A stretch of DNA of 64,000 nucleotides from a gamma proteobacterium HTCC5015. Its GTDB lineage: Bacteria; Pseudomonadota; Gammaproteobacteria; HTCC5015. Within the stretch, counting starts at the first letter, position 1. Every line of letters starts with the position of its first letter. Below are positions 1 to 64,000 of the stretch, in pieces. The DNA is taken from positions 1 to 64,000 of the forward strand of contig DS990601.1 of assembly GCA_000155715.1 (NCBI GenBank). The letters run 5' to 3'. The translations under genes and the position numbers were made by a program. The notes beneath the pieces were generated by a model. It made no database searches. It had not been told where the DNA came from and was given only the letters and a program-made list of their open reading frames with translations.

Positions 1-1910
1 ACGGCTTTAAGTGCTTGGCACTCAAGGGCAAACGCTTCGGCAAATTCCTCAGAGAAGTAACGCGCCGCACCGCGGAAGCCCAACATGGGGTTTTCTTCAA
101 CGGGCTCGTAAATTTCGCCACCAATCAATGAGCGGTACTCGTTGGACTTAAAGTCCGACAGACGAACCACCACGGGGCGAGGGTAGAAAGCAGCGGCAAT
201 CGAGCCCACGCCCTCTTTGATTTTCTCCACAAAGAAGCGACGAGGGTCTTCGTAGCCGCCCATGGCCTTAGTGATACGGAACTGGGTGTACTCATCCAGC
301 TTGTCGTACTCGAGAAGAGCGCGCGGGTGAATGCCGATGGTGTTATTGATAATAAACTCAAGACGAGCCAAGCCAACACCTGCAGAGGGCAGGAAGGACG
401 TTTCAAACGCCACTTCGGGGTTACCCACGTTGAGCAGCAGCTTCGTTTTGCTTTCGCCCATTTCTGACAAATCGATTTCCTCTTCTTCGAAATCGAGAAT
501 GCCATCGTAGACATACCCACTGTCGCCTTCAGCGCATGAGGCGGTTAGCTCGCGACCATTCGTAATCACTTCCGTCGCATTATTGCAGCCGACAATGGCA
601 GGAATACCCAACTCACGCGCGATAATAGCGGCGTGACAGGTGCGGCCACCGCGGTTGGTGACAATGGCCGAAGCGCGTTTCATAACGGGCTCCCAATCGG
701 GATCCGTAATGTCGGTAATCAGCACTTCGCCGTCTTCGAGGTCGTGCATGTCCTTGGCTTCTAGGATGACTTTGGCTTTACCCGTGGCAATTTTCTTGCC
801 GACCGACTTACCTTGGGCGACGACTTCACCCTGTCCCGTCATTTTGTAGACAATATGCTTGGTGTGATCGGCCTGAGAGACAACCGTCTCGGGGCGGGCC
901 TGTACGACAAACAATTCGCCCGACTCGCCGTCTTTAGCCCACTCAACGTCCATGGGCGTGAATTTGTTGTCATTCTTCGCCGTATAGTGCTTTTCAATTT
1001 CCACGGCGTACTTGGCCAGTGTCAGCACATCGTCATCATCAATCGAAAAGCGGCGTTGCTCTTCGGGGTGAACTGAGACATTCTTGGTCGACATGCCGGC
1101 GTTGTGGTGCTCGGCGGCATAGATCATCTTTACGTCTTTACGGCCCACTTGGCGCTTGATAATCGGCGCTTTGCCGCTTTCCAGAGTGGGTTTAAAAACG
1201 TAGAACTCGTCGGGGTTTACTGTGCCTTGAACGACATTTTCGCCCAAGCCGTAAGAAGAGGTGATGAACACCACATCGCGGAAACCCGTTTCCGTATCGA
1301 CGGTAAACATCACGCCCGAGCTTGAAATGTCGGAACGCACCATCTTCTGAACCGTAATCGACAGGGCGACGCCCAAGTGCTCAAAGCCTTGGTGAACACG
1401 ATAGGAAATCGCACGATCTGTGTATAAAGAGGCGAAAACTTGCTTACAAGTGCTCGACAAATTGCGCGTGCCGCGAATATTTAGGTAAGACTCTTGCTGG
1501 CCCGCAAACGAGGCGGTCGGCAAATCTTCAGCGGTAGCCGAGCTGCGCACGGCAACATCGGGATTGTGGCCGTATTCTTCGCCAAGCTCGGCGTAGGCCT
1601 GCACAATTTCCTCGTGCAAATCTTCGGGCATTTCACCGTAGGCGATCCCTGCGCGAATCTTCCCGCCAATATCGGAGAGTTGCTCCAAATTGTCGGGGTC
1701 CAATGTGCGAAGATGCTCAGCAATCTGGTCGTTGAGATTGTTGTACTCTAAGTAGTAACGGAAGGCATCGGCGGTAATGGCAAAGCCATTGGGCACTTTG
1801 ACGCCTTTCTCTGTGAGCGCGGAGTACATTTCACCGAGTGAGGCGTTCTTACCGCCAACCTCGGGTACATCTTCGATGCGGATATCAGCAAAACGCTTGA
1901 TGTATTTCAT
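1..1910 (-). CDS. ppsA: Phosphoenolpyruvate synthase, 5' part (runs off left edge)
   Basis: PEP synthase converts pyruvate, ATP and water to PEP, AMP and phosphate in the cytoplasm, the entry step of gluconeogenesis from three-carbon substrates. The minus strand opens at an ATG at 1908-1910 and reads MKYIKRFADIRIEDVPEVGG without a stop to base 3. That is 636 codons of a family usually near 790 residues, so the PEP-binding C-terminal domain lies outside the window. The N-terminal ATP-binding domain comes first. The phosphohistidine segment TNRGGRTCHAAIIARE follows, with the catalytic His codon at 633-635 (about residue 426; family position about 421). The visible end reads RYFSEEFAEAFALECQALKA, typical of the family. 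The next gene to the right is divergent. The product is certain; regulation is not visible. Confidence 0.96.
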   Translation of the reverse strand, partial: MKYIKRFADIRIEDVPEVGGKNASLGEMYSALTEKGVKVPNGFAITADAFRYYLEYNNLNDQIAEHLRTLDPDNLEQLSDIGGKIRAGIAYGEMPEDLHEEIVQAYAELGEEYGHNPDVAVRSSATAEDLPTASFAGQQESYLNIRGTRNLSSTCKQVFASLYTDRAISYRVHQGFEHLGVALSITVQKMVRSDISSSGVMFTVDTETGFRDVVFITSSYGLGENVVQGTVNPDEFYVFKPTLESGKAPIIKRQVGRKDVKMIYAAEHHNAGMSTKNVSVHPEEQRRFSIDDDDVLTLAKYAVEIEKHYTAKNDNKFTPMDVEWAKDGESGELFVVQARPETVVSQADHTKHIVYKMTGQGEVVAQGKSVGKKIATGKAKVILEAKDMHDLEDGEVLITDITDPDWEPVMKRASAIVTNRGGRTCHAAIIARELGIPAIVGCNNATEVITNGRELTASCAEGDSGYVYDGILDFEEEEIDLSEMGESKTKLLLNVGNPEVAFETSFLPSAGVGLARLEFIINNTIGIHPRALLEYDKLDEYTQFRITKAMGGYEDPRRFFVEKIKEGVGSIAAAFYPRPVVVRLSDFKSNEYRSLIGGEIYEPVEENPMLGFRGAARYFSEEFAEAFALECQALKA

Positions 1911-2120
1911 TGAGCTACCTGTACCTTGTGGGCAAAATTTTAGCGCGCGAATTCTAACACGAGCCTTGGCAAAAAGCCTATCGAAAGGCGTGTTTTGCAG
2001 ATATTGTGTGCAAGTCAAGCGAAAACCACCACATGTAGTAGCTGATTTGCACGCTGAGCCGCACTCACGGGTATTGAAAATAGCTTGCAGAAGCCTCTAA
2101 AACTGTTTCAAACTAGGGCT

Positions 2121-2561
2121 ATGGTATTTTGTAGCGAACACATTCGTCGGCCATCATCGCGTCGATTTACCCAGTTGATGGACCTCTACGAGCAAAACTA
2201 TATTTTGCTTCGGCGCCTCTTGGGCGATGCTCAAAACCTGCCGGACGAATCCGTTTCACGCAGCGCAGATCACTTGCCGCTCTACTGCTGGGTTGTCGAG
2301 CGCTCCCCCTTTACCACCACCGTTCGATTGAGCTATCGCTTTGAAAACCACTCTCGCCGTCACCGAGAGTACGAGCCCGATTTGACCTTGCGAATTTATC
2401 ATGACGCTCGCAGTGGTGAGGCCATGAGCGCCATTGTGAACGGTAAACCACGGCAAATGCGCCACGCGTCTAATATGGAGTGGCGCTGGCAACTCAACCG
2501 GTTCCTCAATCGCTGGCTGCGCTATTGCCTACACCAAGGGCACGGTTTTAACCCGTCTTAA
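2121..2561 (+). CDS. DUF1249 family (YqiB-like) protein
   Basis: A 146-residue protein of unknown function in the DUF1249 family, whose E. coli member is YqiB (about 140 residues). Family hallmarks seen are MDLYEQNYILLRRLL near the N-terminus, LTLRIYHDA in the middle, and a C-terminal stretch LNRFLNRWLRYCLHQGHG. It looks soluble, with no signal peptide or membrane segment. I chose the ATG at 2121 because the family begins only about ten residues before the MDLYEQN motif; an in-frame ATG at 2085 would add twelve unlikely residues. It is transcribed away from ppsA across a 210-bp gap. Its last 14 bases overlap the end of the convergent transglutaminase gene. The family is well recognised; no function is claimed. 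Confidence 0.85.
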   Translation: MVFCSEHIRRPSSRRFTQLMDLYEQNYILLRRLLGDAQNLPDESVSRSADHLPLYCWVVERSPFTTTVRLSYRFENHSRRHREYEPDLTLRIYHDARSGEAMSAIVNGKPRQMRHASNMEWRWQLNRFLNRWLRYCLHQGHGFNPS

Positions 2562-4536
2562 TCTCCTGCCGCGCTCGGCGACAGGCATTGTGAAACCGTT
2601 CGGCCAGCGCCTCGTCCAAGGTGCCGTACTCCAGTCGATTGTAGGTTTTACCAATAAAATGAATGAGCGCCGCATGCTGGGGCAGGGCGCGAGCGAGGCG
2701 CTCCGCGTAATCTTCCGCCCCTTCATGGGGCCAACGAGCGAGCTGACGCTTCTCCATGGTGTCGCAAAAGCGGCGATAATCTCGCTCAACATCACTATAG
2801 CGACGGCTCGAACGCACCGAGCGCAGCCCCCACAGCAATACTGCCGCCAAAGTTAAACCGAACAGCACAAACAGCGTGATGACAATTTTGCGCACGCTGT
2901 CGAGCCCAAAACGCTCCAAAAAGTCTTTTTGAAAGTCTGAGTCATAGCCTAAAACCCACTGGTTCCAGCGGTTGTCCACCGCGTCCCACAGGCGTACCAC
3001 GTCCCGCAGTAAACTGTCGGAGCGAAACTGAAAGGGCAGAGACCCTGACTCCAAGCCCAGTGCATCTTCAACGCCCAGCTCGATGCGATCGGGAGCCACG
3101 GCCGCCGTTGGATCGATGCGCACCCAGCCCGAGCCCTCGATCCAAACCTCAGCCCAAGCGTGGGCATCTGACTGCCGCACCGTCATAAAGTCGTCGTAGG
3201 GATTCATCTCGCCGCCCTGATAACCGATGATAATTCGAGCGGGAATGCCCGCTGCGCGCATCAAAAACACAAAGGAACTGGCGTAGTGCTCACAAAAGCC
3301 GCGCTTGGTGTTAAACAAAAAGTCATCCAAGCTGTGCTGCCCCAGCGGGGGCGGTCTCAACGTGTAGTAATAAGGCTGTTGGCGAAAGCGTTGTAAAGCC
3401 GTTTCGATAATTTTTTGGGGCTGCTCTGCGTACTCTCGCCGCCAACGCTGTGCCAATGCCCTCGACTGCGGGTTACCACTGCGCGGCAGCGACAAGCCTA
3501 ACTGGATTTGGTCGTAAGGGAGTTGAGTTTGTATCCGATAGCGGGGCGCGGATTCGGCTCGGTACTGAATAACTTGAGTCACATCGCGCTCCATCGACAA
3601 CTCGTAATCGGCATCGTAAAAATGCACGCCATCGTGCTTTATTGGCATATCCAAGCCAAATACCGTTTGCTCACTGTGTGGCTCGAGCGTGACCTGATAG
3701 CGGTAGGTCGTGTCTTGATAATCAAATCTAGGCGCTTTGCTGCGCGCCTTCTCTTGGTCGAGATCGCGCCCACGCCAAGTGCTCCCATCGTAGCGCCACA
3801 GTACAACACCGCGCCAATAGCGCTCTGCGGGCGGGGGCACAGCGCCGTCAAACTGCACGCGAAAGGCAACGGCGCCCGACAGTGCTAATTGGGAGAAGTT
3901 ATCCAGTGACAAAGAGTCAGAAAACCCGGTTCGAGCGCTATTCGACTCGGTGGGAAGCCCCCATAACGGCCCGGGGATGCGAGGAAACAAGGCGAATAAA
4001 ATGGCCATCAAGGGCAAGGCCATCAACACATAGCGCGATGCGCCTTTAAGCAACTGAGGCAGCGGTAAGCTGACTCGGCCCTGCTGCTGCAACTGCATCA
4101 TCACAAAGGTAATTAGAATAACTTGAACCAGCATCCACAGGGCCGTGGGTATGCTTTGAGTAAATAAAAAATTGACCGCCGCCACAAAGTAGCCGAGCAG
4201 AACGACAACCATGCCGTCGCGGTAAGTTTTGGCTTCACACAGCTTCAACACCAGCATGGAGACCAAAAGTGCCGACCCGGGATCGCGGCCATTCACTCCA
4301 CCGTATGACAGCACTACAATCGCCAAGCAAGCGATAACTAGGCCAATCAGTAACCAACGGCTGAACGACACTACGCCTCGATTTAAAAGGATGCCGCGCC
4401 ACAGCAGGGCCATCATCATTACCCCGAGCAGAGGCATAGGAATGCGGAAAAAGTGGGGCGCCGCAGTGGTTAGTGCGGCCATCACCAACCACAAAATGGA
4501 GGCAACGCTCAGAGGAGATTGGGTTAGGCGGCTCAC
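2548..4536 (-). CDS. tgpA: TgpA-type membrane transglutaminase (DUF3488/transglutaminase-core/DUF4129)
   Basis: A 662-residue inner-membrane protein. The first about 190 residues hold several hydrophobic helices (DUF3488). A large periplasmic region with a transglutaminase-like core follows, with the Cys of GFCEHYASSFVFLMRAAG near residue 410, then DAHAWAEVWIEGSGWVRIDP supplying the His and Asp of the triad. A further membrane helix comes near residue 560 and a DUF4129-like tail ends the protein. The Pseudomonas homologue TgpA is essential there and has a periplasmic transglutaminase domain; its substrate is not settled. This is the last gene of the MoxR, DUF58, TgpA operon. Its ATG overlaps the DUF58 stop by four bases, implying translational coupling. 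No key residue is missing. Confidence 0.93.
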   Translation of the reverse strand: MSRLTQSPLSVASILWLVMAALTTAAPHFFRIPMPLLGVMMMALLWRGILLNRGVVSFSRWLLIGLVIACLAIVVLSYGGVNGRDPGSALLVSMLVLKLCEAKTYRDGMVVVLLGYFVAAVNFLFTQSIPTALWMLVQVILITFVMMQLQQQGRVSLPLPQLLKGASRYVLMALPLMAILFALFPRIPGPLWGLPTESNSARTGFSDSLSLDNFSQLALSGAVAFRVQFDGAVPPPAERYWRGVVLWRYDGSTWRGRDLDQEKARSKAPRFDYQDTTYRYQVTLEPHSEQTVFGLDMPIKHDGVHFYDADYELSMERDVTQVIQYRAESAPRYRIQTQLPYDQIQLGLSLPRSGNPQSRALAQRWRREYAEQPQKIIETALQRFRQQPYYYTLRPPPLGQHSLDDFLFNTKRGFCEHYASSFVFLMRAAGIPARIIIGYQGGEMNPYDDFMTVRQSDAHAWAEVWIEGSGWVRIDPTAAVAPDRIELGVEDALGLESGSLPFQFRSDSLLRDVVRLWDAVDNRWNQWVLGYDSDFQKDFLERFGLDSVRKIVITLFVLFGLTLAAVLLWGLRSVRSSRRYSDVERDYRRFCDTMEKRQLARWPHEGAEDYAERLARALPQHAALIHFIGKTYNRLEYGTLDEALAERFHNACRRARQEIKTG

Positions 4537-5537
4537 GACGCCACCTCACACAATGCTAAAGCTTCTAGGCATTGCGCTTGATGACGCAAGCCTGAGCCCA
4601 AAGCAAGCTCTTTTTGCGGCAGGCGTAAACCGTAGGGGACATGTTCGCGCTCGCTCTCCAGTATCCAGTAGGCGAGTTGCGACAAGCGCTGCTCAGGCGA
4701 CAAATCATCCAGTTGCTGATAATCGAGCCATCGGTGCTCGCTCAAGGTTCCCTCGAACGCCTTAGACATCCACTCCCGACTGTGGGCGAGCGATTTCCAA
4801 GCAATACGATTGGGCGAATCGGTAATTTGATAGCGGCGAATGCCCGCAAAGTCGTCATCTCCAGTCACTTGCGCACTGCGCTGCCCCGTGCCATCGGCCA
4901 ACTCACTCAGCGGCACCCCAAAATCGATCGGTTTTGGATAGACGATGACGCCTGTATCAAAACGCAGCCAAGACCACACAAAAAACAAACCAAAGGGATA
5001 GCAGGTCCACAATCGTGTACGAGGCAGTGAAAAATAGCCCCGCTCTAGAACGGGCGTGTCGTACACCAGCTCGCCATCGCTAGTACTCCCCGGTGGTTGT
5101 TCTTCCTCGGGATTTCCAAGCCACAACATTTCGCGTTGCCGCGCATTCAAACTTTTAACCGAAAAAATAAAACGAGCGCTTTGCCCCGCATAAATGGGCA
5201 AAACGGGTTTGGGGGCGATCTCCAACTTCACCAAGTTGGCGTAGCTAAAGTGCATGCCCAAAATAGCGATTGAAGTGACCAAAAATGTCAGCATAAAGGC
5301 CATGCTGTTGGTGTAGTTCATAGCGCCGAGCAGCAACAAAAAAAGCAGCGCAGCCAACATCAAGCCAAAACGAGTGGGGATGACATAGATGGAGCGTCCG
5401 TGAGTCACAATAGATGTACCACTGTGCCGAATACGTTGATTCGTCCAACGGTTTACACGCTGCCTTACGGGGGCAAATACGCGCCATTTTCCGATGTCTT
5501 CAAACCACATGACGCTATTCGACGGGGACAGCCTCAA
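4533..5537 (-). CDS. DUF58 domain protein
   Basis: A 334-residue protein with two adjacent hydrophobic helices near residues 55-95 (LMLAALLFLLLLGAMNYTNS and the next segment). A beta-rich region follows, then the DUF58 signature GDDDFAGIRRYQITDSPNRI-W around residues 225-250. DUF58 proteins regularly sit beside MoxR ATPases and are thought to act with them in assembling or maturing envelope proteins; the exact role is unknown. Here it is the middle gene of the operon. Its start overlaps the MoxR 3' end by 23 bases and its stop overlaps the TgpA start by four. The MoxR/DUF58/TgpA order matches that known from Pseudomonas. Confidence 0.9.
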   Translation of the reverse strand: MRLSPSNSVMWFEDIGKWRVFAPVRQRVNRWTNQRIRHSGTSIVTHGRSIYVIPTRFGLMLAALLFLLLLGAMNYTNSMAFMLTFLVTSIAILGMHFSYANLVKLEIAPKPVLPIYAGQSARFIFSVKSLNARQREMLWLGNPEEEQPPGSTSDGELVYDTPVLERGYFSLPRTRLWTCYPFGLFFVWSWLRFDTGVIVYPKPIDFGVPLSELADGTGQRSAQVTGDDDFAGIRRYQITDSPNRIAWKSLAHSREWMSKAFEGTLSEHRWLDYQQLDDLSPEQRLSQLAYWILESEREHVPYGLRLPQKELALGSGLRHQAQCLEALALCEVAS

Positions 5538-6429
5538 TCAAAAGCTCTCTCAATTCCTCGACGCTCAACAGCTCGTGGCGAAGGTTTTGCAGCCGGTGGC
5601 GAGCCAAAGGCAGAATGCCACGTTGAAAATCCTCAGGCTGAACAAAATCGCGGCCGTCGAGTAGGGCGCTGGCCTGGGCGATACGGATAAGCCCCAAGCC
5701 CGCCCGTGGTGATAGGCCTTCGGAAAAGAGGCTCTTGTCCCGACTTTGCTTCAAAAGCGCCTGAGCATAAGCCACAGCGCGATCGTTTACCTTCACTGCA
5801 CGAACCTGTTGCTGAAGCGTCAACAACGCTTCAGCGCTCATCGCCGGCTGCACCTCGCCAATCATCTCGCGCCGATCTTGTCCCTGTAGTAGCGCTCTCT
5901 CCGCTTCGTCAGAAAGCGGCGCCATGGCCACTTGCATCAAAAAACGGTCGAGTTGTGACTCGGGCAGGGGAAATGTCCCAATTTGAGAAGAGGGGTTCTG
6001 CGTCGCAATGACAAAAAAGGGGGCAGGGAGGTGATGCGTTTCCCCATCGACCGTCACCTGACGCTCCTCCATTGCCTCTAGCAGTGCACTCTGGGTCTTG
6101 GGCGTCGCTCGGTTCACCTCATCCGCCAACACCACCTGTTTAAAAATAGGGCCCGGATGAAAATCGAATTGACTGCGGTTTTGGTGATAAATGGAAACAC
6201 CGACAATGTCGGCTGGCAGTAGATCGCTCGTAAACTGGATACGTTGAAACTCAAGCCCCAGCACCCGAGCTAGCGCTTGAGACAACGTCGTTTTGCCAGT
6301 TCCCGGCAAATCTTCGATCAGCAAATGACCACCGGCTAGCAAACAGACTAGCGACTGGCGTATCACTTCGGGTTGTCCCAGGATGATTCGGTTTAGCAGC
6401 TGGCTCGCAGCACTCAAAGCATTCGACAT
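5515..6429 (-). CDS. MoxR family AAA+ ATPase
   Basis: A 304-residue cytoplasmic AAA+ ATPase. Walker A reads LPGTGKTTLSQ near residue 40. Walker B with the MoxR signature reads VVLADEVNRATPKTQSALLE near residues 99-118. Sensor 1 is in FVIATQNPSSQIGTFPLPES, and the C-terminal lid domain contains SPRAGLGLIR. MoxR ATPases act as chaperone-like partners of nearby DUF58 and VWA proteins. It is the first gene of a three-gene minus-strand operon; the upstream 97-bp gap should hold the promoter, which I could not define. The start at 6429 gives a normal MoxR N-terminus. Confidence 0.93.
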   Translation of the reverse strand: MSNALSAASQLLNRIILGQPEVIRQSLVCLLAGGHLLIEDLPGTGKTTLSQALARVLGLEFQRIQFTSDLLPADIVGVSIYHQNRSQFDFHPGPIFKQVVLADEVNRATPKTQSALLEAMEERQVTVDGETHHLPAPFFVIATQNPSSQIGTFPLPESQLDRFLMQVAMAPLSDEAERALLQGQDRREMIGEVQPAMSAEALLTLQQQVRAVKVNDRAVAYAQALLKQSRDKSLFSEGLSPRAGLGLIRIAQASALLDGRDFVQPEDFQRGILPLARHRLQNLRHELLSVEELRELLIEAVPVE

Positions 6430-6526
6430 GGTTTCTCACGAATTTATTGTAGTAACGCGAGTGTACCCGAGCCACCTACAGAAAAAAGCGCAGCATCACC
6501 AACGCGATTGAACAGCCGATAACTGG

Positions 6527-7261
6527 CTAATAACCTTGTCGTGGTGCGCTGTAACCTTTCACCGAGGAGAAGGGGGTTGTACGGCCAACCAAGGCCTCGA
6601 CCAGCATGAGTTCTTCATCCGTGTGGTTTTTAACGGGGGCCGGCTCAATCAATTGCCCCGCTTTGCCCTCCTTGAGAATGTAGCGCGGAGCATCGTGGTG
6701 TGAGGCGGCAATGCGTTCAGAGCTTTTCCCGCGATCACTGTTCGACACAATATCGACAACGCCATAACAGGTGCATAAATAGCTGACATCTTTTTCCGAT
6801 TCGGCGTACACCCCTGTACCTCTGATTCCAATGGTTGCCGTCGATGTCTGCATCGTATGGGCGGGCTGGGCAGGCTCCCGCGCCCCAAACACCGAAAGTA
6901 GTTTACCGGTTACCAGCCTCAAGCCGTGCTCAAAAAAGTCCTTGCCGGAAAATTGCACTCGACTGTTTTCGCGTAGGATGTGAGCGTCGCCCCCAATCAC
7001 AAAAACCACATGGGAGCCACTTTCGGTCTCCACGAGCGAGTTAGCAGAGATAACAGTCTTTTCCGTTGCTCGTTTTCCATCAACTCGAACCACACCGCCC
7101 ATATCGTAAATCGAGCGGCCAGGCTCTAGCTCATCGGGAATTTCACCCATCGACCACGCAGGCAGCGCTATGCCTCCGCTCCCAAGTGCAAAAGCGCCCA
7201 TGGACAGCGCCTTGACTAAGAATTCCCTTCTGGCGTCTTCAAATTCCGTACTCATATCCAT
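6527..7261 (-). CDS. FecR-domain protein with Tat-like leader
   Basis: A 244-residue exported protein. The N-terminus carries DARREFLVKALSMGAFALGS, an Arg-Arg followed by a hydrophobic stretch and an Ala-rich cleavage region, which resembles a twin-arginine signal. The centre (about residues 50-165) is FecR-like: GGVVRVDGKRA, then SLVETESGSHVVFVIGGDAH and STATIGIRGTGVYAE. In FecR proteins this fold is a periplasmic sensor or structural domain; no FecI-type sigma gene is adjacent here. A Cys pair (YLCTCYG) lies near residue 160. It is divergent from the large surface-protein gene across a 165-bp gap. The shared intergenic region suggests, but does not prove, a link to the 7.4-15.5 kb cluster. 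Confidence 0.75.
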   Translation of the reverse strand: MDMSTEFEDARREFLVKALSMGAFALGSGGIALPAWSMGEIPDELEPGRSIYDMGGVVRVDGKRATEKTVISANSLVETESGSHVVFVIGGDAHILRENSRVQFSGKDFFEHGLRLVTGKLLSVFGAREPAQPAHTMQTSTATIGIRGTGVYAESEKDVSYLCTCYGVVDIVSNSDRGKSSERIAASHHDAPRYILKEGKAGQLIEPAPVKNHTDEELMLVEALVGRTTPFSSVKGYSAPRQGY

Positions 7262-7426
7262 TCCTCACAGCGAAAGCCATTTGATGTCGAACTCGGTTTC
7301 ACACTCTATTTTCATGGGATTATGCGACAAATTCATCACATTGCCCACATTTGTAAATTTAGATTAAGCTAGAATTCTAGAACAAATCACGCATATTCAT
7401 AAAAAACGGGCTAAGCCTAGAGGCTA

Positions 7427-10400
7427 GTGGTGATAGATACGTCATTAATGAAAAAGGAATTTGCTCGAAGCGGTAAGCACGTCTTTATGAGCCTGCTGCT
7501 ACTGTTGTGCTACTCCCAAGCGGCAACCGCCAATAGTACAGGCATTAGCGGCTACTCTGGCGAATCGGGAAGCTCATGCGTCAGTTGCCACAATGGCAAT
7601 GTTTACAACTACAATTCGGTCATTTCGGGCGATAGCACGCTGACACCCAACAGTAGTAGCAGCTACACATTTAGCCTCAATCGCGTGGCCGGCAGTACAG
7701 CAGGCGCTGCGGGCTTTAATTTGTCGGCCGACAATGGAACGCTGAGCTCAGGATCTGGCTCTAAAATACTCAATTCCGAGCTAACTCATAGCGCCAAAAA
7801 AACCAGCAACTTTAACTGGTCCTTTAATTGGACGGCACCCTCGGCAGACGGTGTCTATACGCTATACGCCTGCGGCAATCCCGTCGACAACGACGGAGTA
7901 GGCCTGAGTGACACCGGTGATGGCCCAGCGGATTGCACCGAATTCGACATCACGGTTAATACGCCTCCCACCGCTAATAGTGACTCCAGCTCACTGTCTG
8001 AAGACGGTAGCTACGATTATGTTTACCCATTGAGCAACGACTCTTCCGGAGATGTCGGCGACACAAAAAGCTTAATTGGCGTTTGCGCCACATCCACTTT
8101 GGACTACTACTGCAATAGCACCAGTTATACCCCGTCACAAGGTAGCTTTTACGTCGCCGGCAGCTATGTGCGCTATTTACCGGCTGCCAACTACAACGGT
8201 ACTTTTAGCATCAAGTACAAAATGCAGGACAGCTACGGCGACGTCGACACGGCCAACATCACCTATACCGTGTCGTCAGTGAATGACGATCCAGTCGTAT
8301 CCGGTGTCGACACAACACTTTCCTACACCGAGGGGCAGGGCGCTCGCACCTTAGAGAGCAGTATTAACTTGAGCGATGTGGACCACACGCAACTGAACCG
8401 CGCCGAGGTAGAAATTTCTGGCAACTATGTTAGCGGGCAAGATGTCTTGGCAGCCAGCAACTGCAGTGGCCTAAGTTGCAGTTTCAATAGCACGAACGGC
8501 ACCCTCACCCTATTTGGCACAGCCTCTATCGCCACCTACCAAAATGCATTGGAGTCAGTCACTTACGCCAATACATCAGAAGACCCCAGCACCGCCACGC
8601 GGACTGTTCGTATTCGAGTGCGCGATACGGCATATGCCTACAGCAATTACGACACCATGAACATCACCGTTAGCGCTGAAAACGATGCCCCCGTTGTCAG
8701 CGGCTTTGACACCACGCTCAACTACACCGAGAACGATGGCGCACGTTCACTAGAGAGCTCCGTCTCTCTCAATGACATCGACAGTAGCCAGCTCAACCGC
8801 GCTGAAATTCAGATATACAGTGGCTACATCAACGGCGAAGACGTACTCGCTGCGGGTAATTGTTCCGCCCTCAGTTGTAGCTTCAACACTGGCACTGGCA
8901 CTTATGTTTTTTCGGGCAATGCCAGTCTCGCGACTTATGAAGCGGTCATTGAATCCCTAACCTATACCAATCAATCCGAAGCACCGAGCACTAGCCCGCG
9001 AGCTGTAAGGCTAAGAGTGAGAGACACCGATAATGACTACAGCAATGGCGACACACTCTCCATTGCTGTCACTGCGGTGGAAGATCCTGCCGATTTCGAC
9101 AGTCCCGTCTACGAACGCATTGGTGTTGGCACATCGTCTAGTACCACTCAAAACATTGCCGAGGACAATCAATTACAACTGCAATTTGCCGCCAACGACC
9201 CCGAAGGCGTCAGCACTGAGTTTAACCTCGTCTCTACAAACCCCGTTCTCACGGGCCCCGAACCCTTGATCAGTGTATCCAGTGACGGCCTGCTTTCCTG
9301 GACCCCCGATGGGACCCGCAGCAGTGTTCAAGCGGTTATTGGCGTGAACGACAATATTGGCAGCAGTCCTGACAATACCTTTAGTATCACACTTACTGTT
9401 ACAGGCTCTAATGACGCCCCTGTCATCACCGAGGGCGCCTCTATCAATGTCAATATGGACGAGGATGCCTCGCCCACAGCATTCAACCTGACACTGAATG
9501 CCAGTGATTTAGAAAACGACACTCTCACTTGGAGCATCGTCTCTCAGGCCAGCAAAGGAACGGCCTCGACCAGCGGCACAGGCAACAGCAAGGCCATTCT
9601 GTACACTCCCGATCTCAATGAAAACGGCAGCGATGCTTTCGTGGTGAGAGTCACTGACGGCAGCCTGTCCGACGACATCACCGTCAATGTCAACATAGCC
9701 CCCCAGGCGGACGCTCCCGTCATTACTGACGGAAAAGCAATTACAGTAGCTATGTCTGAAGACGGCAGCCCTACGCCCTTTGAATTAGTGCTCAACGCCA
9801 CCGATCCAGACGCCGGCGACACATTGACATGGCGTATTAGCCAAGCGGCATCTCGTGGTGCCACCTCAATACCCGGTGCCACGAGAGCAGGGCAACCCAT
9901 TGTCTACAAGCCCAACGACGACTACTTCGGCAGCGATCAATTTACGGTTTCAGTCAGTGACGGTCGTTTAAGCGACAGCATTGATGTCACCGTTAACATT
10001 GCCCCCGTGAACGACAATCCTGTCATCCAAACGATTGGAACCCTGCCTGCGGCCACTGAAGATCAGCTCTATCAGTTTGTTGTCGCTGTGTCCGATGTCG
10101 ATCACAGCGTTCCCGAAGACCTCAGGTTCTCATTAAATAACGCCCCCGATGGCATGCAAATTAATGCCACTGGCCAAGTAAGCTGGACTCCCAGCGAAGG
10201 TGTCAGCGGTTCTGGAAAAGTTGGCGTGCGCGTCGAAGACAGTGCTGGCGGTATCGATGCAGCGATGTTTAGCGTTAGCGTGTCAGCCGTCAATGACGGC
10301 CCCAGTATTAACAGCACACCACCCAACACTGCGACCGAGGGAGAGCTCTACGAATACACACTACAGGTCAGCGACCCCGACGACGCCAACGACGGCAGTG

Positions 10401-12493
10401 GCGCACTGAATTTCTCCCTGTCGAATCCACCGGCAGGTATGAACATCAGCAACACGGGGGAAATCACTTGGACGCCTGTCCAAGGTGACGCCAACGGCAG
10501 CTCACAGGTCTACAATTTCACCGCATCCGTCAAAGATGGCGGTGAAGACGGCGCAACCACTGCCGTTCAAGCCATACAAATCACAGTTGCTATCCCCGAT
10601 GCCGATGGCGATACCGTCGCCGACTACGAAGATAATTGCCCCGCAGTGGCCAATACGGATCAAGCCAACAACGATGCCGATGCGGAGGGCGACCTGTGCG
10701 ACGACGATGATGATAACGACGGCATGCCAGACGACTTTGAAGTCGACAACGACTTCGACCCGTTGGATGAGAGCGATGCGGCTAGTGATAGGGATGGAGA
10801 CGGCATCAGCAACCTCGACGAATACCTCAATAATACCGACCCAAGTACAGACAGTGTGGCGCCCGTGATAACTCTGGCTCCCGAAGAGGTCAGCCGCAAC
10901 GCCAAAGGGCTACTGACCCCCGTTGAACACAGCGCCTCTGCCGAGGACGCGATCGATGGCCCCGTCGCAGTTACTGCTGACAAAACAGGGCCTTTTGCCA
11001 GTGGCCACCACGTGGTGACTTGGCAAGCCTCTGATACCTCCAAAAACCTGGCACAGAGCGATCAAATCATCGACATTTACCCTCGAGTTTATGTCAGCCC
11101 TTCACAAACGGTGGGCGAGGGGCAAGTCGTTAACGTGCCTATTCACATTACGGGCAATGCCGTCTCTTATCCCGTCACTGTGTACTACAGCATTGACGGC
11201 GCCACAGACAGCAGTGATCACGATTTGGTCGCAGGACAAATCGACATTACCTCGGGACACGTCAGTGAACTCACGTTTAACACGCTGGCCGACACCCTCA
11301 ACGAAGGCAGTGAATCACTTAACATTCGTCTGACTGCCGCTGACGGCGCCAGTCTCTCATCCGCAGTGAATCACCAAATCACCATCACAGATTTGCCAGC
11401 ACCTCCCCGTATTAACCTGTTAGCCGCGCAGGACGGCCATAGCACGCGGACAATTTATCTCGACCAAGGGCTTGTCCATTTCAGCGCTAATGCATCAGAC
11501 CCCAATGGCGACACCCTTAGCCACACTTGGACGGCCAGCATTTCAGGTATTAATACGATCAGCGGCGGCGGTAGCAACGACGATCATTGGGAGATTGATC
11601 CCCAGAACTTAGTGGCAGGGCAAAGCATCAACATTCGCTTAAGTACCCACGATGGTCGTCATACTGCCGTGCAAAGCCTCAGCTTAGGGATAAAAGATTC
11701 GGCACCACTCCTTGATGCCTTTGAGGACAGCGATGGCGATGGCATCGACGATGCCGCTGAAGGCTGGGGGGACTCCGATGGCGACGGCATTGCCAACTAT
11801 CTCGACAGCACGCCTCTCAGTTCGGCTCTGCAAACTTCAACAGGCGATTTTGAGACATCATTACAACAAGCCATTCAAACCGATCCTGGCTTGACTCTAA
11901 AACTCGGCTCTCACGCCAGCGCACAGGGCGCCAGCAAAGCCAGCATCGCCGCCAATTCACTCTTGCAAACGGGCAATGAAGACTACCAATTGATTGGTCA
12001 AGCATTTGATTTTGAAATCCACGGGCTCGACACCTCATTGACTCAAGCTCATGTCGTGATTCCGCTGGCCGTGCGCATCCCCAGCGACGATGCAGTTGTT
12101 CGCAAGTACCACCCTGAGCACGGTTGGCGCGCCTTCAACAGCAGCGAGGGAGATACCATTCACTCGCTTCGCAGCCCCGACGGCACTTGCCCAGAGCCCG
12201 GCAGCGAGCAATACCAAGAGGGGCTCGCTATATTTGCCAACTGTTTACAGTTAACGCTAACCGACGGTGGTCCTAACGATACCGATGGTGTTAGAAACGG
12301 CATTATTGTCGACCCCAGTGCCATTGCCGTCCCCAAGCAAAGCAACAGCAGTAACGACAGCAGCAACGAGAGCGCCCCCCGAGCGGGCGGTTCTAGCGGG
12401 CTCTCCCCCCTGTTTTTCCTTTGGCTACTGCTGATTAGCTTTGCGGCAGCGCGCCGCCGCAAAGCATCCATCCAAATTACTCCATCGCATTGA
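7427..12493 (+). CDS. Giant multidomain surface protein, one CxxCH, GlyGly-CTERM-like tail
   Basis: A 1688-residue secreted protein. A signal peptide ends near the sequence SQAATA. The first domain (about 30-180) resembles choice-of-anchor V/Reeler-type domains and carries one haem-type motif, CVSCH, at residues 51-55. Two homologous repeats start near 285 and 418 (each with DTTL-YTE). Cadherin-like domains begin near 662 and 761, Ig-like domains near 862 and 955, and thrombospondin type 3 Ca-binding repeats rich in Asp lie about 1058-1112, with a further stretch near 1430-1465. A HYR-like domain lies near 1143-1213. The C-terminus has GGSSG, a hydrophobic helix and ARRRK, the layout of rhombosortase (GlyGly-CTERM) substrates. 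GTG at 7427 follows AGAGG; the ATG at 7448 is an alternative. It probably heads an operon with the next two genes. Confidence 0.88.
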   Translation: MVIDTSLMKKEFARSGKHVFMSLLLLLCYSQAATANSTGISGYSGESGSSCVSCHNGNVYNYNSVISGDSTLTPNSSSSYTFSLNRVAGSTAGAAGFNLSADNGTLSSGSGSKILNSELTHSAKKTSNFNWSFNWTAPSADGVYTLYACGNPVDNDGVGLSDTGDGPADCTEFDITVNTPPTANSDSSSLSEDGSYDYVYPLSNDSSGDVGDTKSLIGVCATSTLDYYCNSTSYTPSQGSFYVAGSYVRYLPAANYNGTFSIKYKMQDSYGDVDTANITYTVSSVNDDPVVSGVDTTLSYTEGQGARTLESSINLSDVDHTQLNRAEVEISGNYVSGQDVLAASNCSGLSCSFNSTNGTLTLFGTASIATYQNALESVTYANTSEDPSTATRTVRIRVRDTAYAYSNYDTMNITVSAENDAPVVSGFDTTLNYTENDGARSLESSVSLNDIDSSQLNRAEIQIYSGYINGEDVLAAGNCSALSCSFNTGTGTYVFSGNASLATYEAVIESLTYTNQSEAPSTSPRAVRLRVRDTDNDYSNGDTLSIAVTAVEDPADFDSPVYERIGVGTSSSTTQNIAEDNQLQLQFAANDPEGVSTEFNLVSTNPVLTGPEPLISVSSDGLLSWTPDGTRSSVQAVIGVNDNIGSSPDNTFSITLTVTGSNDAPVITEGASINVNMDEDASPTAFNLTLNASDLENDTLTWSIVSQASKGTASTSGTGNSKAILYTPDLNENGSDAFVVRVTDGSLSDDITVNVNIAPQADAPVITDGKAITVAMSEDGSPTPFELVLNATDPDAGDTLTWRISQAASRGATSIPGATRAGQPIVYKPNDDYFGSDQFTVSVSDGRLSDSIDVTVNIAPVNDNPVIQTIGTLPAATEDQLYQFVVAVSDVDHSVPEDLRFSLNNAPDGMQINATGQVSWTPSEGVSGSGKVGVRVEDSAGGIDAAMFSVSVSAVNDGPSINSTPPNTATEGELYEYTLQVSDPDDANDGSGALNFSLSNPPAGMNISNTGEITWTPVQGDANGSSQVYNFTASVKDGGEDGATTAVQAIQITVAIPDADGDTVADYEDNCPAVANTDQANNDADAEGDLCDDDDDNDGMPDDFEVDNDFDPLDESDAASDRDGDGISNLDEYLNNTDPSTDSVAPVITLAPEEVSRNAKGLLTPVEHSASAEDAIDGPVAVTADKTGPFASGHHVVTWQASDTSKNLAQSDQIIDIYPRVYVSPSQTVGEGQVVNVPIHITGNAVSYPVTVYYSIDGATDSSDHDLVAGQIDITSGHVSELTFNTLADTLNEGSESLNIRLTAADGASLSSAVNHQITITDLPAPPRINLLAAQDGHSTRTIYLDQGLVHFSANASDPNGDTLSHTWTASISGINTISGGGSNDDHWEIDPQNLVAGQSINIRLSTHDGRHTAVQSLSLGIKDSAPLLDAFEDSDGDGIDDAAEGWGDSDGDGIANYLDSTPLSSALQTSTGDFETSLQQAIQTDPGLTLKLGSHASAQGASKASIAANSLLQTGNEDYQLIGQAFDFEIHGLDTSLTQAHVVIPLAVRIPSDDAVVRKYHPEHGWRAFNSSEGDTIHSLRSPDGTCPEPGSEQYQEGLAIFANCLQLTLTDGGPNDTDGVRNGIIVDPSAIAVPKQSNSSNDSSNESAPRAGGSSGLSPLFFLWLLLISFAAARRRKASIQITPSH

Positions 12494-12514
12494 GCCAACA
12501 AGGATTAAACTATT

Positions 12515-13411
12515 TTGCTGTACCTAGGGAACCAACACACTCTTTTTGCCAAGGCGATACTGACCTTTTTGTTACTGCTCGTTAGCACTCTCACTTGCGC
12601 TCAAAGCACTTGGATAGGGCACTTTAATGCCTCTGTCGCTCACGATGACAACCTAACCCAAGCCGAACTCAAGCGTGATATTGCTAGTGACAACCGTCTC
12701 GACACCCAAGTGCGCTATGGGCCTCGATTCATATTGAACAATTTTCAATCATTAAGCCTCAATGCAATCGGCGGTCTTCAGTTTCATCAAGAGTTCTCCG
12801 AGCTCGACCAATACCACGTTGGCGGCGAACTCATTCACCGCTTTCAAACGCGCCTAGGCTTTAGTGCACCGCTCTACCAGTCCGAGCTCGCCATCACCAA
12901 CGAATGGAACGACAGTGAGCAACGCAATGCCACGCAGCTCAAAGCGCAATTCTTCGTTACCCGCCGCATCACAAACCGCATTAGCCTCACCGGCGGCTAT
13001 GAGTACAAGCAACGCGACACCGACAGCACGGTGTTTGATACGCGTCAGCATCGCTTGTTTGGCCACCTCGATTATCAATTGCAGTCCCAAGTGGCGCTCT
13101 ACACAGCCTACAGTTTTGCTCAAGGCGATATCACTTCAACCGCTCTTCTGTGGTCAGACACGCCCTACAAAGTTCTAAAAGCCGCAGACTTTGTAGAAGA
13201 GGATCAGGCCTTTGGCCGTGCCCGAGGCAACACTTGGCTCAGCTACCGCCTTGGCGATGTAGATACACACGCATTGGTAATCGGCGGCAACTGGGGCATA
13301 GGCAAAGGCATGGCCTTAGATACCTCGTTGGTACAAGCTCATGCCCAAGCACCCGCTGACAACGAATATCAACGCACTATCGTCCGACTGGCTTTGCTCA
13401 AGAGGTTTTAA
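12515..13411 (+). CDS. Predicted outer-membrane beta-barrel protein
   Basis: A 298-residue protein with a signal peptide (AKAILTFLLLLVSTLTCAQ). Alternating amphipathic strands follow, rich in Tyr, Gln, Asn and Thr, with repeated turns such as NRISLTGGYEYKQRDTDSTV. It ends in a Phe (LALLKRF), as outer-membrane barrels usually do. The start is a TTG preceded by AAGGA at 12500-12504; no ATG fits the signal peptide. It lies 21 bp after the giant surface-protein gene and its stop is 2 bp before the ATG of the next gene, so the three are very likely co-transcribed. I do not recognise a named family. A role as pore or anchor for its two CxxCH-bearing neighbours is inference from position. Confidence 0.75.
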   Translation: MLYLGNQHTLFAKAILTFLLLLVSTLTCAQSTWIGHFNASVAHDDNLTQAELKRDIASDNRLDTQVRYGPRFILNNFQSLSLNAIGGLQFHQEFSELDQYHVGGELIHRFQTRLGFSAPLYQSELAITNEWNDSEQRNATQLKAQFFVTRRITNRISLTGGYEYKQRDTDSTVFDTRQHRLFGHLDYQLQSQVALYTAYSFAQGDITSTALLWSDTPYKVLKAADFVEEDQAFGRARGNTWLSYRLGDVDTHALVIGGNWGIGKGMALDTSLVQAHAQAPADNEYQRTIVRLALLKRF

Positions 13412-13413
13412 AC

Positions 13414-15483
13414 ATGGCAAAAACTTTGGCCATCATAGCGTTTGCTCTAGCGACATTGCTCGGTTGCAGTCGAGGCGATTCAGAGGCGCCTTCAGCACCC
13501 GATTTAGAGGCCCATGAGCCCAACCGATTTTTAACCTACTTCAATCGCCAAGCCAGTCTTGCAGCGGGTCGCTACCAATTCGTTGTTGACAGCAACAACG
13601 GAGCAGGGGGGAGCTACACTCTCGATGTAAGCCGATACGGCGAACAGCAGCATGACTCATTTGATGGTCAATGGCCTGAGGGCGGCACGCACACAATTCA
13701 CCTAAGTCGCGCAGGCGGGCTAAACGCAGTGGTGACGAGCTCTGGCCCCGTACCTAATCTCAAACTACTCAATCAATGGGGTGACGAGATAGCGAGCGCG
13801 CAGGGCAAGGGCGATACGGCAGTCATCGATCTACCAATGAGTAAAACAGGCACCGCAAGTTACAGTCGCGCTTACTATCGCGCTGTCGACCCCAATAACG
13901 AACGCGACACACTTAATAAATTCCTACAAAAAAATGGCTTCAATAAGGGCCACGATGCTCATGTCACCTTTCGCGACACCAAGGATCTTGGCTACGGGCG
14001 AGAGATGTACGCTAGGCGCAATGACGATGGCTCGATGGCATTTTATGTGCGCAACTATTTTGTCGATGTACTGCCCGGCCTAGACAGCAACTACAGCACC
14101 ATGAATGTACATGCCGCTGCCGACCGCAATCCCGACTTTCACATTGGCACTAATGCCATCGAGTTTTCCCCCATCGATCCCGATGACCCCAACTCCGAAA
14201 AGATCCTCAAATTTTTTACCTACTGGGGCGGTAATAACCCGACTAAAAATGGGCAAAGACGCTTGAGCGTCGATCTAGACGGCCGTGGTGATAAGGCTAT
14301 GCCAAATGCGTGTTTTGCCTGTCACGGTGGCCGCATATTGCCGCTCGATGAAAACGGCGAATTTCCTTTAATCGGCTTACAATCGGCACACTTGAATCAA
14401 CTTGAAGTCAACACATTTGAGTTTTCTGACAAACCCCAATTTAGCCAATCTGCACTTGAAGCGCACTTTAAAACCATTAACAAAATGGCCTTCGAAAGCT
14501 ACCCAGAGACACCCAGTAACGGGCAATGGAACAGCGAGCTTGCCCGAGATGTCGCTTCAGGCCGTTATGGTGGCGATTTCACAGCCAACACCTATAACGA
14601 ACACTACATCCCATCGGGCTGGCAAGAGCAGGGCGGGCGCCCCGCAGGTGTCAGTTTGCTCTATCAGAAGGTTGTCGAACCTCACTGTATTTCCTGCCAT
14701 GCCCTACAGGGTTCAACCCACGAAAATTCAGTGAGCTTTGCGAGCTACGAAGATTTTATGGGTTTCGAAGAACGAATTTTAGACTATGTCTATGAGCGCG
14801 GCGTCATGCCACTATCGCTGCGAAACTATACCGCCTTTTGGGAAAGCGAAGCCCCCAGTGTGCTCGCATCCTACCTGCCCAATTTTGATCATTTTGATGA
14901 AAGTGGGAACATCAGCTCTCCAGGCCGCGTTATCGCCCGTGCGGGTGATGACCGCACAAGCGCCTCTCCTGCCATTTTAGATGGCAATGCCAGTAGCCAT
15001 GCCGAGCGCTATCAATGGGAGCTACTGGAACAACCTAATGGTGCACAAAGTGAAATAGCCCAAGCTGACACGGCCACGGGGCGACTCATCAGTGACACGC
15101 CTGGCAATTACCGAGTGAAGCTGACTGTATCCAATGCCTTGGGCAGTGACTCAGACGAGCTTCTAGTCACGCTCAGCGGCACGCAAGCACTGACATTTGA
15201 AAGCGACATCCGACCTTTATTAGGCAGCAGCAGTAACGCAGGTAGCTGCACGGCTTGCCACAGCCCTACAGGCATCTCCAGCCCAGGCAATATGCCCGTG
15301 CACTACGACGATGGAAATCCCAATTTGTACCGCGATGTGCTCGCAAGGGTCAATTTAGAATGGCCAGAGCGCAGCAAACTCCTAGTGAAACCCAGCACAG
15401 AACAACACGGGGGTGGCGTCGTGCTTACTGACAACGATCGCCAAACTTTATTGCGTTGGATTCGCGAAGGGGCAAGACCTTAA
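13414..15483 (+). CDS. Lipoprotein with three CxxCH haem motifs and a PKD-like domain
   Basis: A 689-residue lipoprotein. The N-terminus MAKTLAIIAFALATLLGC ends in a lipobox with Cys18. A beta-rich N-terminal domain (about 30-150) precedes the haem part. CFACHGG lies near residue 300, CISCHAL near 425 and CTACHSP near 612. Between the last two is a PKD-like domain (about 510-590) with PGNYRVKLTVSNALGSDSDE. Three CxxCH motifs predict a triheme c-type cytochrome of the cell envelope. The last domain, with DIRPLL-GSCTACHSP and ending in LLRWIREGARP, resembles the cytochrome units of planctomycete-type oxidoreductases. No catalytic domain was recognised. It is the third gene of the cluster. Electron transfer at the cell surface is inference. 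Confidence 0.82.
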   Translation: MAKTLAIIAFALATLLGCSRGDSEAPSAPDLEAHEPNRFLTYFNRQASLAAGRYQFVVDSNNGAGGSYTLDVSRYGEQQHDSFDGQWPEGGTHTIHLSRAGGLNAVVTSSGPVPNLKLLNQWGDEIASAQGKGDTAVIDLPMSKTGTASYSRAYYRAVDPNNERDTLNKFLQKNGFNKGHDAHVTFRDTKDLGYGREMYARRNDDGSMAFYVRNYFVDVLPGLDSNYSTMNVHAAADRNPDFHIGTNAIEFSPIDPDDPNSEKILKFFTYWGGNNPTKNGQRRLSVDLDGRGDKAMPNACFACHGGRILPLDENGEFPLIGLQSAHLNQLEVNTFEFSDKPQFSQSALEAHFKTINKMAFESYPETPSNGQWNSELARDVASGRYGGDFTANTYNEHYIPSGWQEQGGRPAGVSLLYQKVVEPHCISCHALQGSTHENSVSFASYEDFMGFEERILDYVYERGVMPLSLRNYTAFWESEAPSVLASYLPNFDHFDESGNISSPGRVIARAGDDRTSASPAILDGNASSHAERYQWELLEQPNGAQSEIAQADTATGRLISDTPGNYRVKLTVSNALGSDSDELLVTLSGTQALTFESDIRPLLGSSSNAGSCTACHSPTGISSPGNMPVHYDDGNPNLYRDVLARVNLEWPERSKLLVKPSTEQHGGGVVLTDNDRQTLLRWIREGARP

Positions 15484-15501
15484 GGGCGCTCAAAGCCCTT
15501 T
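15481..15501 (+). terminator. Weak hairpin after the cytochrome lipoprotein gene
   Basis: AAGGGC at 15482-15487 pairs with GCCCTT at 15495-15500 across a 7-base loop, directly at the stop codon. No T-run follows, so termination by this hairpin is only possible. Confidence 0.3.
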
Positions 15502-15685
15502 GAAACTCACGCACATCACCTCTACAACGACAAACGCACGCGCAACGGGTGCAGGCAGAGTAAAAGAGAGCAGGGCGATAACATGACTGCTGTAAGCACT
15601 TCGTGTGCTAGCACAACTTTACTGTAAGCCCTCTGAGACTCTTTACATCCGCTTTAGCTCGTTGCGCGACATCAGTCTTTCTTTC

Positions 15686-15690
15686 TCAAT
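15686..15690. repeat. Left target-site duplication TCAAT of the outer transposon
   Basis: TCAAT abuts the left inverted repeat and matches 58444-58448 exactly. Confidence 0.93.
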
Positions 15691-15728
15691 GAGGTTCGGC
15701 CGGTAAAAGCGTTGAATTTAGCCACTTC
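15691..15728 (+). repeat. Left terminal inverted repeat of the outer transposon
   Basis: Thirty-eight bases ending in TTTAGCCACTTC. It differs from the right-end copy only at position 6 (T instead of C). Confidence 0.93.
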
Positions 15729-15825
15729 ACCAATAACCTATTGATAATAAACAATAATCTTGCTTAGGCGCTATTTGCATAACTTCGAGTGGCATTTCCG
15801 ATCACGCCAAAAGCCTGCCCCTTCA

Positions 15826-16700
15826 TTACAGCGAGTTCTGGAGTTGTTTAAACTGCCCCTGAATCACGGCTTTTTCTTGAAGAATCACCTTATTCTCGTC
15901 GGTCAGAAGCGCCACTTTATCCTGGGTAGTTTTCAGTTCGGTTTTGGTGGCTTCCAATGCTTGGTATAACACAGCCACTTCTTTATCTAGATATGCTTTC
16001 TGACTGGTGAGTGCTGCTATTTTTTCGGCCAGCTGCTCGTTTTTACTCTGATATTCACCGCTCTTCGCCAAAGCTTTTTCGAGGTCACGTTTCAGGTTCC
16101 GGATATCCTCGGTCTTTCGGCTTAGCTCACTGTTCAATGCAGCATTGGCCTGCTCAAGTTCATGGACCCTTTGTCGCAATTGCGCGTTGGCGCCAAACAG
16201 ATCTGACGACCTTGACTCAGCTTGGGCCAGCCGATGTTGCAGATCCTGGATCTGATCTTTCAACCCCTGGCTAGCCGAACGGAACTGTTCGCGCTCCTGC
16301 TGACGGTCTGCGGCAGTTCGTTGCTGGTAATGCTCAAAATGATCGCGAATGTCTCGGTTTTCCTGCTTAAGCTCAGTGACGGTTTTTTTCAATTCAGTGG
16401 ATCGCGCTATCGCTTCGTCCCGCTGGGACTCCGCTTTGGCAAGGGCGACTCGGGTATCTTCCAAAGACCGACTTTGCTGACGTTTTTCTTCATTAAGCAG
16501 CTCTAGCTGAACTCCCATGTCCTGTAGACGCGCAGTCAGTTGTACGATGGAGGTGTTTGCTTCGGTTAGCCTTTTGTGGCGTTCGTCATTCAAAGCATCG
16601 AATTCTTGCCGGATTTGGTCGATGCGTTGGTCAGCCATTTGCTGCATCCGTTCGTGCAGGGATTTCACTACTTCCACCAAGTCACGTGGCAGTCCACTAA
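15826..16700 (-). pseudogene. tnpT: Truncated tnpT (KfrA-like resolution accessory protein)
   Basis: This is a coiled-coil protein colinear with the intact tnpT at 33127-34182, but lacking the N-terminal DNA-binding domain. The homology begins at SGLPRDLVEVVKSLHERMQQ (about residue 60 of the intact copy). Just upstream the frame reads GIVADPL after a TAA, so the head has been replaced by foreign sequence. The remaining about 290 residues are continuous coiled coil (QDLQHRLAQAESRSSDLFG and similar). TnpT assists TnpS at the resolution site; without the KfrA_N domain this copy should not bind DNA. It sits 98 bp inside the outer left end, the expected place for tnpT. The break coincides with the adjoining second Tn3 transposase unit. 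Confidence 0.85.
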
Positions 16701-16739
16701 GAGGGTCGGCAACGATTCCTTAAATAAACAGCCACAAGA

Positions 16740-19700
16740 TTAATTAATGATCAACCCGGTGTCTTTGTCTGGTATTGGGATTGGTATGTTAAACTCGATG
16801 TTGGGGACTTCCCGGTCCATATTCATTGAGTACGTTCCAAAACGATTGATATTGCCCCTGCGAAAAGGTGATGTCCCGGCAAGCACTTCGGGGTCAATCG
16901 GATAGCCCTCTTCTGCCAACTCCCCAAGCGCCTTTGTCATTGTCACCACGTTGTAAAGAATAATCATGTTGGCGACAAGATGATTATATTTGATGATTTT
17001 TTGCTGTTCGTGCCGAACGTTCTCCGCGATCAAGCCATCATTGCCAAACATCACCCACTGCAAGAAATCGTTAAATTCCTCACTTTTGCACGTCGCGGCC
17101 TGGATCATTTCCCTGATTTCAGCCTCCGCAATGTATTGCAGCAGGAAAACGGTCCGAACGACTCGACCGAGCTCTCGCAAAGCCAGGTAAAGCTTGTTTT
17201 TTCTGGAATAGGTTCCCAATCGTCGCAGAATGGTCGATGCGTTGATTCTTCCGGCTTTCACTGATAACGCAATGCGTAGCATATCGGGCAGACACGATTC
17301 GATCAGCTCCCACTTTATGGTGTCCTTGAACAAGGTATCGATATGCTTAAAGTGATCCTCTTTGCTGATCCGGTAGAGCTTCAGATGTTTAATGCCTCTA
17401 ATCCTGGGCATCAGCTTGATGCCCAGCAGGTAAGCGAGCCCGAACACCGCTTCACTCTGGGATTGGGTATCTCCATGTATGGTATCGGGCTGAATGTCTG
17501 ACTGATTTTTCAATAATCCATCGAGGATATACACGGCCTCATAAACACCACAGGGAATGAAGTGGCTGAATAACGCAATATAGGTATCAGACAAATGATA
17601 GTAGCCGAGGCCACCGGTACCCAAATACCGCAAATGGTGTTCACTCAAAAGATTTTGCTCGTAAAGATCCCATTTGGTGCCGTCGGCTGACGCCGTCTTG
17701 CCGGTACCCCAAATCTTCGGTAGGGAGAATCGATTGTAGGCATTGATGACCTTGGTAATGGCCTCATCGATCTTCTCCTCTGTCGAATGACGCAGGTTCA
17801 ACCACGCAATCTGGCGACGGTTAATGCCCTCAATGGAACGGGAGGTTTGTGTGGGCCCCAGGTTGCAGCCGAAACAAAATAAGGTAACGATAAAGCGACG
17901 CTGATGATCGGTGAGTTTGGTTTCATGCCCCGATAATGGCTTGAAACCCTTGCTTAATCCCAGCCATTTTTCCATATCAATTAATACGTCGAGGATGCTG
18001 GTTTCCGACAGCCGGTCATCCAATGCACGATTGATTCTTTCCAGTGCGGCGGGAATGGGTTTGCGTTTAACGCGCTGAATGACCAACTCACCTTTTTCAA
18101 TTCTGACCTGATCATTGCCCGGAAATTTTTTATCGGTTTCATTCGATGACTTTCTCAACCAACGTTTAAGTTCGGCAATAAGCGCTTTGGGGTCGGTAAT
18201 GATGCCGGCCAGTTCACCGTACTCGGCGATCTGTTCGTGATACTCCTCCCAGCTCACCAACTGGTCTCTAAAATCGCCATATTTATCACTGCCCATGATC
18301 ACCACGTCGCCAGACTTCAACTCCTGGGCCAGCGTTGTTAACAAGCAGAGTTCGAAATATTTTCGATGCACTTCCGTGTTGTTTCTGTTGCGGGTCGTTT
18401 TTCCAGTGACCAGTTTTAACCATTTATCGGGTATCCACGACAGATCAAGCGGCTCGCCCTTGGCATTCACGGCATCCAGAGTCGGCTTACGACTACGACG
18501 ATGCCCCATGATTAAGGCCAGAGCATCGAGCGTCGATTGATCCTGAGTCGTCGATTGTAAATCCATGTGGGCAACGCAATCGAACAACAGAGCCCGCTTG
18601 CTCCGGTAGAGTGACAGCATAAAGGGCAGATAATTATTGTTGGCATAGGCCAACTGCTCGTCACAGCGCTTTTTAAGTTCGTCGGGTTCTCCCTGAAATG
18701 CCTGGGCAATCGCGTCGAGGCGCTCTATCTCGGTACCGGGAATCTGATACGCCTGGATAACATCCCGTAATGCCGCGATTAGAGCGTCAACCAGCTGAGT
18801 TTGTGAGAGCTGATGCTGTTTAAGGGCTTCATTGGCGTGATTGATCAGATTCTGGACGATACGGATAAAAATGTCGGCAATGTCATCAGAGGCTTTTCCT
18901 GTCTGGGCGCGAATGAAAAGTGCCGCCAAGGCATAGCGCTTATGCTCGGCCAACTCATTCATGTTGGCGACGTTGAGGGCTCTAGCTTCAATGACAAAGC
19001 GCTTGAGCTTGGGCGCGGGTAGCATCAGGTCTTTCGGCAGACAATCGTCAAAGGTTCTCAACCAGCGGAGGTGGTCTACAAACTCTTTCACGTTGCTGAC
19101 CGTCGGCTTTCGTGGCTCCTGCTTGATGAGGTCCCAAAGGCTCTTGGATTGGCTCGTTTTCGTAGTGGGCGTCAGAACCTCTTGAATACGGGTTTTGGCG
19201 CTTTCAGACAGGTCATGGTATACAGCCTCGAACAACTCACGATTGACCTGTGCTCTCGCTGCTTTTGCCTCACGCACGAAGGTACCAAATGCTGGCAGTT
19301 CGTACCGGGCCTTTGCCATCGACTCCAGGCCCACGTTGATGATATCCGGGATCTCGTCTTTGGTGGTGGCCGCCTCACGCAAAGCAGACTTGAGAAACTC
19401 AAGAGTGGTGTCGCTAACCGGGGTAATACCCAGGAAGTCTCGGATCGACTTGAGATGCCGCTGACGAGTGCCGGAAGTATCGTAATTTTCCAGAGGAGCG
19501 GCCTGACTTTTGAGTTCCAGGCACGTCATCAGATGGTTCAGTATTGCCTCCGGCACTTCAGCAATGGGAACAAAATAGCCCAGACGCTGAAAGGTCTTTA
19601 GTAACACCATGAATCCCAAGCGAGCGGTAGGCTGGCGAGTCTGGGATCGAACCAGCTCAAGCTCTTCCTGGTTCGGCGTATAGACGGTAACCAGATCCTC

Positions 19701-19754
19701 AGGTGTCGGCTGAGACTTTAACCGCGGATAAGCGGTTTCATGTAAGGCGGTCAT
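16740..19754 (-). CDS. tnpA: Tn3-family transposase TnpA (divergent, second type)
   Basis: A 1004-residue DDE transposase. It opens with an N-terminal DUF4158-type DNA-binding region (TAYPRLKSQPTPEDLVTVYT). The catalytic Asp residues lie in SADGTKWDLYEQN and IHGDTQSQSEAVFGLAYLLG, and the Glu in the CKSEEFNDFLQWVMFGNDG segment. It shares the general plan of the two other tnpA genes in the window but differs clearly throughout, so it belongs to a different transposon. It is divergent from the toxin-antitoxin pair across a short gap. A candidate end, starting GAGGGTCGGCAACGATTCC at 16701, lies just past its stop and ends in GCCAC like other ends here. I found no partner end, so this element is probably a remnant that broke tnpT. 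Confidence 0.93.
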   Translation of the reverse strand: MTALHETAYPRLKSQPTPEDLVTVYTPNQEELELVRSQTRQPTARLGFMVLLKTFQRLGYFVPIAEVPEAILNHLMTCLELKSQAAPLENYDTSGTRQRHLKSIRDFLGITPVSDTTLEFLKSALREAATTKDEIPDIINVGLESMAKARYELPAFGTFVREAKAARAQVNRELFEAVYHDLSESAKTRIQEVLTPTTKTSQSKSLWDLIKQEPRKPTVSNVKEFVDHLRWLRTFDDCLPKDLMLPAPKLKRFVIEARALNVANMNELAEHKRYALAALFIRAQTGKASDDIADIFIRIVQNLINHANEALKQHQLSQTQLVDALIAALRDVIQAYQIPGTEIERLDAIAQAFQGEPDELKKRCDEQLAYANNNYLPFMLSLYRSKRALLFDCVAHMDLQSTTQDQSTLDALALIMGHRRSRKPTLDAVNAKGEPLDLSWIPDKWLKLVTGKTTRNRNNTEVHRKYFELCLLTTLAQELKSGDVVIMGSDKYGDFRDQLVSWEEYHEQIAEYGELAGIITDPKALIAELKRWLRKSSNETDKKFPGNDQVRIEKGELVIQRVKRKPIPAALERINRALDDRLSETSILDVLIDMEKWLGLSKGFKPLSGHETKLTDHQRRFIVTLFCFGCNLGPTQTSRSIEGINRRQIAWLNLRHSTEEKIDEAITKVINAYNRFSLPKIWGTGKTASADGTKWDLYEQNLLSEHHLRYLGTGGLGYYHLSDTYIALFSHFIPCGVYEAVYILDGLLKNQSDIQPDTIHGDTQSQSEAVFGLAYLLGIKLMPRIRGIKHLKLYRISKEDHFKHIDTLFKDTIKWELIESCLPDMLRIALSVKAGRINASTILRRLGTYSRKNKLYLALRELGRVVRTVFLLQYIAEAEIREMIQAATCKSEEFNDFLQWVMFGNDGLIAENVRHEQQKIIKYNHLVANMIILYNVVTMTKALGELAEEGYPIDPEVLAGTSPFRRGNINRFGTYSMNMDREVPNIEFNIPIPIPDKDTGLIIN

Positions 19755-19828
19755 GATTATTCTAGATTTTTATAACGTCGGTTGCATTCCACAGAATTCG
19801 ATACTATACACCACTATCACGCATATAC

Positions 19829-19854
19829 GCCATATGGTATCATTAGCCATATGA
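19829..19854 (+). promoter_or_regulatory. Repeated GCCATATG boxes before the toxin-antitoxin pair
   Basis: GCCATATG occurs at 19829-19836 and again at 19846-19853, 17 bases apart, in the gap shared by tnpA and the toxin gene. The second copy overlaps the toxin start codon. An operator for the antitoxin is plausible but unproven. Confidence 0.35.
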
Positions 19855-20159
19855 AAGCAGAATTACTCTTCAGGGACAAGTACGTCTACCGGGACGGCGC
19901 CATCCGCGAAATGGTGATCTGGCGACTACCGGCTCCCGACGCGGAGCGACCACATGGGTTGAAATACCGGCTCTATTACGGCCAGTCCGGCCACTGCCTG
20001 GTCCGCTATGACAATGAGCGCGGCAAAGGGGATCACCGGCATTACGGAGACGCTGGAGGACAAGAGCACGAAGAGAATTACACCTGGATCTCCGTACAAC
20101 AACTTATCGCCGACTTTAAAGCCGACATCGAACGACTGCGAGGTGAACAACATGACTAA
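19851..20159 (+). CDS. tumE: TumE-type toxin (DUF6516)
   Basis: A 102-residue protein with the DUF6516/TumE look: MKAELLFRDKYVYRDGAIRE, then WRLPAPDAERPHGLKYRLYY, then VRYDNERGKGDHRHYG. TumE toxins paired with TumA antitoxins are known as passenger pairs next to Tn3-family transposase genes. The mechanism of the toxin was not established as far as I know. I chose ATG 19851 because the family begins there; a longer reading from 19782 would cover the operator-like region. Its 3' end overlaps the antitoxin start by eight bases, so the two are coupled. It is divergent from tnpA; transcription of both may be controlled from the shared gap. Confidence 0.75.
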   Translation: MKAELLFRDKYVYRDGAIREMVIWRLPAPDAERPHGLKYRLYYGQSGHCLVRYDNERGKGDHRHYGDAGGQEHEENYTWISVQQLIADFKADIERLRGEQHD

Positions 20160-20514
20160 ACAGCATATCCATATTGGCACTGAAAATCCTGACAAAGGGT
20201 TTGATCGCTTTGTGGATGCCTGGCAACGGGCAGAACGCGGCGAGAAAATCGATACAGAGGTTCACTTGAATTTCGAAGACCTCTCCATGCTTCTGGCGGT
20301 GATCACCCCTCGACGTCTGGAGGTGCTGAGGACGCTCCGCCAACAGGGCCCGATGAGTGTACGGGCGCTGGCAACCACATTGGCGCGTGACTACAAGAAT
20401 GTTCATGCCGATACCCGCGCCCTGGAGGAAGCGGGTTTGTTGAAGCGGACGGAAACCGGCGCCTTGCAGGCCCCTTGGGATGTCATCGATGCCCACTTGA
20501 ACCTGGTGGCATGA
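20152..20514 (+). CDS. tumA: TumA-type antitoxin with winged-helix domain
   Basis: A 120-residue protein with a C-terminal winged helix-turn-helix (about residues 50-110): RRLEVLRTLRQQGPMSVRAL, then ATTLARDYKNVHADTRALEE and AGLLKRT. It resembles the HVO_A0114-type putative DNA-binding proteins paired with TumE. The N-terminal 45 residues, including FEDLSMLL, may contact the toxin. It would neutralise TumE and autoregulate the operon; both are family-based inferences. The ATG at 20152 overlaps the toxin stop. The pair probably stabilises the transposon in its host. Confidence 0.72.
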   Translation: MTKQHIHIGTENPDKGFDRFVDAWQRAERGEKIDTEVHLNFEDLSMLLAVITPRRLEVLRTLRQQGPMSVRALATTLARDYKNVHADTRALEEAGLLKRTETGALQAPWDVIDAHLNLVA

Positions 20515-20675
20515 TGGTTTGCGTTGTATACAATTGGATACTGTCTAATGCGGCAACCGTTAATGTCGAGACCCTCTGCTTCAGCTCCCACCTAAATGCA
20601 GGAGAAGCTGCTGTGGTGATTAATGCACGCTGTAGAACGGTCTACTCGGAAAAGACTGAAGAAACTTTTCTATAA

Positions 20676-22356
20676 CCTAAATTCTGCAGAATTTAACAAT
20701 GAAAGGAGGAAAAGGTAAACTACTTCAATTAGTTACGACCAAATAACAATTAAAGTAGAGTCACCTTTTCCATGAGTAAGAATACTAAGAAATCTGCCCG
20801 AAAACCAGCCCCAAAAATCCGCTATCAGTCCTCAGGCAAAGGGCTCACCAGCCAAGCTGGGGTCATCCCTGCGGTTCATTTTCTAAATCAACTCGGATTC
20901 AATGACGTTTGCGATAAGCATATCCACTTTCAGCGTGGTGACAATGCCACCTATAGTCTCACCGACTCCGTTTTCATGACATTGTTGGGCATGATTGCGG
21001 GAGCCAATTCCCTTTTAAAAGTGGTTGCTGTCTGGTCCGATCAAGTGTTGCGCGATGTTAGCGGTTGGTTGTCTGTGCCGGATGACAGCACGCTGGGGCG
21101 AATTTTCCGGCAAGGTAAACAGAAGCATGTGGCGCAACTGGAAGAAGTGAATCACCGACTACGTCATCGAGTATGGGAGCGTTGCCTAAAAAGTGGGGCG
21201 ATGCAACCCGGTGATTTTTACCGTTCATGGGTTGATGTCGACTCTACCGTGAAAACGGTCTTTGGTCGACAGGAAGGAGCGGCAAAAGGCTACAATGCTG
21301 CGAAGAAAGGAGCCCTTTCCTATCATCCGCTGGTCGCCTTTAGTAGTCACACGAAGGAGATTCTACAAGCCTGGTTGCGAACCGGAAGCGCTTACACCAG
21401 TAATGGTATCGTCGAGTTTATGAAACAATTAGCCGTGCAGATGCCTCCGCGAATGCGCATGCTGTTCCGAGGAGATTCCGGTTTCTTCTCTGGCGAGTTG
21501 ATGGACTGGCTGGAGCAAGGTGGCCACGGCTATCTCATCAAGGTGAAGCTGAAAGGACTGAGCGCTTTGCTTGATAAACAAACTTGGCAGGCGGTTTCAA
21601 ATTGCCCGGGGTGGGAGCAGTGTGAGTTCACTCATGCCTGTGGTAAGTGGTCACGGTCCCGACGATTCATTGCGGTTAGGCGTCTTGCAAAAGTGAAAAA
21701 AGAAGGACCACAACAGTCTCTGATTATCGAGCCGGTTTATGACTATTTCTGTTATGTCACCACCGAGCGATTAACGCCTTGGCAAGCACACAAAACCTAC
21801 GGTCAGCGCGCGACCTGTGAAACCTGGCTGGATGAAGCGAAGAATCAGATGGGCCTGGCACACTTGAAAAGCCACGACTTTGTCGCTAGTTCACTCATGT
21901 TTCAAAGCGCTGTGCTTGCCTACAACACCATTCGGTGGATGGCACTTATCAGCAACCATCGCACACTAAGGCGTTGGGAAATCCAGACGATACGCGCATT
22001 TCTGGTTCGGACTGCAGGACAGCTGCTTACTGGAAGTAATCAACTGAAGGTAAAAATACCCGATAAGCATCTCTATCCCAGTGAATGGGATGCTTGGCTG
22101 AAGTTATCATTTATTAGCGAAGCCTAACCATAAAATTTCCGCCAAAACGATAAAAATAAGTGGCTTTCAAACAGGGCCAAGCGCTCCTATTGCCTACTGA
22201 ATACCAAAATCGGAAAATAGGTCGCCATTTAACCAAACAACGCAATGATTACTGCCAAGCTAATCTCAATCCTTGTCCGAATATCAGAGTGAATGACTTT
22301 CAATCGGTCATCTAAGGTGTTTGAGCTACGAAAAAACACAGATTGCAGAATTTAGG
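20676..22356 (+). mobile_element. Complete IS1380-family insertion sequence
   Basis: The ends are perfect 13-bp inverted repeats, CCTAAATTCTGCA at 20676-20688 and its complement at 22344-22356. They are flanked by the direct repeat TATAA at 20671-20675 and 22357-22361. The 1681-bp element carries one transposase gene and a 229-bp non-coding tail. It lies between the toxin-antitoxin pair and metal module 1. Confidence 0.92.
20772..22127 (+). CDS. IS1380-family transposase
   Basis: A 451-residue DDE transposase. Family features are SLTDSVFMTLLGMIAGANSL near residue 58, the first catalytic Asp in SWVDVDSTVKTVFGRQEGAA near 155, and the segment KGALSYHPLVAF. The second Asp is in MLFRGDSGFFSGELMDWLE, and the Glu lies in the C-terminal RATCETWLDEAKNQMGLAHL. 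Length is normal for the family (about 430-470) and the frame is intact. It is the only gene of the element bounded by perfect inverted repeats and a 5-bp duplication, so it may still be active. Confidence 0.92.
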   Translation: MSKNTKKSARKPAPKIRYQSSGKGLTSQAGVIPAVHFLNQLGFNDVCDKHIHFQRGDNATYSLTDSVFMTLLGMIAGANSLLKVVAVWSDQVLRDVSGWLSVPDDSTLGRIFRQGKQKHVAQLEEVNHRLRHRVWERCLKSGAMQPGDFYRSWVDVDSTVKTVFGRQEGAAKGYNAAKKGALSYHPLVAFSSHTKEILQAWLRTGSAYTSNGIVEFMKQLAVQMPPRMRMLFRGDSGFFSGELMDWLEQGGHGYLIKVKLKGLSALLDKQTWQAVSNCPGWEQCEFTHACGKWSRSRRFIAVRRLAKVKKEGPQQSLIIEPVYDYFCYVTTERLTPWQAHKTYGQRATCETWLDEAKNQMGLAHLKSHDFVASSLMFQSAVLAYNTIRWMALISNHRTLRRWEIQTIRAFLVRTAGQLLTGSNQLKVKIPDKHLYPSEWDAWLKLSFISEA

Positions 22357-22420
22357 TATAATATGATAGTCTTAGCAGCTAGTGTTTTGAACCTGACAGC
22401 ATAAGGGCTCCACATTCCAC

Positions 22421-22789
22421 ATGAACATCCGCCATTACTTAACTTGTCTACTGGCCTTACTGATTGCCCTGCAATCTGTGGCTGCCATGGCGGACGTTCA
22501 CCAGCTTCATCAATCCGGGACGGAGCACCTGGAATTCGACCATTCGCATCAATCCACTGCCACTGATACCCACAACGACAATCTGCTCGCCAAGCAGACA
22601 CCCGATCAGCCCGGACAGTCTGTATATGACTGCCACCATTGCTGCCATTGTGATGGCCACGGCTCTGTCGTTCTGATCGGAGCCACTTCACACTTAGCCG
22701 ATTTATTCTCAGAAAACGGACAAGCCGACTATCAGGCCAACCTCACCTCTGGTATTCCCCCCTCTCTGTTTCGCCCTCCAATCGCCTGA
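22421..22789 (+). CDS. Small secreted Cys/His-rich protein at head of metal module 1
   Basis: A 122-residue protein with a signal peptide (LACLL-type hydrophobic core ending SVAAMAD). A His/Asp-rich middle (EFDHSHQSTATDTHNDN) and a CHHCCHCDGHG cluster near residues 70-80 look suited to metal binding. It ends in IPPSLFRPPIA. The protein at 46128 shares the N-terminal LALxIALQSxAA and the identical C-terminal motif, and the one at 60782 ends in IFHPPILG. All three precede an RND metal-pump locus. The function is unknown; periplasmic metal binding or sensing is inference. The IS1380 element ends 65 bp upstream, in the likely promoter. Confidence 0.75.
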   Translation: MNIRHYLTCLLALLIALQSVAAMADVHQLHQSGTEHLEFDHSHQSTATDTHNDNLLAKQTPDQPGQSVYDCHHCCHCDGHGSVVLIGATSHLADLFSENGQADYQANLTSGIPPSLFRPPIA

Positions 22790-22870
22790 TCGCGCCTCAA
22801 CAGCACGTCATCAGCCTCTGTAGCCTTGGGTTACAGCGAACAATTGGTATTTATTTTAGGGTGAAACATC

Positions 22871-23299
22871 ATGAAACAGATCGCTATTGGGCTCGCGCTG
22901 AGCCGAGCGCTTGTCAATTCCGCTCAGGCCGAAAACAGCTTGCCTGAAATTGAAGTCGTCAATACCGACAACCAACGCTGGCATTTCCGCCAGGTGACCG
23001 TGAACCATACCGCCGCGGAGCTGACCGTCTTCGGACGGATGGATGCTCACCTGCGCTACGGCCTTCCCCGAGGCCATGTAGACATCGCAGCCTGGTCTGC
23101 TGATAACGAATTGATTGCGGAAACAACCACTGATTACTCACCGCGCCTTCTCACCAGACGCGCATCACGCAAGGGCGGCGTGCGTTTTTCTGCAAAGCTC
23201 CCCGCCTTGCCTGGTGATACCGTAATAAAGGTCGCCTTTCACCGGGATGAACCCCAACAACGGCAAAATCCGGTGCACGACCAAACCGTCGCACGCTGA
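22871..23299 (+). CDS. Hypothetical secreted protein in metal module 1
   Basis: A 142-residue protein with a short N-terminal hydrophobic stretch ending NSAQAEN, likely a signal peptide. It then has a compact beta-rich domain: EIEVVNTDNQRWHFRQVTVN, GRMDAHLRYGLPRGHVDIAA and FSAKLPALPGDTVIKVAFHR. I do not recognise a family. An AGGGTG element lies 11 bp before the ATG. It sits between the Cys/His-rich protein and the outer-membrane factor gene, with a 17-bp gap to the latter, so it is likely co-transcribed with the pump. Module 2 has no equivalent at this position. Confidence 0.65.
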   Translation: MKQIAIGLALSRALVNSAQAENSLPEIEVVNTDNQRWHFRQVTVNHTAAELTVFGRMDAHLRYGLPRGHVDIAAWSADNELIAETTTDYSPRLLTRRASRKGGVRFSAKLPALPGDTVIKVAFHRDEPQQRQNPVHDQTVAR

Positions 23300-23316
23300 A
23301 TTTCAGGAGCATCAAT

Positions 23317-24555
23317 ATGAGACGATTTGACTGGCCCAGACGGGCCTTGCTGGGCGCGTGCGTGCTTTTTCTGCCCATGTTTGCTTACGCAGAGACATCG
23401 AGTTGGAGCGCCTGGCTCGCCTCCCAGATACAACAACACCCCGAGGTGCTTGCCGCCCGCGAGCAATTGCTGGGCTCCAACGCCAGCGCCGATGCGCTGG
23501 AGCAGCCGCTTTACAACCCGGAGCTGTCCACCGATTTGGAGCGTAATGGAGAGGAAGACAACTACCGGGTCGGCGTTCAGCAGACCATCGACTGGTGGGA
23601 CAGACGGGGTGCAAGACGGCAGCAGGCGGGCTTTATGCGAAGCGCCGCCGAAGCGCTGTACCAGCAACAAGTGTTGGACAAAACCGCCGAGGCGCTTGCC
23701 GCACTGGTGGAGTGGCATGCCGCCAACCGCGCCGCCGCCATTGCCCAAGCGCAACAGCAGCAACTTAACGCCTTGCTCGAACAGGTGGATAAGCGCCAGC
23801 AGGCAGGTGATCTGGGCAGCATCGATGCCGAACTCACCTTTCTGTCCCTGTCACAGCAGCTGGCTCAGGTTGCCGAGGCCGAAGCCGCGATACAGAAAGC
23901 CGAAATCCGGGTTCGCGAGCTGCTGCCCGCATGGGCGCCCACGCGAGGCGGCATTCCTGATGATTTCTGGCCCTCCCAGCCAGACTTGACCTCGGATCAG
24001 GAGTTACTGCAACACCCGGCCGTAGCCAGCGCCCACGCCCGCTGGCAGTCGCTGAAGGAGGAAGCTGAAGTGACACGGCGTACCGCCAAGGCGGAGCCCA
24101 CCTTTGGCGTCAATTCCGGTCGTGATGGTGGAGAGAGCGTTGTCGGGCTGACCTTCTCCATCCCGTTGAATGTCCGCAACAACTTCAGTGCAGAAACTCG
24201 CGCCGCTGAACGCATAGCGCTGGAGGCCGAGGCTCGTTTTCAGGCTATCTACCGCAAGCAGCGCTTTGACTGGCAGGCTGCACAGGCCACCTGGCAGCGC
24301 TTTGAACAGCAATATCGCCGCTGGCAAGAGGTTGTTCAGGGTCGGGTCGAGAACAGCGCCGAACTGCTGAAACGGCAATGGCGCACGGGTGATCTGTCCA
24401 CCACTAATTATCTGCTGGCCTTGAATCAACGCACCGAAAGCCTGCTGGCAGGCATTGAGCTGGAAAAGCAGACACGGCTTGCGCTCACCGAAGCACTTCA
24501 GCAATCGGGCCACCTGAACAACGCAACAAAGTCATCGACAGCGTCAACGAATTAA
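23317..24555 (+). CDS. Outer-membrane factor of heavy-metal RND pump 1 (CzcC/TolC-like)
   Basis: A 412-residue TolC-type outer-membrane channel for the pump encoded by the next two genes. It has a signal peptide (ALLGACVLFLPMFAYA). The long helical repeats are rich in Ala, Gln and Glu (LNALLEQVDKRQQAGDLGSI), and the barrel strand FGVNSGRDGGESVVGLTFSI precedes the second OEP half. Its length fits CzcC/CusC proteins (about 400-460). It lacks an obvious lipobox Cys. AGGAG at 23304-23308 precedes the ATG. It starts the CBA trio; the adaptor gene begins 15 bp later. Confidence 0.9.
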   Translation: MRRFDWPRRALLGACVLFLPMFAYAETSSWSAWLASQIQQHPEVLAAREQLLGSNASADALEQPLYNPELSTDLERNGEEDNYRVGVQQTIDWWDRRGARRQQAGFMRSAAEALYQQQVLDKTAEALAALVEWHAANRAAAIAQAQQQQLNALLEQVDKRQQAGDLGSIDAELTFLSLSQQLAQVAEAEAAIQKAEIRVRELLPAWAPTRGGIPDDFWPSQPDLTSDQELLQHPAVASAHARWQSLKEEAEVTRRTAKAEPTFGVNSGRDGGESVVGLTFSIPLNVRNNFSAETRAAERIALEAEARFQAIYRKQRFDWQAAQATWQRFEQQYRRWQEVVQGRVENSAELLKRQWRTGDLSTTNYLLALNQRTESLLAGIELEKQTRLALTEALQQSGHLNNATKSSTASTN

Positions 24556-24570
24556 ACAGGAATGATAAAC

Positions 24571-25977
24571 ATGAATAAAACACTGGTAGCCATTTTGGTG
24601 GCGGGTCTTGCGACCGCAACCGCCAGCCACGCCAAAGAATCTGAGTCTGAGCATGCACGTGAGCATGGGCAGGAAAAAGCGATAACGGCGGCACCCCATA
24701 GCGAACAGGATAATCATGACGATCATCGTGAGGAAAACCATGAAGAGCATGATGACCATAAGCCTGACACCGAGCACGGCCACGCGGAACACGGCGAGGA
24801 CGTCAATAGTGATCACAAGGATGCGCACGATGATCATGGCGACGAAAATCATGATGAACACAGCGCCCACGACGAGCACAACTCCGGCTCAGAACACGGA
24901 CATGAAGAGCATAGCGAGGGCGGTGACCACGGTGATCATGGTGGGCATGGAGGTCACCAAGAAGCTGCTTCTGCGTCACTGAACCCGGCGCAAATGACCC
25001 TGGCCGATATTCAGATCAACCCACTGACTCCCAGAAAGGTCGATTATCAGCTTTACGCACCGGGGGAGATCCTTTCCAACGGCTACACCAGTTACCGGGT
25101 ATCGCCCCGGGTGCCCTCCGTGGTGCTGCGCCGCCATGTCGCCCTGGGCGATCACGTCGAACAGAGTCAGCCGCTGGTTACTCTGTTCAGTGAAACCGTG
25201 GCGCAAGCACAAGCCAATTACCGCACGGCTTGGCCTGAATGGCAGAGAGTACAGGAACTTGGGCGCAAAACCGTGGGTGAGCAGCGTTACTTCACGGCCA
25301 AAACCAACCTAGAAGCGGCACGGGCGACGCTGCTGGCCTACGGCCTTTCCGCCTCGGACTTGCAAGCGTTGGTCGCTTCTCAGCAATCTGTTGCATTAGG
25401 GGAGTATACCCTGCATGCCGAGATTGACGGCGCGGTGCTTAGAGATGATTTCGAGCAGGGGCAGCGCATCGAGGCGGGCGCGCCCTTGATTGCGTTGGCC
25501 GATGAAAAGCAACTCTGGGTGGAGGCCCACCTGCCCGCCGATCTCTCCCTGACGCTGGGCGCGGGAACGCGGGCGGAAGTGGTGGCTGGGGATGTCCGTG
25601 TAAACGCCAAGGTCACTCAGGAGGCGCACACCATTGATCCCATCTCCCGTACCCGTACCGTGCGCCTGTTGGTCAATAACCCGGAACACCGCCTGCACCC
25701 TGGCCAGTTCGCCGAGGTGTATTTCCGATTCCAGACTAAAAGGCCCGTGCTAGCGGTACCCGAAACCGCACTGATGCGCGGCGCAGACGGAGATTGGACG
25801 GTGTTCGTGGAAGACCATCCTGGCGAATTCCAGCCAGTGGAGGTGGAGCTGGGTCGAGCGCTCGGGCCGCTACGTGAAATTAGCGGTGTCGGTCCGGGGG
25901 CTCGCATCGTCACTCAGGGCGCTTTCTTTGTTGCCTCTCAGATCGCCAAGGGCGGCTTTGACCCCCATAACCACTAA
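24571..25977 (+). CDS. Periplasmic adaptor of heavy-metal RND pump 1, His/Asp-rich N-terminus
   Basis: A 468-residue membrane-fusion protein (CzcB/CusB class). After the signal peptide (ending TASHAKE) comes about 110 residues dominated by His, Asp and Glu (for example DDHREENHEEHDDHKP). This is a likely metal-buffering arm. The adaptor proper follows: the barrel-sandwich segment VSPRVPSVVLRRHVALGDHV, a helical hairpin, and the beta-barrel and membrane-proximal region QLWVEAHLPADLSLTLGAGT. The ATG at 24571 has AGGA nine bases upstream; the ATG at 24562 is too close to it. It bridges the inner-membrane pump and the outer-membrane channel. The pump gene starts 15 bp downstream. Confidence 0.9.
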   Translation: MNKTLVAILVAGLATATASHAKESESEHAREHGQEKAITAAPHSEQDNHDDHREENHEEHDDHKPDTEHGHAEHGEDVNSDHKDAHDDHGDENHDEHSAHDEHNSGSEHGHEEHSEGGDHGDHGGHGGHQEAASASLNPAQMTLADIQINPLTPRKVDYQLYAPGEILSNGYTSYRVSPRVPSVVLRRHVALGDHVEQSQPLVTLFSETVAQAQANYRTAWPEWQRVQELGRKTVGEQRYFTAKTNLEAARATLLAYGLSASDLQALVASQQSVALGEYTLHAEIDGAVLRDDFEQGQRIEAGAPLIALADEKQLWVEAHLPADLSLTLGAGTRAEVVAGDVRVNAKVTQEAHTIDPISRTRTVRLLVNNPEHRLHPGQFAEVYFRFQTKRPVLAVPETALMRGADGDWTVFVEDHPGEFQPVEVELGRALGPLREISGVGPGARIVTQGAFFVASQIAKGGFDPHNH

Positions 25978-25992
25978 GCAGTAGGAGACCCC

Positions 25993-28900
25993 ATGTTTAA
26001 CCGAATTATCGATTGGGCGGTCATCAACCGATTGCTGGTGGTGATAGCCCTGATCACACTAACGGTCAGTGCCGTTTTTATTATTCCCAAACTGAATCTG
26101 GATGCTTTTCCGGATGTCACCAACGTGCAGGTGTCGGTCAATACCGAAGCACCGGGGCTGGCTGCCGAAGAGGTGGAACAGCTCATTACCTATCCTATTG
26201 AAGCTGTGATGTACGCACTGCCGGATGTGGAGGAAGTGCGTTCCATTTCCAAAACCGGCCTGTCCGGCGTCACCGTAGTCTTTAAAGAAGGCACCGATAT
26301 CTATTTTGCCCGGCAACTGGTATTTGAGCGGCTTCAGGCTGCCAAGGAGCTGATCCCCGATGGCGTCGGCACGCCGGAAATGGGCCCGAATACTTCCGGT
26401 CTGGGTCAGGTCTATCAGTATCTTCTCGTGGCCGAACCCGATGCCGGTTTCGATGCCATGGCATTGCGCAGTTTGAACGACTGGGTGGTGAAGCTGCTAT
26501 TGATTCCGGCCGAGGGTGTGACCGATGTGCTATCGTTCGGCGGTGAGGTGCGTCAGTACCAGGTAAACCTGAACCCGTCCCGACTGTTGGCCTACGAGCT
26601 GACCCAGGACGAAGTCATGATGGCACTGGAGCGCAACAACACCAACGTCGGCGGCTGGTATATGAACCGGGGCCAGGAGCAACTGGTGATCCGGGGTACG
26701 GGTTGGCTGGATCATGGTGAGAAGGGTTTGGAACAGATCCGTCAGGTGCCACTGAAAACCGTGGACGGTACTACGATCACCGTGTCCGATGTGGCGCAAG
26801 TGGCGCTGGGCAGTGAGATCCGTCAGGGCGCGGTGACCATGACGCGCAAGAACGCCGACGACAAGGTGGAGAATCTCGGCGAGGTGGTGTCCGGCATCGT
26901 GCTCAAGCGCATGGGGGCCAACACCAAGGCCACCATTGATGGAGTCAATGCACGCATTGAGCGTATTAACCAGGCACTACCGGAAGGTGTTCGCTTCGAG
27001 GCATTTTACGATCAGGCGGATTTGATCACCCAGGCGGTGCAGACTGTGGTCAATGCCCTGCTGCTGGCGTTTATTTTCATCGTCGTGATCCTTGCGCTAT
27101 TCCTGATGAACCTGCGCGCCACCTTTCTGGTGTTGATGTCCATCCCGATCTCCATTGGAATCGCTTTAATGGTGATGGCGTGGTTCGGATTGTCGGCCAA
27201 TCTGATGTCGCTGGGGGGGATTGCGGTCGCCATTGGCATGTTGGTGGATGGCTCCGTAGTGATGGTGGAGAACATGTTTAAACATCTGACGCACCCGGAT
27301 GCTGAACATGATACCCAGAGACAATCGCGGGTGGATTCCGATGACGTGGACCCTGTTGATGTGGCCCAGGACCGTCATGGTATTGCCTTGCGCCTGCAGG
27401 AAGCCGGTAAGGAAGTCGCTCGCCCCATCTTTTTTGCCACGGCCATTATTCTGGTTGTCTTCATGCCGCTGTTTAGCTTTGAAGGTGTCGAAGCCAAACT
27501 GTTTCAGCCCATGGCCATCAGTATCATGCTGGCTATGCTCTCGGCAGTGTTAGTGGCCTTGATCATCGTACCTGCACTGGCCACCTACCTCTTTCGCAAG
27601 GGTGTGCGTCAACGCGATAGCTTTGTGTTGAAGCCGCTCGACAGGCTCTATCGTAAAGGATTAGCCTGGGCGATGGGGCACAGCAAAATGGTGGTGGGTG
27701 TTGCAGCCGTTATGGTGATAGCGGCTGCGCTGGTGCTGCCCCGCCTGGGTACGGAGTTCGTGCCCGAACTGGAGGAAGGTACCATCAATCTGCGTGTCAC
27801 CCTGGCACCTTCTTCCAGTCTGGACACGGCCCTGGAAGTGGCCCCCAAACTGGAGGCCAAGTTGATGGAATTCCCGGAGGTAACCTATGCGCTGTCGCGC
27901 ATTGGCCGGGCTGAAATCGGCGGCGATCCTGAGCCGGTGAATAACATCGAGATCTATATTGGCCTTAAACCGGTGCCGGAATGGACCAGTGCAGACAACC
28001 GATATGAACTCCAGTCATTGATGGAACAGAAACTGGAGCAACACCCGGGCTTACTGTTCAACTTCTCGCAACCCATCGCAACCCGTGTGGACGAGTTGCT
28101 CTCAGGTGTCAAAGCGCAGCTGGCCATCAAACTGTTTGGTCCCGATCTTGCCGTGCTGGCCAATAAGGGCCAGGCCATTGAGGCCGCAGTAAAAGAAATC
28201 GAAGGTGCCCGCGATGTGGCCATGGAGCAGATCGCCGGTGAATCTCAACTGGTCGTGAAACCGGATCGCAGAGCCTTGTCCCGTTACGGTCTGGCCGTGG
28301 GCGACGTGATGGAGCTGGTACGCGAAGGGCTGGGAGGTGCCAGTGCCGGCCAGATCATCAATGGCAACGAGCGTTACGACATCTACGTGCGGCTCGCTGA
28401 GCGGTTTCGCGAAGACCGTGAAACCATTGCCGACCTGCGTTTACAGGCCCCGTCAGGTGCCTGGGTTCGCCTAGGGGATGTGGCGGAAGTCAGTATCGCA
28501 TCTGGTCCACCGCAGGTGCGTCGTGATGACGTGCAGCGTCGAGTGGTGATTCAGGCCAATGTTCATGGACGGGACATGGGTAGCGTGGTTGCTGATATTC
28601 GTCAGGTGATTGCCGAGCAAGTGGACCTGCCCACCGGTTATTCCGTCGATATCGGTGGCCAGTTTGAAAATCAGCAACGAGCGCAAAAGCGTTTATCCCT
28701 GGTGGTGCCGGTTTCGCTGGTATTAATTGCTTTGTTGCTTTATTTTGCCTTTGCCTCGGTTGGCCAGGCCATGCTGATTCTGGTGAATGTCCCGCTTGCG
28801 GTGATTGGTGGTGTGTTTTCACTCTGGATTTCCGGTCAGTATTTGTCGGTGCCCAGCTCAGTGGGCTTCATCACCTTGTTTGGGGTCGCTGTCCTGAATG

Positions 28901-29190
28901 GCGTTGTCATGGTGGAAAGCATCAATCAACGGATTGCGGATGGCTTGAAAGTATCGGATGCGGTGTTTGATGGAGCGGTTTCAAGGCTAAGGCCCGTGCT
29001 GATGACTGCTATTACCTCGGCACTGGGTCTGATTCCCATGCTGCTGTCCAATGGCGTTGGCGCGGAAATCCAAAAGCCTTTGGCCAGTGTGATCGTGGGC
29101 GGGTTGGTAACCGCTACGTTCTTGACGCTGTTTGTATTGCCGGTGCTGTTTGCCTGGTTTTCAAAAGGCAAGTTAAGCGACATGGCATAA
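25993..29190 (+). CDS. Heavy-metal RND efflux pump 1 (CzcA/CusA family)
   Basis: A 1065-residue inner-membrane proton-driven exporter of the HME-RND family. It has the usual layout: N-terminal TM1 (VVIALITLTVSAVFIIPKL), a first large periplasmic loop, TM2-6, a second loop after about residue 570, and TM8-12. The TM4 motif reads AIGMLVDGSVVMVENMFKHL. CusA Cu/Ag pumps have AIG..VDA and CzcA Zn/Co/Cd pumps DFG..VDG, so this one is intermediate and I assign no substrate. After TM4 is an about 30-residue insert rich in Asp and His (HLTHPDAEHDTQRQ). The start follows TAGGAG. A strong hairpin follows the stop. Confidence 0.92.
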   Translation: MFNRIIDWAVINRLLVVIALITLTVSAVFIIPKLNLDAFPDVTNVQVSVNTEAPGLAAEEVEQLITYPIEAVMYALPDVEEVRSISKTGLSGVTVVFKEGTDIYFARQLVFERLQAAKELIPDGVGTPEMGPNTSGLGQVYQYLLVAEPDAGFDAMALRSLNDWVVKLLLIPAEGVTDVLSFGGEVRQYQVNLNPSRLLAYELTQDEVMMALERNNTNVGGWYMNRGQEQLVIRGTGWLDHGEKGLEQIRQVPLKTVDGTTITVSDVAQVALGSEIRQGAVTMTRKNADDKVENLGEVVSGIVLKRMGANTKATIDGVNARIERINQALPEGVRFEAFYDQADLITQAVQTVVNALLLAFIFIVVILALFLMNLRATFLVLMSIPISIGIALMVMAWFGLSANLMSLGGIAVAIGMLVDGSVVMVENMFKHLTHPDAEHDTQRQSRVDSDDVDPVDVAQDRHGIALRLQEAGKEVARPIFFATAIILVVFMPLFSFEGVEAKLFQPMAISIMLAMLSAVLVALIIVPALATYLFRKGVRQRDSFVLKPLDRLYRKGLAWAMGHSKMVVGVAAVMVIAAALVLPRLGTEFVPELEEGTINLRVTLAPSSSLDTALEVAPKLEAKLMEFPEVTYALSRIGRAEIGGDPEPVNNIEIYIGLKPVPEWTSADNRYELQSLMEQKLEQHPGLLFNFSQPIATRVDELLSGVKAQLAIKLFGPDLAVLANKGQAIEAAVKEIEGARDVAMEQIAGESQLVVKPDRRALSRYGLAVGDVMELVREGLGGASAGQIINGNERYDIYVRLAERFREDRETIADLRLQAPSGAWVRLGDVAEVSIASGPPQVRRDDVQRRVVIQANVHGRDMGSVVADIRQVIAEQVDLPTGYSVDIGGQFENQQRAQKRLSLVVPVSLVLIALLLYFAFASVGQAMLILVNVPLAVIGGVFSLWISGQYLSVPSSVGFITLFGVAVLNGVVMVESINQRIADGLKVSDAVFDGAVSRLRPVLMTAITSALGLIPMLLSNGVGAEIQKPLASVIVGGLVTATFLTLFVLPVLFAWFSKGKLSDMA

Positions 29191-29196
29191 ACATTG

Positions 29197-29229
29197 TGCC
29201 TGCCCTTATCGTTACGGTAAGGGCAGGCA
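29197..29229 (+). terminator. Strong hairpin after RND pump 1
   Basis: TGCCTGCCCTTA (29197-29208) pairs perfectly with TAAGGGCAGGCA (29218-29229) across a 9-base loop, seven bases after the pump stop codon, followed by TGTTTAAT. It probably ends the RND transcript and separates it from nhaA. Confidence 0.75.
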
Positions 29230-29289
29230 TGTTTAATGCGAGCTTTACCTTCAATGGATTTCACGATGGTTAGTTGGCGAGGACAACAA

Positions 29290-30642
29290 ATGGATCAATC
29301 AGTGGATCGGAATAGCACCGGAATAGCCTATATAGAAACTGCCCGTAAATTCCTGGACAGGGAAACAACCGGGGGACTGCTTCTGATTGGTGCAACCCTC
29401 ATCGCGTTAATGATCGGCAACTCCCAATGGGCGGATACATACCACCATTACCTAAAGGATGAACTTGTTTTTGAACTATCAAAGCATTTTACTCTCCGCC
29501 TTACAGTCGAAGAATGGATCAATGACGGCCTCATGGCCATATTTTTTCTGGTGGCCGCCCTGGAACTCAAGCGGGAAATTCTGGTAGGCGAATTGTCATC
29601 CTGGAAAAAGGCATCCATGCCGCTCCTGGGAGCACTTGGTGGAATGATCGTGCCGGCCTTGATTTTTATGGTTCTGAATTTTAACACGGAAAAAATGGTC
29701 GGGTGGGGAATTCCTATGGCCACTGATATTGCCTACTCTTTAGGTATTATCGGGTTGTTAGGAAAGCGTATCCCTTTACAGCTTAAAACCTTTTTGATTG
29801 CGCTGGCGATTGCTGATGATTTTGGTGCGATACTCGTCATTGCTTTGTTTTACAGCAGTGATCTGAGTTGGTTTTATCTGGGGGCTGGCGCAGGTATCTT
29901 CACCTTATTGATGCTATGCAACCGTTTTGGAATAAAAAACCTTTTCTGGTATCTGTTGGGAGGTATCGCTTTGTGGTATTGCTTCCTGAATTCAGGCGTT
30001 CATCCCACCATTGCCGGAGTACTTTTTGCTGTCACCATACCCGTAAAGCCCAAACTGGATAGTAAAATCCTGAAAGAGCGCACCGCCAGGAATGTTGCAG
30101 CACTGGAAGAAACGGATATTGAAAACCGGGACCCCTTGCAGGATATTCGGCAAAGAAAAATTCTTCAAGCGATGAAAAAAGACACCGAAAATTCAAACCC
30201 GCCGTTATTAAAATTAGAAAACGCTTTGATTGATTTTAACGTCTTTTTTATTATCCCTGTTTTCGCCATTGCTAACGCGGGGGTCAAACTGGATGTCAGT
30301 TTATTAGAGGTGATATCGGGTTCCCTTGGCTTGGGTATATTATTAGGTCTTGTCATTGGTAAAGTATTAGGAATAAGTCTGTTTGCGTTAATTGGCGAAA
30401 AGCTGGGTATCGCCGAATTGCATAGCTCTCTCAGATGGCGGCATGTGGTTGGGATGGGCATGATAGCAGGTATCGGATTTACCATGTCTCTGTTTATCAC
30501 CAATCTGGCGTTTGTAGATCCTGAATTGATCAAGGTCGCCAAGATCAGCATCATGCTTGCTTCTCTCATTGCCGCTGTCGGCGGTGTCGCCATGTTATTG
30601 ACCGGCACTGCGCGAGATACCCGCGAGGGTGCTGATAATTAA
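29290..30642 (+). CDS. nhaA: Na+/H+ antiporter NhaA
   Basis: A 450-residue inner-membrane antiporter that exchanges protons for sodium. The two adjacent transport Asp residues are in LAIADDFGAILVIALFY (equivalent to D163/D164 of E. coli). Other family signatures are MATDIAYSLGIIGLLGKRIP and GVHPTIAGVLFAVTIPVKPK. It is about 60 residues longer than the E. coli protein. The extra part is a charged loop around residues 260-310 (LEETDIENRDPLQDIRQRK). I chose ATG 29290 because GAGG lies eight bases upstream and the Asn/Thr-rich N-terminus is normal. It stands after the terminator of the pump, so it is probably transcribed separately. An antiporter in a metal module may replace lost proton-motive balance; that is inference. 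Confidence 0.93.
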   Translation: MDQSVDRNSTGIAYIETARKFLDRETTGGLLLIGATLIALMIGNSQWADTYHHYLKDELVFELSKHFTLRLTVEEWINDGLMAIFFLVAALELKREILVGELSSWKKASMPLLGALGGMIVPALIFMVLNFNTEKMVGWGIPMATDIAYSLGIIGLLGKRIPLQLKTFLIALAIADDFGAILVIALFYSSDLSWFYLGAGAGIFTLLMLCNRFGIKNLFWYLLGGIALWYCFLNSGVHPTIAGVLFAVTIPVKPKLDSKILKERTARNVAALEETDIENRDPLQDIRQRKILQAMKKDTENSNPPLLKLENALIDFNVFFIIPVFAIANAGVKLDVSLLEVISGSLGLGILLGLVIGKVLGISLFALIGEKLGIAELHSSLRWRHVVGMGMIAGIGFTMSLFITNLAFVDPELIKVAKISIMLASLIAAVGGVAMLLTGTARDTREGADN

Positions 30643-30692
30643 GCTATGCGACCACCAGACACCTTTTCGTTAGGCTGAATGGAGGGAATGTG

Positions 30693-31373
30693 ATGAAATT
30701 ACATGAAGTCTCAGAAAACTATGATAGCGCTGCACGATACTATGACCGGTTGACCGATATCGTGTTCGGGCGAATCCTGAAGCTTGAGAAGTATCGTGGT
30801 CATACGATTGACTTACTTGGTGACCTTGATGGTGCCACTGTGCTTGATGTTGGCTGTGGTACCGGTCGCAATTTTCCATTGCTCGTTGAGCGGGTTGGGA
30901 AGCAGGGAAAAATAATTGGGGTTGATTACTCAGAGGGCATGCTGGAGCAGGCGCAACGAAGCATTCGAACGGAGGGATGGCGAAACATTGAACTCATTTG
31001 CGATGATGCCGCGCGCCTTGACAGGGTAACAGAACCAATCGATGCCGTTACCGCGATATGGTGCCTTGGTATTGTCTATGATCTGGAGGCGTCGCTGAAC
31101 CGGATCGCGGACCTGATGCGGCCCGGCGGAAGATTCGCAACAATGGATTTTGAGAAATCACGCCCTGATAAGGGCCTGTTACGATGGCTATATCCAGTTT
31201 ATAGAATCGTTCTTCAGTATGCCGGTATCGATTCTCCTGAAGACCTGGATAACGCGAAGCTGGAAGCGAAGTGGGCTCGTGGAAAAGGCGTGCTAAGAGA
31301 GCGTCTTATTGGACTGAGAGAAGAACATTATTTAAATGGGGCGGGAATGATTATCGAAGGTAGAAAGTCATAA
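30693..31373 (+). CDS. Class I SAM-dependent methyltransferase
   Basis: A 226-residue cytoplasmic methyltransferase. SAM-binding motif I reads TVLDVGCGTGRNFPLL (about residues 48-63), the acidic loop follows at KIIGVDYSEGMLEQAQ, and ICDDAARLD matches motif II. RPGGRFATMDFEK is the post-motif strand. It resembles the ubiquinone/menaquinone methyltransferase-like group but the substrate cannot be read from the sequence. GGAGGG at 30681-30686 places the start at ATG 30693 (a GTG directly before it is possible). It lies 50 bp after nhaA and before the CDF exporter. A metal- or metalloid-methylating role is possible but unsupported by any Cys motif. Confidence 0.85.
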   Translation: MKLHEVSENYDSAARYYDRLTDIVFGRILKLEKYRGHTIDLLGDLDGATVLDVGCGTGRNFPLLVERVGKQGKIIGVDYSEGMLEQAQRSIRTEGWRNIELICDDAARLDRVTEPIDAVTAIWCLGIVYDLEASLNRIADLMRPGGRFATMDFEKSRPDKGLLRWLYPVYRIVLQYAGIDSPEDLDNAKLEAKWARGKGVLRERLIGLREEHYLNGAGMIIEGRKS

Positions 31374-31426
31374 GAAAAACTAAATTCCTGATTTAATATC
31401 ACCCGTTGCACCAATAAGGAATACCA

Positions 31427-32344
31427 ATGGCCCAACACGATCACTCGCACCTCAAAGATGAGAGCGCCAGCCGGATAGGAATGGCGTTCTTCCTGAACGT
31501 AATCTTTACCATTATTGAATTTGTTGGTGGTTGGTTAACTAACAGTACGGCTATCATGGCCGATGCGGTTCATGATTTGGGGGACAGTCTGTCGATCGGT
31601 AGCGCCTGGCTATTGAACCGCCTGGGGAAAAAATCCGCCGATAGCGAATTCACCTATGGCTATCGGCGATTATCGCTGTTTGGAGCTTTGATCAACAGTT
31701 TGGTGCTGATTGCCGGATCGATATGGGTATTAAGTGAGGCAATTCCCCGGCTGGCCAACCCAGTGATGCCCGTCACCGAGGGCATGTTAGCACTGGCGAT
31801 TTTGGGCGTTATGGTCAACGGTATTGCAGCTTATCGCCTTAGCAAGGGATATACGCTAAACGAAAAGATATTGAACTGGCACCTGTTGGAAGATGTGCTG
31901 GGCTGGCTGGCGGTGCTGATTATCTCAATCGTATTGCAGTTTGCTGACTGGCCTATTCTCGATCCATTGTTATCGGTGGGATTCACTCTGTTTATTCTAC
32001 TTAATGTGATTCGGAATTTTTGGGTGACCGGTAAGCTGTTTTTCCAGGCGGTACCAGATAAGGCACTCCACAAAGAGATTGAGCACAAGCTACTTGCTAT
32101 TGATGGTGTCAGCGACATTCATCACCAGCACCTCTGGTCTCTGGATGGTGAACAGCATGTACTGACGGCCCATATCGTAGCGGATCACGAGGGAGTTTTT
32201 GGTCCTGACGAATACTGCGCCATCAAACAATCCATTGCTATGGCGCTCGAACAATACCCGCTGGCTCACACCACAATTGAAATCGAGCTGACCGAAGAAG
32301 CTTGCCGGGATCAACCCGTGCCCAGCCAAACGGATCAGCACTAA
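31427..32344 (+). CDS. CDF family cation exporter, module 1 (CzcD-like)
   Basis: A 305-residue cation diffusion facilitator, which exports divalent metal from the cytoplasm in exchange for protons. Six membrane helices come first. The metal site shows as H49-x3-D53 in TM2 ([10 protein letters not shown]) and H152-x3-D156 in TM5 ([11 protein letters not shown]), the HD-HD pattern associated with Zn and Cd. A His-containing N-terminus (AQHDHSHLK) and a cytoplasmic C-terminal domain ([20 protein letters not shown]) complete the family plan. It would supply metal to the periplasm for the RND pump. A paralogue with the same neighbours lies at 54054. The ynfA gene follows 14 bp later. Confidence 0.93.
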
Positions 32345-32358
32345 CAAGAGAACTTCGT

Positions 32359-32685
32359 ATGTCCATACTTTCCACGCTCGGTTTGTTCATCATCACCGCT
32401 ATTGCGGAAATAGTTGGCTGTTATCTTCCATACCTCTGGCTGAAGAAATCGGCATCCGCATGGGTTTTGCTGCCGGCAGCGTTCAGCCTAGCGCTGTTTG
32501 CCTGGCTACTGTCTCTTCATCCAACCGCAGCGGGCCGGGTTTATGCGGCCTATGGCGGCGTCTATGTTTCGGTGGCCATACTGTGGTTGTGGGGTGTGGA
32601 TGGGATTCGCCCGCATCTGTGGGATTTTGTAGGCGTGGCCATCACCTTGTTAGGGATGGGCATTATCATGTTTGCGCCGAGATGA
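32359..32685 (+). CDS. ynfA: YnfA/UPF0060 small membrane protein, module 1
   Basis: A 108-residue protein of four membrane helices: [57 protein letters not shown] and [16 protein letters not shown]. It belongs to the YnfA family, related to the small multidrug resistance transporters. The ATG at 32359 gives the family N-terminus. Both copies in the window follow a CDF exporter, which suggests a metal- or stress-linked job; the substrate is not known. It ends 16 bp before the convergent stop of the broken tnpS. Confidence 0.9.
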
Positions 32686-32701
32686 TTTCGATCCTGCGGA
32701 T

Positions 32702-33034
32702 TTACTTTCCCTTTTTTAGGGATTCAGCGTTCAGCAACAAGCTCATTTTTTCCATCAGAATGATTGATGCGTTATTATTGAACTGCTGTCCTTCCTCAAT
32801 GTACTCCCAAACGGTAGAATCACTTTTCCAGCCTCCTTGCTTTTTAATCAGTTCAAAGTCCACGCGCTCCCGTGCCGCCGAGGTAGAGAGGCCGCGACGA
32901 AAACTATGACTGCTTAAGTCGGGCGCAAAATCGAACTGGCAGGCCTTGCCCAAGGTTTTGAGAAGATCGTTTACCGCCCCTGGATTCAGCGCTCTTTTCT
33001 GAACATGATCCCAGCGGTTGATGGGCCTGAAGAG
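32702..33034 (-). pseudogene. tnpS: 3' half of tnpS split by the mercury transposon
   Basis: This is the C-terminal part of a tyrosine recombinase. It holds the HSFRRGLSTSAARERVDFEL box (His and Arg of the active site), GGWKSDSTVWEYIEEGQQ with the catalytic Tyr, and an end differing from the other copies (LLLNAESLKKGK). Its N-terminal half lies at 44120-44817. Removing 33035-44119 and one AAGAG copy rejoins the codons in frame (two bases from the right part, one from the left) and restores NEGPLFRPINRWD, as in the intact copies. The protein was therefore about 340 residues before the insertion. Confidence 0.92.
33030..33034. repeat. Left target duplication AAGAG of the mercury transposon
   Basis: AAGAG abuts the left inverted repeat and equals 44120-44124; removing one copy with the element repairs tnpS. 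Confidence 0.93.
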
Positions 33035-33126
33035 GAGGTCCGGCCGGTAAAAGCGTTGGAATTAGCCACTTCGCATATAACATATTGATTAATATAGTTT
33101 TTAGGAAAAAAGTTTTACTAAAGCCT

Positions 33127-34182
33127 TTATCGCGACAGTGACTCCTGAAGCTGCTTAAACTGCCCCTGAATCACTGCTTTTTCCTGAAGAATCATCTTGT
33201 TCTCATCGAATAGAACTCCCACTCTATTCTGAGCGGCTATCATATCCGTTTTAGTGGCCTCCAATGCTTGGGATAGCACGGCCACTTGCTTATCGACGTC
33301 TGCTTTCTGGCTGGTGAGCGCGGCAATATTATCCACCAATTGTTCGCTTTTATGCTGCTGCTCCCGACTTTTTACCGAGGCGTCGTTAAGTTGATGCTCC
33401 AAGTTCTGGATATCGACCACTTGCCTATCTAGGGTGCTTTTGTGCATCGCATTGGCCTTTTCGAGCTCATGCGTTTGTCGTTGTAAGTGCGCATTAGTGT
33501 CTATCAGCTCGGACGCTCTTGACTCGGCTTGGATGAGCTGGTGTTGCAGGTCTTGAATCTGGTCTTTCAGGCCCTGGTTAACCACATGGAATTGCTCGCG
33601 TTCCTGCTGCCGATCTTCGGCGGTGCGTTGCTGGTAGTGTTCAAAGTGATCACGAATATCCTTATTTTCCTGCTTGAGTTCTGCAACGCTTTCCTTTAAT
33701 TCAGCAGTTCGTGAAAGAGCTTCGTCGCGTTGAGCCTCTGCCGTTGCTAGCTTAATGCGTACCTCTTCCAGAGACTTGCCTTGCAGGGCTTTTGCTTCGG
33801 TAATTTGCGATAGCTGGGCGTTCACATCCTGTTGGCGGTCGGTAAGCTGCACAATGCTATTACGGGCCTCAGTCAATTCTTTTCGGAGTTCCTCATTCGA
33901 TGCCTTGAATTCGTTGCGGGATTGCGCAATGCGCTGGTCGGCCATCTGCTGAACTCGTTCATGCAAGGCTTTTACTACCTCGACGAGATCATTCGGCAGT
34001 CCGCTCACATCGGCCAACTCCCCATTATCTGACCGCCAGCGCTTGAGCAGCGGAGCTATGGTGCTTTTGCTGCCGGTACCCAAGTGCTCACGAACACGAT
34101 CCACCGTAGGTTCCTGATTCTGGGTTTTGATAGCCTCTGCGGCTTTCGAGACATCGTAGTAAGTGATTCCGGCGCGAGCCAT
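33127..34182 (-). CDS. tnpT: TnpT, KfrA-like resolution accessory protein
   Basis: A 351-residue DNA-binding protein. The first about 60 residues form a KfrA_N-type domain (ITYYDVSKAAEAIKTQNQEP, then VDRVREHLGTGSKSTIAPLL). The rest is almost continuous coiled coil, with heptad runs such as RIAQSRNEFKASNEELRKEL. In Tn4651, TnpT binds the resolution site and helps the tyrosine recombinase TnpS resolve cointegrates. It is divergent from tnpS across a 206-bp gap that contains a core-like inverted repeat. Its stop lies 54 bp inside the left end. This is the intact counterpart of the truncated copy at 15826. Confidence 0.88.
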   Translation of the reverse strand: MARAGITYYDVSKAAEAIKTQNQEPTVDRVREHLGTGSKSTIAPLLKRWRSDNGELADVSGLPNDLVEVVKALHERVQQMADQRIAQSRNEFKASNEELRKELTEARNSIVQLTDRQQDVNAQLSQITEAKALQGKSLEEVRIKLATAEAQRDEALSRTAELKESVAELKQENKDIRDHFEHYQQRTAEDRQQEREQFHVVNQGLKDQIQDLQHQLIQAESRASELIDTNAHLQRQTHELEKANAMHKSTLDRQVVDIQNLEHQLNDASVKSREQQHKSEQLVDNIAALTSQKADVDKQVAVLSQALEATKTDMIAAQNRVGVLFDENKMILQEKAVIQGQFKQLQESLSR

Positions 34183-34388
34183 GACAGTTTTCCCCGATGA
34201 TAATATCGTAACGTATTACATAAAACGTAATATAACATAATATAGTAACTTCTATTCAGCTCATAAAAATTAAATAGTAACCTTCGATAATGAATGTTAT
34301 CGTTTGTTAAAGCAGAGAGACTTAAATTGTGGGCTTGTAACACCAGTACAGAATGGCCTTTTCAGCGCATCCAAGAAGACTCCTATTT
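34183..34388. other. Putative rst resolution site between tnpT and tnpS
   Basis: The divergent gap holds an inverted repeat: left arm GTAACCTTCGATAA (34277-34290), 6-base spacer TGAATG, right arm TTATCGTTTGTTAA (34297-34310). Ten of fourteen positions pair, with perfect CGATAA cores. This is the shape of a tyrosine-recombinase crossover site. The box CTTGTAACACCAGTACA lies on the tnpS side. The tnpT side is AT-rich with repeated TAACGTATTAC-like words. Known tnpS/tnpT elements resolve at a site in this position. Confidence 0.7.
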
Positions 34389-35411
34389 ATGAACAGTAAA
34401 TTGCCAAAAACCGTCACTGAACTGTCGTTACGTAATGAGCATTCAAGCTTGGTTGCACGCCGAGAAGCCGAGTCGCTGCAGCAATATCTTCAGGCAGCAA
34501 CTTCCGACAACACTCGAAAAGCCTACCGCTCGGCCATTCGGCAGTTTGAAAAATGGGGTGGCCGCCTGCCTACGGATCGGGACACGGTGGTGCGCTACCT
34601 GCTGGCCAGGGCCGAATCGCTAAACCCCAGGACCCTGGATCTGCACCTCACGGCGATCAGCCAGTGGCACCATTTTCAGGCGCTGCCTGATCCGGTCCGC
34701 GATCCTTTAGTGCGTAAAACTATGGATGGCATCCGACGCACGCATGGCCAGCCCAAGCGCAAAGCCAAGGCGCTGCGACTAGAGCACATTGCGCAGATGG
34801 TGAAGCATCTACAGCAACTGCATGACAGCAAGAAGAAGTATCGGGATATCGCGCTGGTGTTAACGGGTTTTTTTGGTGCCTTTCGTCGTAGTGAATTGGT
34901 GGCCATTAAAACCAGTGATCTGATGTGGGAGCCTGAAGGGCTTCTCATCAAATTGCCTCGATCCAAGACCGATCAGCAAGCCACAGGCTTAGTACGGGCC
35001 TTGCCTTTTGGTGCTCCAGGCTGCTGTCCTGCTACGGCCTTGAGGGACTGGATAGAATTGGGTGGCATAAATGAAGGTCCGATTTTTCGCCCCATTAACC
35101 GCTGGGATAAGGTTCAGCCGAAAGCGCTGAATCCCGGTGCCATTAATGAATTACTCAAGAGTTTGGGTAGCGCCTGTCAGTTCGATTTCGTACCTGAACT
35201 GAGCAGCCATAGCTTCCGGCGCGGCCTGTCTACGTCGGCAGCTCGAGAGCGAATTGATTTTGAGTTGATTAAAAAACAAGGAGGATGGAAGAGCGATGCT
35301 ACCGTCTGGGAGTACATTGAAGAAGGACAGCAACTCTCCAATAACGCTACCCATATATTGATGGAGAAAATGGCGGTTCTTATCGATACCATTAATGTAA
35401 ACGGGATGTAA
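34389..35411 (+). CDS. tnpS: TnpS tyrosine recombinase (cointegrate resolvase)
   Basis: A 340-residue tyrosine recombinase that resolves transposition cointegrates. The N-terminal SAM-like DNA-binding domain is at about 30-120 (ATSDNTRKAYRSAIRQFEKW). Catalytic residues are Arg in GAFRRSELVAI, Lys in LPRSKTDQQ, His and Arg in SHSFRRGLS, and Tyr in VWEYIEEG. I chose ATG 34389 because all three tnpS copies share an SLRN-E motif about ten residues after this point and similar upstream bases. It is divergent from tnpT. merR begins two bases after its stop on the same strand, so merR is probably transcribed from within or upstream of tnpS. Confidence 0.92.
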   Translation: MNSKLPKTVTELSLRNEHSSLVARREAESLQQYLQAATSDNTRKAYRSAIRQFEKWGGRLPTDRDTVVRYLLARAESLNPRTLDLHLTAISQWHHFQALPDPVRDPLVRKTMDGIRRTHGQPKRKAKALRLEHIAQMVKHLQQLHDSKKKYRDIALVLTGFFGAFRRSELVAIKTSDLMWEPEGLLIKLPRSKTDQQATGLVRALPFGAPGCCPATALRDWIELGGINEGPIFRPINRWDKVQPKALNPGAINELLKSLGSACQFDFVPELSSHSFRRGLSTSAARERIDFELIKKQGGWKSDATVWEYIEEGQQLSNNATHILMEKMAVLIDTINVNGM

Positions 35412-35413
35412 GC

Positions 35414-35800
35414 ATGACACGAACCATCAGTAAAGTTGCCGAAGAACTGGCTATCAATATAGAAACTGTACGTTTTTATGAGCGTCGCGGCTTGATACAG
35501 CAACCACCAAAACCTGAACTGGGTTACCGCCATTATCCCGATGAAACAGTGAACCGCATTCGTTTCATTAAGCGGGCGCAAGAGTTGGGGTTTACCCTGG
35601 AAGAGATCGCCAACCTGCTCAGCTTGAATGACCGCCCATGTGCTCAGGTGCAGGAACTGGCCGAATATAAACTCAGCGCCGTCAAAGAAAAAATGGCTGA
35701 CTTACGTCGCCTTGAGAAAGCGCTCAAGGTCTTACTCGCACAGTGCCACAGTAATGATGATGACAGCCACTGTCCCATCATCGATTCCCTGCAACCTTAA
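35414..35800 (+). CDS. merR: MerR mercury-responsive regulator
   Basis: A 128-residue MerR-family regulator that represses mer without Hg(II) and activates it with Hg(II). The winged helix-turn-helix is at the N-terminus (ELAINIETVRFYERRGLI), then a dimerisation helix. The Hg-binding Cys residues are C76, C111 and C120; the spacing of 35 and 9 equals that of Tn501 MerR (82, 117, 126). The gene lies on the same strand as merTPCA and two bases after tnpS, unlike Tn21 and Tn501 where merR is divergent. It could also act on the matching operator at 63046. Confidence 0.95.
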   Translation: MTRTISKVAEELAINIETVRFYERRGLIQQPPKPELGYRHYPDETVNRIRFIKRAQELGFTLEEIANLLSLNDRPCAQVQELAEYKLSAVKEKMADLRRLEKALKVLLAQCHSNDDDSHCPIIDSLQP

Positions 35801-35833
35801 TTAATTAGTTTTACACGGGCATCACAAAAACGC

Positions 35834-35865
35834 TTGACTCCGTACATCGGTACGGAGATTACACT
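35834..35865 (+). promoter_or_regulatory. merT promoter with MerR operator
   Basis: A -35 box TTGACT (35834-35839) is followed by the dyad CCGTAC-ATCG-GTACGG (35840-35855). The -10 candidate is TTACAC or TACACT (35859-35865), giving a 19- or 20-base spacer. The long spacer with a dyad inside it is the hallmark of MerR-activated promoters. It drives merTPCA. Confidence 0.9.
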
Positions 35866-35897
35866 TGCTCCATACACTGAAATCAGAGGAGTAAGTC

Positions 35898-36245
35898 GTG
35901 TCACAGAAAGAATCCAATCTACCTATTATTGGCGGCGTTATCGCAGCTGTTGGCGCTGGCCTGTGCTGCGCTGGTCCTTTCGTCTTGTTGCTGCTAGGAG
36001 TGAGTGGCTCCTGGATTGGTAATTTAACCTTGTTAGAACCGTACCGCCCCATTTTTATCCTGCTGGTTTTAGCCTTATTTGGATTTGCTGGCTGGAAGGT
36101 CTATCGCCCCGTTGAGGCGTGCGAGCCAGGCACCGCCTGTGCAGTTCCTCAAGTGAGAAAACGACGGCAGGTGATCTTTTGGTTAACGACACTGACTGCG
36201 TTGGTGCTAGTCACCAGTAATTATTGGATTGTCTGGTTTGCCTGA
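35898..36245 (+). CDS. merT: MerT mercuric ion transporter
   Basis: A 115-residue inner-membrane protein with three helices that brings Hg(II) into the cytoplasm for reduction. The Cys pair C23-C24 (GAGLCCAGPF) lies in the first helix and the cytoplasmic pair C75 and C81 (ACEPGTAC) in the loop before helix three, as in known MerT. The start is GTG at 35898 with AGAGGAG seven bases upstream. It is the first gene after the mer operator and is followed by merP. Confidence 0.94.
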   Translation: MSQKESNLPIIGGVIAAVGAGLCCAGPFVLLLLGVSGSWIGNLTLLEPYRPIFILLVLALFGFAGWKVYRPVEACEPGTACAVPQVRKRRQVIFWLTTLTALVLVTSNYWIVWFA

Positions 36246-36299
36246 ACACTTTCTTACCGCTCACTTTTATTAATGACTTATACGTTACTGGAGAAAATG

Positions 36300-36575
36300 A
36301 TGAAGAAAATTGCCTTGTTGTCTTTGCTAGCCTTGACCAGCCTGACCGCTTTTGCTGCGCCGAAAACAGTTACTTTGGAAGTTCCAACCATGAACTGTGT
36401 GACCTGCCCCTTTACGGTCAAAAAGGCATTAAAAAATGTTGAGGGTGTGAGTAAAGCTGAAGTCACCTTTGAAACAAAATTGGCAGTAGTCACTTTTGAC
36501 GACGAAAAAACCACGGTAAAAGCACTGACCCAAGCCACCACTAATGCGGGTTATCCGTCAACGCTCAAGGAGTAA
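36300..36575 (+). CDS. merP: MerP periplasmic mercury-binding protein
   Basis: A 91-residue periplasmic protein that binds Hg(II) and passes it to MerT. The signal peptide is KKIALLSLLALTSLTAFAA. The HMA domain contains the metal motif MNCVTCPFTVKK (C33 and C36) and ends NAGYPSTLKE, typical for MerP. GGAG lies seven bases before ATG 36300, preferred over ATG 36297. It stands between merT and merC in one transcript. Confidence 0.95.
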   Translation: MKKIALLSLLALTSLTAFAAPKTVTLEVPTMNCVTCPFTVKKALKNVEGVSKAEVTFETKLAVVTFDDEKTTVKALTQATTNAGYPSTLKE

Positions 36576-36578
36576 AGC

Positions 36579-36998
36579 ATGGATTTATTAATAAAGTTAC
36601 TCACCCGGTTCGGCGATAAGATTAGCTCATTGGGCGCGCTGGTTTCTGCCATGGGATGCGCCATGTGTTTCCCGGCCATTGCCAGTCTGGGCGCTGCGGT
36701 AGGACTGGGTTTTCTCAGCCAATGGGAAGGTTTGTTTGTTAATACCCTGTTACCGTTGTTTGCCTGGATAGCCCTGGTACTCAACGGACTTGGCTGGCTC
36801 AGTCACCGGCAATGGCACCGTAGCGCGCTGGGTGTGGTTGGCCCCATTTTATTGCTGTTATCGCTCTATCCGTTTTTCCAATACGGCTGGAGCAGCTATG
36901 TCACCTATTCAGCATTAGGCCTGATGGTTGCCGTATCGCTTTGGGATATTTTTTCACCGGCGAATAAACGCTGTGATGATGAAAGTTGCGCGGTTTAA
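36579..36998 (+). CDS. merC: MerC mercury transporter
   Basis: A 139-residue inner-membrane protein with four helices, an additional Hg(II) uptake route. The Cys pair C27 and C30 (SAMGCAMCFPA) in the first helix and a C-terminal CDDESC are the MerC pattern. AAGGAG lies just before the ATG. It begins three bases after the merP stop, so it is translated with it. Confidence 0.93.
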   Translation: MDLLIKLLTRFGDKISSLGALVSAMGCAMCFPAIASLGAAVGLGFLSQWEGLFVNTLLPLFAWIALVLNGLGWLSHRQWHRSALGVVGPILLLLSLYPFFQYGWSSYVTYSALGLMVAVSLWDIFSPANKRCDDESCAV

Positions 36999-37026
36999 CC
37001 CGACGAAATGCCTGACTACAATTTGA

Positions 37027-38703
<1,677 letters not shown>

Positions 38704-38714
38704 GAGAGGGCAGT

Positions 38715-39515
38715 ATGGGAACGGCTCACGCCACGCATTCACTGACAGCCCCAACGGTCAATGCGTTGGCGGATGGATTGAACAAGGGTGAATTCGTTCC
38801 TTTTTACCAGCCCCTATGGGACGTTCAACGCCAATGCTGGGAAGGCGTTGAAACGCTCGTTCGCTGGCAACATCCAACTGAAGGATTGATTCAGCCCGAC
38901 ACCTTTATTCCCGTTGCCGAACAAAGCGGATTAATTCTGGAACTGGGCGCGTTTGTCTTACAGGCGGCCTGTCAGCAGATGATGCACTGGCGTCAACGCG
39001 GCCTACCCGAGGGTATCATCGCGGTCAATGTCTCTGCATTACAAATCCACCAACCTGACTTTGTCGAAGACCTTGCCAGGATTTTGCGTGATACGGGACT
39101 GCCAGCTCCGGCATTGGAGCTGGAATTAACCGAAACACTGGCCCTGGAGGATACACCGATCCTGATCGAAAACCTGCATCGCTGCCAGGCGCTGGGCATT
39201 CGCCTGTCCATTGACGATTTTGGTACCGGGAGTTCGTCGCTGGCACGCTTGCAATGCTGCCCAGTGACCCGGCTAAAAATCGACAAAACCTTTGTCACGC
39301 ATATGACAACCGAGCCAAAGGATCGCGCCATTACCGAAAGCATCATTACCCTTGGGCATAACCTGAATTTATCCATCGTCGCGGAAGGGGTTGAGACGGC
39401 CGCTCAGCAACAACTTTTAGAGAAGCTTGGCTGTGATGTCTTACAGGGCTATCGGCTGGCGCGGCCAGCTGATGCCATAACCACGGCAACGCTGTGGCCA
39501 AGCCATAATGCTTGA
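38715..39515 (+). CDS. EAL-domain protein inside the mer operon (Urf2-like)
   Basis: A 266-residue single-domain EAL protein, the fold of c-di-GMP phosphodiesterases. Seen motifs are PFYQPLWDV, NVSALQ, LELELTE, LSIDDFGTGSSSLARL, KIDKTFV and VAEGVETAAQQQ. The signature itself reads ETL (GVETLVRW) instead of EAL. An EAL protein, Urf2, also accompanies mer genes in Tn21-type elements, but there it lies at the end of the operon; here it sits between merA and merD. No sensory domain is attached. AGAGAGGG precedes ATG 38715. Activity against c-di-GMP is uncertain because of the altered signature. Confidence 0.87.
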   Translation: MGTAHATHSLTAPTVNALADGLNKGEFVPFYQPLWDVQRQCWEGVETLVRWQHPTEGLIQPDTFIPVAEQSGLILELGAFVLQAACQQMMHWRQRGLPEGIIAVNVSALQIHQPDFVEDLARILRDTGLPAPALELELTETLALEDTPILIENLHRCQALGIRLSIDDFGTGSSSLARLQCCPVTRLKIDKTFVTHMTTEPKDRAITESIITLGHNLNLSIVAEGVETAAQQQLLEKLGCDVLQGYRLARPADAITTATLWPSHNA

Positions 39516-39534
39516 AACAAATGGAGACAAACCT

Positions 39535-39969
39535 ATGTCAAAAGCCACCGTGTCAAAAGATGTGTCACGATACTTTGAAGTGATCCCTGATTTTGCGGCG
39601 TTCATGGATAACGAAGGGCAAACACTTGAGTTTCCCTTAACGATCTCGCAACTGGCGAAAGCCGCGCAAACCACAGTCCATACCGTCAGGAATTACGTCC
39701 TGGAAAATTTGGTACTTTGCCCTGAGCATTCCTCCGGTGGTTTCGGTTTATACGATCAATGCGCCTTAAACCGGCTGCGCTTCATTCGCGCGGCACGTGC
39801 GGCAGGTTTGTTGATTTTGGATATAAAACCCTTGCTCCACGCCATCAACGAAGGCGACCAGCAAGCCTGTGAAGCGGCCATGCGCGAATTGCAAACCAAA
39901 ATTGATGAACGCCAGGCATACTTGCAGGCATTGGATTCACAGCTGTCGGAGCTGCGTCAACTGGCCTGA
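39535..39969 (+). CDS. merD: MerD-like MerR-family co-regulator
   Basis: A 144-residue MerR-family protein. The helix-turn-helix reads LTISQLAKAAQTTVHTVRNY, followed by the MerD-like SGGFGLYDQCALNRLRFIRA and a C-terminal dimerisation helix. The Hg-binding Cys residues of MerR are absent, as in MerD, which is thought to displace Hg-MerR and shut the operon down. The first about 30 residues (VSRYFEVIPDFAAFMDNEGQ) extend beyond typical MerD. GGAG lies eight bases before ATG 39535. Confidence 0.85.
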   Translation: MSKATVSKDVSRYFEVIPDFAAFMDNEGQTLEFPLTISQLAKAAQTTVHTVRNYVLENLVLCPEHSSGGFGLYDQCALNRLRFIRAARAAGLLILDIKPLLHAINEGDQQACEAAMRELQTKIDERQAYLQALDSQLSELRQLA

Positions 39970-39992
39970 TCGCGATAACAAAGGAGTATACG

Positions 39993-40388
39993 ATGTCAGA
40001 AAAATGTGAAACCGGACCCCACGACTGGGTAGCCAATAAAGGCCGATTTATTCTCACCTGGGTATTGCCAGCGATACTCATAGTGATTACCGGCGTGATG
40101 CAACTTGCACCGTGGATAACCGGCAGTATCTGGGCGATCGCTTTAAGTTGGATGGGATATGCCTGTTTAAGAAATGCGCGTCAATGTGGCCGAATGCATT
40201 GTTTTTTCAGCGGGCCATTTTTTCTGGGTTCCGCCATGTTGGCATTGGGTGTTGGGATGCAGTGGATACAATGGCCCACCTTTAACGGACTAGGACTCTT
40301 TTTACTGATCGGTACACCACTGGTTTGCGTGTTACCGGAGATGTTCTGGGGAACTTACAAAGTTGCGACACACGGCAAAGAAGAATGA
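39993..40388 (+). CDS. Unknown membrane protein of the mer operon
   Basis: A 131-residue protein with three or four membrane helices (FILTWVLPAILIVITGVMQL, then GSIWAIALSWMGYACL and two further ones). The loop CLRNARQCGRMHCFFSG contains three Cys and one His close to the membrane, which would suit metal or thiol chemistry. I do not recognise a family. AAGGAG lies before the ATG, 23 bp after merD. The next gene's ATG overlaps its TGA by four bases, so they are translationally coupled. Position suggests a role in mercury handling; this is inference. Confidence 0.75.
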   Translation: MSEKCETGPHDWVANKGRFILTWVLPAILIVITGVMQLAPWITGSIWAIALSWMGYACLRNARQCGRMHCFFSGPFFLGSAMLALGVGMQWIQWPTFNGLGLFLLIGTPLVCVLPEMFWGTYKVATHGKEE

Positions 40389-40951
40389 ATGCGATAGCGG
40401 AGCGCGCTACAAACTCTATAAAATGCCTCTGGTCACTTGTGGTGTATGCATTTCAATCTCCGGTTCAGGATTCTCACTCAAAACGGCGTACCGCGATCCT
40501 CTTTAGTCTGGTGCTGGTCGTCCACTTGGTTGTCCTGCCAGCGCATGTTCTGGGTTCCGATATTGGTTTTCGATCTTTTGCACATCTTAATCTGAGTATT
40601 GCACTATTTGCGTTTCTGTTCGCAACACTGGAGAGCGTGCTCATCAATTTATGGGTTCAACTGATACGCCAGAAGACCCATTGCAGAACGGCTTCAGCGG
40701 CGGGCGGCATGTTGATCGGGCTCGTGAGCCCCCTCTTGTGTTGTACCCCGCTGCTGCCGACCTTCTTAAGTTTTGTCGCCATACTGTTTCCTTTTGCTGT
40801 TTCTGGTATGGGTCTCAAAATTCAGTATGCGGTCAATGTCTATCAAACCGAAACGTTGCTGTTGGCGTTGGTATTACTGTTGTTTGCGATTGTTCAAAAT
40901 GCTTGGCACCTCAATTCAGGCACCGTAATGGCAGGCCATCACAAGGAATAA
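40385..40951 (+). CDS. Unknown membrane protein with CC motif, mer operon
   Basis: A 188-residue protein with about five hydrophobic helices. A MerT-like segment GLVSPLLCCTPLLPTFLSF (near residues 113-131) has a vicinal Cys pair in a helix, as in MerT and some other metal transporters, and it is preceded by QKTHCRTASAAGG. It ends MAGHHKE. No family is recognised. Its ATG overlaps the preceding stop (ATGA), so both membrane proteins are likely made together. A transport role for Hg(II) or for a product of detoxification is inference. Confidence 0.72.
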   Translation: MNAIAERATNSIKCLWSLVVYAFQSPVQDSHSKRRTAILFSLVLVVHLVVLPAHVLGSDIGFRSFAHLNLSIALFAFLFATLESVLINLWVQLIRQKTHCRTASAAGGMLIGLVSPLLCCTPLLPTFLSFVAILFPFAVSGMGLKIQYAVNVYQTETLLLALVLLLFAIVQNAWHLNSGTVMAGHHKE

Positions 40952-41067
40952 AGCAATGAAAGCCACTTGCGACTAATCTGGGAAAACCCAAATGACAACT
41001 AAAAACCTAATAACTATAACGCGATGCTTTTACACAATAATGCATCTGTCAGAGAAAATTTAAGTCG

Positions 41068-44055
41068 ATGGCCGCTATCTATCAGACAGCTTATCCACGA
41101 ATTAAATCTGATATCACGGAAGATGAGTTAGGGGATGTCTTTACACCTACGCCGGAAGAGAAAAAGTTTGCACTGCGTCACTGTAAACGAACCAGCGCAT
41201 CCTTTTTGGGGCTCCTGATTCAGCTAAAAATCACACAGCGATTGGGCCGGTTTGTGAACCTGGGCGAAGTACCAAAGGTGATCATCACGCACATTAAAAA
41301 TCAGTGCCGTTCGCGGGTGACACTGAAGGATCTCCAAACCTATTACACATCGGGCGCGAAGGATCGTCACGTAAAGCTGATTCGACGCCATCTCAATATC
41401 AAAGCCTACGATGCGGCCAAGACCTCTGCATTGGCGCAGACATGGGCACTGGAAGCAGCGACCACCAAAGAAGCATTAGCGGATATCATCAATGTCACGT
41501 TGGAATATTTGGTAAAGGAGCGATACGAACTCCCGGCGTTCAGTGTACTTGAGCGGATATGTCAGGCGGCCAGGGCCGAAGTCAACACTCGGTATTACGA
41601 TCAATTGTGTGGCTTTTTAGAGTCTGAAAGTCGCCAATGCATCAACGATATTCTTCGATCCAGCACAGGACTGAATGGTTTTGGTTGGAGCACGCTGAAA
41701 AATGAACCCAAACGCCCGACCCCTCGTAATATCCATGCGTATATCCAATACCTGGAATGGCTGACCTCCCTGCAAACACTTTTGCCCACGGATTTGGCTT
41801 TGCCGCCGGTGAAGCACCAGCAGTTTATCAACGAGGCCAAGGCCCTGGATTACGCCGAATTGATGAAACTAAAGCTGAACAAGCGACTCGCACTCGTCAT
41901 CGTTTTAATCCGGCACCAATACGCACAAACACTGGATAACGCCGCCGATATTTTTATCAAGTTGCTGTTAAAAATGGATCGCTCGGCGCAGAAGCTGCTG
42001 GAGAAATACCTGGCAGACCATCAAAAGCAAACCGATCATTTGATTTCTGTACTGTCTGGGACAGTCAAGGTGTATCTGGATAAACCCGATTCAGTGACAG
42101 CTTTTGACCCGGTACTGGGAAAGAACAGTGATCAGTTACTGGCAATGTGCGAACAATATATGGCATTCGCTGGCAACAACTATTTACCGTTCATGGTACA
42201 ACTCTACAAAAAGCAACGATCCACCTTGTTCCGCACGATTGAAATACTCAACCTGGCATCGACCACGGAAGACAAGGACTTGCTCAATGCGTTCCAGTTT
42301 ATTTTGAAGCACAAAAAGCGTCGCACGGAGTTCCTGTCAATTCAAAGCGATCCGAACGATCCATCTTCCAGGAATGTCCTCAATATTCGCTGGATTCGCG
42401 AAAGCTGGTGGAAATTAGTCACGGGAAAATCAACCAAATCAGCACAGGTGACGGAGGTTAATAAAACCTGTTTTGAGCTGTGTGTGTTTGAACGGATCGC
42501 TGAAGAACTGAGTACCGGTGACTTGTTCATTCCCTACAGTGAAACCTTCGATGATTACCGGGAGCAGATGATCACCTGGGAAGAATACGAAGCGCAGTTG
42601 CCTACCTATTGCGAGGAGGTAGGGCTCGTCGCCGGTGATACTGAATTTACAAAAACGCTGAAGGAGTCCATGGAAACGAGCTGCCGGAAAGCTGACAGCC
42701 AATTCCCAGAGGACGAACTGGTTCGTATTGAAAACGGGAATCTGATTATCGGTAAACCAAAGCCTGATCAACCCTTACCAGAAGTCGAAGAAATTGGAGC
42801 GCTTTTGCGCGATCGGCTGGACAAAATCAACCTGCTTGATGTGATTATCAATGTCGAAAAGTGGCTGAACCTGAATAAACATTTTGGCCCGTTGTCGGGC
42901 TTCGAATCACGTATCAGCGACCCGGAGTTACGTTTTGTCCTGACCGTGTTTTGTTACGGTACCAACATTGGCCCCACCGAAACCGTGCGATCTGTGCAGG
43001 GTGTTTCTCGTAAGCAGGTAGCATGGCTTAATTTAAAGCGCACGACCGAAGCCCGTCTCGATAAAGCTATTGCGAAGATTAATAGCGAGTACAAGAAATA
43101 CCGGCTCATCGAGTGTTGGGGATCGGGCAACAGTGTGTCAGCCGATGGAAAACTTTGGGATCTCTACGAAGATAATTTGCTATCGGAGTATCATATTCGT
43201 TACGGCAGCTACGGCGGTATTGCTTATTACCACGTTTCGGACACCTATATTGCGTTGTTCAGCCGGTTTATTCCCTGCGGTGTCTACGAGGCGATTTATA
43301 TCCTGGACGGCTTACTCAACGACGAATCTGATTTCAATCCAGACACCGTTCACGGGGACACACAGGCGCAATCTACACCGGTGTTTGGCTTGGCGTACCT
43401 GCTGGGCATCAAGCTTATGCCCCGCATCCGAAATATTAAAGATCTTAGTTTCTATAAGCCTGACCGCGCTATGGTGCTCGATCATATTCAGTCCTTGTTC
43501 AAGGAGCCGATCAAGTGGGATCTCATTGAAAAGCACTATGCGGATATGATGCGAACGGCCATGTCAGTTAAAGCAGGGAAAATCACCGCTTCGACAATCC
43601 TGCGCCGGTTCGGCACCAAGAACCGGAAAAACAAGCTGTACTTTGCGTTCCGTGAACTCGGGCGCGTGGTCAGAACCATGTTTTTGCTGGAATACATTAC
43701 CGACGTTGATCTGCGCAAAACAATCCAGGCAGCGACCTGTAAGAGCGAAGAGTTCAATGAGTTTGCCCGGTGGTTGTTTTTTGCTAATGGCGGGAAAATT
43801 CCTGCAAACTTGAGACACGAACAAAGCAAAATTGTTAAATACAATCATTTGCTGGCCAACTTCGCGATCTTATACAACGTAAACGCGATGACCGAAGTGT
43901 TCAATCAATTGAAGTCGGAAGGGTACAATATAACCCGCGACCTTATGGCCGAATTCTCACCGTATCATACCGAGCATTTAGGGCGGCTAGGAAGTTTTGA
44001 GCTGGATCTAACCAAGCAGGTTAAGCCCATGACTTTTGAACTGCTGGTTGATTAA
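41068..44055 (+). CDS. tnpA: Tn3-family transposase of the mercury transposon
   Basis: A 995-residue DDE transposase. N-terminal DNA-binding part: TAYPRIKSDITEDELGDVFT. The catalytic Asp residues are in SADGKLWDLYEDN and VHGDTQAQSTPVFGLAYLLG and the Glu in CKSEEFNEFARWLFFAN. The stop lies 26 bp before the right inverted repeat. The protein is very close to the outer transposase at 55388. Differences concentrate in the first 100 residues (roughly a quarter differ by eye), while the catalytic half is almost identical. It can be expected to act on both elements' ends, which share a right repeat. Confidence 0.95.
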   Translation: MAAIYQTAYPRIKSDITEDELGDVFTPTPEEKKFALRHCKRTSASFLGLLIQLKITQRLGRFVNLGEVPKVIITHIKNQCRSRVTLKDLQTYYTSGAKDRHVKLIRRHLNIKAYDAAKTSALAQTWALEAATTKEALADIINVTLEYLVKERYELPAFSVLERICQAARAEVNTRYYDQLCGFLESESRQCINDILRSSTGLNGFGWSTLKNEPKRPTPRNIHAYIQYLEWLTSLQTLLPTDLALPPVKHQQFINEAKALDYAELMKLKLNKRLALVIVLIRHQYAQTLDNAADIFIKLLLKMDRSAQKLLEKYLADHQKQTDHLISVLSGTVKVYLDKPDSVTAFDPVLGKNSDQLLAMCEQYMAFAGNNYLPFMVQLYKKQRSTLFRTIEILNLASTTEDKDLLNAFQFILKHKKRRTEFLSIQSDPNDPSSRNVLNIRWIRESWWKLVTGKSTKSAQVTEVNKTCFELCVFERIAEELSTGDLFIPYSETFDDYREQMITWEEYEAQLPTYCEEVGLVAGDTEFTKTLKESMETSCRKADSQFPEDELVRIENGNLIIGKPKPDQPLPEVEEIGALLRDRLDKINLLDVIINVEKWLNLNKHFGPLSGFESRISDPELRFVLTVFCYGTNIGPTETVRSVQGVSRKQVAWLNLKRTTEARLDKAIAKINSEYKKYRLIECWGSGNSVSADGKLWDLYEDNLLSEYHIRYGSYGGIAYYHVSDTYIALFSRFIPCGVYEAIYILDGLLNDESDFNPDTVHGDTQAQSTPVFGLAYLLGIKLMPRIRNIKDLSFYKPDRAMVLDHIQSLFKEPIKWDLIEKHYADMMRTAMSVKAGKITASTILRRFGTKNRKNKLYFAFRELGRVVRTMFLLEYITDVDLRKTIQAATCKSEEFNEFARWLFFANGGKIPANLRHEQSKIVKYNHLLANFAILYNVNAMTEVFNQLKSEGYNITRDLMAEFSPYHTEHLGRLGSFELDLTKQVKPMTFELLVD

Positions 44056-44081
44056 CCCATAATATTCAATCGGTTACGTTA

Positions 44082-44119
44082 GAAGTGGCTAAATTCAACG
44101 CTTTTACCGGCCGGACCTC
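44082..44119 (-). repeat. Right terminal inverted repeat of the mercury transposon
   Basis: Thirty-eight bases, read inward GAGGTCCGGCCGGTAAAAGC and onward. It is identical to the right repeat of the outer element and is followed by the AAGAG duplication. Confidence 0.95.
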
Positions 44120-44817
44120 AAGAGGGGGCCCTCATTGATACCAGCTACTTTCATCCATGCTTCGATCGCTGTAGCCGGACAACAAATTTCAGCCCCCAAA
44201 GGTAAAGCACGAACCAACCCCTTTGATTGCTGATCGGTTTTGGAGCGAGGCAACCGAATGATCAGACCTTCCGGCTCCCACACCAAGTCCTTTATTTGTA
44301 TTGCGACCAGTTCGCTGCGGCGGAACCCCCCAAAAAAGCTGGTTAATACCAGCGCAATGTCCCGGTGCTTTTTTTTGCTGTTTGGGAGTTGCCGCATGTG
44401 ATTCACCATTTCGGCGATGTGCTCCAGACGCAGTGCCTTGGCTTTGCGCTTGGGCTGACCATGAGTGCGACGGATGCCTTCCATGGTTTTGCGGACCAAC
44501 GGATCACTTATCGGATCAATGAGTCCTTGGTAATGGTGCCATTGGCTAATGGCGGTCAAGTGAAGATCCAGGGTTCGGGAGTTGAGCGATTCGGCTCTGC
44601 CCAGCAGGTACCGGACGACAGTATCCCGGTCTGTGGGCAGGCGACCACCCCATTTTTCAAATTGCCGAATGGCCGAACGGTAGGCTTTACGCGTGTTGCC
44701 GGATGTCGCTGCCTGGAGGTATTGCCGCAATGACTCGGATTCCTGGCGTTCAACCAGGATCGAATCCTCATTACGTAATGACAAGTCGCTAGCTTGTTTT
44801 GGTGGTTTGTTGTTCAT
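44120..44817 (-). pseudogene. tnpS: 5' half of tnpS split by the mercury transposon
   Basis: The N-terminal about 230 residues of a tyrosine recombinase: MNNKPPKQASDLSLRNED, the core-binding domain with KAYRSAIRQFEKWGGRLPTD, the Arg box GGFRRSELVAIQ and the Lys segment LPRSKTDQQSKG. It stops at NEGPL where the mercury transposon begins. The His, second Arg and Tyr residues lie in the other half at 32702-33034, so this copy cannot be active. The start at 44817 has AAGGA upstream. It is head-to-head with the intact tnpS at 45004. Confidence 0.92.
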
Positions 44818-44854
44818 CAATAGGATTTCCTTCGATGTCACCCAAAAGGCGGCT

Positions 44855-44970
44855 ATGTACCGACGTTACAAGTCGAAAATTTACTTCAAGATCCATTAAC
44901 CTCCGATAATGAGCGTTATCGTGGGTTAAAGTATTTGGTTGAAAATTTTCAGCTTGTAACGCCGGTACAT
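44855..44970. other. Palindromic rst-like site between two head-to-head tnpS genes
   Basis: The core is TTAACCTCCGATAA (44896-44909), spacer TGAGCG, TTATCGTGGGTTAA (44916-44929); 12 of 14 arm positions pair. Outer boxes ATGTACCGACGTTACAAG (44855-44872) and CTTGTAACGCCGGTACAT (44953-44970) are also inverted copies of each other. In the tnpT-tnpS gap at 34.2 kb this outer box occurs only on the tnpS side. So both halves here are tnpS-type halves. Confidence 0.78.
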
Positions 44971-45003
44971 CGCCCCCTTTCTGCCGTCTTCAATAGGAAT
45001 CCA

Positions 45004-46011
45004 ATGAACCGCGAATCACCAGAAATGGCCACCGACTTATCGTTACGTAATGAAGAGTCAAGCCTGACTACCTATCAGGAAGCTGAGTCACTGCGGCACT
45101 ACCTCCAGGCAGCCACTTCAGACAGCACGCGAAAAGCTTACCGCTCGGCGATCCGGCAGTTCGAAAAATGGGGTGGAAGACTACCAACGGATCGGAATAC
45201 TGTGGTGCGCTACCTGTTAGCCAAAGCCGACTCCCTCAACGCTCGGACCCTGGATGTCCACCTCACGGCCATCAGCCAATGGCACCACCACCAGAGCCTG
45301 ATCGATCCCGTGCGCGATCCGTTGGTGCGCAAAACCATGGAAGGTATTCGCCGCACCCATGGCCAGCCCAAGCGAAAAGCCAAGGCGCTGCGCATGGAAC
45401 ACATCGCTCAGATGGTGAAGCATTTGCGGCGCTTGCCCGATAGCAAGAAGAATTTCCGAGATATAGCCCTGGTGTTGACGGGCTTTTTCGGGGCCTTTCG
45501 ACGGAGCGAATTAGTGGCCATACAAGTCAGCGATCTAGCGTGGGAGCCAGAAGGCCTGATTATCCGCTTGCCGCGCTCGAAGACTGATCAGCAAGCAACC
45601 GGGTTCGCCCGAGCCCTACCTTTTGGTGCCGAAAACTGCTGTCCTGCCACAGCGATTAAGGCATGGATGGAGGCGGCCAGCGTTGAGGATGGCCCTCTGT
45701 TCAGACCCGTCAATCGGTGGGATCAAGTGCACGAAAAAGCCCTGAATCCAGGCGCAATCAACGACCTGCTCAAAACTTTGGGAAAGGCCTGCCAGTTCGA
45801 TTTTGTACCGGACCTGAGCAGCCATAGCTTCCGCCGAGGCCTGTCCACGTCGGCAGCACGGGAACGGGTGGATTTTGAGCTAATTAAAAAACAGGGAGGT
45901 TGGAAGAGCGACGCCACAGTCTGGGAATATATTGAAGAAGGTCAGCAATTGTCTAACAACGCGACGGTGATATTGATGGAAAAGATGGCATCCATCATGT
46001 TATCCCCGTAA
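45004..46011 (+). CDS. tnpS: TnpS tyrosine recombinase (outer transposon)
   Basis: A 335-residue tyrosine recombinase with all catalytic residues: Arg in GAFRRSELVAIQ, Lys in LPRSKTDQQ, His and Arg in SHSFRRGLST, Tyr in VWEYIEEGQQ. The N-terminal domain reads ATSDSTRKAYRSAIRQFEKW. The ATG at 45004 is preceded by AGGAA and matches the start of the two other copies. It is the only intact tnpS of the outer element, whose own tnpT is truncated, so it may depend on TnpT of the nested mercury transposon. It lies head-to-head with the split tnpS and is followed by metal module 2. Confidence 0.92.
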   Translation: MNRESPEMATDLSLRNEESSLTTYQEAESLRHYLQAATSDSTRKAYRSAIRQFEKWGGRLPTDRNTVVRYLLAKADSLNARTLDVHLTAISQWHHHQSLIDPVRDPLVRKTMEGIRRTHGQPKRKAKALRMEHIAQMVKHLRRLPDSKKNFRDIALVLTGFFGAFRRSELVAIQVSDLAWEPEGLIIRLPRSKTDQQATGFARALPFGAENCCPATAIKAWMEAASVEDGPLFRPVNRWDQVHEKALNPGAINDLLKTLGKACQFDFVPDLSSHSFRRGLSTSAARERVDFELIKKQGGWKSDATVWEYIEEGQQLSNNATVILMEKMASIMLSP

Positions 46012-46127
46012 CGCATTCTCCGGACTCGTAATCGCTATCGATATCTGAATGGGACAATGGGCTTTTGATTCTCGCGTTTTATTGTTAGTATCCAGCATCC
46101 ATTTTTATGAGTCGGTCTGTTTTGATA

Positions 46128-46493
46128 ATGAATCGTTGGTTAACAATCGTATTAGCACTGGTGATTGCGCTGCAGTCACTGGCAGCTATTGGCGATATAA
46201 ATCAACCTCATTATCCCGCTACGCCTTATCACGCTCATGATCACGGGCATTCCCATGAAGACGTCCTCCTTGACTCGGTCACTCTGGAAATGGAGGAGTC
46301 TTCGACCTCATCGGACCCTTCGCGAGATCACGCGTCCGATCATTGCCATCAAAACCATGCCCATTTTCACATGGTGCTGGTGAGCGCGGCAACGGATATT
46401 GCCGTTTTGTCCGCCGGCCAGCGCTTGTCCGACTATCAAGCCCGTCATACTTCAGTCATCCCACCCTCCCTGTTCCGCCCTCCCATCGCCTAA
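46128..46493 (+). CDS. Small secreted His-rich protein at head of metal module 2
   Basis: A 121-residue protein with a signal peptide (MNRWLTIVLALVIALQSLAA). The middle is His-rich (YHAHDHGHSHED, then DHCHQNHAHFH), fitting periplasmic metal binding. It ends VIPPSLFRPPIA, identical in its last ten residues to the module 1 protein at 22421. ATG 46128 aligns with that protein's start; an ATG at 46107 adds seven residues. It precedes the RND trio by 60 bp and is presumably in the same transcript. Function unknown. Confidence 0.75.
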   Translation: MNRWLTIVLALVIALQSLAAIGDINQPHYPATPYHAHDHGHSHEDVLLDSVTLEMEESSTSSDPSRDHASDHCHQNHAHFHMVLVSAATDIAVLSAGQRLSDYQARHTSVIPPSLFRPPIA

Positions 46494-46553
46494 TCCTACG
46501 GCCCATCCCGTCCAGGGAACATTTTTCATTTAGACTTTCGTAGGAGAAGTACC

Positions 46554-47864
46554 ATGCTTTTTTGCACGCCCATGAGTTCTGGGTGGCGTTTACTGCCGCG
46601 TCAGATTTGTGTCCTTTTTTTATATTCCTTCGCGCTGGCGTCCACAGTTACCGCCGTTCACGCCGCCGAAGCGTCCCTAACCTTGACCAAGGCCCTCTCT
46701 CGGGCGATGGCACAAAATCCCGGTCTGCGGGTATTCGATTTTCGCCTGCAGGGGCTTGAGGGAGAACGCCTTATGGCCGATCAGGCACCGGCCTATGAAG
46801 CAGGCCTAGAGGTGGAGAATATGCTCGGTAGCGGTGCCCTGCAGGGTGTCGACGGGGCCGAATATACCTTGTCGCTTTCCTCGGTCATCGAGCTGGGCGG
46901 TAAACGCCGAGCCCGCACGGGCGCTGTAAGCTCGCGCGACGACCTGGTAGAGGCCGAACGTGAAGCCGAGACTCTGGATTTGTTGGGCCAGGTGACTCAA
47001 CGCTATGTTGCGACCTTGGCTTTGCAGGAAAAGCTCGATTTATCCGCTCGTGCGGTGGAATTAAGCGAAGCCACCCTCAACACCGTTACCGGCCGTGCAA
47101 AACAGGGCGCCGCACCAGAGGCCGAAGTTCTGCGCGCCAAGGCCGCTCTTACCCAGAGCCGGATCGCCCACGACGCTCTGCAAACGGAGTACGAGAAGCG
47201 GAAAATGGCGCTGGCCTCGCTCTGGGGGGAAACACGGGTGGATTTTCAGCAGTTGCAGGGCGATCTGTTCCGGTCTGTTCCCAGTGAGCGGTTCGAGGTG
47301 CTCTACCGGCAGGCCAGCGAGAGCCCTCTGATCCGGGTCTACGCCAGCGAGCGACGTCTGCGCGATGCTGAGATTCGGCTCGCGCGGAGCCAATCGGAAA
47401 GCGATATCCGCTGGCAGGTAGGAGCCCGCCGTTATGAGGAAACGGGCGATACCGCGCTGACGGCGGGAATATCCCTGCCGCTGTTTGCCGGACGCCGGAA
47501 CCGGGGCGAGGTGCAAGCGGCCATGGCCGCGCGCAACGAGGTGGAGTACCGCCAACAAAGCGCGCTGCTGCAATTGCACGCTCTGCTGTTCGAGGCTTAC
47601 CACACCCATCAACAAAACATCGATGCGGTTGAGCGGCTGCGCTCCACTGTGCTGCCGGATCTGACCAAGGCCCTCGAGCTCACTCAAAAAGCCTACGAAC
47701 GCGGTCGCTACACCTATGTGGAACTGACCGCCGCACAGCGCGAACTACTCTCGGCCCGCGAGGCACTCGTCGAGGCAGCCGCCACGGCGCTGCTCAACCA
47801 GGCCCTTATCGAACAGCTCACGGCGCAGTCTATGACCCAGCGCCAAGCCGCGCCCACGCGCTAA
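46554..47864 (+). CDS. czcC: Outer-membrane factor CzcC-like, metal module 2
   Basis: A 436-residue TolC-type outer-membrane channel. After a signal peptide (ending AVHAAEA) come two OEP repeats of long helices. The first includes LTLTKALSRAMAQNPGLRVF and the glycine-rich strand LSSVIELGGKRRARTG; the second includes AGISLPLFAGRRNRGEVQAA. The last is typical for CzcC. TAGGAGA precedes the ATG by six bases. It forms the export duct of the tripartite pump with the next two products. Confidence 0.9.
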   Translation: MLFCTPMSSGWRLLPRQICVLFLYSFALASTVTAVHAAEASLTLTKALSRAMAQNPGLRVFDFRLQGLEGERLMADQAPAYEAGLEVENMLGSGALQGVDGAEYTLSLSSVIELGGKRRARTGAVSSRDDLVEAEREAETLDLLGQVTQRYVATLALQEKLDLSARAVELSEATLNTVTGRAKQGAAPEAEVLRAKAALTQSRIAHDALQTEYEKRKMALASLWGETRVDFQQLQGDLFRSVPSERFEVLYRQASESPLIRVYASERRLRDAEIRLARSQSESDIRWQVGARRYEETGDTALTAGISLPLFAGRRNRGEVQAAMAARNEVEYRQQSALLQLHALLFEAYHTHQQNIDAVERLRSTVLPDLTKALELTQKAYERGRYTYVELTAAQRELLSAREALVEAAATALLNQALIEQLTAQSMTQRQAAPTR

Positions 47865-47889
47865 TCACCGAACACAGGATTATTGAACC

Positions 47890-52244
<4,355 letters not shown>

Positions 52245-52385
52245 TGGACAAACAGCTCCGGGGGTGTCCCGGAGCCTGTTCCAGCAACCCTCTATGAGCA
52301 CAGTGGGGTTGTGGGAGCCTGCGAGCTCAAATCCAACAATCCACGTATGATCGGTTCGATCATCACTATCAAGGGTAATGAAATT

Positions 52386-53237
52386 ATGCTTAAACTCTTA
52401 TTTATCGCTATAACCTCCCTTGCCAGTGTCACGGCCTGGGCGCATGGCATGTCGGCGGAAGACCAGGCCCGCATACTCAATGCGGGCTACTTCGAGTACA
52501 TCCGACTTGGTGCCACCCATATGCTTAGCGGCTATGACCATTTGCTGTTTCTGTTCGGCGTCATGTTCTTTTTGACGCGCTTTGGCGAAATCATCAAGTT
52601 CATCACCGCCTTCACCATCGGCCATTCCATTACCTTGGTATTCGCCACATTATTTAGTATTACTGCTAATTACTATCTAGTTGATGCAGTGATTGCCTTG
52701 ACCGTCTGTTACAAAGCCTTCGACAACCTTGGTGGCTTTCAGAAGCATTTGCAGATGAAGTCTCCGAACCTGACCTGGATGGTGTTTGTGTTCGGTCTGA
52801 TTCACGGGTTTGGTCTGTCCACCCGGTTGCAACAGTTGCCCCTGGGCGACGATGGTCTGGTATTGAAGATACTGTCGTTCAATGTCGGCGTCGAGTTAGG
52901 CCAGGTTGTGGCCTTGAGCATTATGCTGGCCCTGCTCATGGTGTGGCGAAAAACCGCGTCATTTCATCGCTTCAGCAAAGCATCCAATGTGGCGCTGATG
53001 CTCGCCGGTGGCCTATTGCTGCTGATGCAGTTACATGGATTCCAGCACACGCAGTACTCGGATGATTTCCCCCTCAACCGGGATGGTCACCAGCATGCGC
53101 ACGAGGACATGAGGGATAACAAAGCCCCTCTGTCAAACTACCCGAAACGCCTTGAGCTGGGAGCCCCATCAGCTGACCCGCAGCCCGAAGTACCTAAAGT
53201 CCATCGCCACGAGGGTGGCGAGCCTCACGCGCATTAA
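52386..53237 (+). CDS. HupE/UreJ-like membrane protein, metal module 2
   Basis: A 283-residue membrane protein of the HupE/UreJ type, associated with nickel or other metal transport. A signal peptide (LLFIAITSLASVTAWAHG) precedes YIRLGATHMLSGYDHLLFLF, FTIGHSITLVFATLF and FGLIHGFGLSTRLQQL, which supply the conserved His residues in helices. The tail is His-rich (RDGHQHAHEDM and PKVHRHEGGEPHAH). The start at ATG 52386 gives a clean signal peptide; a longer reading from 52311 does not. It lies 141 bp after czcA and may import or export metal for the module. Confidence 0.82.
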   Translation: MLKLLFIAITSLASVTAWAHGMSAEDQARILNAGYFEYIRLGATHMLSGYDHLLFLFGVMFFLTRFGEIIKFITAFTIGHSITLVFATLFSITANYYLVDAVIALTVCYKAFDNLGGFQKHLQMKSPNLTWMVFVFGLIHGFGLSTRLQQLPLGDDGLVLKILSFNVGVELGQVVALSIMLALLMVWRKTASFHRFSKASNVALMLAGGLLLLMQLHGFQHTQYSDDFPLNRDGHQHAHEDMRDNKAPLSNYPKRLELGAPSADPQPEVPKVHRHEGGEPHAH

Positions 53238-53266
53238 TCTTGTTTAATTATTTAGGAAATACCGTT

Positions 53267-53617
53267 ATGAAGCTTTTTACCGTCATTTTTTCACTGATTT
53301 TACTGTCCGGCTTTCAGCTGGCTTTTGCACACAGTGATCACGCTCACGGACCGATTACTGAAGCGTCCGCGCTTCAACTCGCCAAAGAGGCGATCATCCA
53401 ATTGACAGAGAAGGACGCGGGACTGGGTTTTGGTAAATTGCCCAACAACTGGAAGGCAACGCCAGCGACCGCTGCAAAAATTCATAAGAAGAGCAGCGAT
53501 TATTTCATCGTCTCGGTGGCCAATGCGACTGAGGCAAAAACGCTCTACGTACTCATATCAAGCGACGGGGAAGTCTACGACGCGAATTTCACAGGTGAAT
53601 TTGACGGTCTGGAGTAA
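53267..53617 (+). CDS. Small periplasmic protein after the HupE-like gene
   Basis: A 116-residue protein with a signal peptide (LFTVIFSLILLSGFQLAFA) and a His-containing mature start (HSDHAHGPITEASALQLAKE). The rest is a small alpha/beta domain ending LYVLISSDGEVYDANFTGEF, which recalls PepSY-like folds. I do not assign a family. AGGAA lies ten bases before ATG 53267. It sits between the HupE-like and DUF3147 genes, so metal binding is suggested by context only. Confidence 0.7.
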   Translation: MKLFTVIFSLILLSGFQLAFAHSDHAHGPITEASALQLAKEAIIQLTEKDAGLGFGKLPNNWKATPATAAKIHKKSSDYFIVSVANATEAKTLYVLISSDGEVYDANFTGEFDGLE

Positions 53618-53625
53618 CGGCATTT

Positions 53626-53985
53626 ATGGCATGGCAATGGCTCATCATCAAATACCTGATTACCGCCGCCATCGTGGTGGTGGTTTCGGAGGTTGCAAGG
53701 CGCAGTGACAAGTTAGGTGCGCTGGTGGCGGCACTGCCTTTGGTGACCATTCTGGTGCTGATTTGGCTGCACGTGGAAAATCAGCCCCAGGAGAAAATCG
53801 CCCGGCATGCCTGGTATACCCTCTGGTATGTGCTGCCGACATTGCCGATGTTTCTAAGTTTTCCATTACTGTTGGGTCGATTGGGCTTCTGGCCAACGCT
53901 GCTTGCCAGCTGCGCGGTTACCGCGATTTGCTTCGGCATCTTCGCGCTGCTGTTGCGCCAATTTGGCATTAATTTGTGGCCTTGA
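53626..53985 (+). CDS. DUF3147-like membrane protein
   Basis: A 119-residue protein with four membrane helices: WLIIKYLITAAIVVVVSEVA, GALVAALPLVTILVLIWLHV, TLWYVLPTLPMFLSFPLLLG and LASCAVTAICFGIFALLLRQ. It resembles the DUF3147 family, whose function is unknown. It follows the preceding gene by 8 bp and lies 68 bp before the CDF exporter. Nothing in the sequence points to a metal-binding residue set. Confidence 0.72.
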   Translation: MAWQWLIIKYLITAAIVVVVSEVARRSDKLGALVAALPLVTILVLIWLHVENQPQEKIARHAWYTLWYVLPTLPMFLSFPLLLGRLGFWPTLLASCAVTAICFGIFALLLRQFGINLWP

Positions 53986-54053
53986 TATGACTGAAGACCA
54001 CGGATACGTCCATGCACGTTTAACCCTTGAACCACTATAACGAGGTGAGATGA

Positions 54054-54977
54054 ATGCGTCACCATGATCACGCGCACACTCATTCAGACGACACCAGTTC
54101 CAGACGTCTTGGCCTAGTATTCTTTCTCAATGTGGGGTTTACCCTCATCGAGTTTGTTGGGGGCTTGTTGACCAACAGCACGGCCATCCTGGCCGATGCA
54201 GTGCATGACCTGGGCGATAGCCTGTCCATCGGCAGTGCCTGGCTTCTGAACCGGCAGGGACGCAAAGCGGCTGACCGCGAATTTACCTATGGCTATCGCA
54301 GGCTATCGTTGTTCGGTGCCCTGATCAACGGATTGGTCCTGGTGGGCGGGTCGCTGTGGGTGCTCAGTGAAGCGATCCCCCGGCTGGCCGACCCTATCAT
54401 GCCAGTCACCGAAGGAATGCTCGCGTTGGCCCTGTTGGGGGTTACAGTCAATGGGTTCGCGGCCTACCGTCTGAGTAAAGGGAAGTCACTGAACGAAAAA
54501 GTGCTCAACTGGCACTTACTAGAAGATGTCCTGGGCTGGGTCGCGGTGCTGATCGTCTCGATCATTTTGCAATTCGTGGACTGGCCCATCCTCGATCCCT
54601 TACTGTCCATCGGTTTTACCCTGTTTATTCTGGTAAATGTAATCCGCAACCTCTGGGCCACCGGCAAACTCTTTATCCAGGCGGTACCAGACCCGGCGCT
54701 GCATGATGCGATTCGGCGAACGCTGCTCGGCATTGAGCATATCAGCGAGGTTCACCATCAACACCTCTGGTCCCTGGATGGCGAGCGCCATGTTTTAACA
54801 GTGCATTTGGTGGTGAGAGACTCTTTTCCGTTGGAGCAATACCCCGCCACCAAGATGGCGGTGGCCGATGCACTTGAGCCATACCAACTGGCTCACACTA
54901 CCATCGAAATTGAACTGCCGACAGAATCCTGTCGAGATTCCTCTGACCAGCATTCAGCTGCTGGCGAGCATCACTAG
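54054..54977 (+). CDS. CDF family cation exporter, module 2
   Basis: A 307-residue cation diffusion facilitator, paralogous to the one at 31427 and similar along its whole length. The metal-site pairs are H51-x3-D55 in TM2 ([10 protein letters not shown]) and the equivalent HLLED in TM5. The N-terminus is more His-rich (RHHDHAHTHSDD). The C-terminal cytoplasmic domain ([20 protein letters not shown]) is complete. It probably exports Zn or Cd to the periplasm for the CzcCBA pump. ynfA follows 12 bp later, as in module 1. Confidence 0.93.
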   Translation: MRHHDHAHTHSDDTSSRRLGLVFFLNVGFTLIEFVGGLLTNSTAILADAVHDLGDSLSIGSAWLLNRQGRKAADREFTYGYRRLSLFGALINGLVLVGGSLWVLSEAIPRLADPIMPVTEGMLALALLGVTVNGFAAYRLSKGKSLNEKVLNWHLLEDVLGWVAVLIVSIILQFVDWPILDPLLSIGFTLFILVNVIRNLWATGKLFIQAVPDPALHDAIRRTLLGIEHISEVHHQHLWSLDGERHVLTVHLVVRDSFPLEQYPATKMAVADALEPYQLAHTTIEIELPTESCRDSSDQHSAAGEHH

Positions 54978-54989
54978 AAGAGCAAAATT

Positions 54990-55319
54990 ATGTCGGTTCT
55001 CTACACCCTGGGATTATTCATCATCACGGCCGTGGCCGAAATTGTCGGTTGCTACCTGCCGTATTTGTGGCTGAAAAAATCGGCTCCGGTGTGGGTGTTG
55101 CTGCCGGCCGCCGCAAGCCTTGCGCTATTCGCCTGGTTGCTGTCCCTGCATCCGACTGACGCCGGACGGGTGTATGCGGCCTATGGTGGCGTCTATGTGT
55201 CCGTTGCCTTGCTGTGGCTCTGGGGTGTGGACGGGGTTCGTCCTCATCCGTGGGATTTTGTGGGCGTGGCGGTAACGCTCGCGGGTATGGGCATTATCAT
55301 GATGGCCCCGCGAGGATGA
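54990..55319 (+). CDS. ynfA: YnfA/UPF0060 small membrane protein, module 2
   Basis: A 109-residue four-helix protein nearly identical in plan to the one at 32359: [20 protein letters not shown] at the start and [18 protein letters not shown] at the end. It always follows the CDF gene in this window. The transport substrate is unknown. It lies 68 bp before the outer tnpA and closes the cargo of the outer transposon. Confidence 0.9.
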
Positions 55320-55387
55320 CAGGTGCTACGACTACAAAAAAGAACATTAATGAAAACCATGCTATAGATCTGAAGTGAAGTGAACTC

Positions 55388-58378
55388 ATGGCCGCCATAT
55401 ATCAGACAGCCTATCCACGGATCAAGGCAGATATCACAAAAGAAGAGCTAGGGGATATCTACACGCCGGCAGCCGCAGAGCAGCAATTTGCATCACGCCA
55501 TTGCAAGAGGGCGAGCGCCTCATTTCCGGGGTTGCTGATTCTGCTGAAAACAACCCAACGGTTAGGCCGGTTCGTTCCCCTGGGCGACATTCCCAGAGTG
55601 ATCATCCAGCATATAAAAACCGAGTGTCGTTCTCGGGCAACGCTCAAGGATCTCGAAGCTTACTACGCATCGGGAGCGAAGGATCGACACGTAAAATTGA
55701 TTCGGCGCCATCTAGAGATAAAACCCTACGATGCCACAACGACATCCGAACGGGCCAAAGTATGGGCGCTGGAGGCGGCGATGACCAAAGAAGCATTACC
55801 AGACATCGTCAATGTTACCTTGGAATATTTGGTGAAGGAGCGATACGAGCTGCCTGCCTTCAGCGTCCTGGAACGCATCTGCCAAGCGGCCAGGGCCGAG
55901 GTAAATACCCGGTATTACGATCAACTTGGCGGCTTTTTAGAACCTGAGAGCCGCCAGTGCATTATCGATATCCTTAAATCCAGCACCGGCATTAACGGTT
56001 TTGGCTGGAGCACACTGAAAAACGAACCTAAACGCCCAACTCCCCGCAATATCAATGCGTATATTCAATATCTGGAATGGCTAACGTCATTACAAACACT
56101 GCTGCCCACGGATTTGGGACTGCCGCCGGTTAAACACCAGCAGTTCATCAATGAGGCCAAGGCCATGGATTACGCCGAACTGATGAAGCTTAAACAGAAC
56201 AAACGTTTCGCCATGGTCATCGTTCTCATCCGCCACCAATATGCGCAAACACTGGATAACGCTGCAGATATTTTTATCAAGATGCTGCTCAAACTGGATC
56301 GTGCGGGGCAAAAGCTGTTGGAGAAATACCTGGCCGATCATCAAAAAAAGACCGATCATTTGATCTCGGTCCTCTCAGGAACGGTCAAAGTCTATCTGGA
56401 TAAGCCCGATTCTGTCGCCGCGTTTGACCCGGTGCTAGGTAACAACAGCGAACACTTGTTGCAGATGTGCGAGCAATACATGGCGTACGCGGGCAATAAT
56501 TATTTACCCTTTATGGTTCAACTCTACAAGAAACAGCGGTCAGCGTTGTTTCGGACGATTGAAATACTCAATTTGGCTTCGGCTACGGAAGACAAGGACC
56601 TATTGAATGCCTTCCAATTTATTTTGAAACACAAAAAACGTCGCACCGAGTTCTTACCCATTATTCAAATCGATCCAAACGATTCATCCTCCAGGAATGA
56701 GATCAATATTCGTTGGATTCGAGAAAGCTGGTGGAAGCTGGTCACTGGTAAATCGACTAAATCGGCACAGGTGACGCAGGTAAACAAAACCTGTTTTGAA
56801 TTGTGTGTTTTCGAGCGTATAGCCGAAGAACTGAGCACTGGCGACTTGTTCATTCCCTACAGTGAAACCTTCGATGATTACCGCGAGCAGATGATCGGAT
56901 GGGATGAATATGAAGCGCAGTTGCCTTCTTATTGCGAGGAGGTAGGGCTAATCGCGGGAGACATCGAATTTACGCGTACCTTAAAAAAGGCGATGGAAAC
57001 GAGCTGTCAGAATGCAGACGGCCGATTCCCGGATGATGAGCTGGTCCGCATTGAAAACGGCAATTTGATCATCGGCAAGCCGAAGCCCGATCAACCCTCA
57101 CCAGAAATCGAAGAAATTGGCGCACTGCTACGGGACCGACTTGAAAAAATCAATTTACTCGATGTCATTATCAACGTTGAAAAATGGTTGAACCTCAATC
57201 ATCATTTTGGTCCGTTGTCGGGTTTTGAGTCACGTATCAGTGATCCCGTGCTTCGGTTTGTATTAACCGTATTCTGTTACGGTACCAATATCGGCCCTAC
57301 CGAAACCGTGCGCTCTGTGCAAGGTGTTTCGCGTAAACAGGTCGCTTGGCTAAACCTGAAACGCACGACTGAAGCTCGCATTGACAAGGCCATTGCCAGA
57401 ATCAACAACGAGTACAAAAAATACCGATTAATTGAATGCTGGGGATCTGGAAACAGCGTATCCGCTGATGGCAAGCTTTGGGATCTTTACGAAGACAATC
57501 TCCTATCTGAGTACCACATTCGATACGGCAGCTATGGGGGAATTGCTTATTATCACGTGTCCGACACCTACATCGCTTTGTTCAGCCGATTTATTCCCTG
57601 CGGTGTGTATGAAGCCATTTACATTCTTGATGGTCTGCTCAACGATGAATCTGACTTTAACCCCGACACCGTCCACGGTGATACGCAGGCGCAGTCAACT
57701 CCGGTGTTCGGATTGGCGTATTTACTGGGCATCAAGCTGATGCCGCGCATCCGAAACATCAAGGATCTCAGTTTTTACAAGCCAGATCGCAACATGGTGC
57801 TCAAACATATTCAGTCCCTGTTTAATGAACCGATCAAATGGGATCTCATTGAGAAGCACTATGCGGACATGATGCGAACCGCCATGTCCGTTAAAGCAGG
57901 CAAAATCACCGCCTCGACCATCCTGCGCCGGTTTGGCACAAAGAACCGCAAAAACAAGCTCTATTTCGCCTTCAGGGAGCTCGGGAGAGTGGTCAGAACA
58001 ATGTTTTTGCTTGAATACATCACCGACATTGATCTGCGCAGAACCATCCAGGCGGCAACCTGTAAGAGCGAAGAATTCAATGAATTTGCCCGCTGGCTTT
58101 TCTTCGCAAACGGCGGAAAGATCGCCGCTAACTTAAAGCATGAGCAAAGTAAGATTGTGAAATACAATCACCTGCTTGCTAACTTCGCGATCCTGTACAA
58201 CGTGAACGCAATGACCGAGGTATTTAACCAACTGAAATCGGAAGGACACAATATCACCCGTGAACACATGGCCGCATTTTCGCCATATCACACTGAGCAC
58301 CTGGGCAGGCTGGGGAGTTTTGAGTTGGATTTGACCAAGCAGGTCAGGCCTATGACGTTTGAACTGCTAATCGATTAA
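55388..58378 (+). CDS. tnpA: Tn3-family transposase of the outer transposon
   Basis: A 996-residue DDE transposase. Catalytic Asp residues lie in SADGKLWDLYEDN and VHGDTQAQSTPVFGLAYLLG, and the Glu in CKSEEFNEFARWLFFAN. It resembles the transposase of the nested mercury element, most closely after residue 100. The stop is 27 bp before the right inverted repeat, as usual in tnpS/tnpT transposons. With intact tnpA, ends and tnpS, only the truncated tnpT is defective in the outer element. Confidence 0.95.
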   Translation: MAAIYQTAYPRIKADITKEELGDIYTPAAAEQQFASRHCKRASASFPGLLILLKTTQRLGRFVPLGDIPRVIIQHIKTECRSRATLKDLEAYYASGAKDRHVKLIRRHLEIKPYDATTTSERAKVWALEAAMTKEALPDIVNVTLEYLVKERYELPAFSVLERICQAARAEVNTRYYDQLGGFLEPESRQCIIDILKSSTGINGFGWSTLKNEPKRPTPRNINAYIQYLEWLTSLQTLLPTDLGLPPVKHQQFINEAKAMDYAELMKLKQNKRFAMVIVLIRHQYAQTLDNAADIFIKMLLKLDRAGQKLLEKYLADHQKKTDHLISVLSGTVKVYLDKPDSVAAFDPVLGNNSEHLLQMCEQYMAYAGNNYLPFMVQLYKKQRSALFRTIEILNLASATEDKDLLNAFQFILKHKKRRTEFLPIIQIDPNDSSSRNEINIRWIRESWWKLVTGKSTKSAQVTQVNKTCFELCVFERIAEELSTGDLFIPYSETFDDYREQMIGWDEYEAQLPSYCEEVGLIAGDIEFTRTLKKAMETSCQNADGRFPDDELVRIENGNLIIGKPKPDQPSPEIEEIGALLRDRLEKINLLDVIINVEKWLNLNHHFGPLSGFESRISDPVLRFVLTVFCYGTNIGPTETVRSVQGVSRKQVAWLNLKRTTEARIDKAIARINNEYKKYRLIECWGSGNSVSADGKLWDLYEDNLLSEYHIRYGSYGGIAYYHVSDTYIALFSRFIPCGVYEAIYILDGLLNDESDFNPDTVHGDTQAQSTPVFGLAYLLGIKLMPRIRNIKDLSFYKPDRNMVLKHIQSLFNEPIKWDLIEKHYADMMRTAMSVKAGKITASTILRRFGTKNRKNKLYFAFRELGRVVRTMFLLEYITDIDLRRTIQAATCKSEEFNEFARWLFFANGGKIAANLKHEQSKIVKYNHLLANFAILYNVNAMTEVFNQLKSEGHNITREHMAAFSPYHTEHLGRLGSFELDLTKQVRPMTFELLID

Positions 58379-58405
58379 TGCTATTAGTTTCAATAGGTTA
58401 TAGGG

Positions 58406-58443
58406 GAAGTGGCTAAATTCAACGCTTTTACCGGCCGGACCTC
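58406..58443 (-). repeat. Right terminal inverted repeat of the outer transposon
   Basis: Thirty-eight bases identical to the right repeat of the mercury transposon and one base different from the left repeat at 15691. Confidence 0.94.
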
Positions 58444-58448
58444 TCAAT
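58444..58448. repeat. Right target-site duplication TCAAT of the outer transposon
   Basis: TCAAT follows the right inverted repeat directly and equals 15686-15690. Confidence 0.93.
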
Positions 58449-58877
58449 GGCCCCATCAAGCCAACGTGCCACACAGGGTAATTCAGCCCAAATCCTCCCC
58501 TTGAAAACCACGCATCGCTGACACATCGAATAATTCGATAACACCCCAAAAACCCCATTAAAACTCCTCAAGAAAATACTTTGAGCACTAACCACCTTAC
58601 CCACAAATTCTCTAATTTATATTAGATATGATTTATATATTATTGTTTTTATTGAATATAAAAACTTGTGGATAAAGTATTTTGAGATCAAACTATCTGC
58701 AAAACAGCAGATTGATAAAAACTATGGCGCGAGCGAAAATCAGGCGCAAATCAGCCCCAAAGGGGGTTCATCAATCGCTAGAGAGGAATCAAAACAGCCA
58801 AAGCGGGAATGGGGTGGCCAAGAGCTGCGCCCCGAACAGGGACACATCCTTGGTATAGAAGAGGAAAAGGGAGGAGG
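58449..58877. other. Intergenic stretch right of the outer transposon
   Basis: No gene is supported here. An AT-rich run lies at about 58610-58680. A 71-codon open frame at 58666 has no family resemblance and no convincing ribosome site. Confidence 0.5.
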
Positions 58878-59969
58878 CTAAGAGCTCGCCTTTTGGGTTC
58901 GGCGTGATGTCGGCATCATTTTGCGGTATTGAGAGGGCGTTAAACCCGACCACCGGCTAAAAGAGCGCGTAAAGCTGCGTCGATCAGAAAAGCCCAACGC
59001 ATCACTGATTTGCTCAATAGAACTATTTGGATCGTGCAACAAGTCACACGCTCGCTTAAAACGCGCCCGATCTACAACTTGCTGGAAGTTCAACTCCTCC
59101 TGTTGCAAACGACGCTGGAGTGTCCGACCCGTCATATTGAACTCGCTGGCCACTTCCTCCAGGCCTGCCGTCAGCAGCTCGGGAGACTGGTACATCAAGC
59201 TATAAACGCGCTCTGAAAACAGCAGGGCGGAGTTGAACTTCTCCAAGCGCCGCTCCAGCATCTCCTGAGCTTGTCGGTTGAGTTGTGGCATCGATGACTG
59301 CAACTGCATGTCCAAAACAGCCTGACTAATTATCATTCTGTTGTAGTCGCAACCGCCGCTCACCGCACAACGAAACACGTCTTCATATTCTTCTTGCGTG
59401 CCCAGCAAATCGTGGGAGAAATACACGCCCTCGAGCGTAAAAGACTCGCCAATAAGCACGCGGGCAAACTTATTCACAACAGCAAATAGCGCTTCAACGA
59501 CAACGGATTTGGCCTCGTGCGGAATCAAGGAATCCACATCCACAATACCTTCGACCATGGATTGGGAGTCATCTTCTTTTAAATCCAGCGTCACGAAGGG
59601 CGCCAATAGCGGCGTAGCCCACTTGAGCACGCGAAGCGCTTGGCGCGGGGTCTGACAAGTGGAGAGAAAGGTCTCCATCTCGGGTATGTAATCAAAAGCG
59701 AAGCTCTCACCGAAATACAAACCCACGGTAGGCAAATCAAGCTTCTGCGTCAGAGCCTCAATCAAGCCCACAAACTGCTGAACAGAAATCGTCTCCTCAA
59801 CCAAATTATCGAGTGCGGGGTCGACAGAGGCAGAATTCAAAGCGTCAGCAAAATCCACACGCATGCGGATTGCAAACTTAATAATAGACGGCACTAACAG
59901 AGAAGGGATCCGTAGCGTATCGACACTTTGCTGAGCCGTTGTTTTTGTCGTTTTATCAGCCGAACTCAT
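58878..59969 (-). CDS. AraC-family transcriptional regulator (OruR-like layout)
   Basis: A 363-residue regulator. The N-terminal about 200 residues match the arabinose-binding-domain type found in OruR and similar regulators (ISVQQFVGLIEALTQKLDLP, then VGLYFGESFAFDYIPEMETF). The C-terminal AraC DNA-binding domain (about 255-355) has the two helix-turn-helix units, LEEVASEFNMTGRTLQRRLQ and ISDALGFSDRRSFTRSFSRW, ending SGLTPSQYRKMM. It is alone on the minus strand with no adjacent target gene, so its regulon cannot be told. It lies just outside the outer transposon and is probably chromosomal. Confidence 0.9.
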   Translation of the reverse strand: MSSADKTTKTTAQQSVDTLRIPSLLVPSIIKFAIRMRVDFADALNSASVDPALDNLVEETISVQQFVGLIEALTQKLDLPTVGLYFGESFAFDYIPEMETFLSTCQTPRQALRVLKWATPLLAPFVTLDLKEDDSQSMVEGIVDVDSLIPHEAKSVVVEALFAVVNKFARVLIGESFTLEGVYFSHDLLGTQEEYEDVFRCAVSGGCDYNRMIISQAVLDMQLQSSMPQLNRQAQEMLERRLEKFNSALLFSERVYSLMYQSPELLTAGLEEVASEFNMTGRTLQRRLQQEELNFQQVVDRARFKRACDLLHDPNSSIEQISDALGFSDRRSFTRSFSRWSGLTPSQYRKMMPTSRRTQKASS

Positions 59970-60321
59970 GAATACTTCCTCTTGAATACGAAGCTATTGT
60001 CGCAAACACACAGAACAAAACCAGACCCTAACAGCAAAAACCTACAATAGGCCTGCAGCGCAATTAGATAACGCGCCGAGCCTTTTAAAAGAGCGCAAAT
60101 TTAGAGCCTCAAGAAACAGGGCGCTTCTATGTGGCATCCCCAACAAAGCACTAATTCTCTTTAAACTTAACTTAACTTATACATAGCTTTATTATTTGTA
60201 TTTTAATACAAGTTATTGATATATATGGATAATATATGTTTTTTAAGTTTTGTTTGTAACGTATTTTGTTATTTATGGCTTGCTGTTGCTATATATTTAG
60301 CCCAATTCATTACAAAATGAA
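59970..60321. other. AT-rich intergenic stretch
   Basis: About 350 bases upstream of the AraC gene. The part from 60160 to 60310 is very AT-rich. No gene, clear repeat or terminator was seen. Confidence 0.5.
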
Positions 60322-60504
60322 TTAATCGATAATCTCTCTACCAACATCACGAGCTGACAGCCAGAGCTCTGATTCAGGATACTTCTCTGCATTTCTGGCA
60401 CTTTCTTGAGAGCTGAATAAAAATTCTAACAAAAGTTCAGAATCATCATTCTTCTCTGTTATTTCAGAATTAACAATTTTTTCTTTATTCATGATAGTCC
60501 CCAA
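60322..60504 (-). CDS. Small hypothetical protein
   Basis: A 60-residue acidic protein (Met-5 at 60492 is an alternative start: MNKEKIVNSEITEKNDDSEL). It contains ELLLEFLFSSQESARNAEKY and ends ARDVGREIID. GGGGAC lies before the inner ATG. No family is recognised and the region is AT-rich, which favours chance frames less than GC-rich DNA would. No neighbour gives a hint to function. Confidence 0.4.
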   Translation of the reverse strand: MGTIMNKEKIVNSEITEKNDDSELLLEFLFSSQESARNAEKYPESELWLSARDVGREIID

Positions 60505-60781
60505 AAAATTCGAATATTACTTATATCACATTAACAGAAATCACATGTGGTGATTAAAATACGCTAGGGGGTGCAACTCTTTTCATTTTTAGCTCTTAAC
60601 ACGCTTTATCTTGGAGTGATGTAGGACTGGAGTTTTTTATAAGCATCTCTCATGGAGTTGGTTTTTAATACCAATAAGTGTCTAGCAAAATGTGAGAGTT
60701 CCAGAAAGTTGTTCTGCAACAATTTGAACTTAAGCTTTTATGCAGTATCATAATGGATGTTGATATAAGAAAATTTTTTTA

Positions 60782-61162
60782 ATGACTTTTTTCTCAAACA
60801 CAAAAAAGGCTCGATCTTGGGTACTTTTTATACTGCTGGCTTATGTCGGGCAGTCGTTTGGTATGGTAGGTCATGCAGGTATGATGCTATCTGATGCATC
60901 TGCTAATGCCTCGGTTGAAGCAGTTTCGTCTTGCCACTCCAGTCAAGAGGCACCTAATACGGCTCAGGTTGATGAAGTCAAAAATCTCAATAACTGCTGT
61001 GATAATGGGTGCTCTATGATGAATTGCTCCTCATCTAGCGCGATTCTAGGAAGTAGTATCAGTGTTTCTTTTGTTGATAGCCAACAGGAGAAGTTTGCAA
61101 CATATTCAACTTTCACTTCTGTAACTGAAGAATCTATTTTTCATCCCCCCATTCTTGGTTAA
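60782..61162 (+). CDS. Small secreted Cys/His-rich protein heading a copper-locus remnant
   Basis: A 126-residue protein with a signal peptide-like segment (RSWVLFILLAYVGQSFGMVG). Cys pairs and Met residues cluster in NNCCDNGCSMMNCSSSS, which would suit Cu(I). The end SIFHPPILG resembles the FRPPIA ends of the proteins at 22421 and 46128. It is followed by the remnant of a CusCBA-type operon, so a periplasmic copper-binding role is likely but inferred. Its codon use is AT-rich like the next genes and unlike the transposon. Confidence 0.68.
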   Translation: MTFFSNTKKARSWVLFILLAYVGQSFGMVGHAGMMLSDASANASVEAVSSCHSSQEAPNTAQVDEVKNLNNCCDNGCSMMNCSSSSAILGSSISVSFVDSQQEKFATYSTFTSVTEESIFHPPILG

Positions 61163-61252
61163 CACAGCCTAGTTGCGCCTGCGTTTTGCGCAATTGTTAA
61201 CCGAGGATTTCTTATAGTCCTCAAGTTTTCTCAATAACATGAGGGTTTTACC

Positions 61253-61580
61253 ATGAAACCATTTTCATATGCTGGTGTATCTCAACCAGTCCTTTTCGGA
61301 GTTAACTAACAAAAAGCCAGAAGACGAAATTACTGAAGAAGAGTTAGAGCAATCTATCTTTGATGGGGCTGTGCTTAGAGTTAGACCTGTATTGATGACA
61401 ACGGGAGCTACTATCGTCGGCCTGTTGCCGATCATGGTAGGAGAGGGAACGGGCTCTGAGGTTATGCAGAGGTTAGCTGCTCCTATGGTGGGTGGTATGG
61501 TTAGCGCTTTGCTGCTTACTCTGTTGGTTCTCCCTGCAATTTACTTGTTATTAAAGAGAAGACAGTGCAATCGCATTTAA
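61253..61580 (+). pseudogene. CusC-start/CusA-end deletion remnant
   Basis: An ATG at 61253 opens an 18-codon frame beginning MKPFS, which looks like the start of a lost gene. After about 16 bases, in another frame, sequence reading MLVYLNQSFSELTNKKPEDE begins. It continues as the last about 100 residues of an HME-RND pump of the CusA type: DGAVLRVRPVLMTTGATIVG, GEGTGSEVMQRLAAPMVGGM and LLTLLVLPAIYLLLKRR. The frame stays open to its natural stop. The simplest reading is an internal deletion that joined the start of the first gene of a cusCBA operon to the end of the last. No pump can be made from it. Confidence 0.82.
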
Positions 61581-61633
61581 TGAAAGGGATTAGAAATATG
61601 ATGTTTTTATTAAGTTTTGTAAGAGGCGTTTTT

Positions 61634-62188
61634 ATGAATATGTATTCAAAATTAATTCTTGTTTCGTTGTTTACAGGTTCATTGTTATTTTTGACGGCAA
61701 CTTCACATGCTGGCGTTGGGCACCATGCACACGAGCATAAAAGCTCTGTTGGTGAGCCAGCAAAAGGGAGAGAGGTGACTAAGATAATAACTGTCACGAT
61801 GCTTGATTCGATGAAGTATGTTTTTGATCAACCTTTAGATTTGTATGAGGGAGATGTTGTTCGTTTTATTGTTACCAATAAAGGAGTGATTCCTCATGAA
61901 TTCTCTATTGGAGATAGTGAAGAGCAAAAAAAACATGCTGAGATGATGAGAAATAATCCTAGTATGAGCCATGAAGATGGCAATACTGTGAGCTTGGGCG
62001 CAGGTGAAACTGGGGAGCTTGTATGGCGTTTTAAGGCTGGAGAAAAAGTAGTATTTGCGTGCAATATTCCAGGGCATTTTGAAGCAGGAATGCATAAGAT
62101 GGCAGCTGTATTCCCTCTTTCAAGGGAAAAAATATTGCCGGATTCTGAGATGAATGAAAAGCATGATCACAGTACACATAAGCACTAG
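61634..62188 (+). CDS. Periplasmic cupredoxin
   Basis: A 184-residue secreted blue-copper-type protein. A signal peptide ends TATSHAGV, and a His-rich link (GHHAHEHKSS) follows. The cupredoxin domain shows copper-site residues as His in VIPHEFSIG, Cys in VVFACNIPGHFEAGMH, then the His and Met of the same segment. The tail is His-rich (KHDHSTHKH). AAGAGG lies eight bases before ATG 61634. It is the last gene of the former copper operon, after the truncated pump gene. It likely binds or oxidises periplasmic copper. Confidence 0.87.
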   Translation: MNMYSKLILVSLFTGSLLFLTATSHAGVGHHAHEHKSSVGEPAKGREVTKIITVTMLDSMKYVFDQPLDLYEGDVVRFIVTNKGVIPHEFSIGDSEEQKKHAEMMRNNPSMSHEDGNTVSLGAGETGELVWRFKAGEKVVFACNIPGHFEAGMHKMAAVFPLSREKILPDSEMNEKHDHSTHKH

Positions 62189-62271
62189 AGGCTGATAGAG
62201 AGCTTATATAGAAAATAACATTCTCATCACAACTTCTGTCGTGATGAGAATGAAAAGATCTGCAGACGAGT

Positions 62272-63006
62272 TTACGTGAATGTGCTAATAAGCATCCATA
62301 TTGCGGCACCAAACATCACCGCATTTTCTGAAAATGACACAAACCCTAGTGGCACATTCGAGCCGCCGCCAACACATGCGCATTTTAGTTCACGTTTATC
62401 GATATACACTGCTTTGAATACCGATACACCACCAATCCCTCCAATGAAAAGCATAATAGGGATAGAGATTTCAGGTAAAACGCCTCCAATCATCAGTAAG
62501 CCACCTAACACCTCAGCATAGGGATACACGTAGGCGTAGGGCACGTATCGTTGTGCCAGTAAATCATAGCCGAGAAAGCCATTTACAAAGCTATCAACGT
62601 TCTGGAGCTTTAGTAAACCCAGCATCATCATCGAAAAACCGATAAATTGCATGACGTAACTTTGAAAAGACGTGGTGGATGGTTGTGAATAAGCTAAAAC
62701 CCCTGTTGTCAAAGCAGCAATTAAAAAGAGTGCAATAACTGGAAAATAGCTAGCCTTCTTTTCATCATTCTTACCGAAGAAATGCTGTAAGTCATCGAAT
62801 CCGCCGACCCGCTCGCCGTCAATGATAACTTGAGGTGTCGTTTTTACATTTAGCGACGCTTTTATGTCGTCGGCCTCCTGTCTTGTTGCTAAAATTTTTT
62901 CGTCAATAGAATAGCCTTTGCGCCTTAATAGGTCTTTTGCGCGTAGACCAAATGGACAGATATGTTCTTTTGTTTCCATCCTATACAAAGTAGCAGTTTT
63001 GTTCAT
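62272..63006 (-). CDS. Glutaredoxin-MauE fusion membrane protein
   Basis: A 244-residue two-domain protein. The N-terminal about 80 residues are glutaredoxin-like: a single active-site Cys in HICPFGLRAKDLLRRKGYS and the cis-Pro segment TTPQVIIDGERVGGF. The rest is a MauE/DoxX-type four-helix membrane domain (MQFIGFSMMMLGLLKLQNVD, YPYAEVLGGLLMIGGVLPEI) with a Cys pair in LKCACVGGGSNVPLG. Such fusions are expected to move electrons or thiols across the membrane. It lies convergent to the cupredoxin. Upstream is a MerR-type promoter at 63036-63067, so metal induction is likely. Confidence 0.83.
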   Translation of the reverse strand: MNKTATLYRMETKEHICPFGLRAKDLLRRKGYSIDEKILATRQEADDIKASLNVKTTPQVIIDGERVGGFDDLQHFFGKNDEKKASYFPVIALFLIAALTTGVLAYSQPSTTSFQSYVMQFIGFSMMMLGLLKLQNVDSFVNGFLGYDLLAQRYVPYAYVYPYAEVLGGLLMIGGVLPEISIPIMLFIGGIGGVSVFKAVYIDKRELKCACVGGGSNVPLGFVSFSENAVMFGAAIWMLISTFT

Positions 63007-63035
63007 GGGACCTCCTAATTAATGATGATGTATCC

Positions 63036-63067
63036 ATGCTAAACTCCGTACTATGGTACGGAGTCAA
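63036..63067 (-). promoter_or_regulatory. MerR-type promoter/operator of the glutaredoxin-MauE gene
   Basis: On the minus strand TTGACT (63067-63062) is followed by the dyad CCGTAC-CATA-GTACGG (63061-63046), then TAGCAT (63041-63036) at a 20-base spacing, or TTAGCA at 19. The half-sites CCGTAC and GTACGG are identical to those of the merT operator at 35840. No merR-like gene is beside it; the IS3 element occupies the place where one would be expected. Confidence 0.82.
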
Positions 63068-63861
63068 GGGTTGTTGTGCAGTTGGGCGGGTGGTACCCCG
63101 CCAATAGCGGTGTTTGGTCGTTCATTATTGTATTCCCAGAGCCATTGCGTGGCCAGCAGTTGGGCATGAGGCACGCTGTTAAACTCATGAAGGTCCAACC
63201 ATTCGTGGCGTGCGGTTCGGTTAAAACGTTCAATGTAGGCATTTTGAGTTGGCTTTCCCGGCTGGATGTAGATCAACGTTATTCGATGATGGTTTGCCCA
63301 CTCCACCAAGGCTTGTGAAATGTACTCAGGCCCATTGTCACAGCGAAGGGCCGCCGGTTTCCCGCGCCATTCAATGATCTGATCAAGGGCTCGGATCACT
63401 CGGACTGTGGGCAATGACAGATCCACTTCAATACCAAGACCTTCACGGTTGTAGTCGTCTAAAACATTAAAGGTTCTAAGGGTCTTGCCGCTGGTGAGCT
63501 GGTCGCTCATAAAGTCCATCGACCAGACTTGGTTGGGGGCTGTCGGCACAGCCAACTCACCGGGATAGTCTCGCTTGATCCGTCGTTTGGGTTTAATCCT
63601 CAGGTTCAGTTCGAGTTCACGATAAATGCGATACACGCGCTTGTGATTCCAGCGATAGCCTTTAATGTTGCGCAGGTACAAAAAACACAAGCCAAAACCC
63701 CAACGCTTATGCGTTTGAGTCAGCTTCAACAGCCAGTCAGCGATCACGACGTTCTCACCACACAGCATGGGCTGGTAGCGGTAACAGGTCTCGCTAATAC
63801 TATAGACCTCGCAGGCCAGCCGAACACTGATGCCATGCTTGAGCACGCCTTTCCTGGCCAT
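63064..63861 (-). CDS. IS3-family transposase OrfB
   Basis: A 265-residue integrase-core transposase. The DDE Asp residues are in VWSMDFMSDQLTSGKTLRTF and LRCDNGPEYISQALVEWANH, and the Glu in the NAYIERFNRTARHEWLDLHE segment. The HTH_21-like N-terminal part (KRWGFGLCFLYLRNIKGYRW) is present. Its end (GGVPPAQLHNNP) differs from the more usual ends of this group, and its TGA overlaps a MerR-type -35 box. It is normally made as a fusion with OrfA by -1 frameshifting. Confidence 0.9.
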   Translation of the reverse strand: MARKGVLKHGISVRLACEVYSISETCYRYQPMLCGENVVIADWLLKLTQTHKRWGFGLCFLYLRNIKGYRWNHKRVYRIYRELELNLRIKPKRRIKRDYPGELAVPTAPNQVWSMDFMSDQLTSGKTLRTFNVLDDYNREGLGIEVDLSLPTVRVIRALDQIIEWRGKPAALRCDNGPEYISQALVEWANHHRITLIYIQPGKPTQNAYIERFNRTARHEWLDLHEFNSVPHAQLLATQWLWEYNNERPNTAIGGVPPAQLHNNP

Positions 63862-63881
63862 CTCTCGACGGGAGGATGGCC

Positions 63882-64000
63882 TTACAGCTTTCCCTCAAGC
63901 GCCTCTTGGCGCAGTTCCGCCTTGATCCGCTCTTCAGCATACATCTTCTTGAACCGAGCATTCTCTGCCTCTAGCTCTTTCATGCGCTTCATAAGAGACG
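63882..64000 (-). CDS. IS3-family OrfA, 3' part (runs off right edge)
   Basis: The last 38 codons of the small upstream frame: SLMKRMKELEAENARFKKMY, then AEERIKAELRQEALEGKL and a TAA. This is the leucine-zipper/C-terminal part of an IS3-family OrfA. The helix-turn-helix head lies outside the window. OrfB starts 21 bases downstream of the stop codon in another frame. Confidence 0.85.
   Translation of the reverse strand, partial: SLMKRMKELEAENARFKKMYAEERIKAELRQEALEGKL

Follow-up and report, generated by a model that had tools for sequence, protein, structure and literature searches.

A conserved and apparently undescribed gene set with haem motifs in a gammaproteobacterium: a possible trans-envelope signalling module

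What might a giant stalk protein with one haem-attachment motif, a small outer-membrane barrel, a lipoprotein with three further such motifs and a FecR-like protein do together? The question is raised by a locus of the gammaproteobacterium HTCC5015, which lies in the window analysed here (the whole stretch of 64,000 nucleotides from contig DS990601.1). An earlier note, made from the sequence alone, had described stalk, barrel and lipoprotein as tightly packed and divergent from a FecR-like gene with a Tat leader, and had proposed a haem-bearing envelope complex spanning the outer membrane. The layout was verified: the FecR-like gene diverges from a three-gene plus-strand run (7427-15483) in which 21 nt separate the stalk gene from the barrel gene and 2 nt the latter from the lipoprotein gene, and the cluster contains four CxxCH motifs in total, one in the stalk and three in the lipoprotein. 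The note's remark that no system of this make-up is described agrees with our searches of the open-access literature, which returned neither a description of this gene set nor the term 'choice-of-anchor V'; the set is conserved and apparently undescribed. A promoter and terminator scan returned fewer sites than in shuffled sequence and was set aside. The features of the locus are as follows.

6527..7261, minus strand: FecR-fold protein with twin-arginine leader, 244 aa (weak Pfam FecR match; structure matches of the AlphaFold model)
6767..6775, minus strand: CTC pair, Cys163 and Cys165 of the FecR-like protein (invariant in 22 aligned rows)
7427..12493, plus strand: stalk protein, 1688 aa from GTG (ORF and domain profile searches)
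7502..7900, plus strand: choice-of-anchor V domain NF041895, the stalk tip, putatively haem-bearing (106.4 bits, curated cut-off 42)
7577..7591, plus strand: stalk haem-attachment motif CVSCH (N-terminal haem motif in 26/27 complete stalks)
12224..12331, plus strand: choice-of-anchor U region of the stalk (NF041766, 39.7 bits, cut-off 32)
12383..12490, plus strand: Gly/Ser-hydrophobic-basic tail of the stalk, resembling GlyGly-CTERM by eye (not reported by the curated TIGR03501)
12515..13411, plus strand: outer-membrane barrel, 298 aa, last residue Phe (40-row family alignment; Pfam matches weak only)
13414..15483, plus strand: lipoprotein, 689 aa, three haem motifs and a PKD domain (ORF, profiles, alignments, model)
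14311..14325, plus strand: lipoprotein haem motif 1, CFACH (invariant alignment columns)
14686..14700, plus strand: lipoprotein haem motif 2, CISCH (alignment columns)
14965..15171, plus strand: lipoprotein PKD domain (K319L-like PKD, E 3e-4; structure match to the KIAA0319L PKD)
15247..15261, plus strand: lipoprotein haem motif 3, CTACH, within a Cytochrom_C domain (PF00034, 25.8 bits, gathering score 21.3)

The stalk has the putative haem tip domain, assigned to choice-of-anchor V by its curated model, at its N-terminal end and continues through Ig/cadherin repeats, thrombospondin-3-like repeats and the choice-of-anchor U region to the hydrophobic-basic tail. Its single CxxCH (residues 51-55) is near the N-terminus. 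The proportion of 26/27 given above refers to N-terminal CX2-4CH among the complete stalks, a count that leaves out open-ended stalks; the stalk of L065 lacks the motif. Immediately ahead of the barrel, six betaproteobacterial or related loci (L057, L060, L063, L073, L075, L077) show no stalk; their upstream ORFs, judged to be non-stalk, were excluded from the complete stalks. Judged by eye, an ATG at 7448 is a likelier start for the stalk than the GTG.

The earlier note had labelled this protein GlyGly-CTERM, a label that did not hold for the window stalk: the curated model TIGR03501 does not report its tail. Of ten tails scanned with the same model, four exceeded its cut-off, all from homologues. 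Gammaproteobacterial stalks finish in a sorting-signal-like (GG-like) tail, while in four betaproteobacterial loci (L061, L062, L065, L068) an autotransporter beta-domain and the barrel share one ORF with the stalk (E 2e-41 to 2e-50). Because the tail is exchanged for an autotransporter beta-domain in these loci, the stalk is likely displayed on the outer surface. The rhombosortase that the earlier note had proposed seeking elsewhere in the genome is present (TIGR03902, 147.9 bits, cut-off 84, at G000:C25) and is flanked by gspG and gspF inside a type II secretion cluster, with GspD in the same genome at E 1e-182. When the rhombosortase profile search was combined with the survey of loci described below, curated rhombosortases were found in 28/30 genomes with GG-like tails vs 0/4 with autotransporter-type stalks, the base rate in the class being 125/369 genomes. 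The look of the tail and the presence of rhombosortase and type II secretion genes recall GlyGly-CTERM/rhombosortase proteins as presented in the accessible text of two papers (PMC3237569, PMC6219818), from which the locus differs in that its tail is not a curated match. The words cytochrome and CXXCH are absent from the text of the GlyGly-CTERM paper (PMC3237569).

The lipoprotein has its lipobox cysteine at residue 18 and CxxCH at residues 300-304, 425-429 and 612-616. All three motifs fall on invariant columns in eight homologues, two of which have CX3CH or CX4CH as the third. In a 46-row alignment numbered by the mature form, each motif is either invariant or conserved to 90% or more; the protein thus carries the conserved CX2-4CH motifs of a c-type cytochrome. 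That alignment omits L049 (a near copy of L047), six partial or over-extended sequences (L060, L075, L077, L079, L081, L082) and duplicate-genome loci (L021 = L041, L023 = L048, L024 = L051, L026 = L069, L028 = L066). An invariant residue, Met465, is a candidate distal ligand of the motif 2 haem. Failure to find CcmE in the genome by sequence search counted against haem attachment until ResB, of the other maturation route, was found in the same genome (E 1e-136). A full-length model (pLDDT 89.3, pTM 0.89) gave a good match for the PKD domain only, by Foldseek and a second aligner, the remaining parts being barely probed by these searches. Comparison of the lipoprotein profile with PDB chains likewise retrieved the PKD domain only, and profile searches matched the core to no enzyme family. 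Many polar residues of this core are invariant.

Once mature, the barrel comprises about 275 aa. It scores 15.7 bits vs a cut-off of 23 with the MtrB/PioB model PF11854, and 15.9 vs 240 with TIGR03509, the MtrB/PioB profile being 635 positions long and far above the mature barrel in length. Filing the locus as an MtrCAB-kind electron conduit was rejected on these grounds of size and score, and the conduit was retained as a rival, weighed below. The barrel alignment (40 rows) omits L038, which has ambiguous bases, as well as L049, L060, L062 and L072.

Both features that the earlier note attributed to the FecR-like protein were confirmed, the Tat leader by its RREFL and the CTC pair at residues 163-165. 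Pfam FecR matches at E 7e-4 and 20.5 bits, under its gathering score of 24, and the FecR profile search found no match among PDB chains. The AlphaFold model (pLDDT 83), however, retrieved by Foldseek an anti-sigma protein (4m0n, E 8e-6) and the PupR signalling domain (6ovk_R, E 2e-4), each at probability 1.00 with TM-scores of only 0.41-0.50, indicating a FecR-type signalling fold. His189 and His213 are, like the CxC, invariant in 22 rows, and together these residues may form a metal site. No cytoplasmic anti-sigma domain was found in the protein, which begins with its Tat leader, and no sigma-factor or TonB-dependent receptor gene is present among the cluster ORFs. In its periplasmic FecR fold and putative outer-membrane barrel partner the pair resembles FecA-FecR and PupB-PupR, which differ in having the anti-sigma domain and the sigma-factor and receptor genes absent here.

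Whether these genes belong together was assessed by a genome scan, which yielded 49 loci. Conservation of the CxxCH motifs and co-occurrence of the genes had been set beforehand by the earlier note as the points on which its proposal could fall, and both were borne out, the former by the lipoprotein columns and stalk motifs given above and the latter by the barrel, which adjoins the lipoprotein in 42/49 loci; in four loci (L054, L059, L074, L078) no barrel adjoins the lipoprotein. A long Ig-repeat stalk usually accompanies the pair. Cultured carriers include Paucimonas lemoignei DSM 7445, Paraferrimonas sedimenticola NBRC 101628, Psychrosphaera sp. B3R10 and Alcanivorax sp. 1008. No more than 23/49 loci yielded FecR, and some loci lie on short contigs. 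Over 36 shared loci the sequence distances of lipoprotein and barrel are correlated with r 0.91, and over 19 loci those of lipoprotein and FecR with r 0.88, neither value being reached in any of 2000 shuffles (0/2000), with shared ancestry contributing to both. Barrel loci without a linked lipoprotein have FecR in 11/18 cases, plus 5/5 further cases from Thiotrichaceae-like genomes, so the barrel-FecR pair persists where the haem genes are absent.

A further association concerns cyclases. Over one set of 50 loci, cyclases make up 15/177 of the genes lying at most two genes from the lipoprotein, barrel or FecR gene and 0/376 of those farther away. CHASE2 cyclases stand beside FecR in 9/49 related loci; Granulosicoccus-type loci have FHA-kind cyclases, and in L069 and L076 a gene of the CRP family separates the cyclase from the lipoprotein. 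At the level of genomes, CHASE2 was found in 45/47 with module genes vs 190/369 of the class, and was not found at E 1e-6 in Paraferrimonas (G384) and G392, both of which have module genes. The 47 genomes of the rhombosortase and CHASE2 counts exclude those of L074, L077, L079 and L081. No cyclase adjoins the module in this window; the CHASE2 cyclase of HTCC5015 is on another contig. The links to cyclases cluster in the phylogeny and perhaps reflect few independent events, with three arrangements seen.

Of the envelope complex proposed in the earlier note, the gene set with its haem motifs is upheld by co-occurrence and motif conservation, whereas the FecR-barrel pair without haem genes and the clustering of cyclases point to signalling, and not only to a membrane-spanning haem complex. 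Our tentative reading, to which we give somewhat less than an even chance, is that these genes specify a signalling module that crosses the envelope and takes its input from haem borne at the surface. Stalk and lipoprotein would receive their haem in the periplasm before being shown on the outer surface, where a change in redox state, ligand or contact would alter the barrel; the barrel would pass the signal to the periplasmic FecR-fold protein, which would control a CHASE2 adenylate/guanylate cyclase in the inner membrane, and the cyclic nucleotide made by this enzyme may act via a CRP-type regulator. The more specific chain, namely extracellular haem-based cyclic-nucleotide signalling in which the stalk-tip haem and three lipoprotein haems form an antenna for redox state or ligands that feeds the small barrel, the Tat-exported and possibly metal-binding FecR-fold protein and the CHASE2 cyclase in turn, we consider doubtful as a whole.

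Partial precedents for such signalling exist. In Sinorhizobium meliloti, according to the accessible text of two reports, a FecR domain, an outer-membrane beta-barrel and a CHASE2 cyclase are encoded together, the barrel receptor NsrA signalling to the cyclase CyaK (PMC7529298, PMC13001267). NsrA unites FecR (E 2e-15), TPR and barrel in one chain (barrel per PMC7529298), while FecR and barrel are separate proteins here; its system, as there presented, is without haem proteins, its proposed signal is the protein uL2 (PMC7529298, PMC13001267), and its cyclase is encoded alongside, unlike that of HTCC5015. Comparison by hhalign detected no similarity between the two barrels (probability 0.2), and the FecR similarity is weak. 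A Campylobacterota cluster of a CHASE2 adenylate cyclase, a phosphodiesterase, a FecR-domain outer-membrane protein and a TPR protein similarly combines FecR, outer membrane and CHASE2, with no mention of a haem stalk or lipoprotein in the accessible text (PMC9239204).

The same observations must be weighed against other explanations. That unrelated genes were inherited together, by chance or through assembly, is very improbable in our estimation: shared ancestry alone can yield correlated sequence distances, but the adjacency spans gamma- and betaproteobacteria with differing flanking genes, several loci fuse stalk and barrel in one ORF, and FecR stays linked whichever side of the operon it lies on. 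An electron conduit, in which the barrel would hold the triheme lipoprotein, electrons would pass between periplasm and surface and the stalk haem would be the outer contact in porin-cytochrome style, is suggested by the frequent adjacency of barrel and multihaem lipoprotein, the four haem motifs and the weak similarity to MtrB/PioB. The locus shares an outer-membrane barrel and cytochromes with MtrCAB-type complexes. We nevertheless judge a conduit unlikely, given the small barrel, the lack of a decahaem or other periplasmic multihaem partner in the cluster, and a stalk haem placed past up to about 1600 repeat residues, which, if extended, would be too distant for electron hopping to the lipoprotein; a conduit would also leave the FecR and cyclase linkage unexplained.

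Somewhat less improbable than the conduit, and still unlikely, is a surface enzyme or adhesin complex in which the conserved di-haem core of the lipoprotein would be catalytic, or the stalk would bind surfaces, and the FecR and cyclase neighbours would only regulate expression. The invariant polar residues of the core are compatible with an active site, autotransporter anchors fit adhesins, and the stalk has Ig/cadherin repeats, which are common in adhesins. Against this, the core matches no enzyme family in the profile searches, and the barrel-FecR pair also occurs without haem genes and so does not serve such an enzyme alone.

Should the signalling reading be true, some bacteria would sense their surroundings via haem held at the cell surface. 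To our knowledge, known haem-based sensors are located in the cytoplasm, inner membrane or periplasm, known surface cytochromes are interpreted as electron carriers, and the natural inputs of CHASE2 cyclases are mostly unknown. Signalling of this kind would join two fields and make signal passage across two membranes to CHASE2 cyclases testable. The exchanges of anchor (rhombosortase-type tail or autotransporter) and of tip domain would then offer a natural experiment, the constant being one haem motif at the stalk end. The tip domain varies by lineage, the motif being carried by choice-of-anchor V domains in some stalks, by MPxxG-motif domains in others and by a third type in Granulosicoccus; as judged from these sequences, the putative haem motif is retained while the tip fold changes.

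The earlier note had placed four genes in the window, which spans the initial 64 kb of contig C27 (genome 2.63 Mb, 30 contigs, completeness 98.86), and an ORF check recovered all four where it had put them:

6527-7261, minus strand: FecR-like protein with a Tat signal
7427-15483, plus strand, first gene: stalk, 1688 aa
7427-15483, plus strand, second gene: barrel, 298 aa
7427-15483, plus strand, third gene: lipoprotein, 689 aa

The plus-strand genes are separated by 21 nt (stalk/barrel) and 2 nt (barrel/lipoprotein). The single stalk CxxCH sits inside an N-terminal choice-of-anchor V domain (106.4 bits, cut-off 42), followed by tandem Ig/cadherin repeats, thrombospondin-3-like repeats, choice-of-anchor U and a hydrophobic-basic tail. 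In the lipoprotein, three CxxCH motifs are accompanied by a PKD domain and, at the C-terminus, by a Cytochrom_C domain above the Pfam gathering score.

The module is real and conserved, its gene set, motifs, folds and linkage being matters of observation. Of 369 class genomes, 13 contained a lipoprotein match (E 1e-10) and, in the same draw, 22 a barrel match (E 1e-8); nine of the 13 also had a barrel, located on another contig in genome G001. A scan of a species-genome collection yielded 49 loci from gamma- and betaproteobacteria, named isolates among them, in which the relatives of the source genome were gammaproteobacteria. The expected co-occurrence was borne out: in 42 of the 49 the barrel gene directly precedes that of the lipoprotein. 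The remaining loci begin at a contig edge (L056, L079), have an unrelated ORF upstream in a genome with a barrel fragment only (L070), or have a lipoprotein on its own, in four genomes whose barrel-FecR pairs lie at other sites (L054, L059, L074, L078).

Conservation extends to the haem motifs. Those of the lipoprotein were invariant in eight rows, the third reading CX3CH or CX4CH in two; in a 46-row alignment each was either invariant or conserved to 90% or more. Among 27 complete stalks (22 separate, including that of the window, and five barrel-fused), 26 had CX2CH, CX3CH or CX4CH near the N-terminus; none was found there in the L065 stalk. The tip bearing the motif is choice-of-anchor V, above cut-off, in the window and in L022, L034, L041, L051, L052, L058, L066 and L094. 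A different tip domain, with MPxxG after CxxCH, occurs in L035, L036, L038, L042, L043 and L045-L049 (L037 and L044 were not scored as such by the pattern script, though both have an MP pair) and looks by eye like a small cytochrome c, while Granulosicoccus-type loci have a third kind. That several unrelated tip domains keep a haem motif argues that it matters. A mid-stalk CxxCH is present as well in Granulosicoccus-type stalks (L064, L067, L069, L071, L076, L080, L081). The di-haem core of the lipoprotein also has stand-alone relatives of about 430-440 aa with two CxxCH (L027:9296-10624, L030:9007-10305), the first of which matched no family in a Pfam search. One clade has a protein of ~175 residues 3' of the lipoprotein (L051:11888-12412, L052:12364-12915, L053, L055, L058), and the L051 and L052 copies likewise matched no Pfam family.

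A Gly/Ser, hydrophobic, basic tail closes the stalks of gammaproteobacteria, and four of ten tails scanned passed the curated GlyGly-CTERM model. The tail of the window stalk did not, and a search of its own genome with this model did not find it either; the GlyGly-CTERM label of the earlier note is therefore withdrawn. The suspected rhombosortase is nevertheless encoded in this genome, between gspG and gspF of the type II secretion cluster. Of 47 module genomes, 36 have a rhombosortase scoring above cut-off, versus 125 of 369 class genomes. By tail type, 28 of the 30 genomes with GG-like tails have the enzyme and none of the four with an autotransporter-type stalk does; these four are all betaproteobacteria by their records, so that ancestry is confounded with the anchor trait. 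In these four (L061, L062, L065, L068) a single ORF runs from stalk through autotransporter beta-domain (E 2e-50, 1e-47, 2e-41 and 2e-48, respectively) to barrel. In Oleispira (L036:5356-9996, L038:5233-9924) a hydrophobic stalk tail and the barrel share one open frame, with a signal-peptidase-like AxA site directly after the tail. Some barrels are extended at the N-terminus by about 185 residues (L051:8394-9824; also L053, L055, L058); the extension of L051 matches FimV/HubP LysM (E 1e-20), which suggests a periplasmic N-terminus.

Structural matches to the model of the FecR-like protein (pLDDT 83) are 4m0n, an anti-sigma protein, and the cell-surface signalling domain of PupR, both with modest TM-scores; the protein's Pfam FecR match is below the gathering score, and it has no anti-sigma domain. 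A CxC pair and two His, invariant in 22 rows, could form a metal site. The gene was found in 23 of the 49 loci. In many gammaproteobacteria it lies upstream of the other genes and diverges from them; in betaproteobacteria its place is downstream, in convergent orientation. It also accompanies the barrel in 11 of 18 fetched loci lacking a linked lipoprotein and in all five Thiotrichaceae-like barrel loci (L110-L114), so the FecR-barrel pair is independent of the haem genes. Of the other seven loci without a linked lipoprotein, three (L091, L093, L101) encode a second-messenger enzyme at the barrel or beside it.

Across the 49 loci and the window, 177 genes lie no more than two genes from lipoprotein, barrel or FecR, and 15 of them encode cyclases; among the 376 genes farther away there is none. 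Eight of the 15 are CHASE2-type cyclases adjoining FecR in gammaproteobacteria (L036, L037, L043 by Pfam; L038, L044, L046, L047, L049 by profile) and one lies beside FecR in a betaproteobacterium (L068). The other six are in Granulosicoccus-type loci, that of L069 combining cyclase and FHA (Pfam); in L069 and L076 a CRP-family gene separates the cyclase gene from that of the lipoprotein. These links show at least three arrangements, related genomes not being independent. CHASE2 was detected in 45 of 47 module genomes versus 190 of 369 class genomes, the latter searched at a stricter E-value. Other signalling genes beside the module or barrel encode a PAS/GAF histidine kinase, an HD-domain protein with DUF3391 and dCache-GGDEF-EAL proteins (L041:13304-15754, L048:7912-9177, L091, L101).

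A similar layout has precedent. In Sinorhizobium meliloti, according to extracts of two papers (PMC7529298, PMC13001267), the outer-membrane receptor NsrA is required for the plant signal activating the CHASE2 cyclase CyaK. A large pSymB ORF upstream of the cyaK position, which we infer from position and size to be NsrA, has a FecR domain (E 2e-15) and TPR repeats. A 2022 survey (PMC9239204) notes that in Campylobacterota genes for CHASE2 cyclases sit in one cluster with that of an outer-membrane protein bearing a FecR domain. The FecR/barrel/CHASE2-cyclase layout is the same in NsrA-CyaK and the module, although no relatedness between the two barrels is detectable. We class the module with such signalling systems, the predicted new part being haem proteins at the cell surface. 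As the earlier note supposed, the module is apparently undescribed in the open-access papers searched.

The haem-bearing complex across the outer membrane which that note proposed retains the support of a conserved gene set and motifs; what it lacked was signalling, to which the cyclase linkage and FecR-barrel pairing without haem genes point. We tentatively predict, at slightly less than even confidence, that a haem-bearing surface input feeds a barrel-FecR-cyclase relay. Haem would be loaded onto stalk and lipoprotein in the periplasm (the window's own genome has ResB, for cytochrome maturation; CcmE was not found in it), and export by type II secretion or via the autotransporter domain would leave it outside the cell. 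The barrel would then signal to FecR and FecR to the cyclase, with redox or a haem ligand as a first guess at the input. Against this mechanism count the absence of a cyclase gene from the 64-kb window (the genome's CHASE2 cyclase is on another contig), the two of 47 module genomes in which a search found no CHASE2, and the roughly half of loci in which FecR was not seen. The same conserved haem proteins might instead form an electron conduit, which we regard as unlikely and which leaves the FecR and cyclase linkage unexplained, or serve as an enzyme or adhesin, a slightly likelier but still doubtful proposal, against which counts the pairing of barrel and FecR in the absence of haem genes.

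Around the window's module, genes for a MoxR ATPase and a TgpA-type transglutaminase, separated by a gene of unassigned family (2548-6429), adjoin that of the FecR-like protein and share its strand. Three large Tn3-type transposases (16740-19754, Pfam-confirmed; 41068-44055 and 55388-58378, alike by eye) place the module at the edge of a mobile region. A heavy-metal island is visible by eye at 23317-29190, 37036-38703 and 46554-52244, with two Czc/Cus-kind RND efflux sets and a mercuric-reductase-like protein.

Follow-up and report, generated by a model that had tools for sequence, protein, structure and literature searches.

How could a transposon resolution site come to have a tnpS gene on either side? 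The rst layout of Tn4651-type elements has been described (PMC4619425, PMC7157771), and in the account of Yano 2013 given in PMC4619425, TnpS of Tn4651 has its site of action in the core, and an accessory inverted repeat of rst serves as the binding site of TnpT. At the locus considered here, two tnpS genes diverge from an intergenic site at 44842-45003, in place of the divergent tnpT and tnpS that border a usual site. The locus lies in a window of 64,000 nucleotides, the whole stretch of DNA analyzed, taken from contig 27 of a draft genome that amounts to 2.6 Mb over 30 contigs.

Results

Two tnpS-side halves meet inside an rst core

The features of the site (S-S site) and of its two flanking genes, tnpS_L and tnpS_R, are as follows.

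32711..33034, minus strand: C-terminal part of tnpS_L (tblastn continuity; AAGAG duplication on both sides)
44125..44817, minus strand: N-terminal part of tnpS_L (tblastn; 94.5% DNA identity to L015-L017)
44818..44903, minus strand: left S-half, belonging to tnpS_L (S profile +64.2 bits, T profile -56.9)
44904..44921, no strand: rst core CGATAATGAGCGTTATCG (CGATAA-TGAGCG-TTATCG), with the S-S junction within (homology to S_L relatives stops past the core)
44922..45003, plus strand: right S-half, belonging to tnpS_R (S profile +57.9 bits, T profile -49.7)
45004..46011, plus strand: tnpS_R, a complete tyrosine recombinase (Pfam Phage_integrase, 5.6e-14)

The profiles come from an alignment of 50 sites of related elements, 49 of which, all tnpT-tnpS sites, were used to describe the T side and the S side. 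The repeat bound by TnpT reportedly lies in the tnpT-side half of rst, and the T-half motif in the 50-site alignment agrees with an accessory repeat on the tnpT side. Both halves of the S-S site score as S-type and not as T-type, which bears out the proposal, made earlier from the sequence alone, that the site is built from two tnpS-side halves. The left half is identical at 57/60 positions to the S-half of L030/L041. The TnpT-side half with its TnpT-binding inverted repeat is missing from the S-S site (T profile of -57 and -50 bits). When all 64 kb were scanned, an S-half above 20 bits was found elsewhere solely at the ordinary inner site (34303), and this inner site, at 34.2 kb, also holds the only strong T-half of the window, one of its halves scoring as T and the other as S.

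The core itself is of the usual kind. The inverted repeat CGATAA-N6-TTATCG is present as in the 50 aligned sites and in pND6-1, and TnpS is predicted from this likeness to recognize it. TnpS_R is 33% identical to TnpS of pWW0 (Tn4651), with the catalytic motifs aligned, and both TnpS_R and the inner TnpS carry the integrase domain PF00589 and keep the R-H-R-Y catalytic motifs intact in alignment with pWW0 TnpS. The DNA match of the left side to the S_L relatives L015-L017 persists through the core and is then lost, with 7/46 and 7/50 positions matching on the far side. The S-S site thus consists of two S-halves joined inside the core.

Around this junction lies a 120-bp imperfect palindrome centered at 44912.5, in which 45 of 60 mirror pairs match, compared with 25/60 for the next-best center in the 170 bp scanned. 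The sequence-only reading noted mirrored core arms and mirrored outer TGTAC/GTACA boxes. An inner core palindrome is normal in every rst site; the mirrored outer parts are the oddity. That reading had also placed the palindromic site at 44855-44970. The site stands, but its extent needs correction, as the S-halves reach both tnpS starts, giving a span of about 44818-45003. A search of the S-S site for a consensus sigma-70 promoter was negative.

The arrangement is derived

The relatives counted were those fetched loci that have a further resolution gene divergent from tnpS and at most 400 bp from it; two of the 62 represent the same place. The neighbor of tnpS is tnpT in 62/62 and a second tnpS in 0/62, so the S-S arrangement is supported as derived rather than ancestral. 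An ancestral head-to-head tnpS pair was not seen among these loci, in line with the earlier expectation that the usual site lies between divergent tnpT and tnpS. The S-S pattern was found in none of the 368 class genomes besides its own (369 scanned), which is a weak test. A distant-mode plasmid search gave no match covering 80% of the site. The pattern was likewise not found in viral contigs, again a weak test, with the core plus S-half pattern alone also having no viral match.

The window holds nested transposons

The S-S site is part of a larger composite.

15686-15690: target duplication TCAAT, left side of element 2
15691..15745, plus strand: left terminal inverted repeat of element 2 (94% identity to the repeat ending at 58443)
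15829..16700, minus strand: C-terminal remnant of tnpT2, the tnpT of element 2 (tblastn, 65-69% to tnpT)
16701..16738, plus strand: terminal repeat of element 1, GAGGGTCGGCAACGATTC..., inside tnpT2
16740..19754, minus strand: tnpA of element 1, tnpA16 (Pfam DDE_Tnp_Tn3, 4.8e-143)
22357..33034, plus strand: element 1 cargo (czc efflux block, CzcD-like, YnfA-like) up to tnpS_L
33035..44119, plus strand: mercury transposon inside tnpS_L (terminal repeats, 5-bp AAGAG duplication)
33127-35411: ordinary tnpT-rst-tnpS of the mercury transposon
41068-44055: tnpA of the mercury transposon
46107..58378, plus strand: element 2 cargo (second czc-type cluster) and tnpA (Pfam)
55388-58378: tnpA of element 2, tnpA55 (Pfam)
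58390..58443, minus strand: right terminal inverted repeat of element 2
58444-58448: target duplication TCAAT, right side of element 2

Positions 15691-58443, most of the window, form one large Tn3-family element with the full set of features of that family, namely terminal inverted repeats, a DDE transposase and a 5-bp target duplication. Within it lie two metal-efflux clusters of the czc type and three Tn3-type transposase genes. Because TCAAT flanks both the 15691 end and the 58443 end, both ends derive from one insertion.

The shortened tnpT2 suggests how one element came to lie inside the other. DNA alignment of the remnant with relatives ends at 16696-16698, and the GAGGGTCGGCAACGATTC repeat that follows also adjoins a related tnpA in L128, in L020 and, with its first 18 bases identical, in L129. 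As tnpT2 is broken at 16700 by this terminal repeat, element 1 probably inserted backwards in the tnpT of element 2. The suggestion that the beheaded tnpT at 15.8 kb is the remains of a T-T partner is therefore not upheld, as the gene was cut by the end of another Tn3-family transposon, which starts at 16701. The transposase of element 1, TnpA16, is 44% identical to both other transposases of the window, and the relative orientation of tnpA16 and S_L is that of one inverted element nested in tnpT2. Elsewhere, a tnpA16-type transposon lies within tnpT, after about codon 96 (L020, 2680-6037). In this transposon family, tnpT seems to be a repeated target of insertion.

The origin of the left S-half can be followed further. 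L017, L113 and L029 are tnpT-tnpS elements whose S side is collinear with both parts of tnpS_L, its S-half and the neighboring czc block; the element 1 cargo reaches 92-97% identity to them in the best cases, except for an insertion at 29239-31432. This collinearity runs as far as the core and ends there, so the left half derives from an ordinary tnpT-tnpS element in the opposite orientation. For tnpS_R, no close parent was found in plasmids, genome contigs or its own family and order; the best DNA match was 78% (L020). Two insertions are seen on the element 1 side. The segment at 29239-31432, which separates the czcA-like and czcD-like genes, holds nhaA-type antiporter and methyltransferase genes and is missing at that place in L017, L113 and L029, and an IS1380-like insertion (DDE_Tnp_1_4 transposase) with duplication TATAA occupies 20676-22356, its empty site being seen in L113.

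The tnpT-tnpS-czc module also occurs with a different transposase and the terminal repeat GGGGTTCTGTGGAAGAACC (L113, 169-16319; L114/L115; L116/L117), which indicates that a module of resolution genes and cargo moves between transposase types. One could suppose that a separate L017-type S-half with its cargo was joined to the S-half of element 2 by intermolecular antiparallel recombination and that tnpA16 was brought in later, the 92-97% identity of S_L and czc1 to L017/L113 elements with another transposase and terminal repeat being what such a history would leave. We consider this history highly unlikely, however, as it takes more steps and as tnpA16 has the orientation expected of one nested element.

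The innermost insertion is the mercury transposon, whose mer gene order is as in L003/L004. Its intact rst, at 34.2 kb, can serve resolution in place of the S-S site. An assembly artefact that fused two rst regions is scarcely credible. The genome is a draft in 30 contigs and contains several rst-like repeats, but the regions have only a core of about 18 bp exactly in common, which would not suffice to mislead an assembler, and target duplications remain intact around the outer element, around the inner mercury transposon and around the IS.

Exchange at the core and an undeleted counterpart

Comparison among relatives points to recombination at the rst core elsewhere in the family. Over 1 kb of the T side, L047 and L025 have 98-100% identity, compared with 53-79% on the S side. 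For L026 and L018 the pattern is the opposite, with an S side of 98-100% identity from 18 to 700 bp off the core (78% beyond) and a T side of 65-79%. On these alignments, natural exchange between different transposons at the rst core, in the normal alignment, is well supported. The T and S halves of rst are likewise shuffled between L048 and L017, with the switch at the core, which points to natural exchange of the TnpS type.

The plasmid pTE101a of Alteromonas macleodii (NZ_CP018322.1, L120) contains at 11084-15653 two inverted rst sites that face each other. A chromate transposon there carries, in the 3' end of its tnpT, a mer element whose end is of the GGGTCTTGTGGAAGAACC type. The geometry predicted for a precursor of the S-S site thus exists intact in pTE101a. 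As in the model proposed below for the window, one element lies inside the tnpT of the other, with S-T and T-S facing; unlike the window, the arrangement is still undeleted, the elements are of the mer and chromate type, and the left element lacks an intact annotated tnpS.

A probable single deletion between two rst cores

We propose that a single deletion, made by TnpS with its endpoints in two oppositely oriented rst cores, left the S-S site as its scar, a reading that we regard as probable though far from certain. The alignments show two S-halves, no T-half, nested ends, target duplications and endpoints that map to the cores. The missing parts are T-half 1, tnpT1, the far end of element 1, the rest of tnpT2 and T-half 2. 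All of them belong between the two rst cores, so one deletion step suffices.

In the proposed sequence of events, element 2 (tnpT2-tnpS_R, czc2 and tnpA55, with ends at 15691 and 58443) would first have entered host DNA. Element 1 (tnpT1-tnpS_L, czc1 and tnpA16) would then have entered tnpT2 backwards, such that the S_L-T1 and T2-S_R sites faced each other with their T sides inward. The order before the deletion would have been end 2, tnpT2 tail, element 1 (end 1, tnpA16, czc1, tnpS_L, site, tnpT1, end 1), tnpT2 head, site, tnpS_R, czc2, tnpA55 and end 2. In the third step TnpS would pair both sites antiparallel, as the near-palindromic core allows, and exchange strands within the core, thereby joining S-half to S-half. 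A small circle with tnpT1, the far end of element 1, the tnpT2 head and a T-T site would be lost. Last, the mercury transposon, with its own intact tnpT-tnpS, would have entered tnpS_L. The end product would be a single large transposon with two metal-efflux cargoes. We infer the part of TnpS as agent of the S-S event, and likewise the order of the third and fourth steps. The resulting site would no longer be a full resolution site; because the TnpT-side half is missing, we predict it to be inert or undirected.

The core spacer offers a further point. The nearest relatives of S_L have the spacer TGCTCA. Read as its reverse complement, TGAGCA, this agrees with the observed TGAGCG at 5/6 positions, and an antiparallel spacer match that good occurs in 16 of 1176 family pairs. 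The commonest family spacer, TGACCA, likewise matches TGAGCA at 5/6, and for this reason the spacer comparison is suggestive only as support for antiparallel pairing.

The sequence-only reading had also invoked a misaligned TnpS crossover, and its S-to-S crossover is retained here as the best reading. It supposed, however, that two direct rst sites were misaligned by TnpS and the intervening DNA inverted, with a T-T partner to the left. Inversion, too, would account for the strands, with S_L and tnpA16 both on minus and S_R on plus. Several observations nevertheless make it quite improbable: the tnpT at 15.8 kb ends at a transposon end and not at a core junction; no T-T site was found in its own genome (by tnpT), in plasmids (by a T-T query) or in the window (by a T-half scan); and inversion needs a further deletion or insertion, whereas deletion takes one step. 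Moreover, the TCAAT duplication assigns the outer ends to one insertion, but inversion pairs two insertions unless the composite later moved.

The main rival to the deletion by TnpS is an illegitimate deletion at the quasi-palindromic core. Here the same DNA between the inverted cores would be lost by replication slippage or single-strand annealing, without TnpS. Through core and arms, the inverted sites share an imperfect direct homology of about 20-30 bp, and the S-S region can form a strong hairpin, with a single-stranded fold of -37.6 kcal/mol compared with -12.7 +/- 2.6 in shuffles (z -9.5). We think such a deletion unlikely, as the junction falls inside the known crossover region and the family repeatedly exchanges naturally exactly there.

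Discussion

The S-S site seems to have arisen naturally through a resolution recombinase acting in the wrong alignment, a reaction thought to be blocked by topological control and accessory proteins. Several points count against the deletion by TnpS proposed here: this S-S site is the one known example; neither a T-T circle nor a precursor strain of the window's element was found, nor a close parent of tnpS_R; the homology between inverted sites could lead a deletion without any recombinase to the same place; and TnpT with its binding half is thought to give the rst system its direction. Whether TnpS joins rst sites antiparallel without TnpT control as a recurrent route, fusing nested transposons into big metal-resistance units with a symmetrical, directionless site, is a broader proposal that we put forward tentatively and would at present rather doubt. 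The directionality of the little-studied TnpS/TnpT system becomes testable, and the locus illustrates one way for two resistance transposons to merge into a single mobile unit.

Like rst of Tn4651 (pWW0), the window's sites have a tyrosine recombinase TnpS, an intergenic inverted-repeat core and an accessory half on each side, a description that the inner 34.2-kb site fits; the S-S site differs in having tnpS on both sides and no TnpT-side half, and the TnpS proteins are 33-35% identical to that of Tn4651. With TnXax1 and the Tn4651 subgroup the window shares a Tn3-family transposase, terminal repeats that start with GAGG, divergent tnpT and tnpS, and metal or other cargo, whereas the window holds two such elements fused by their S-halves with a third nested in one of them.

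Serine resolvases are said to shuffle modules between transposons, which is an established idea. Here too a resolution recombinase would swap modules at its crossover site, as the T/S chimaeras, L047/L025 among them, indicate. Kholodii 2001, cited in PMC12217951, reportedly deals with such shuffling by resolvases among Tn3-family elements. The S-S junction departs from such shuffling in that it needs an antiparallel alignment and yields a symmetrical and probably dead site.
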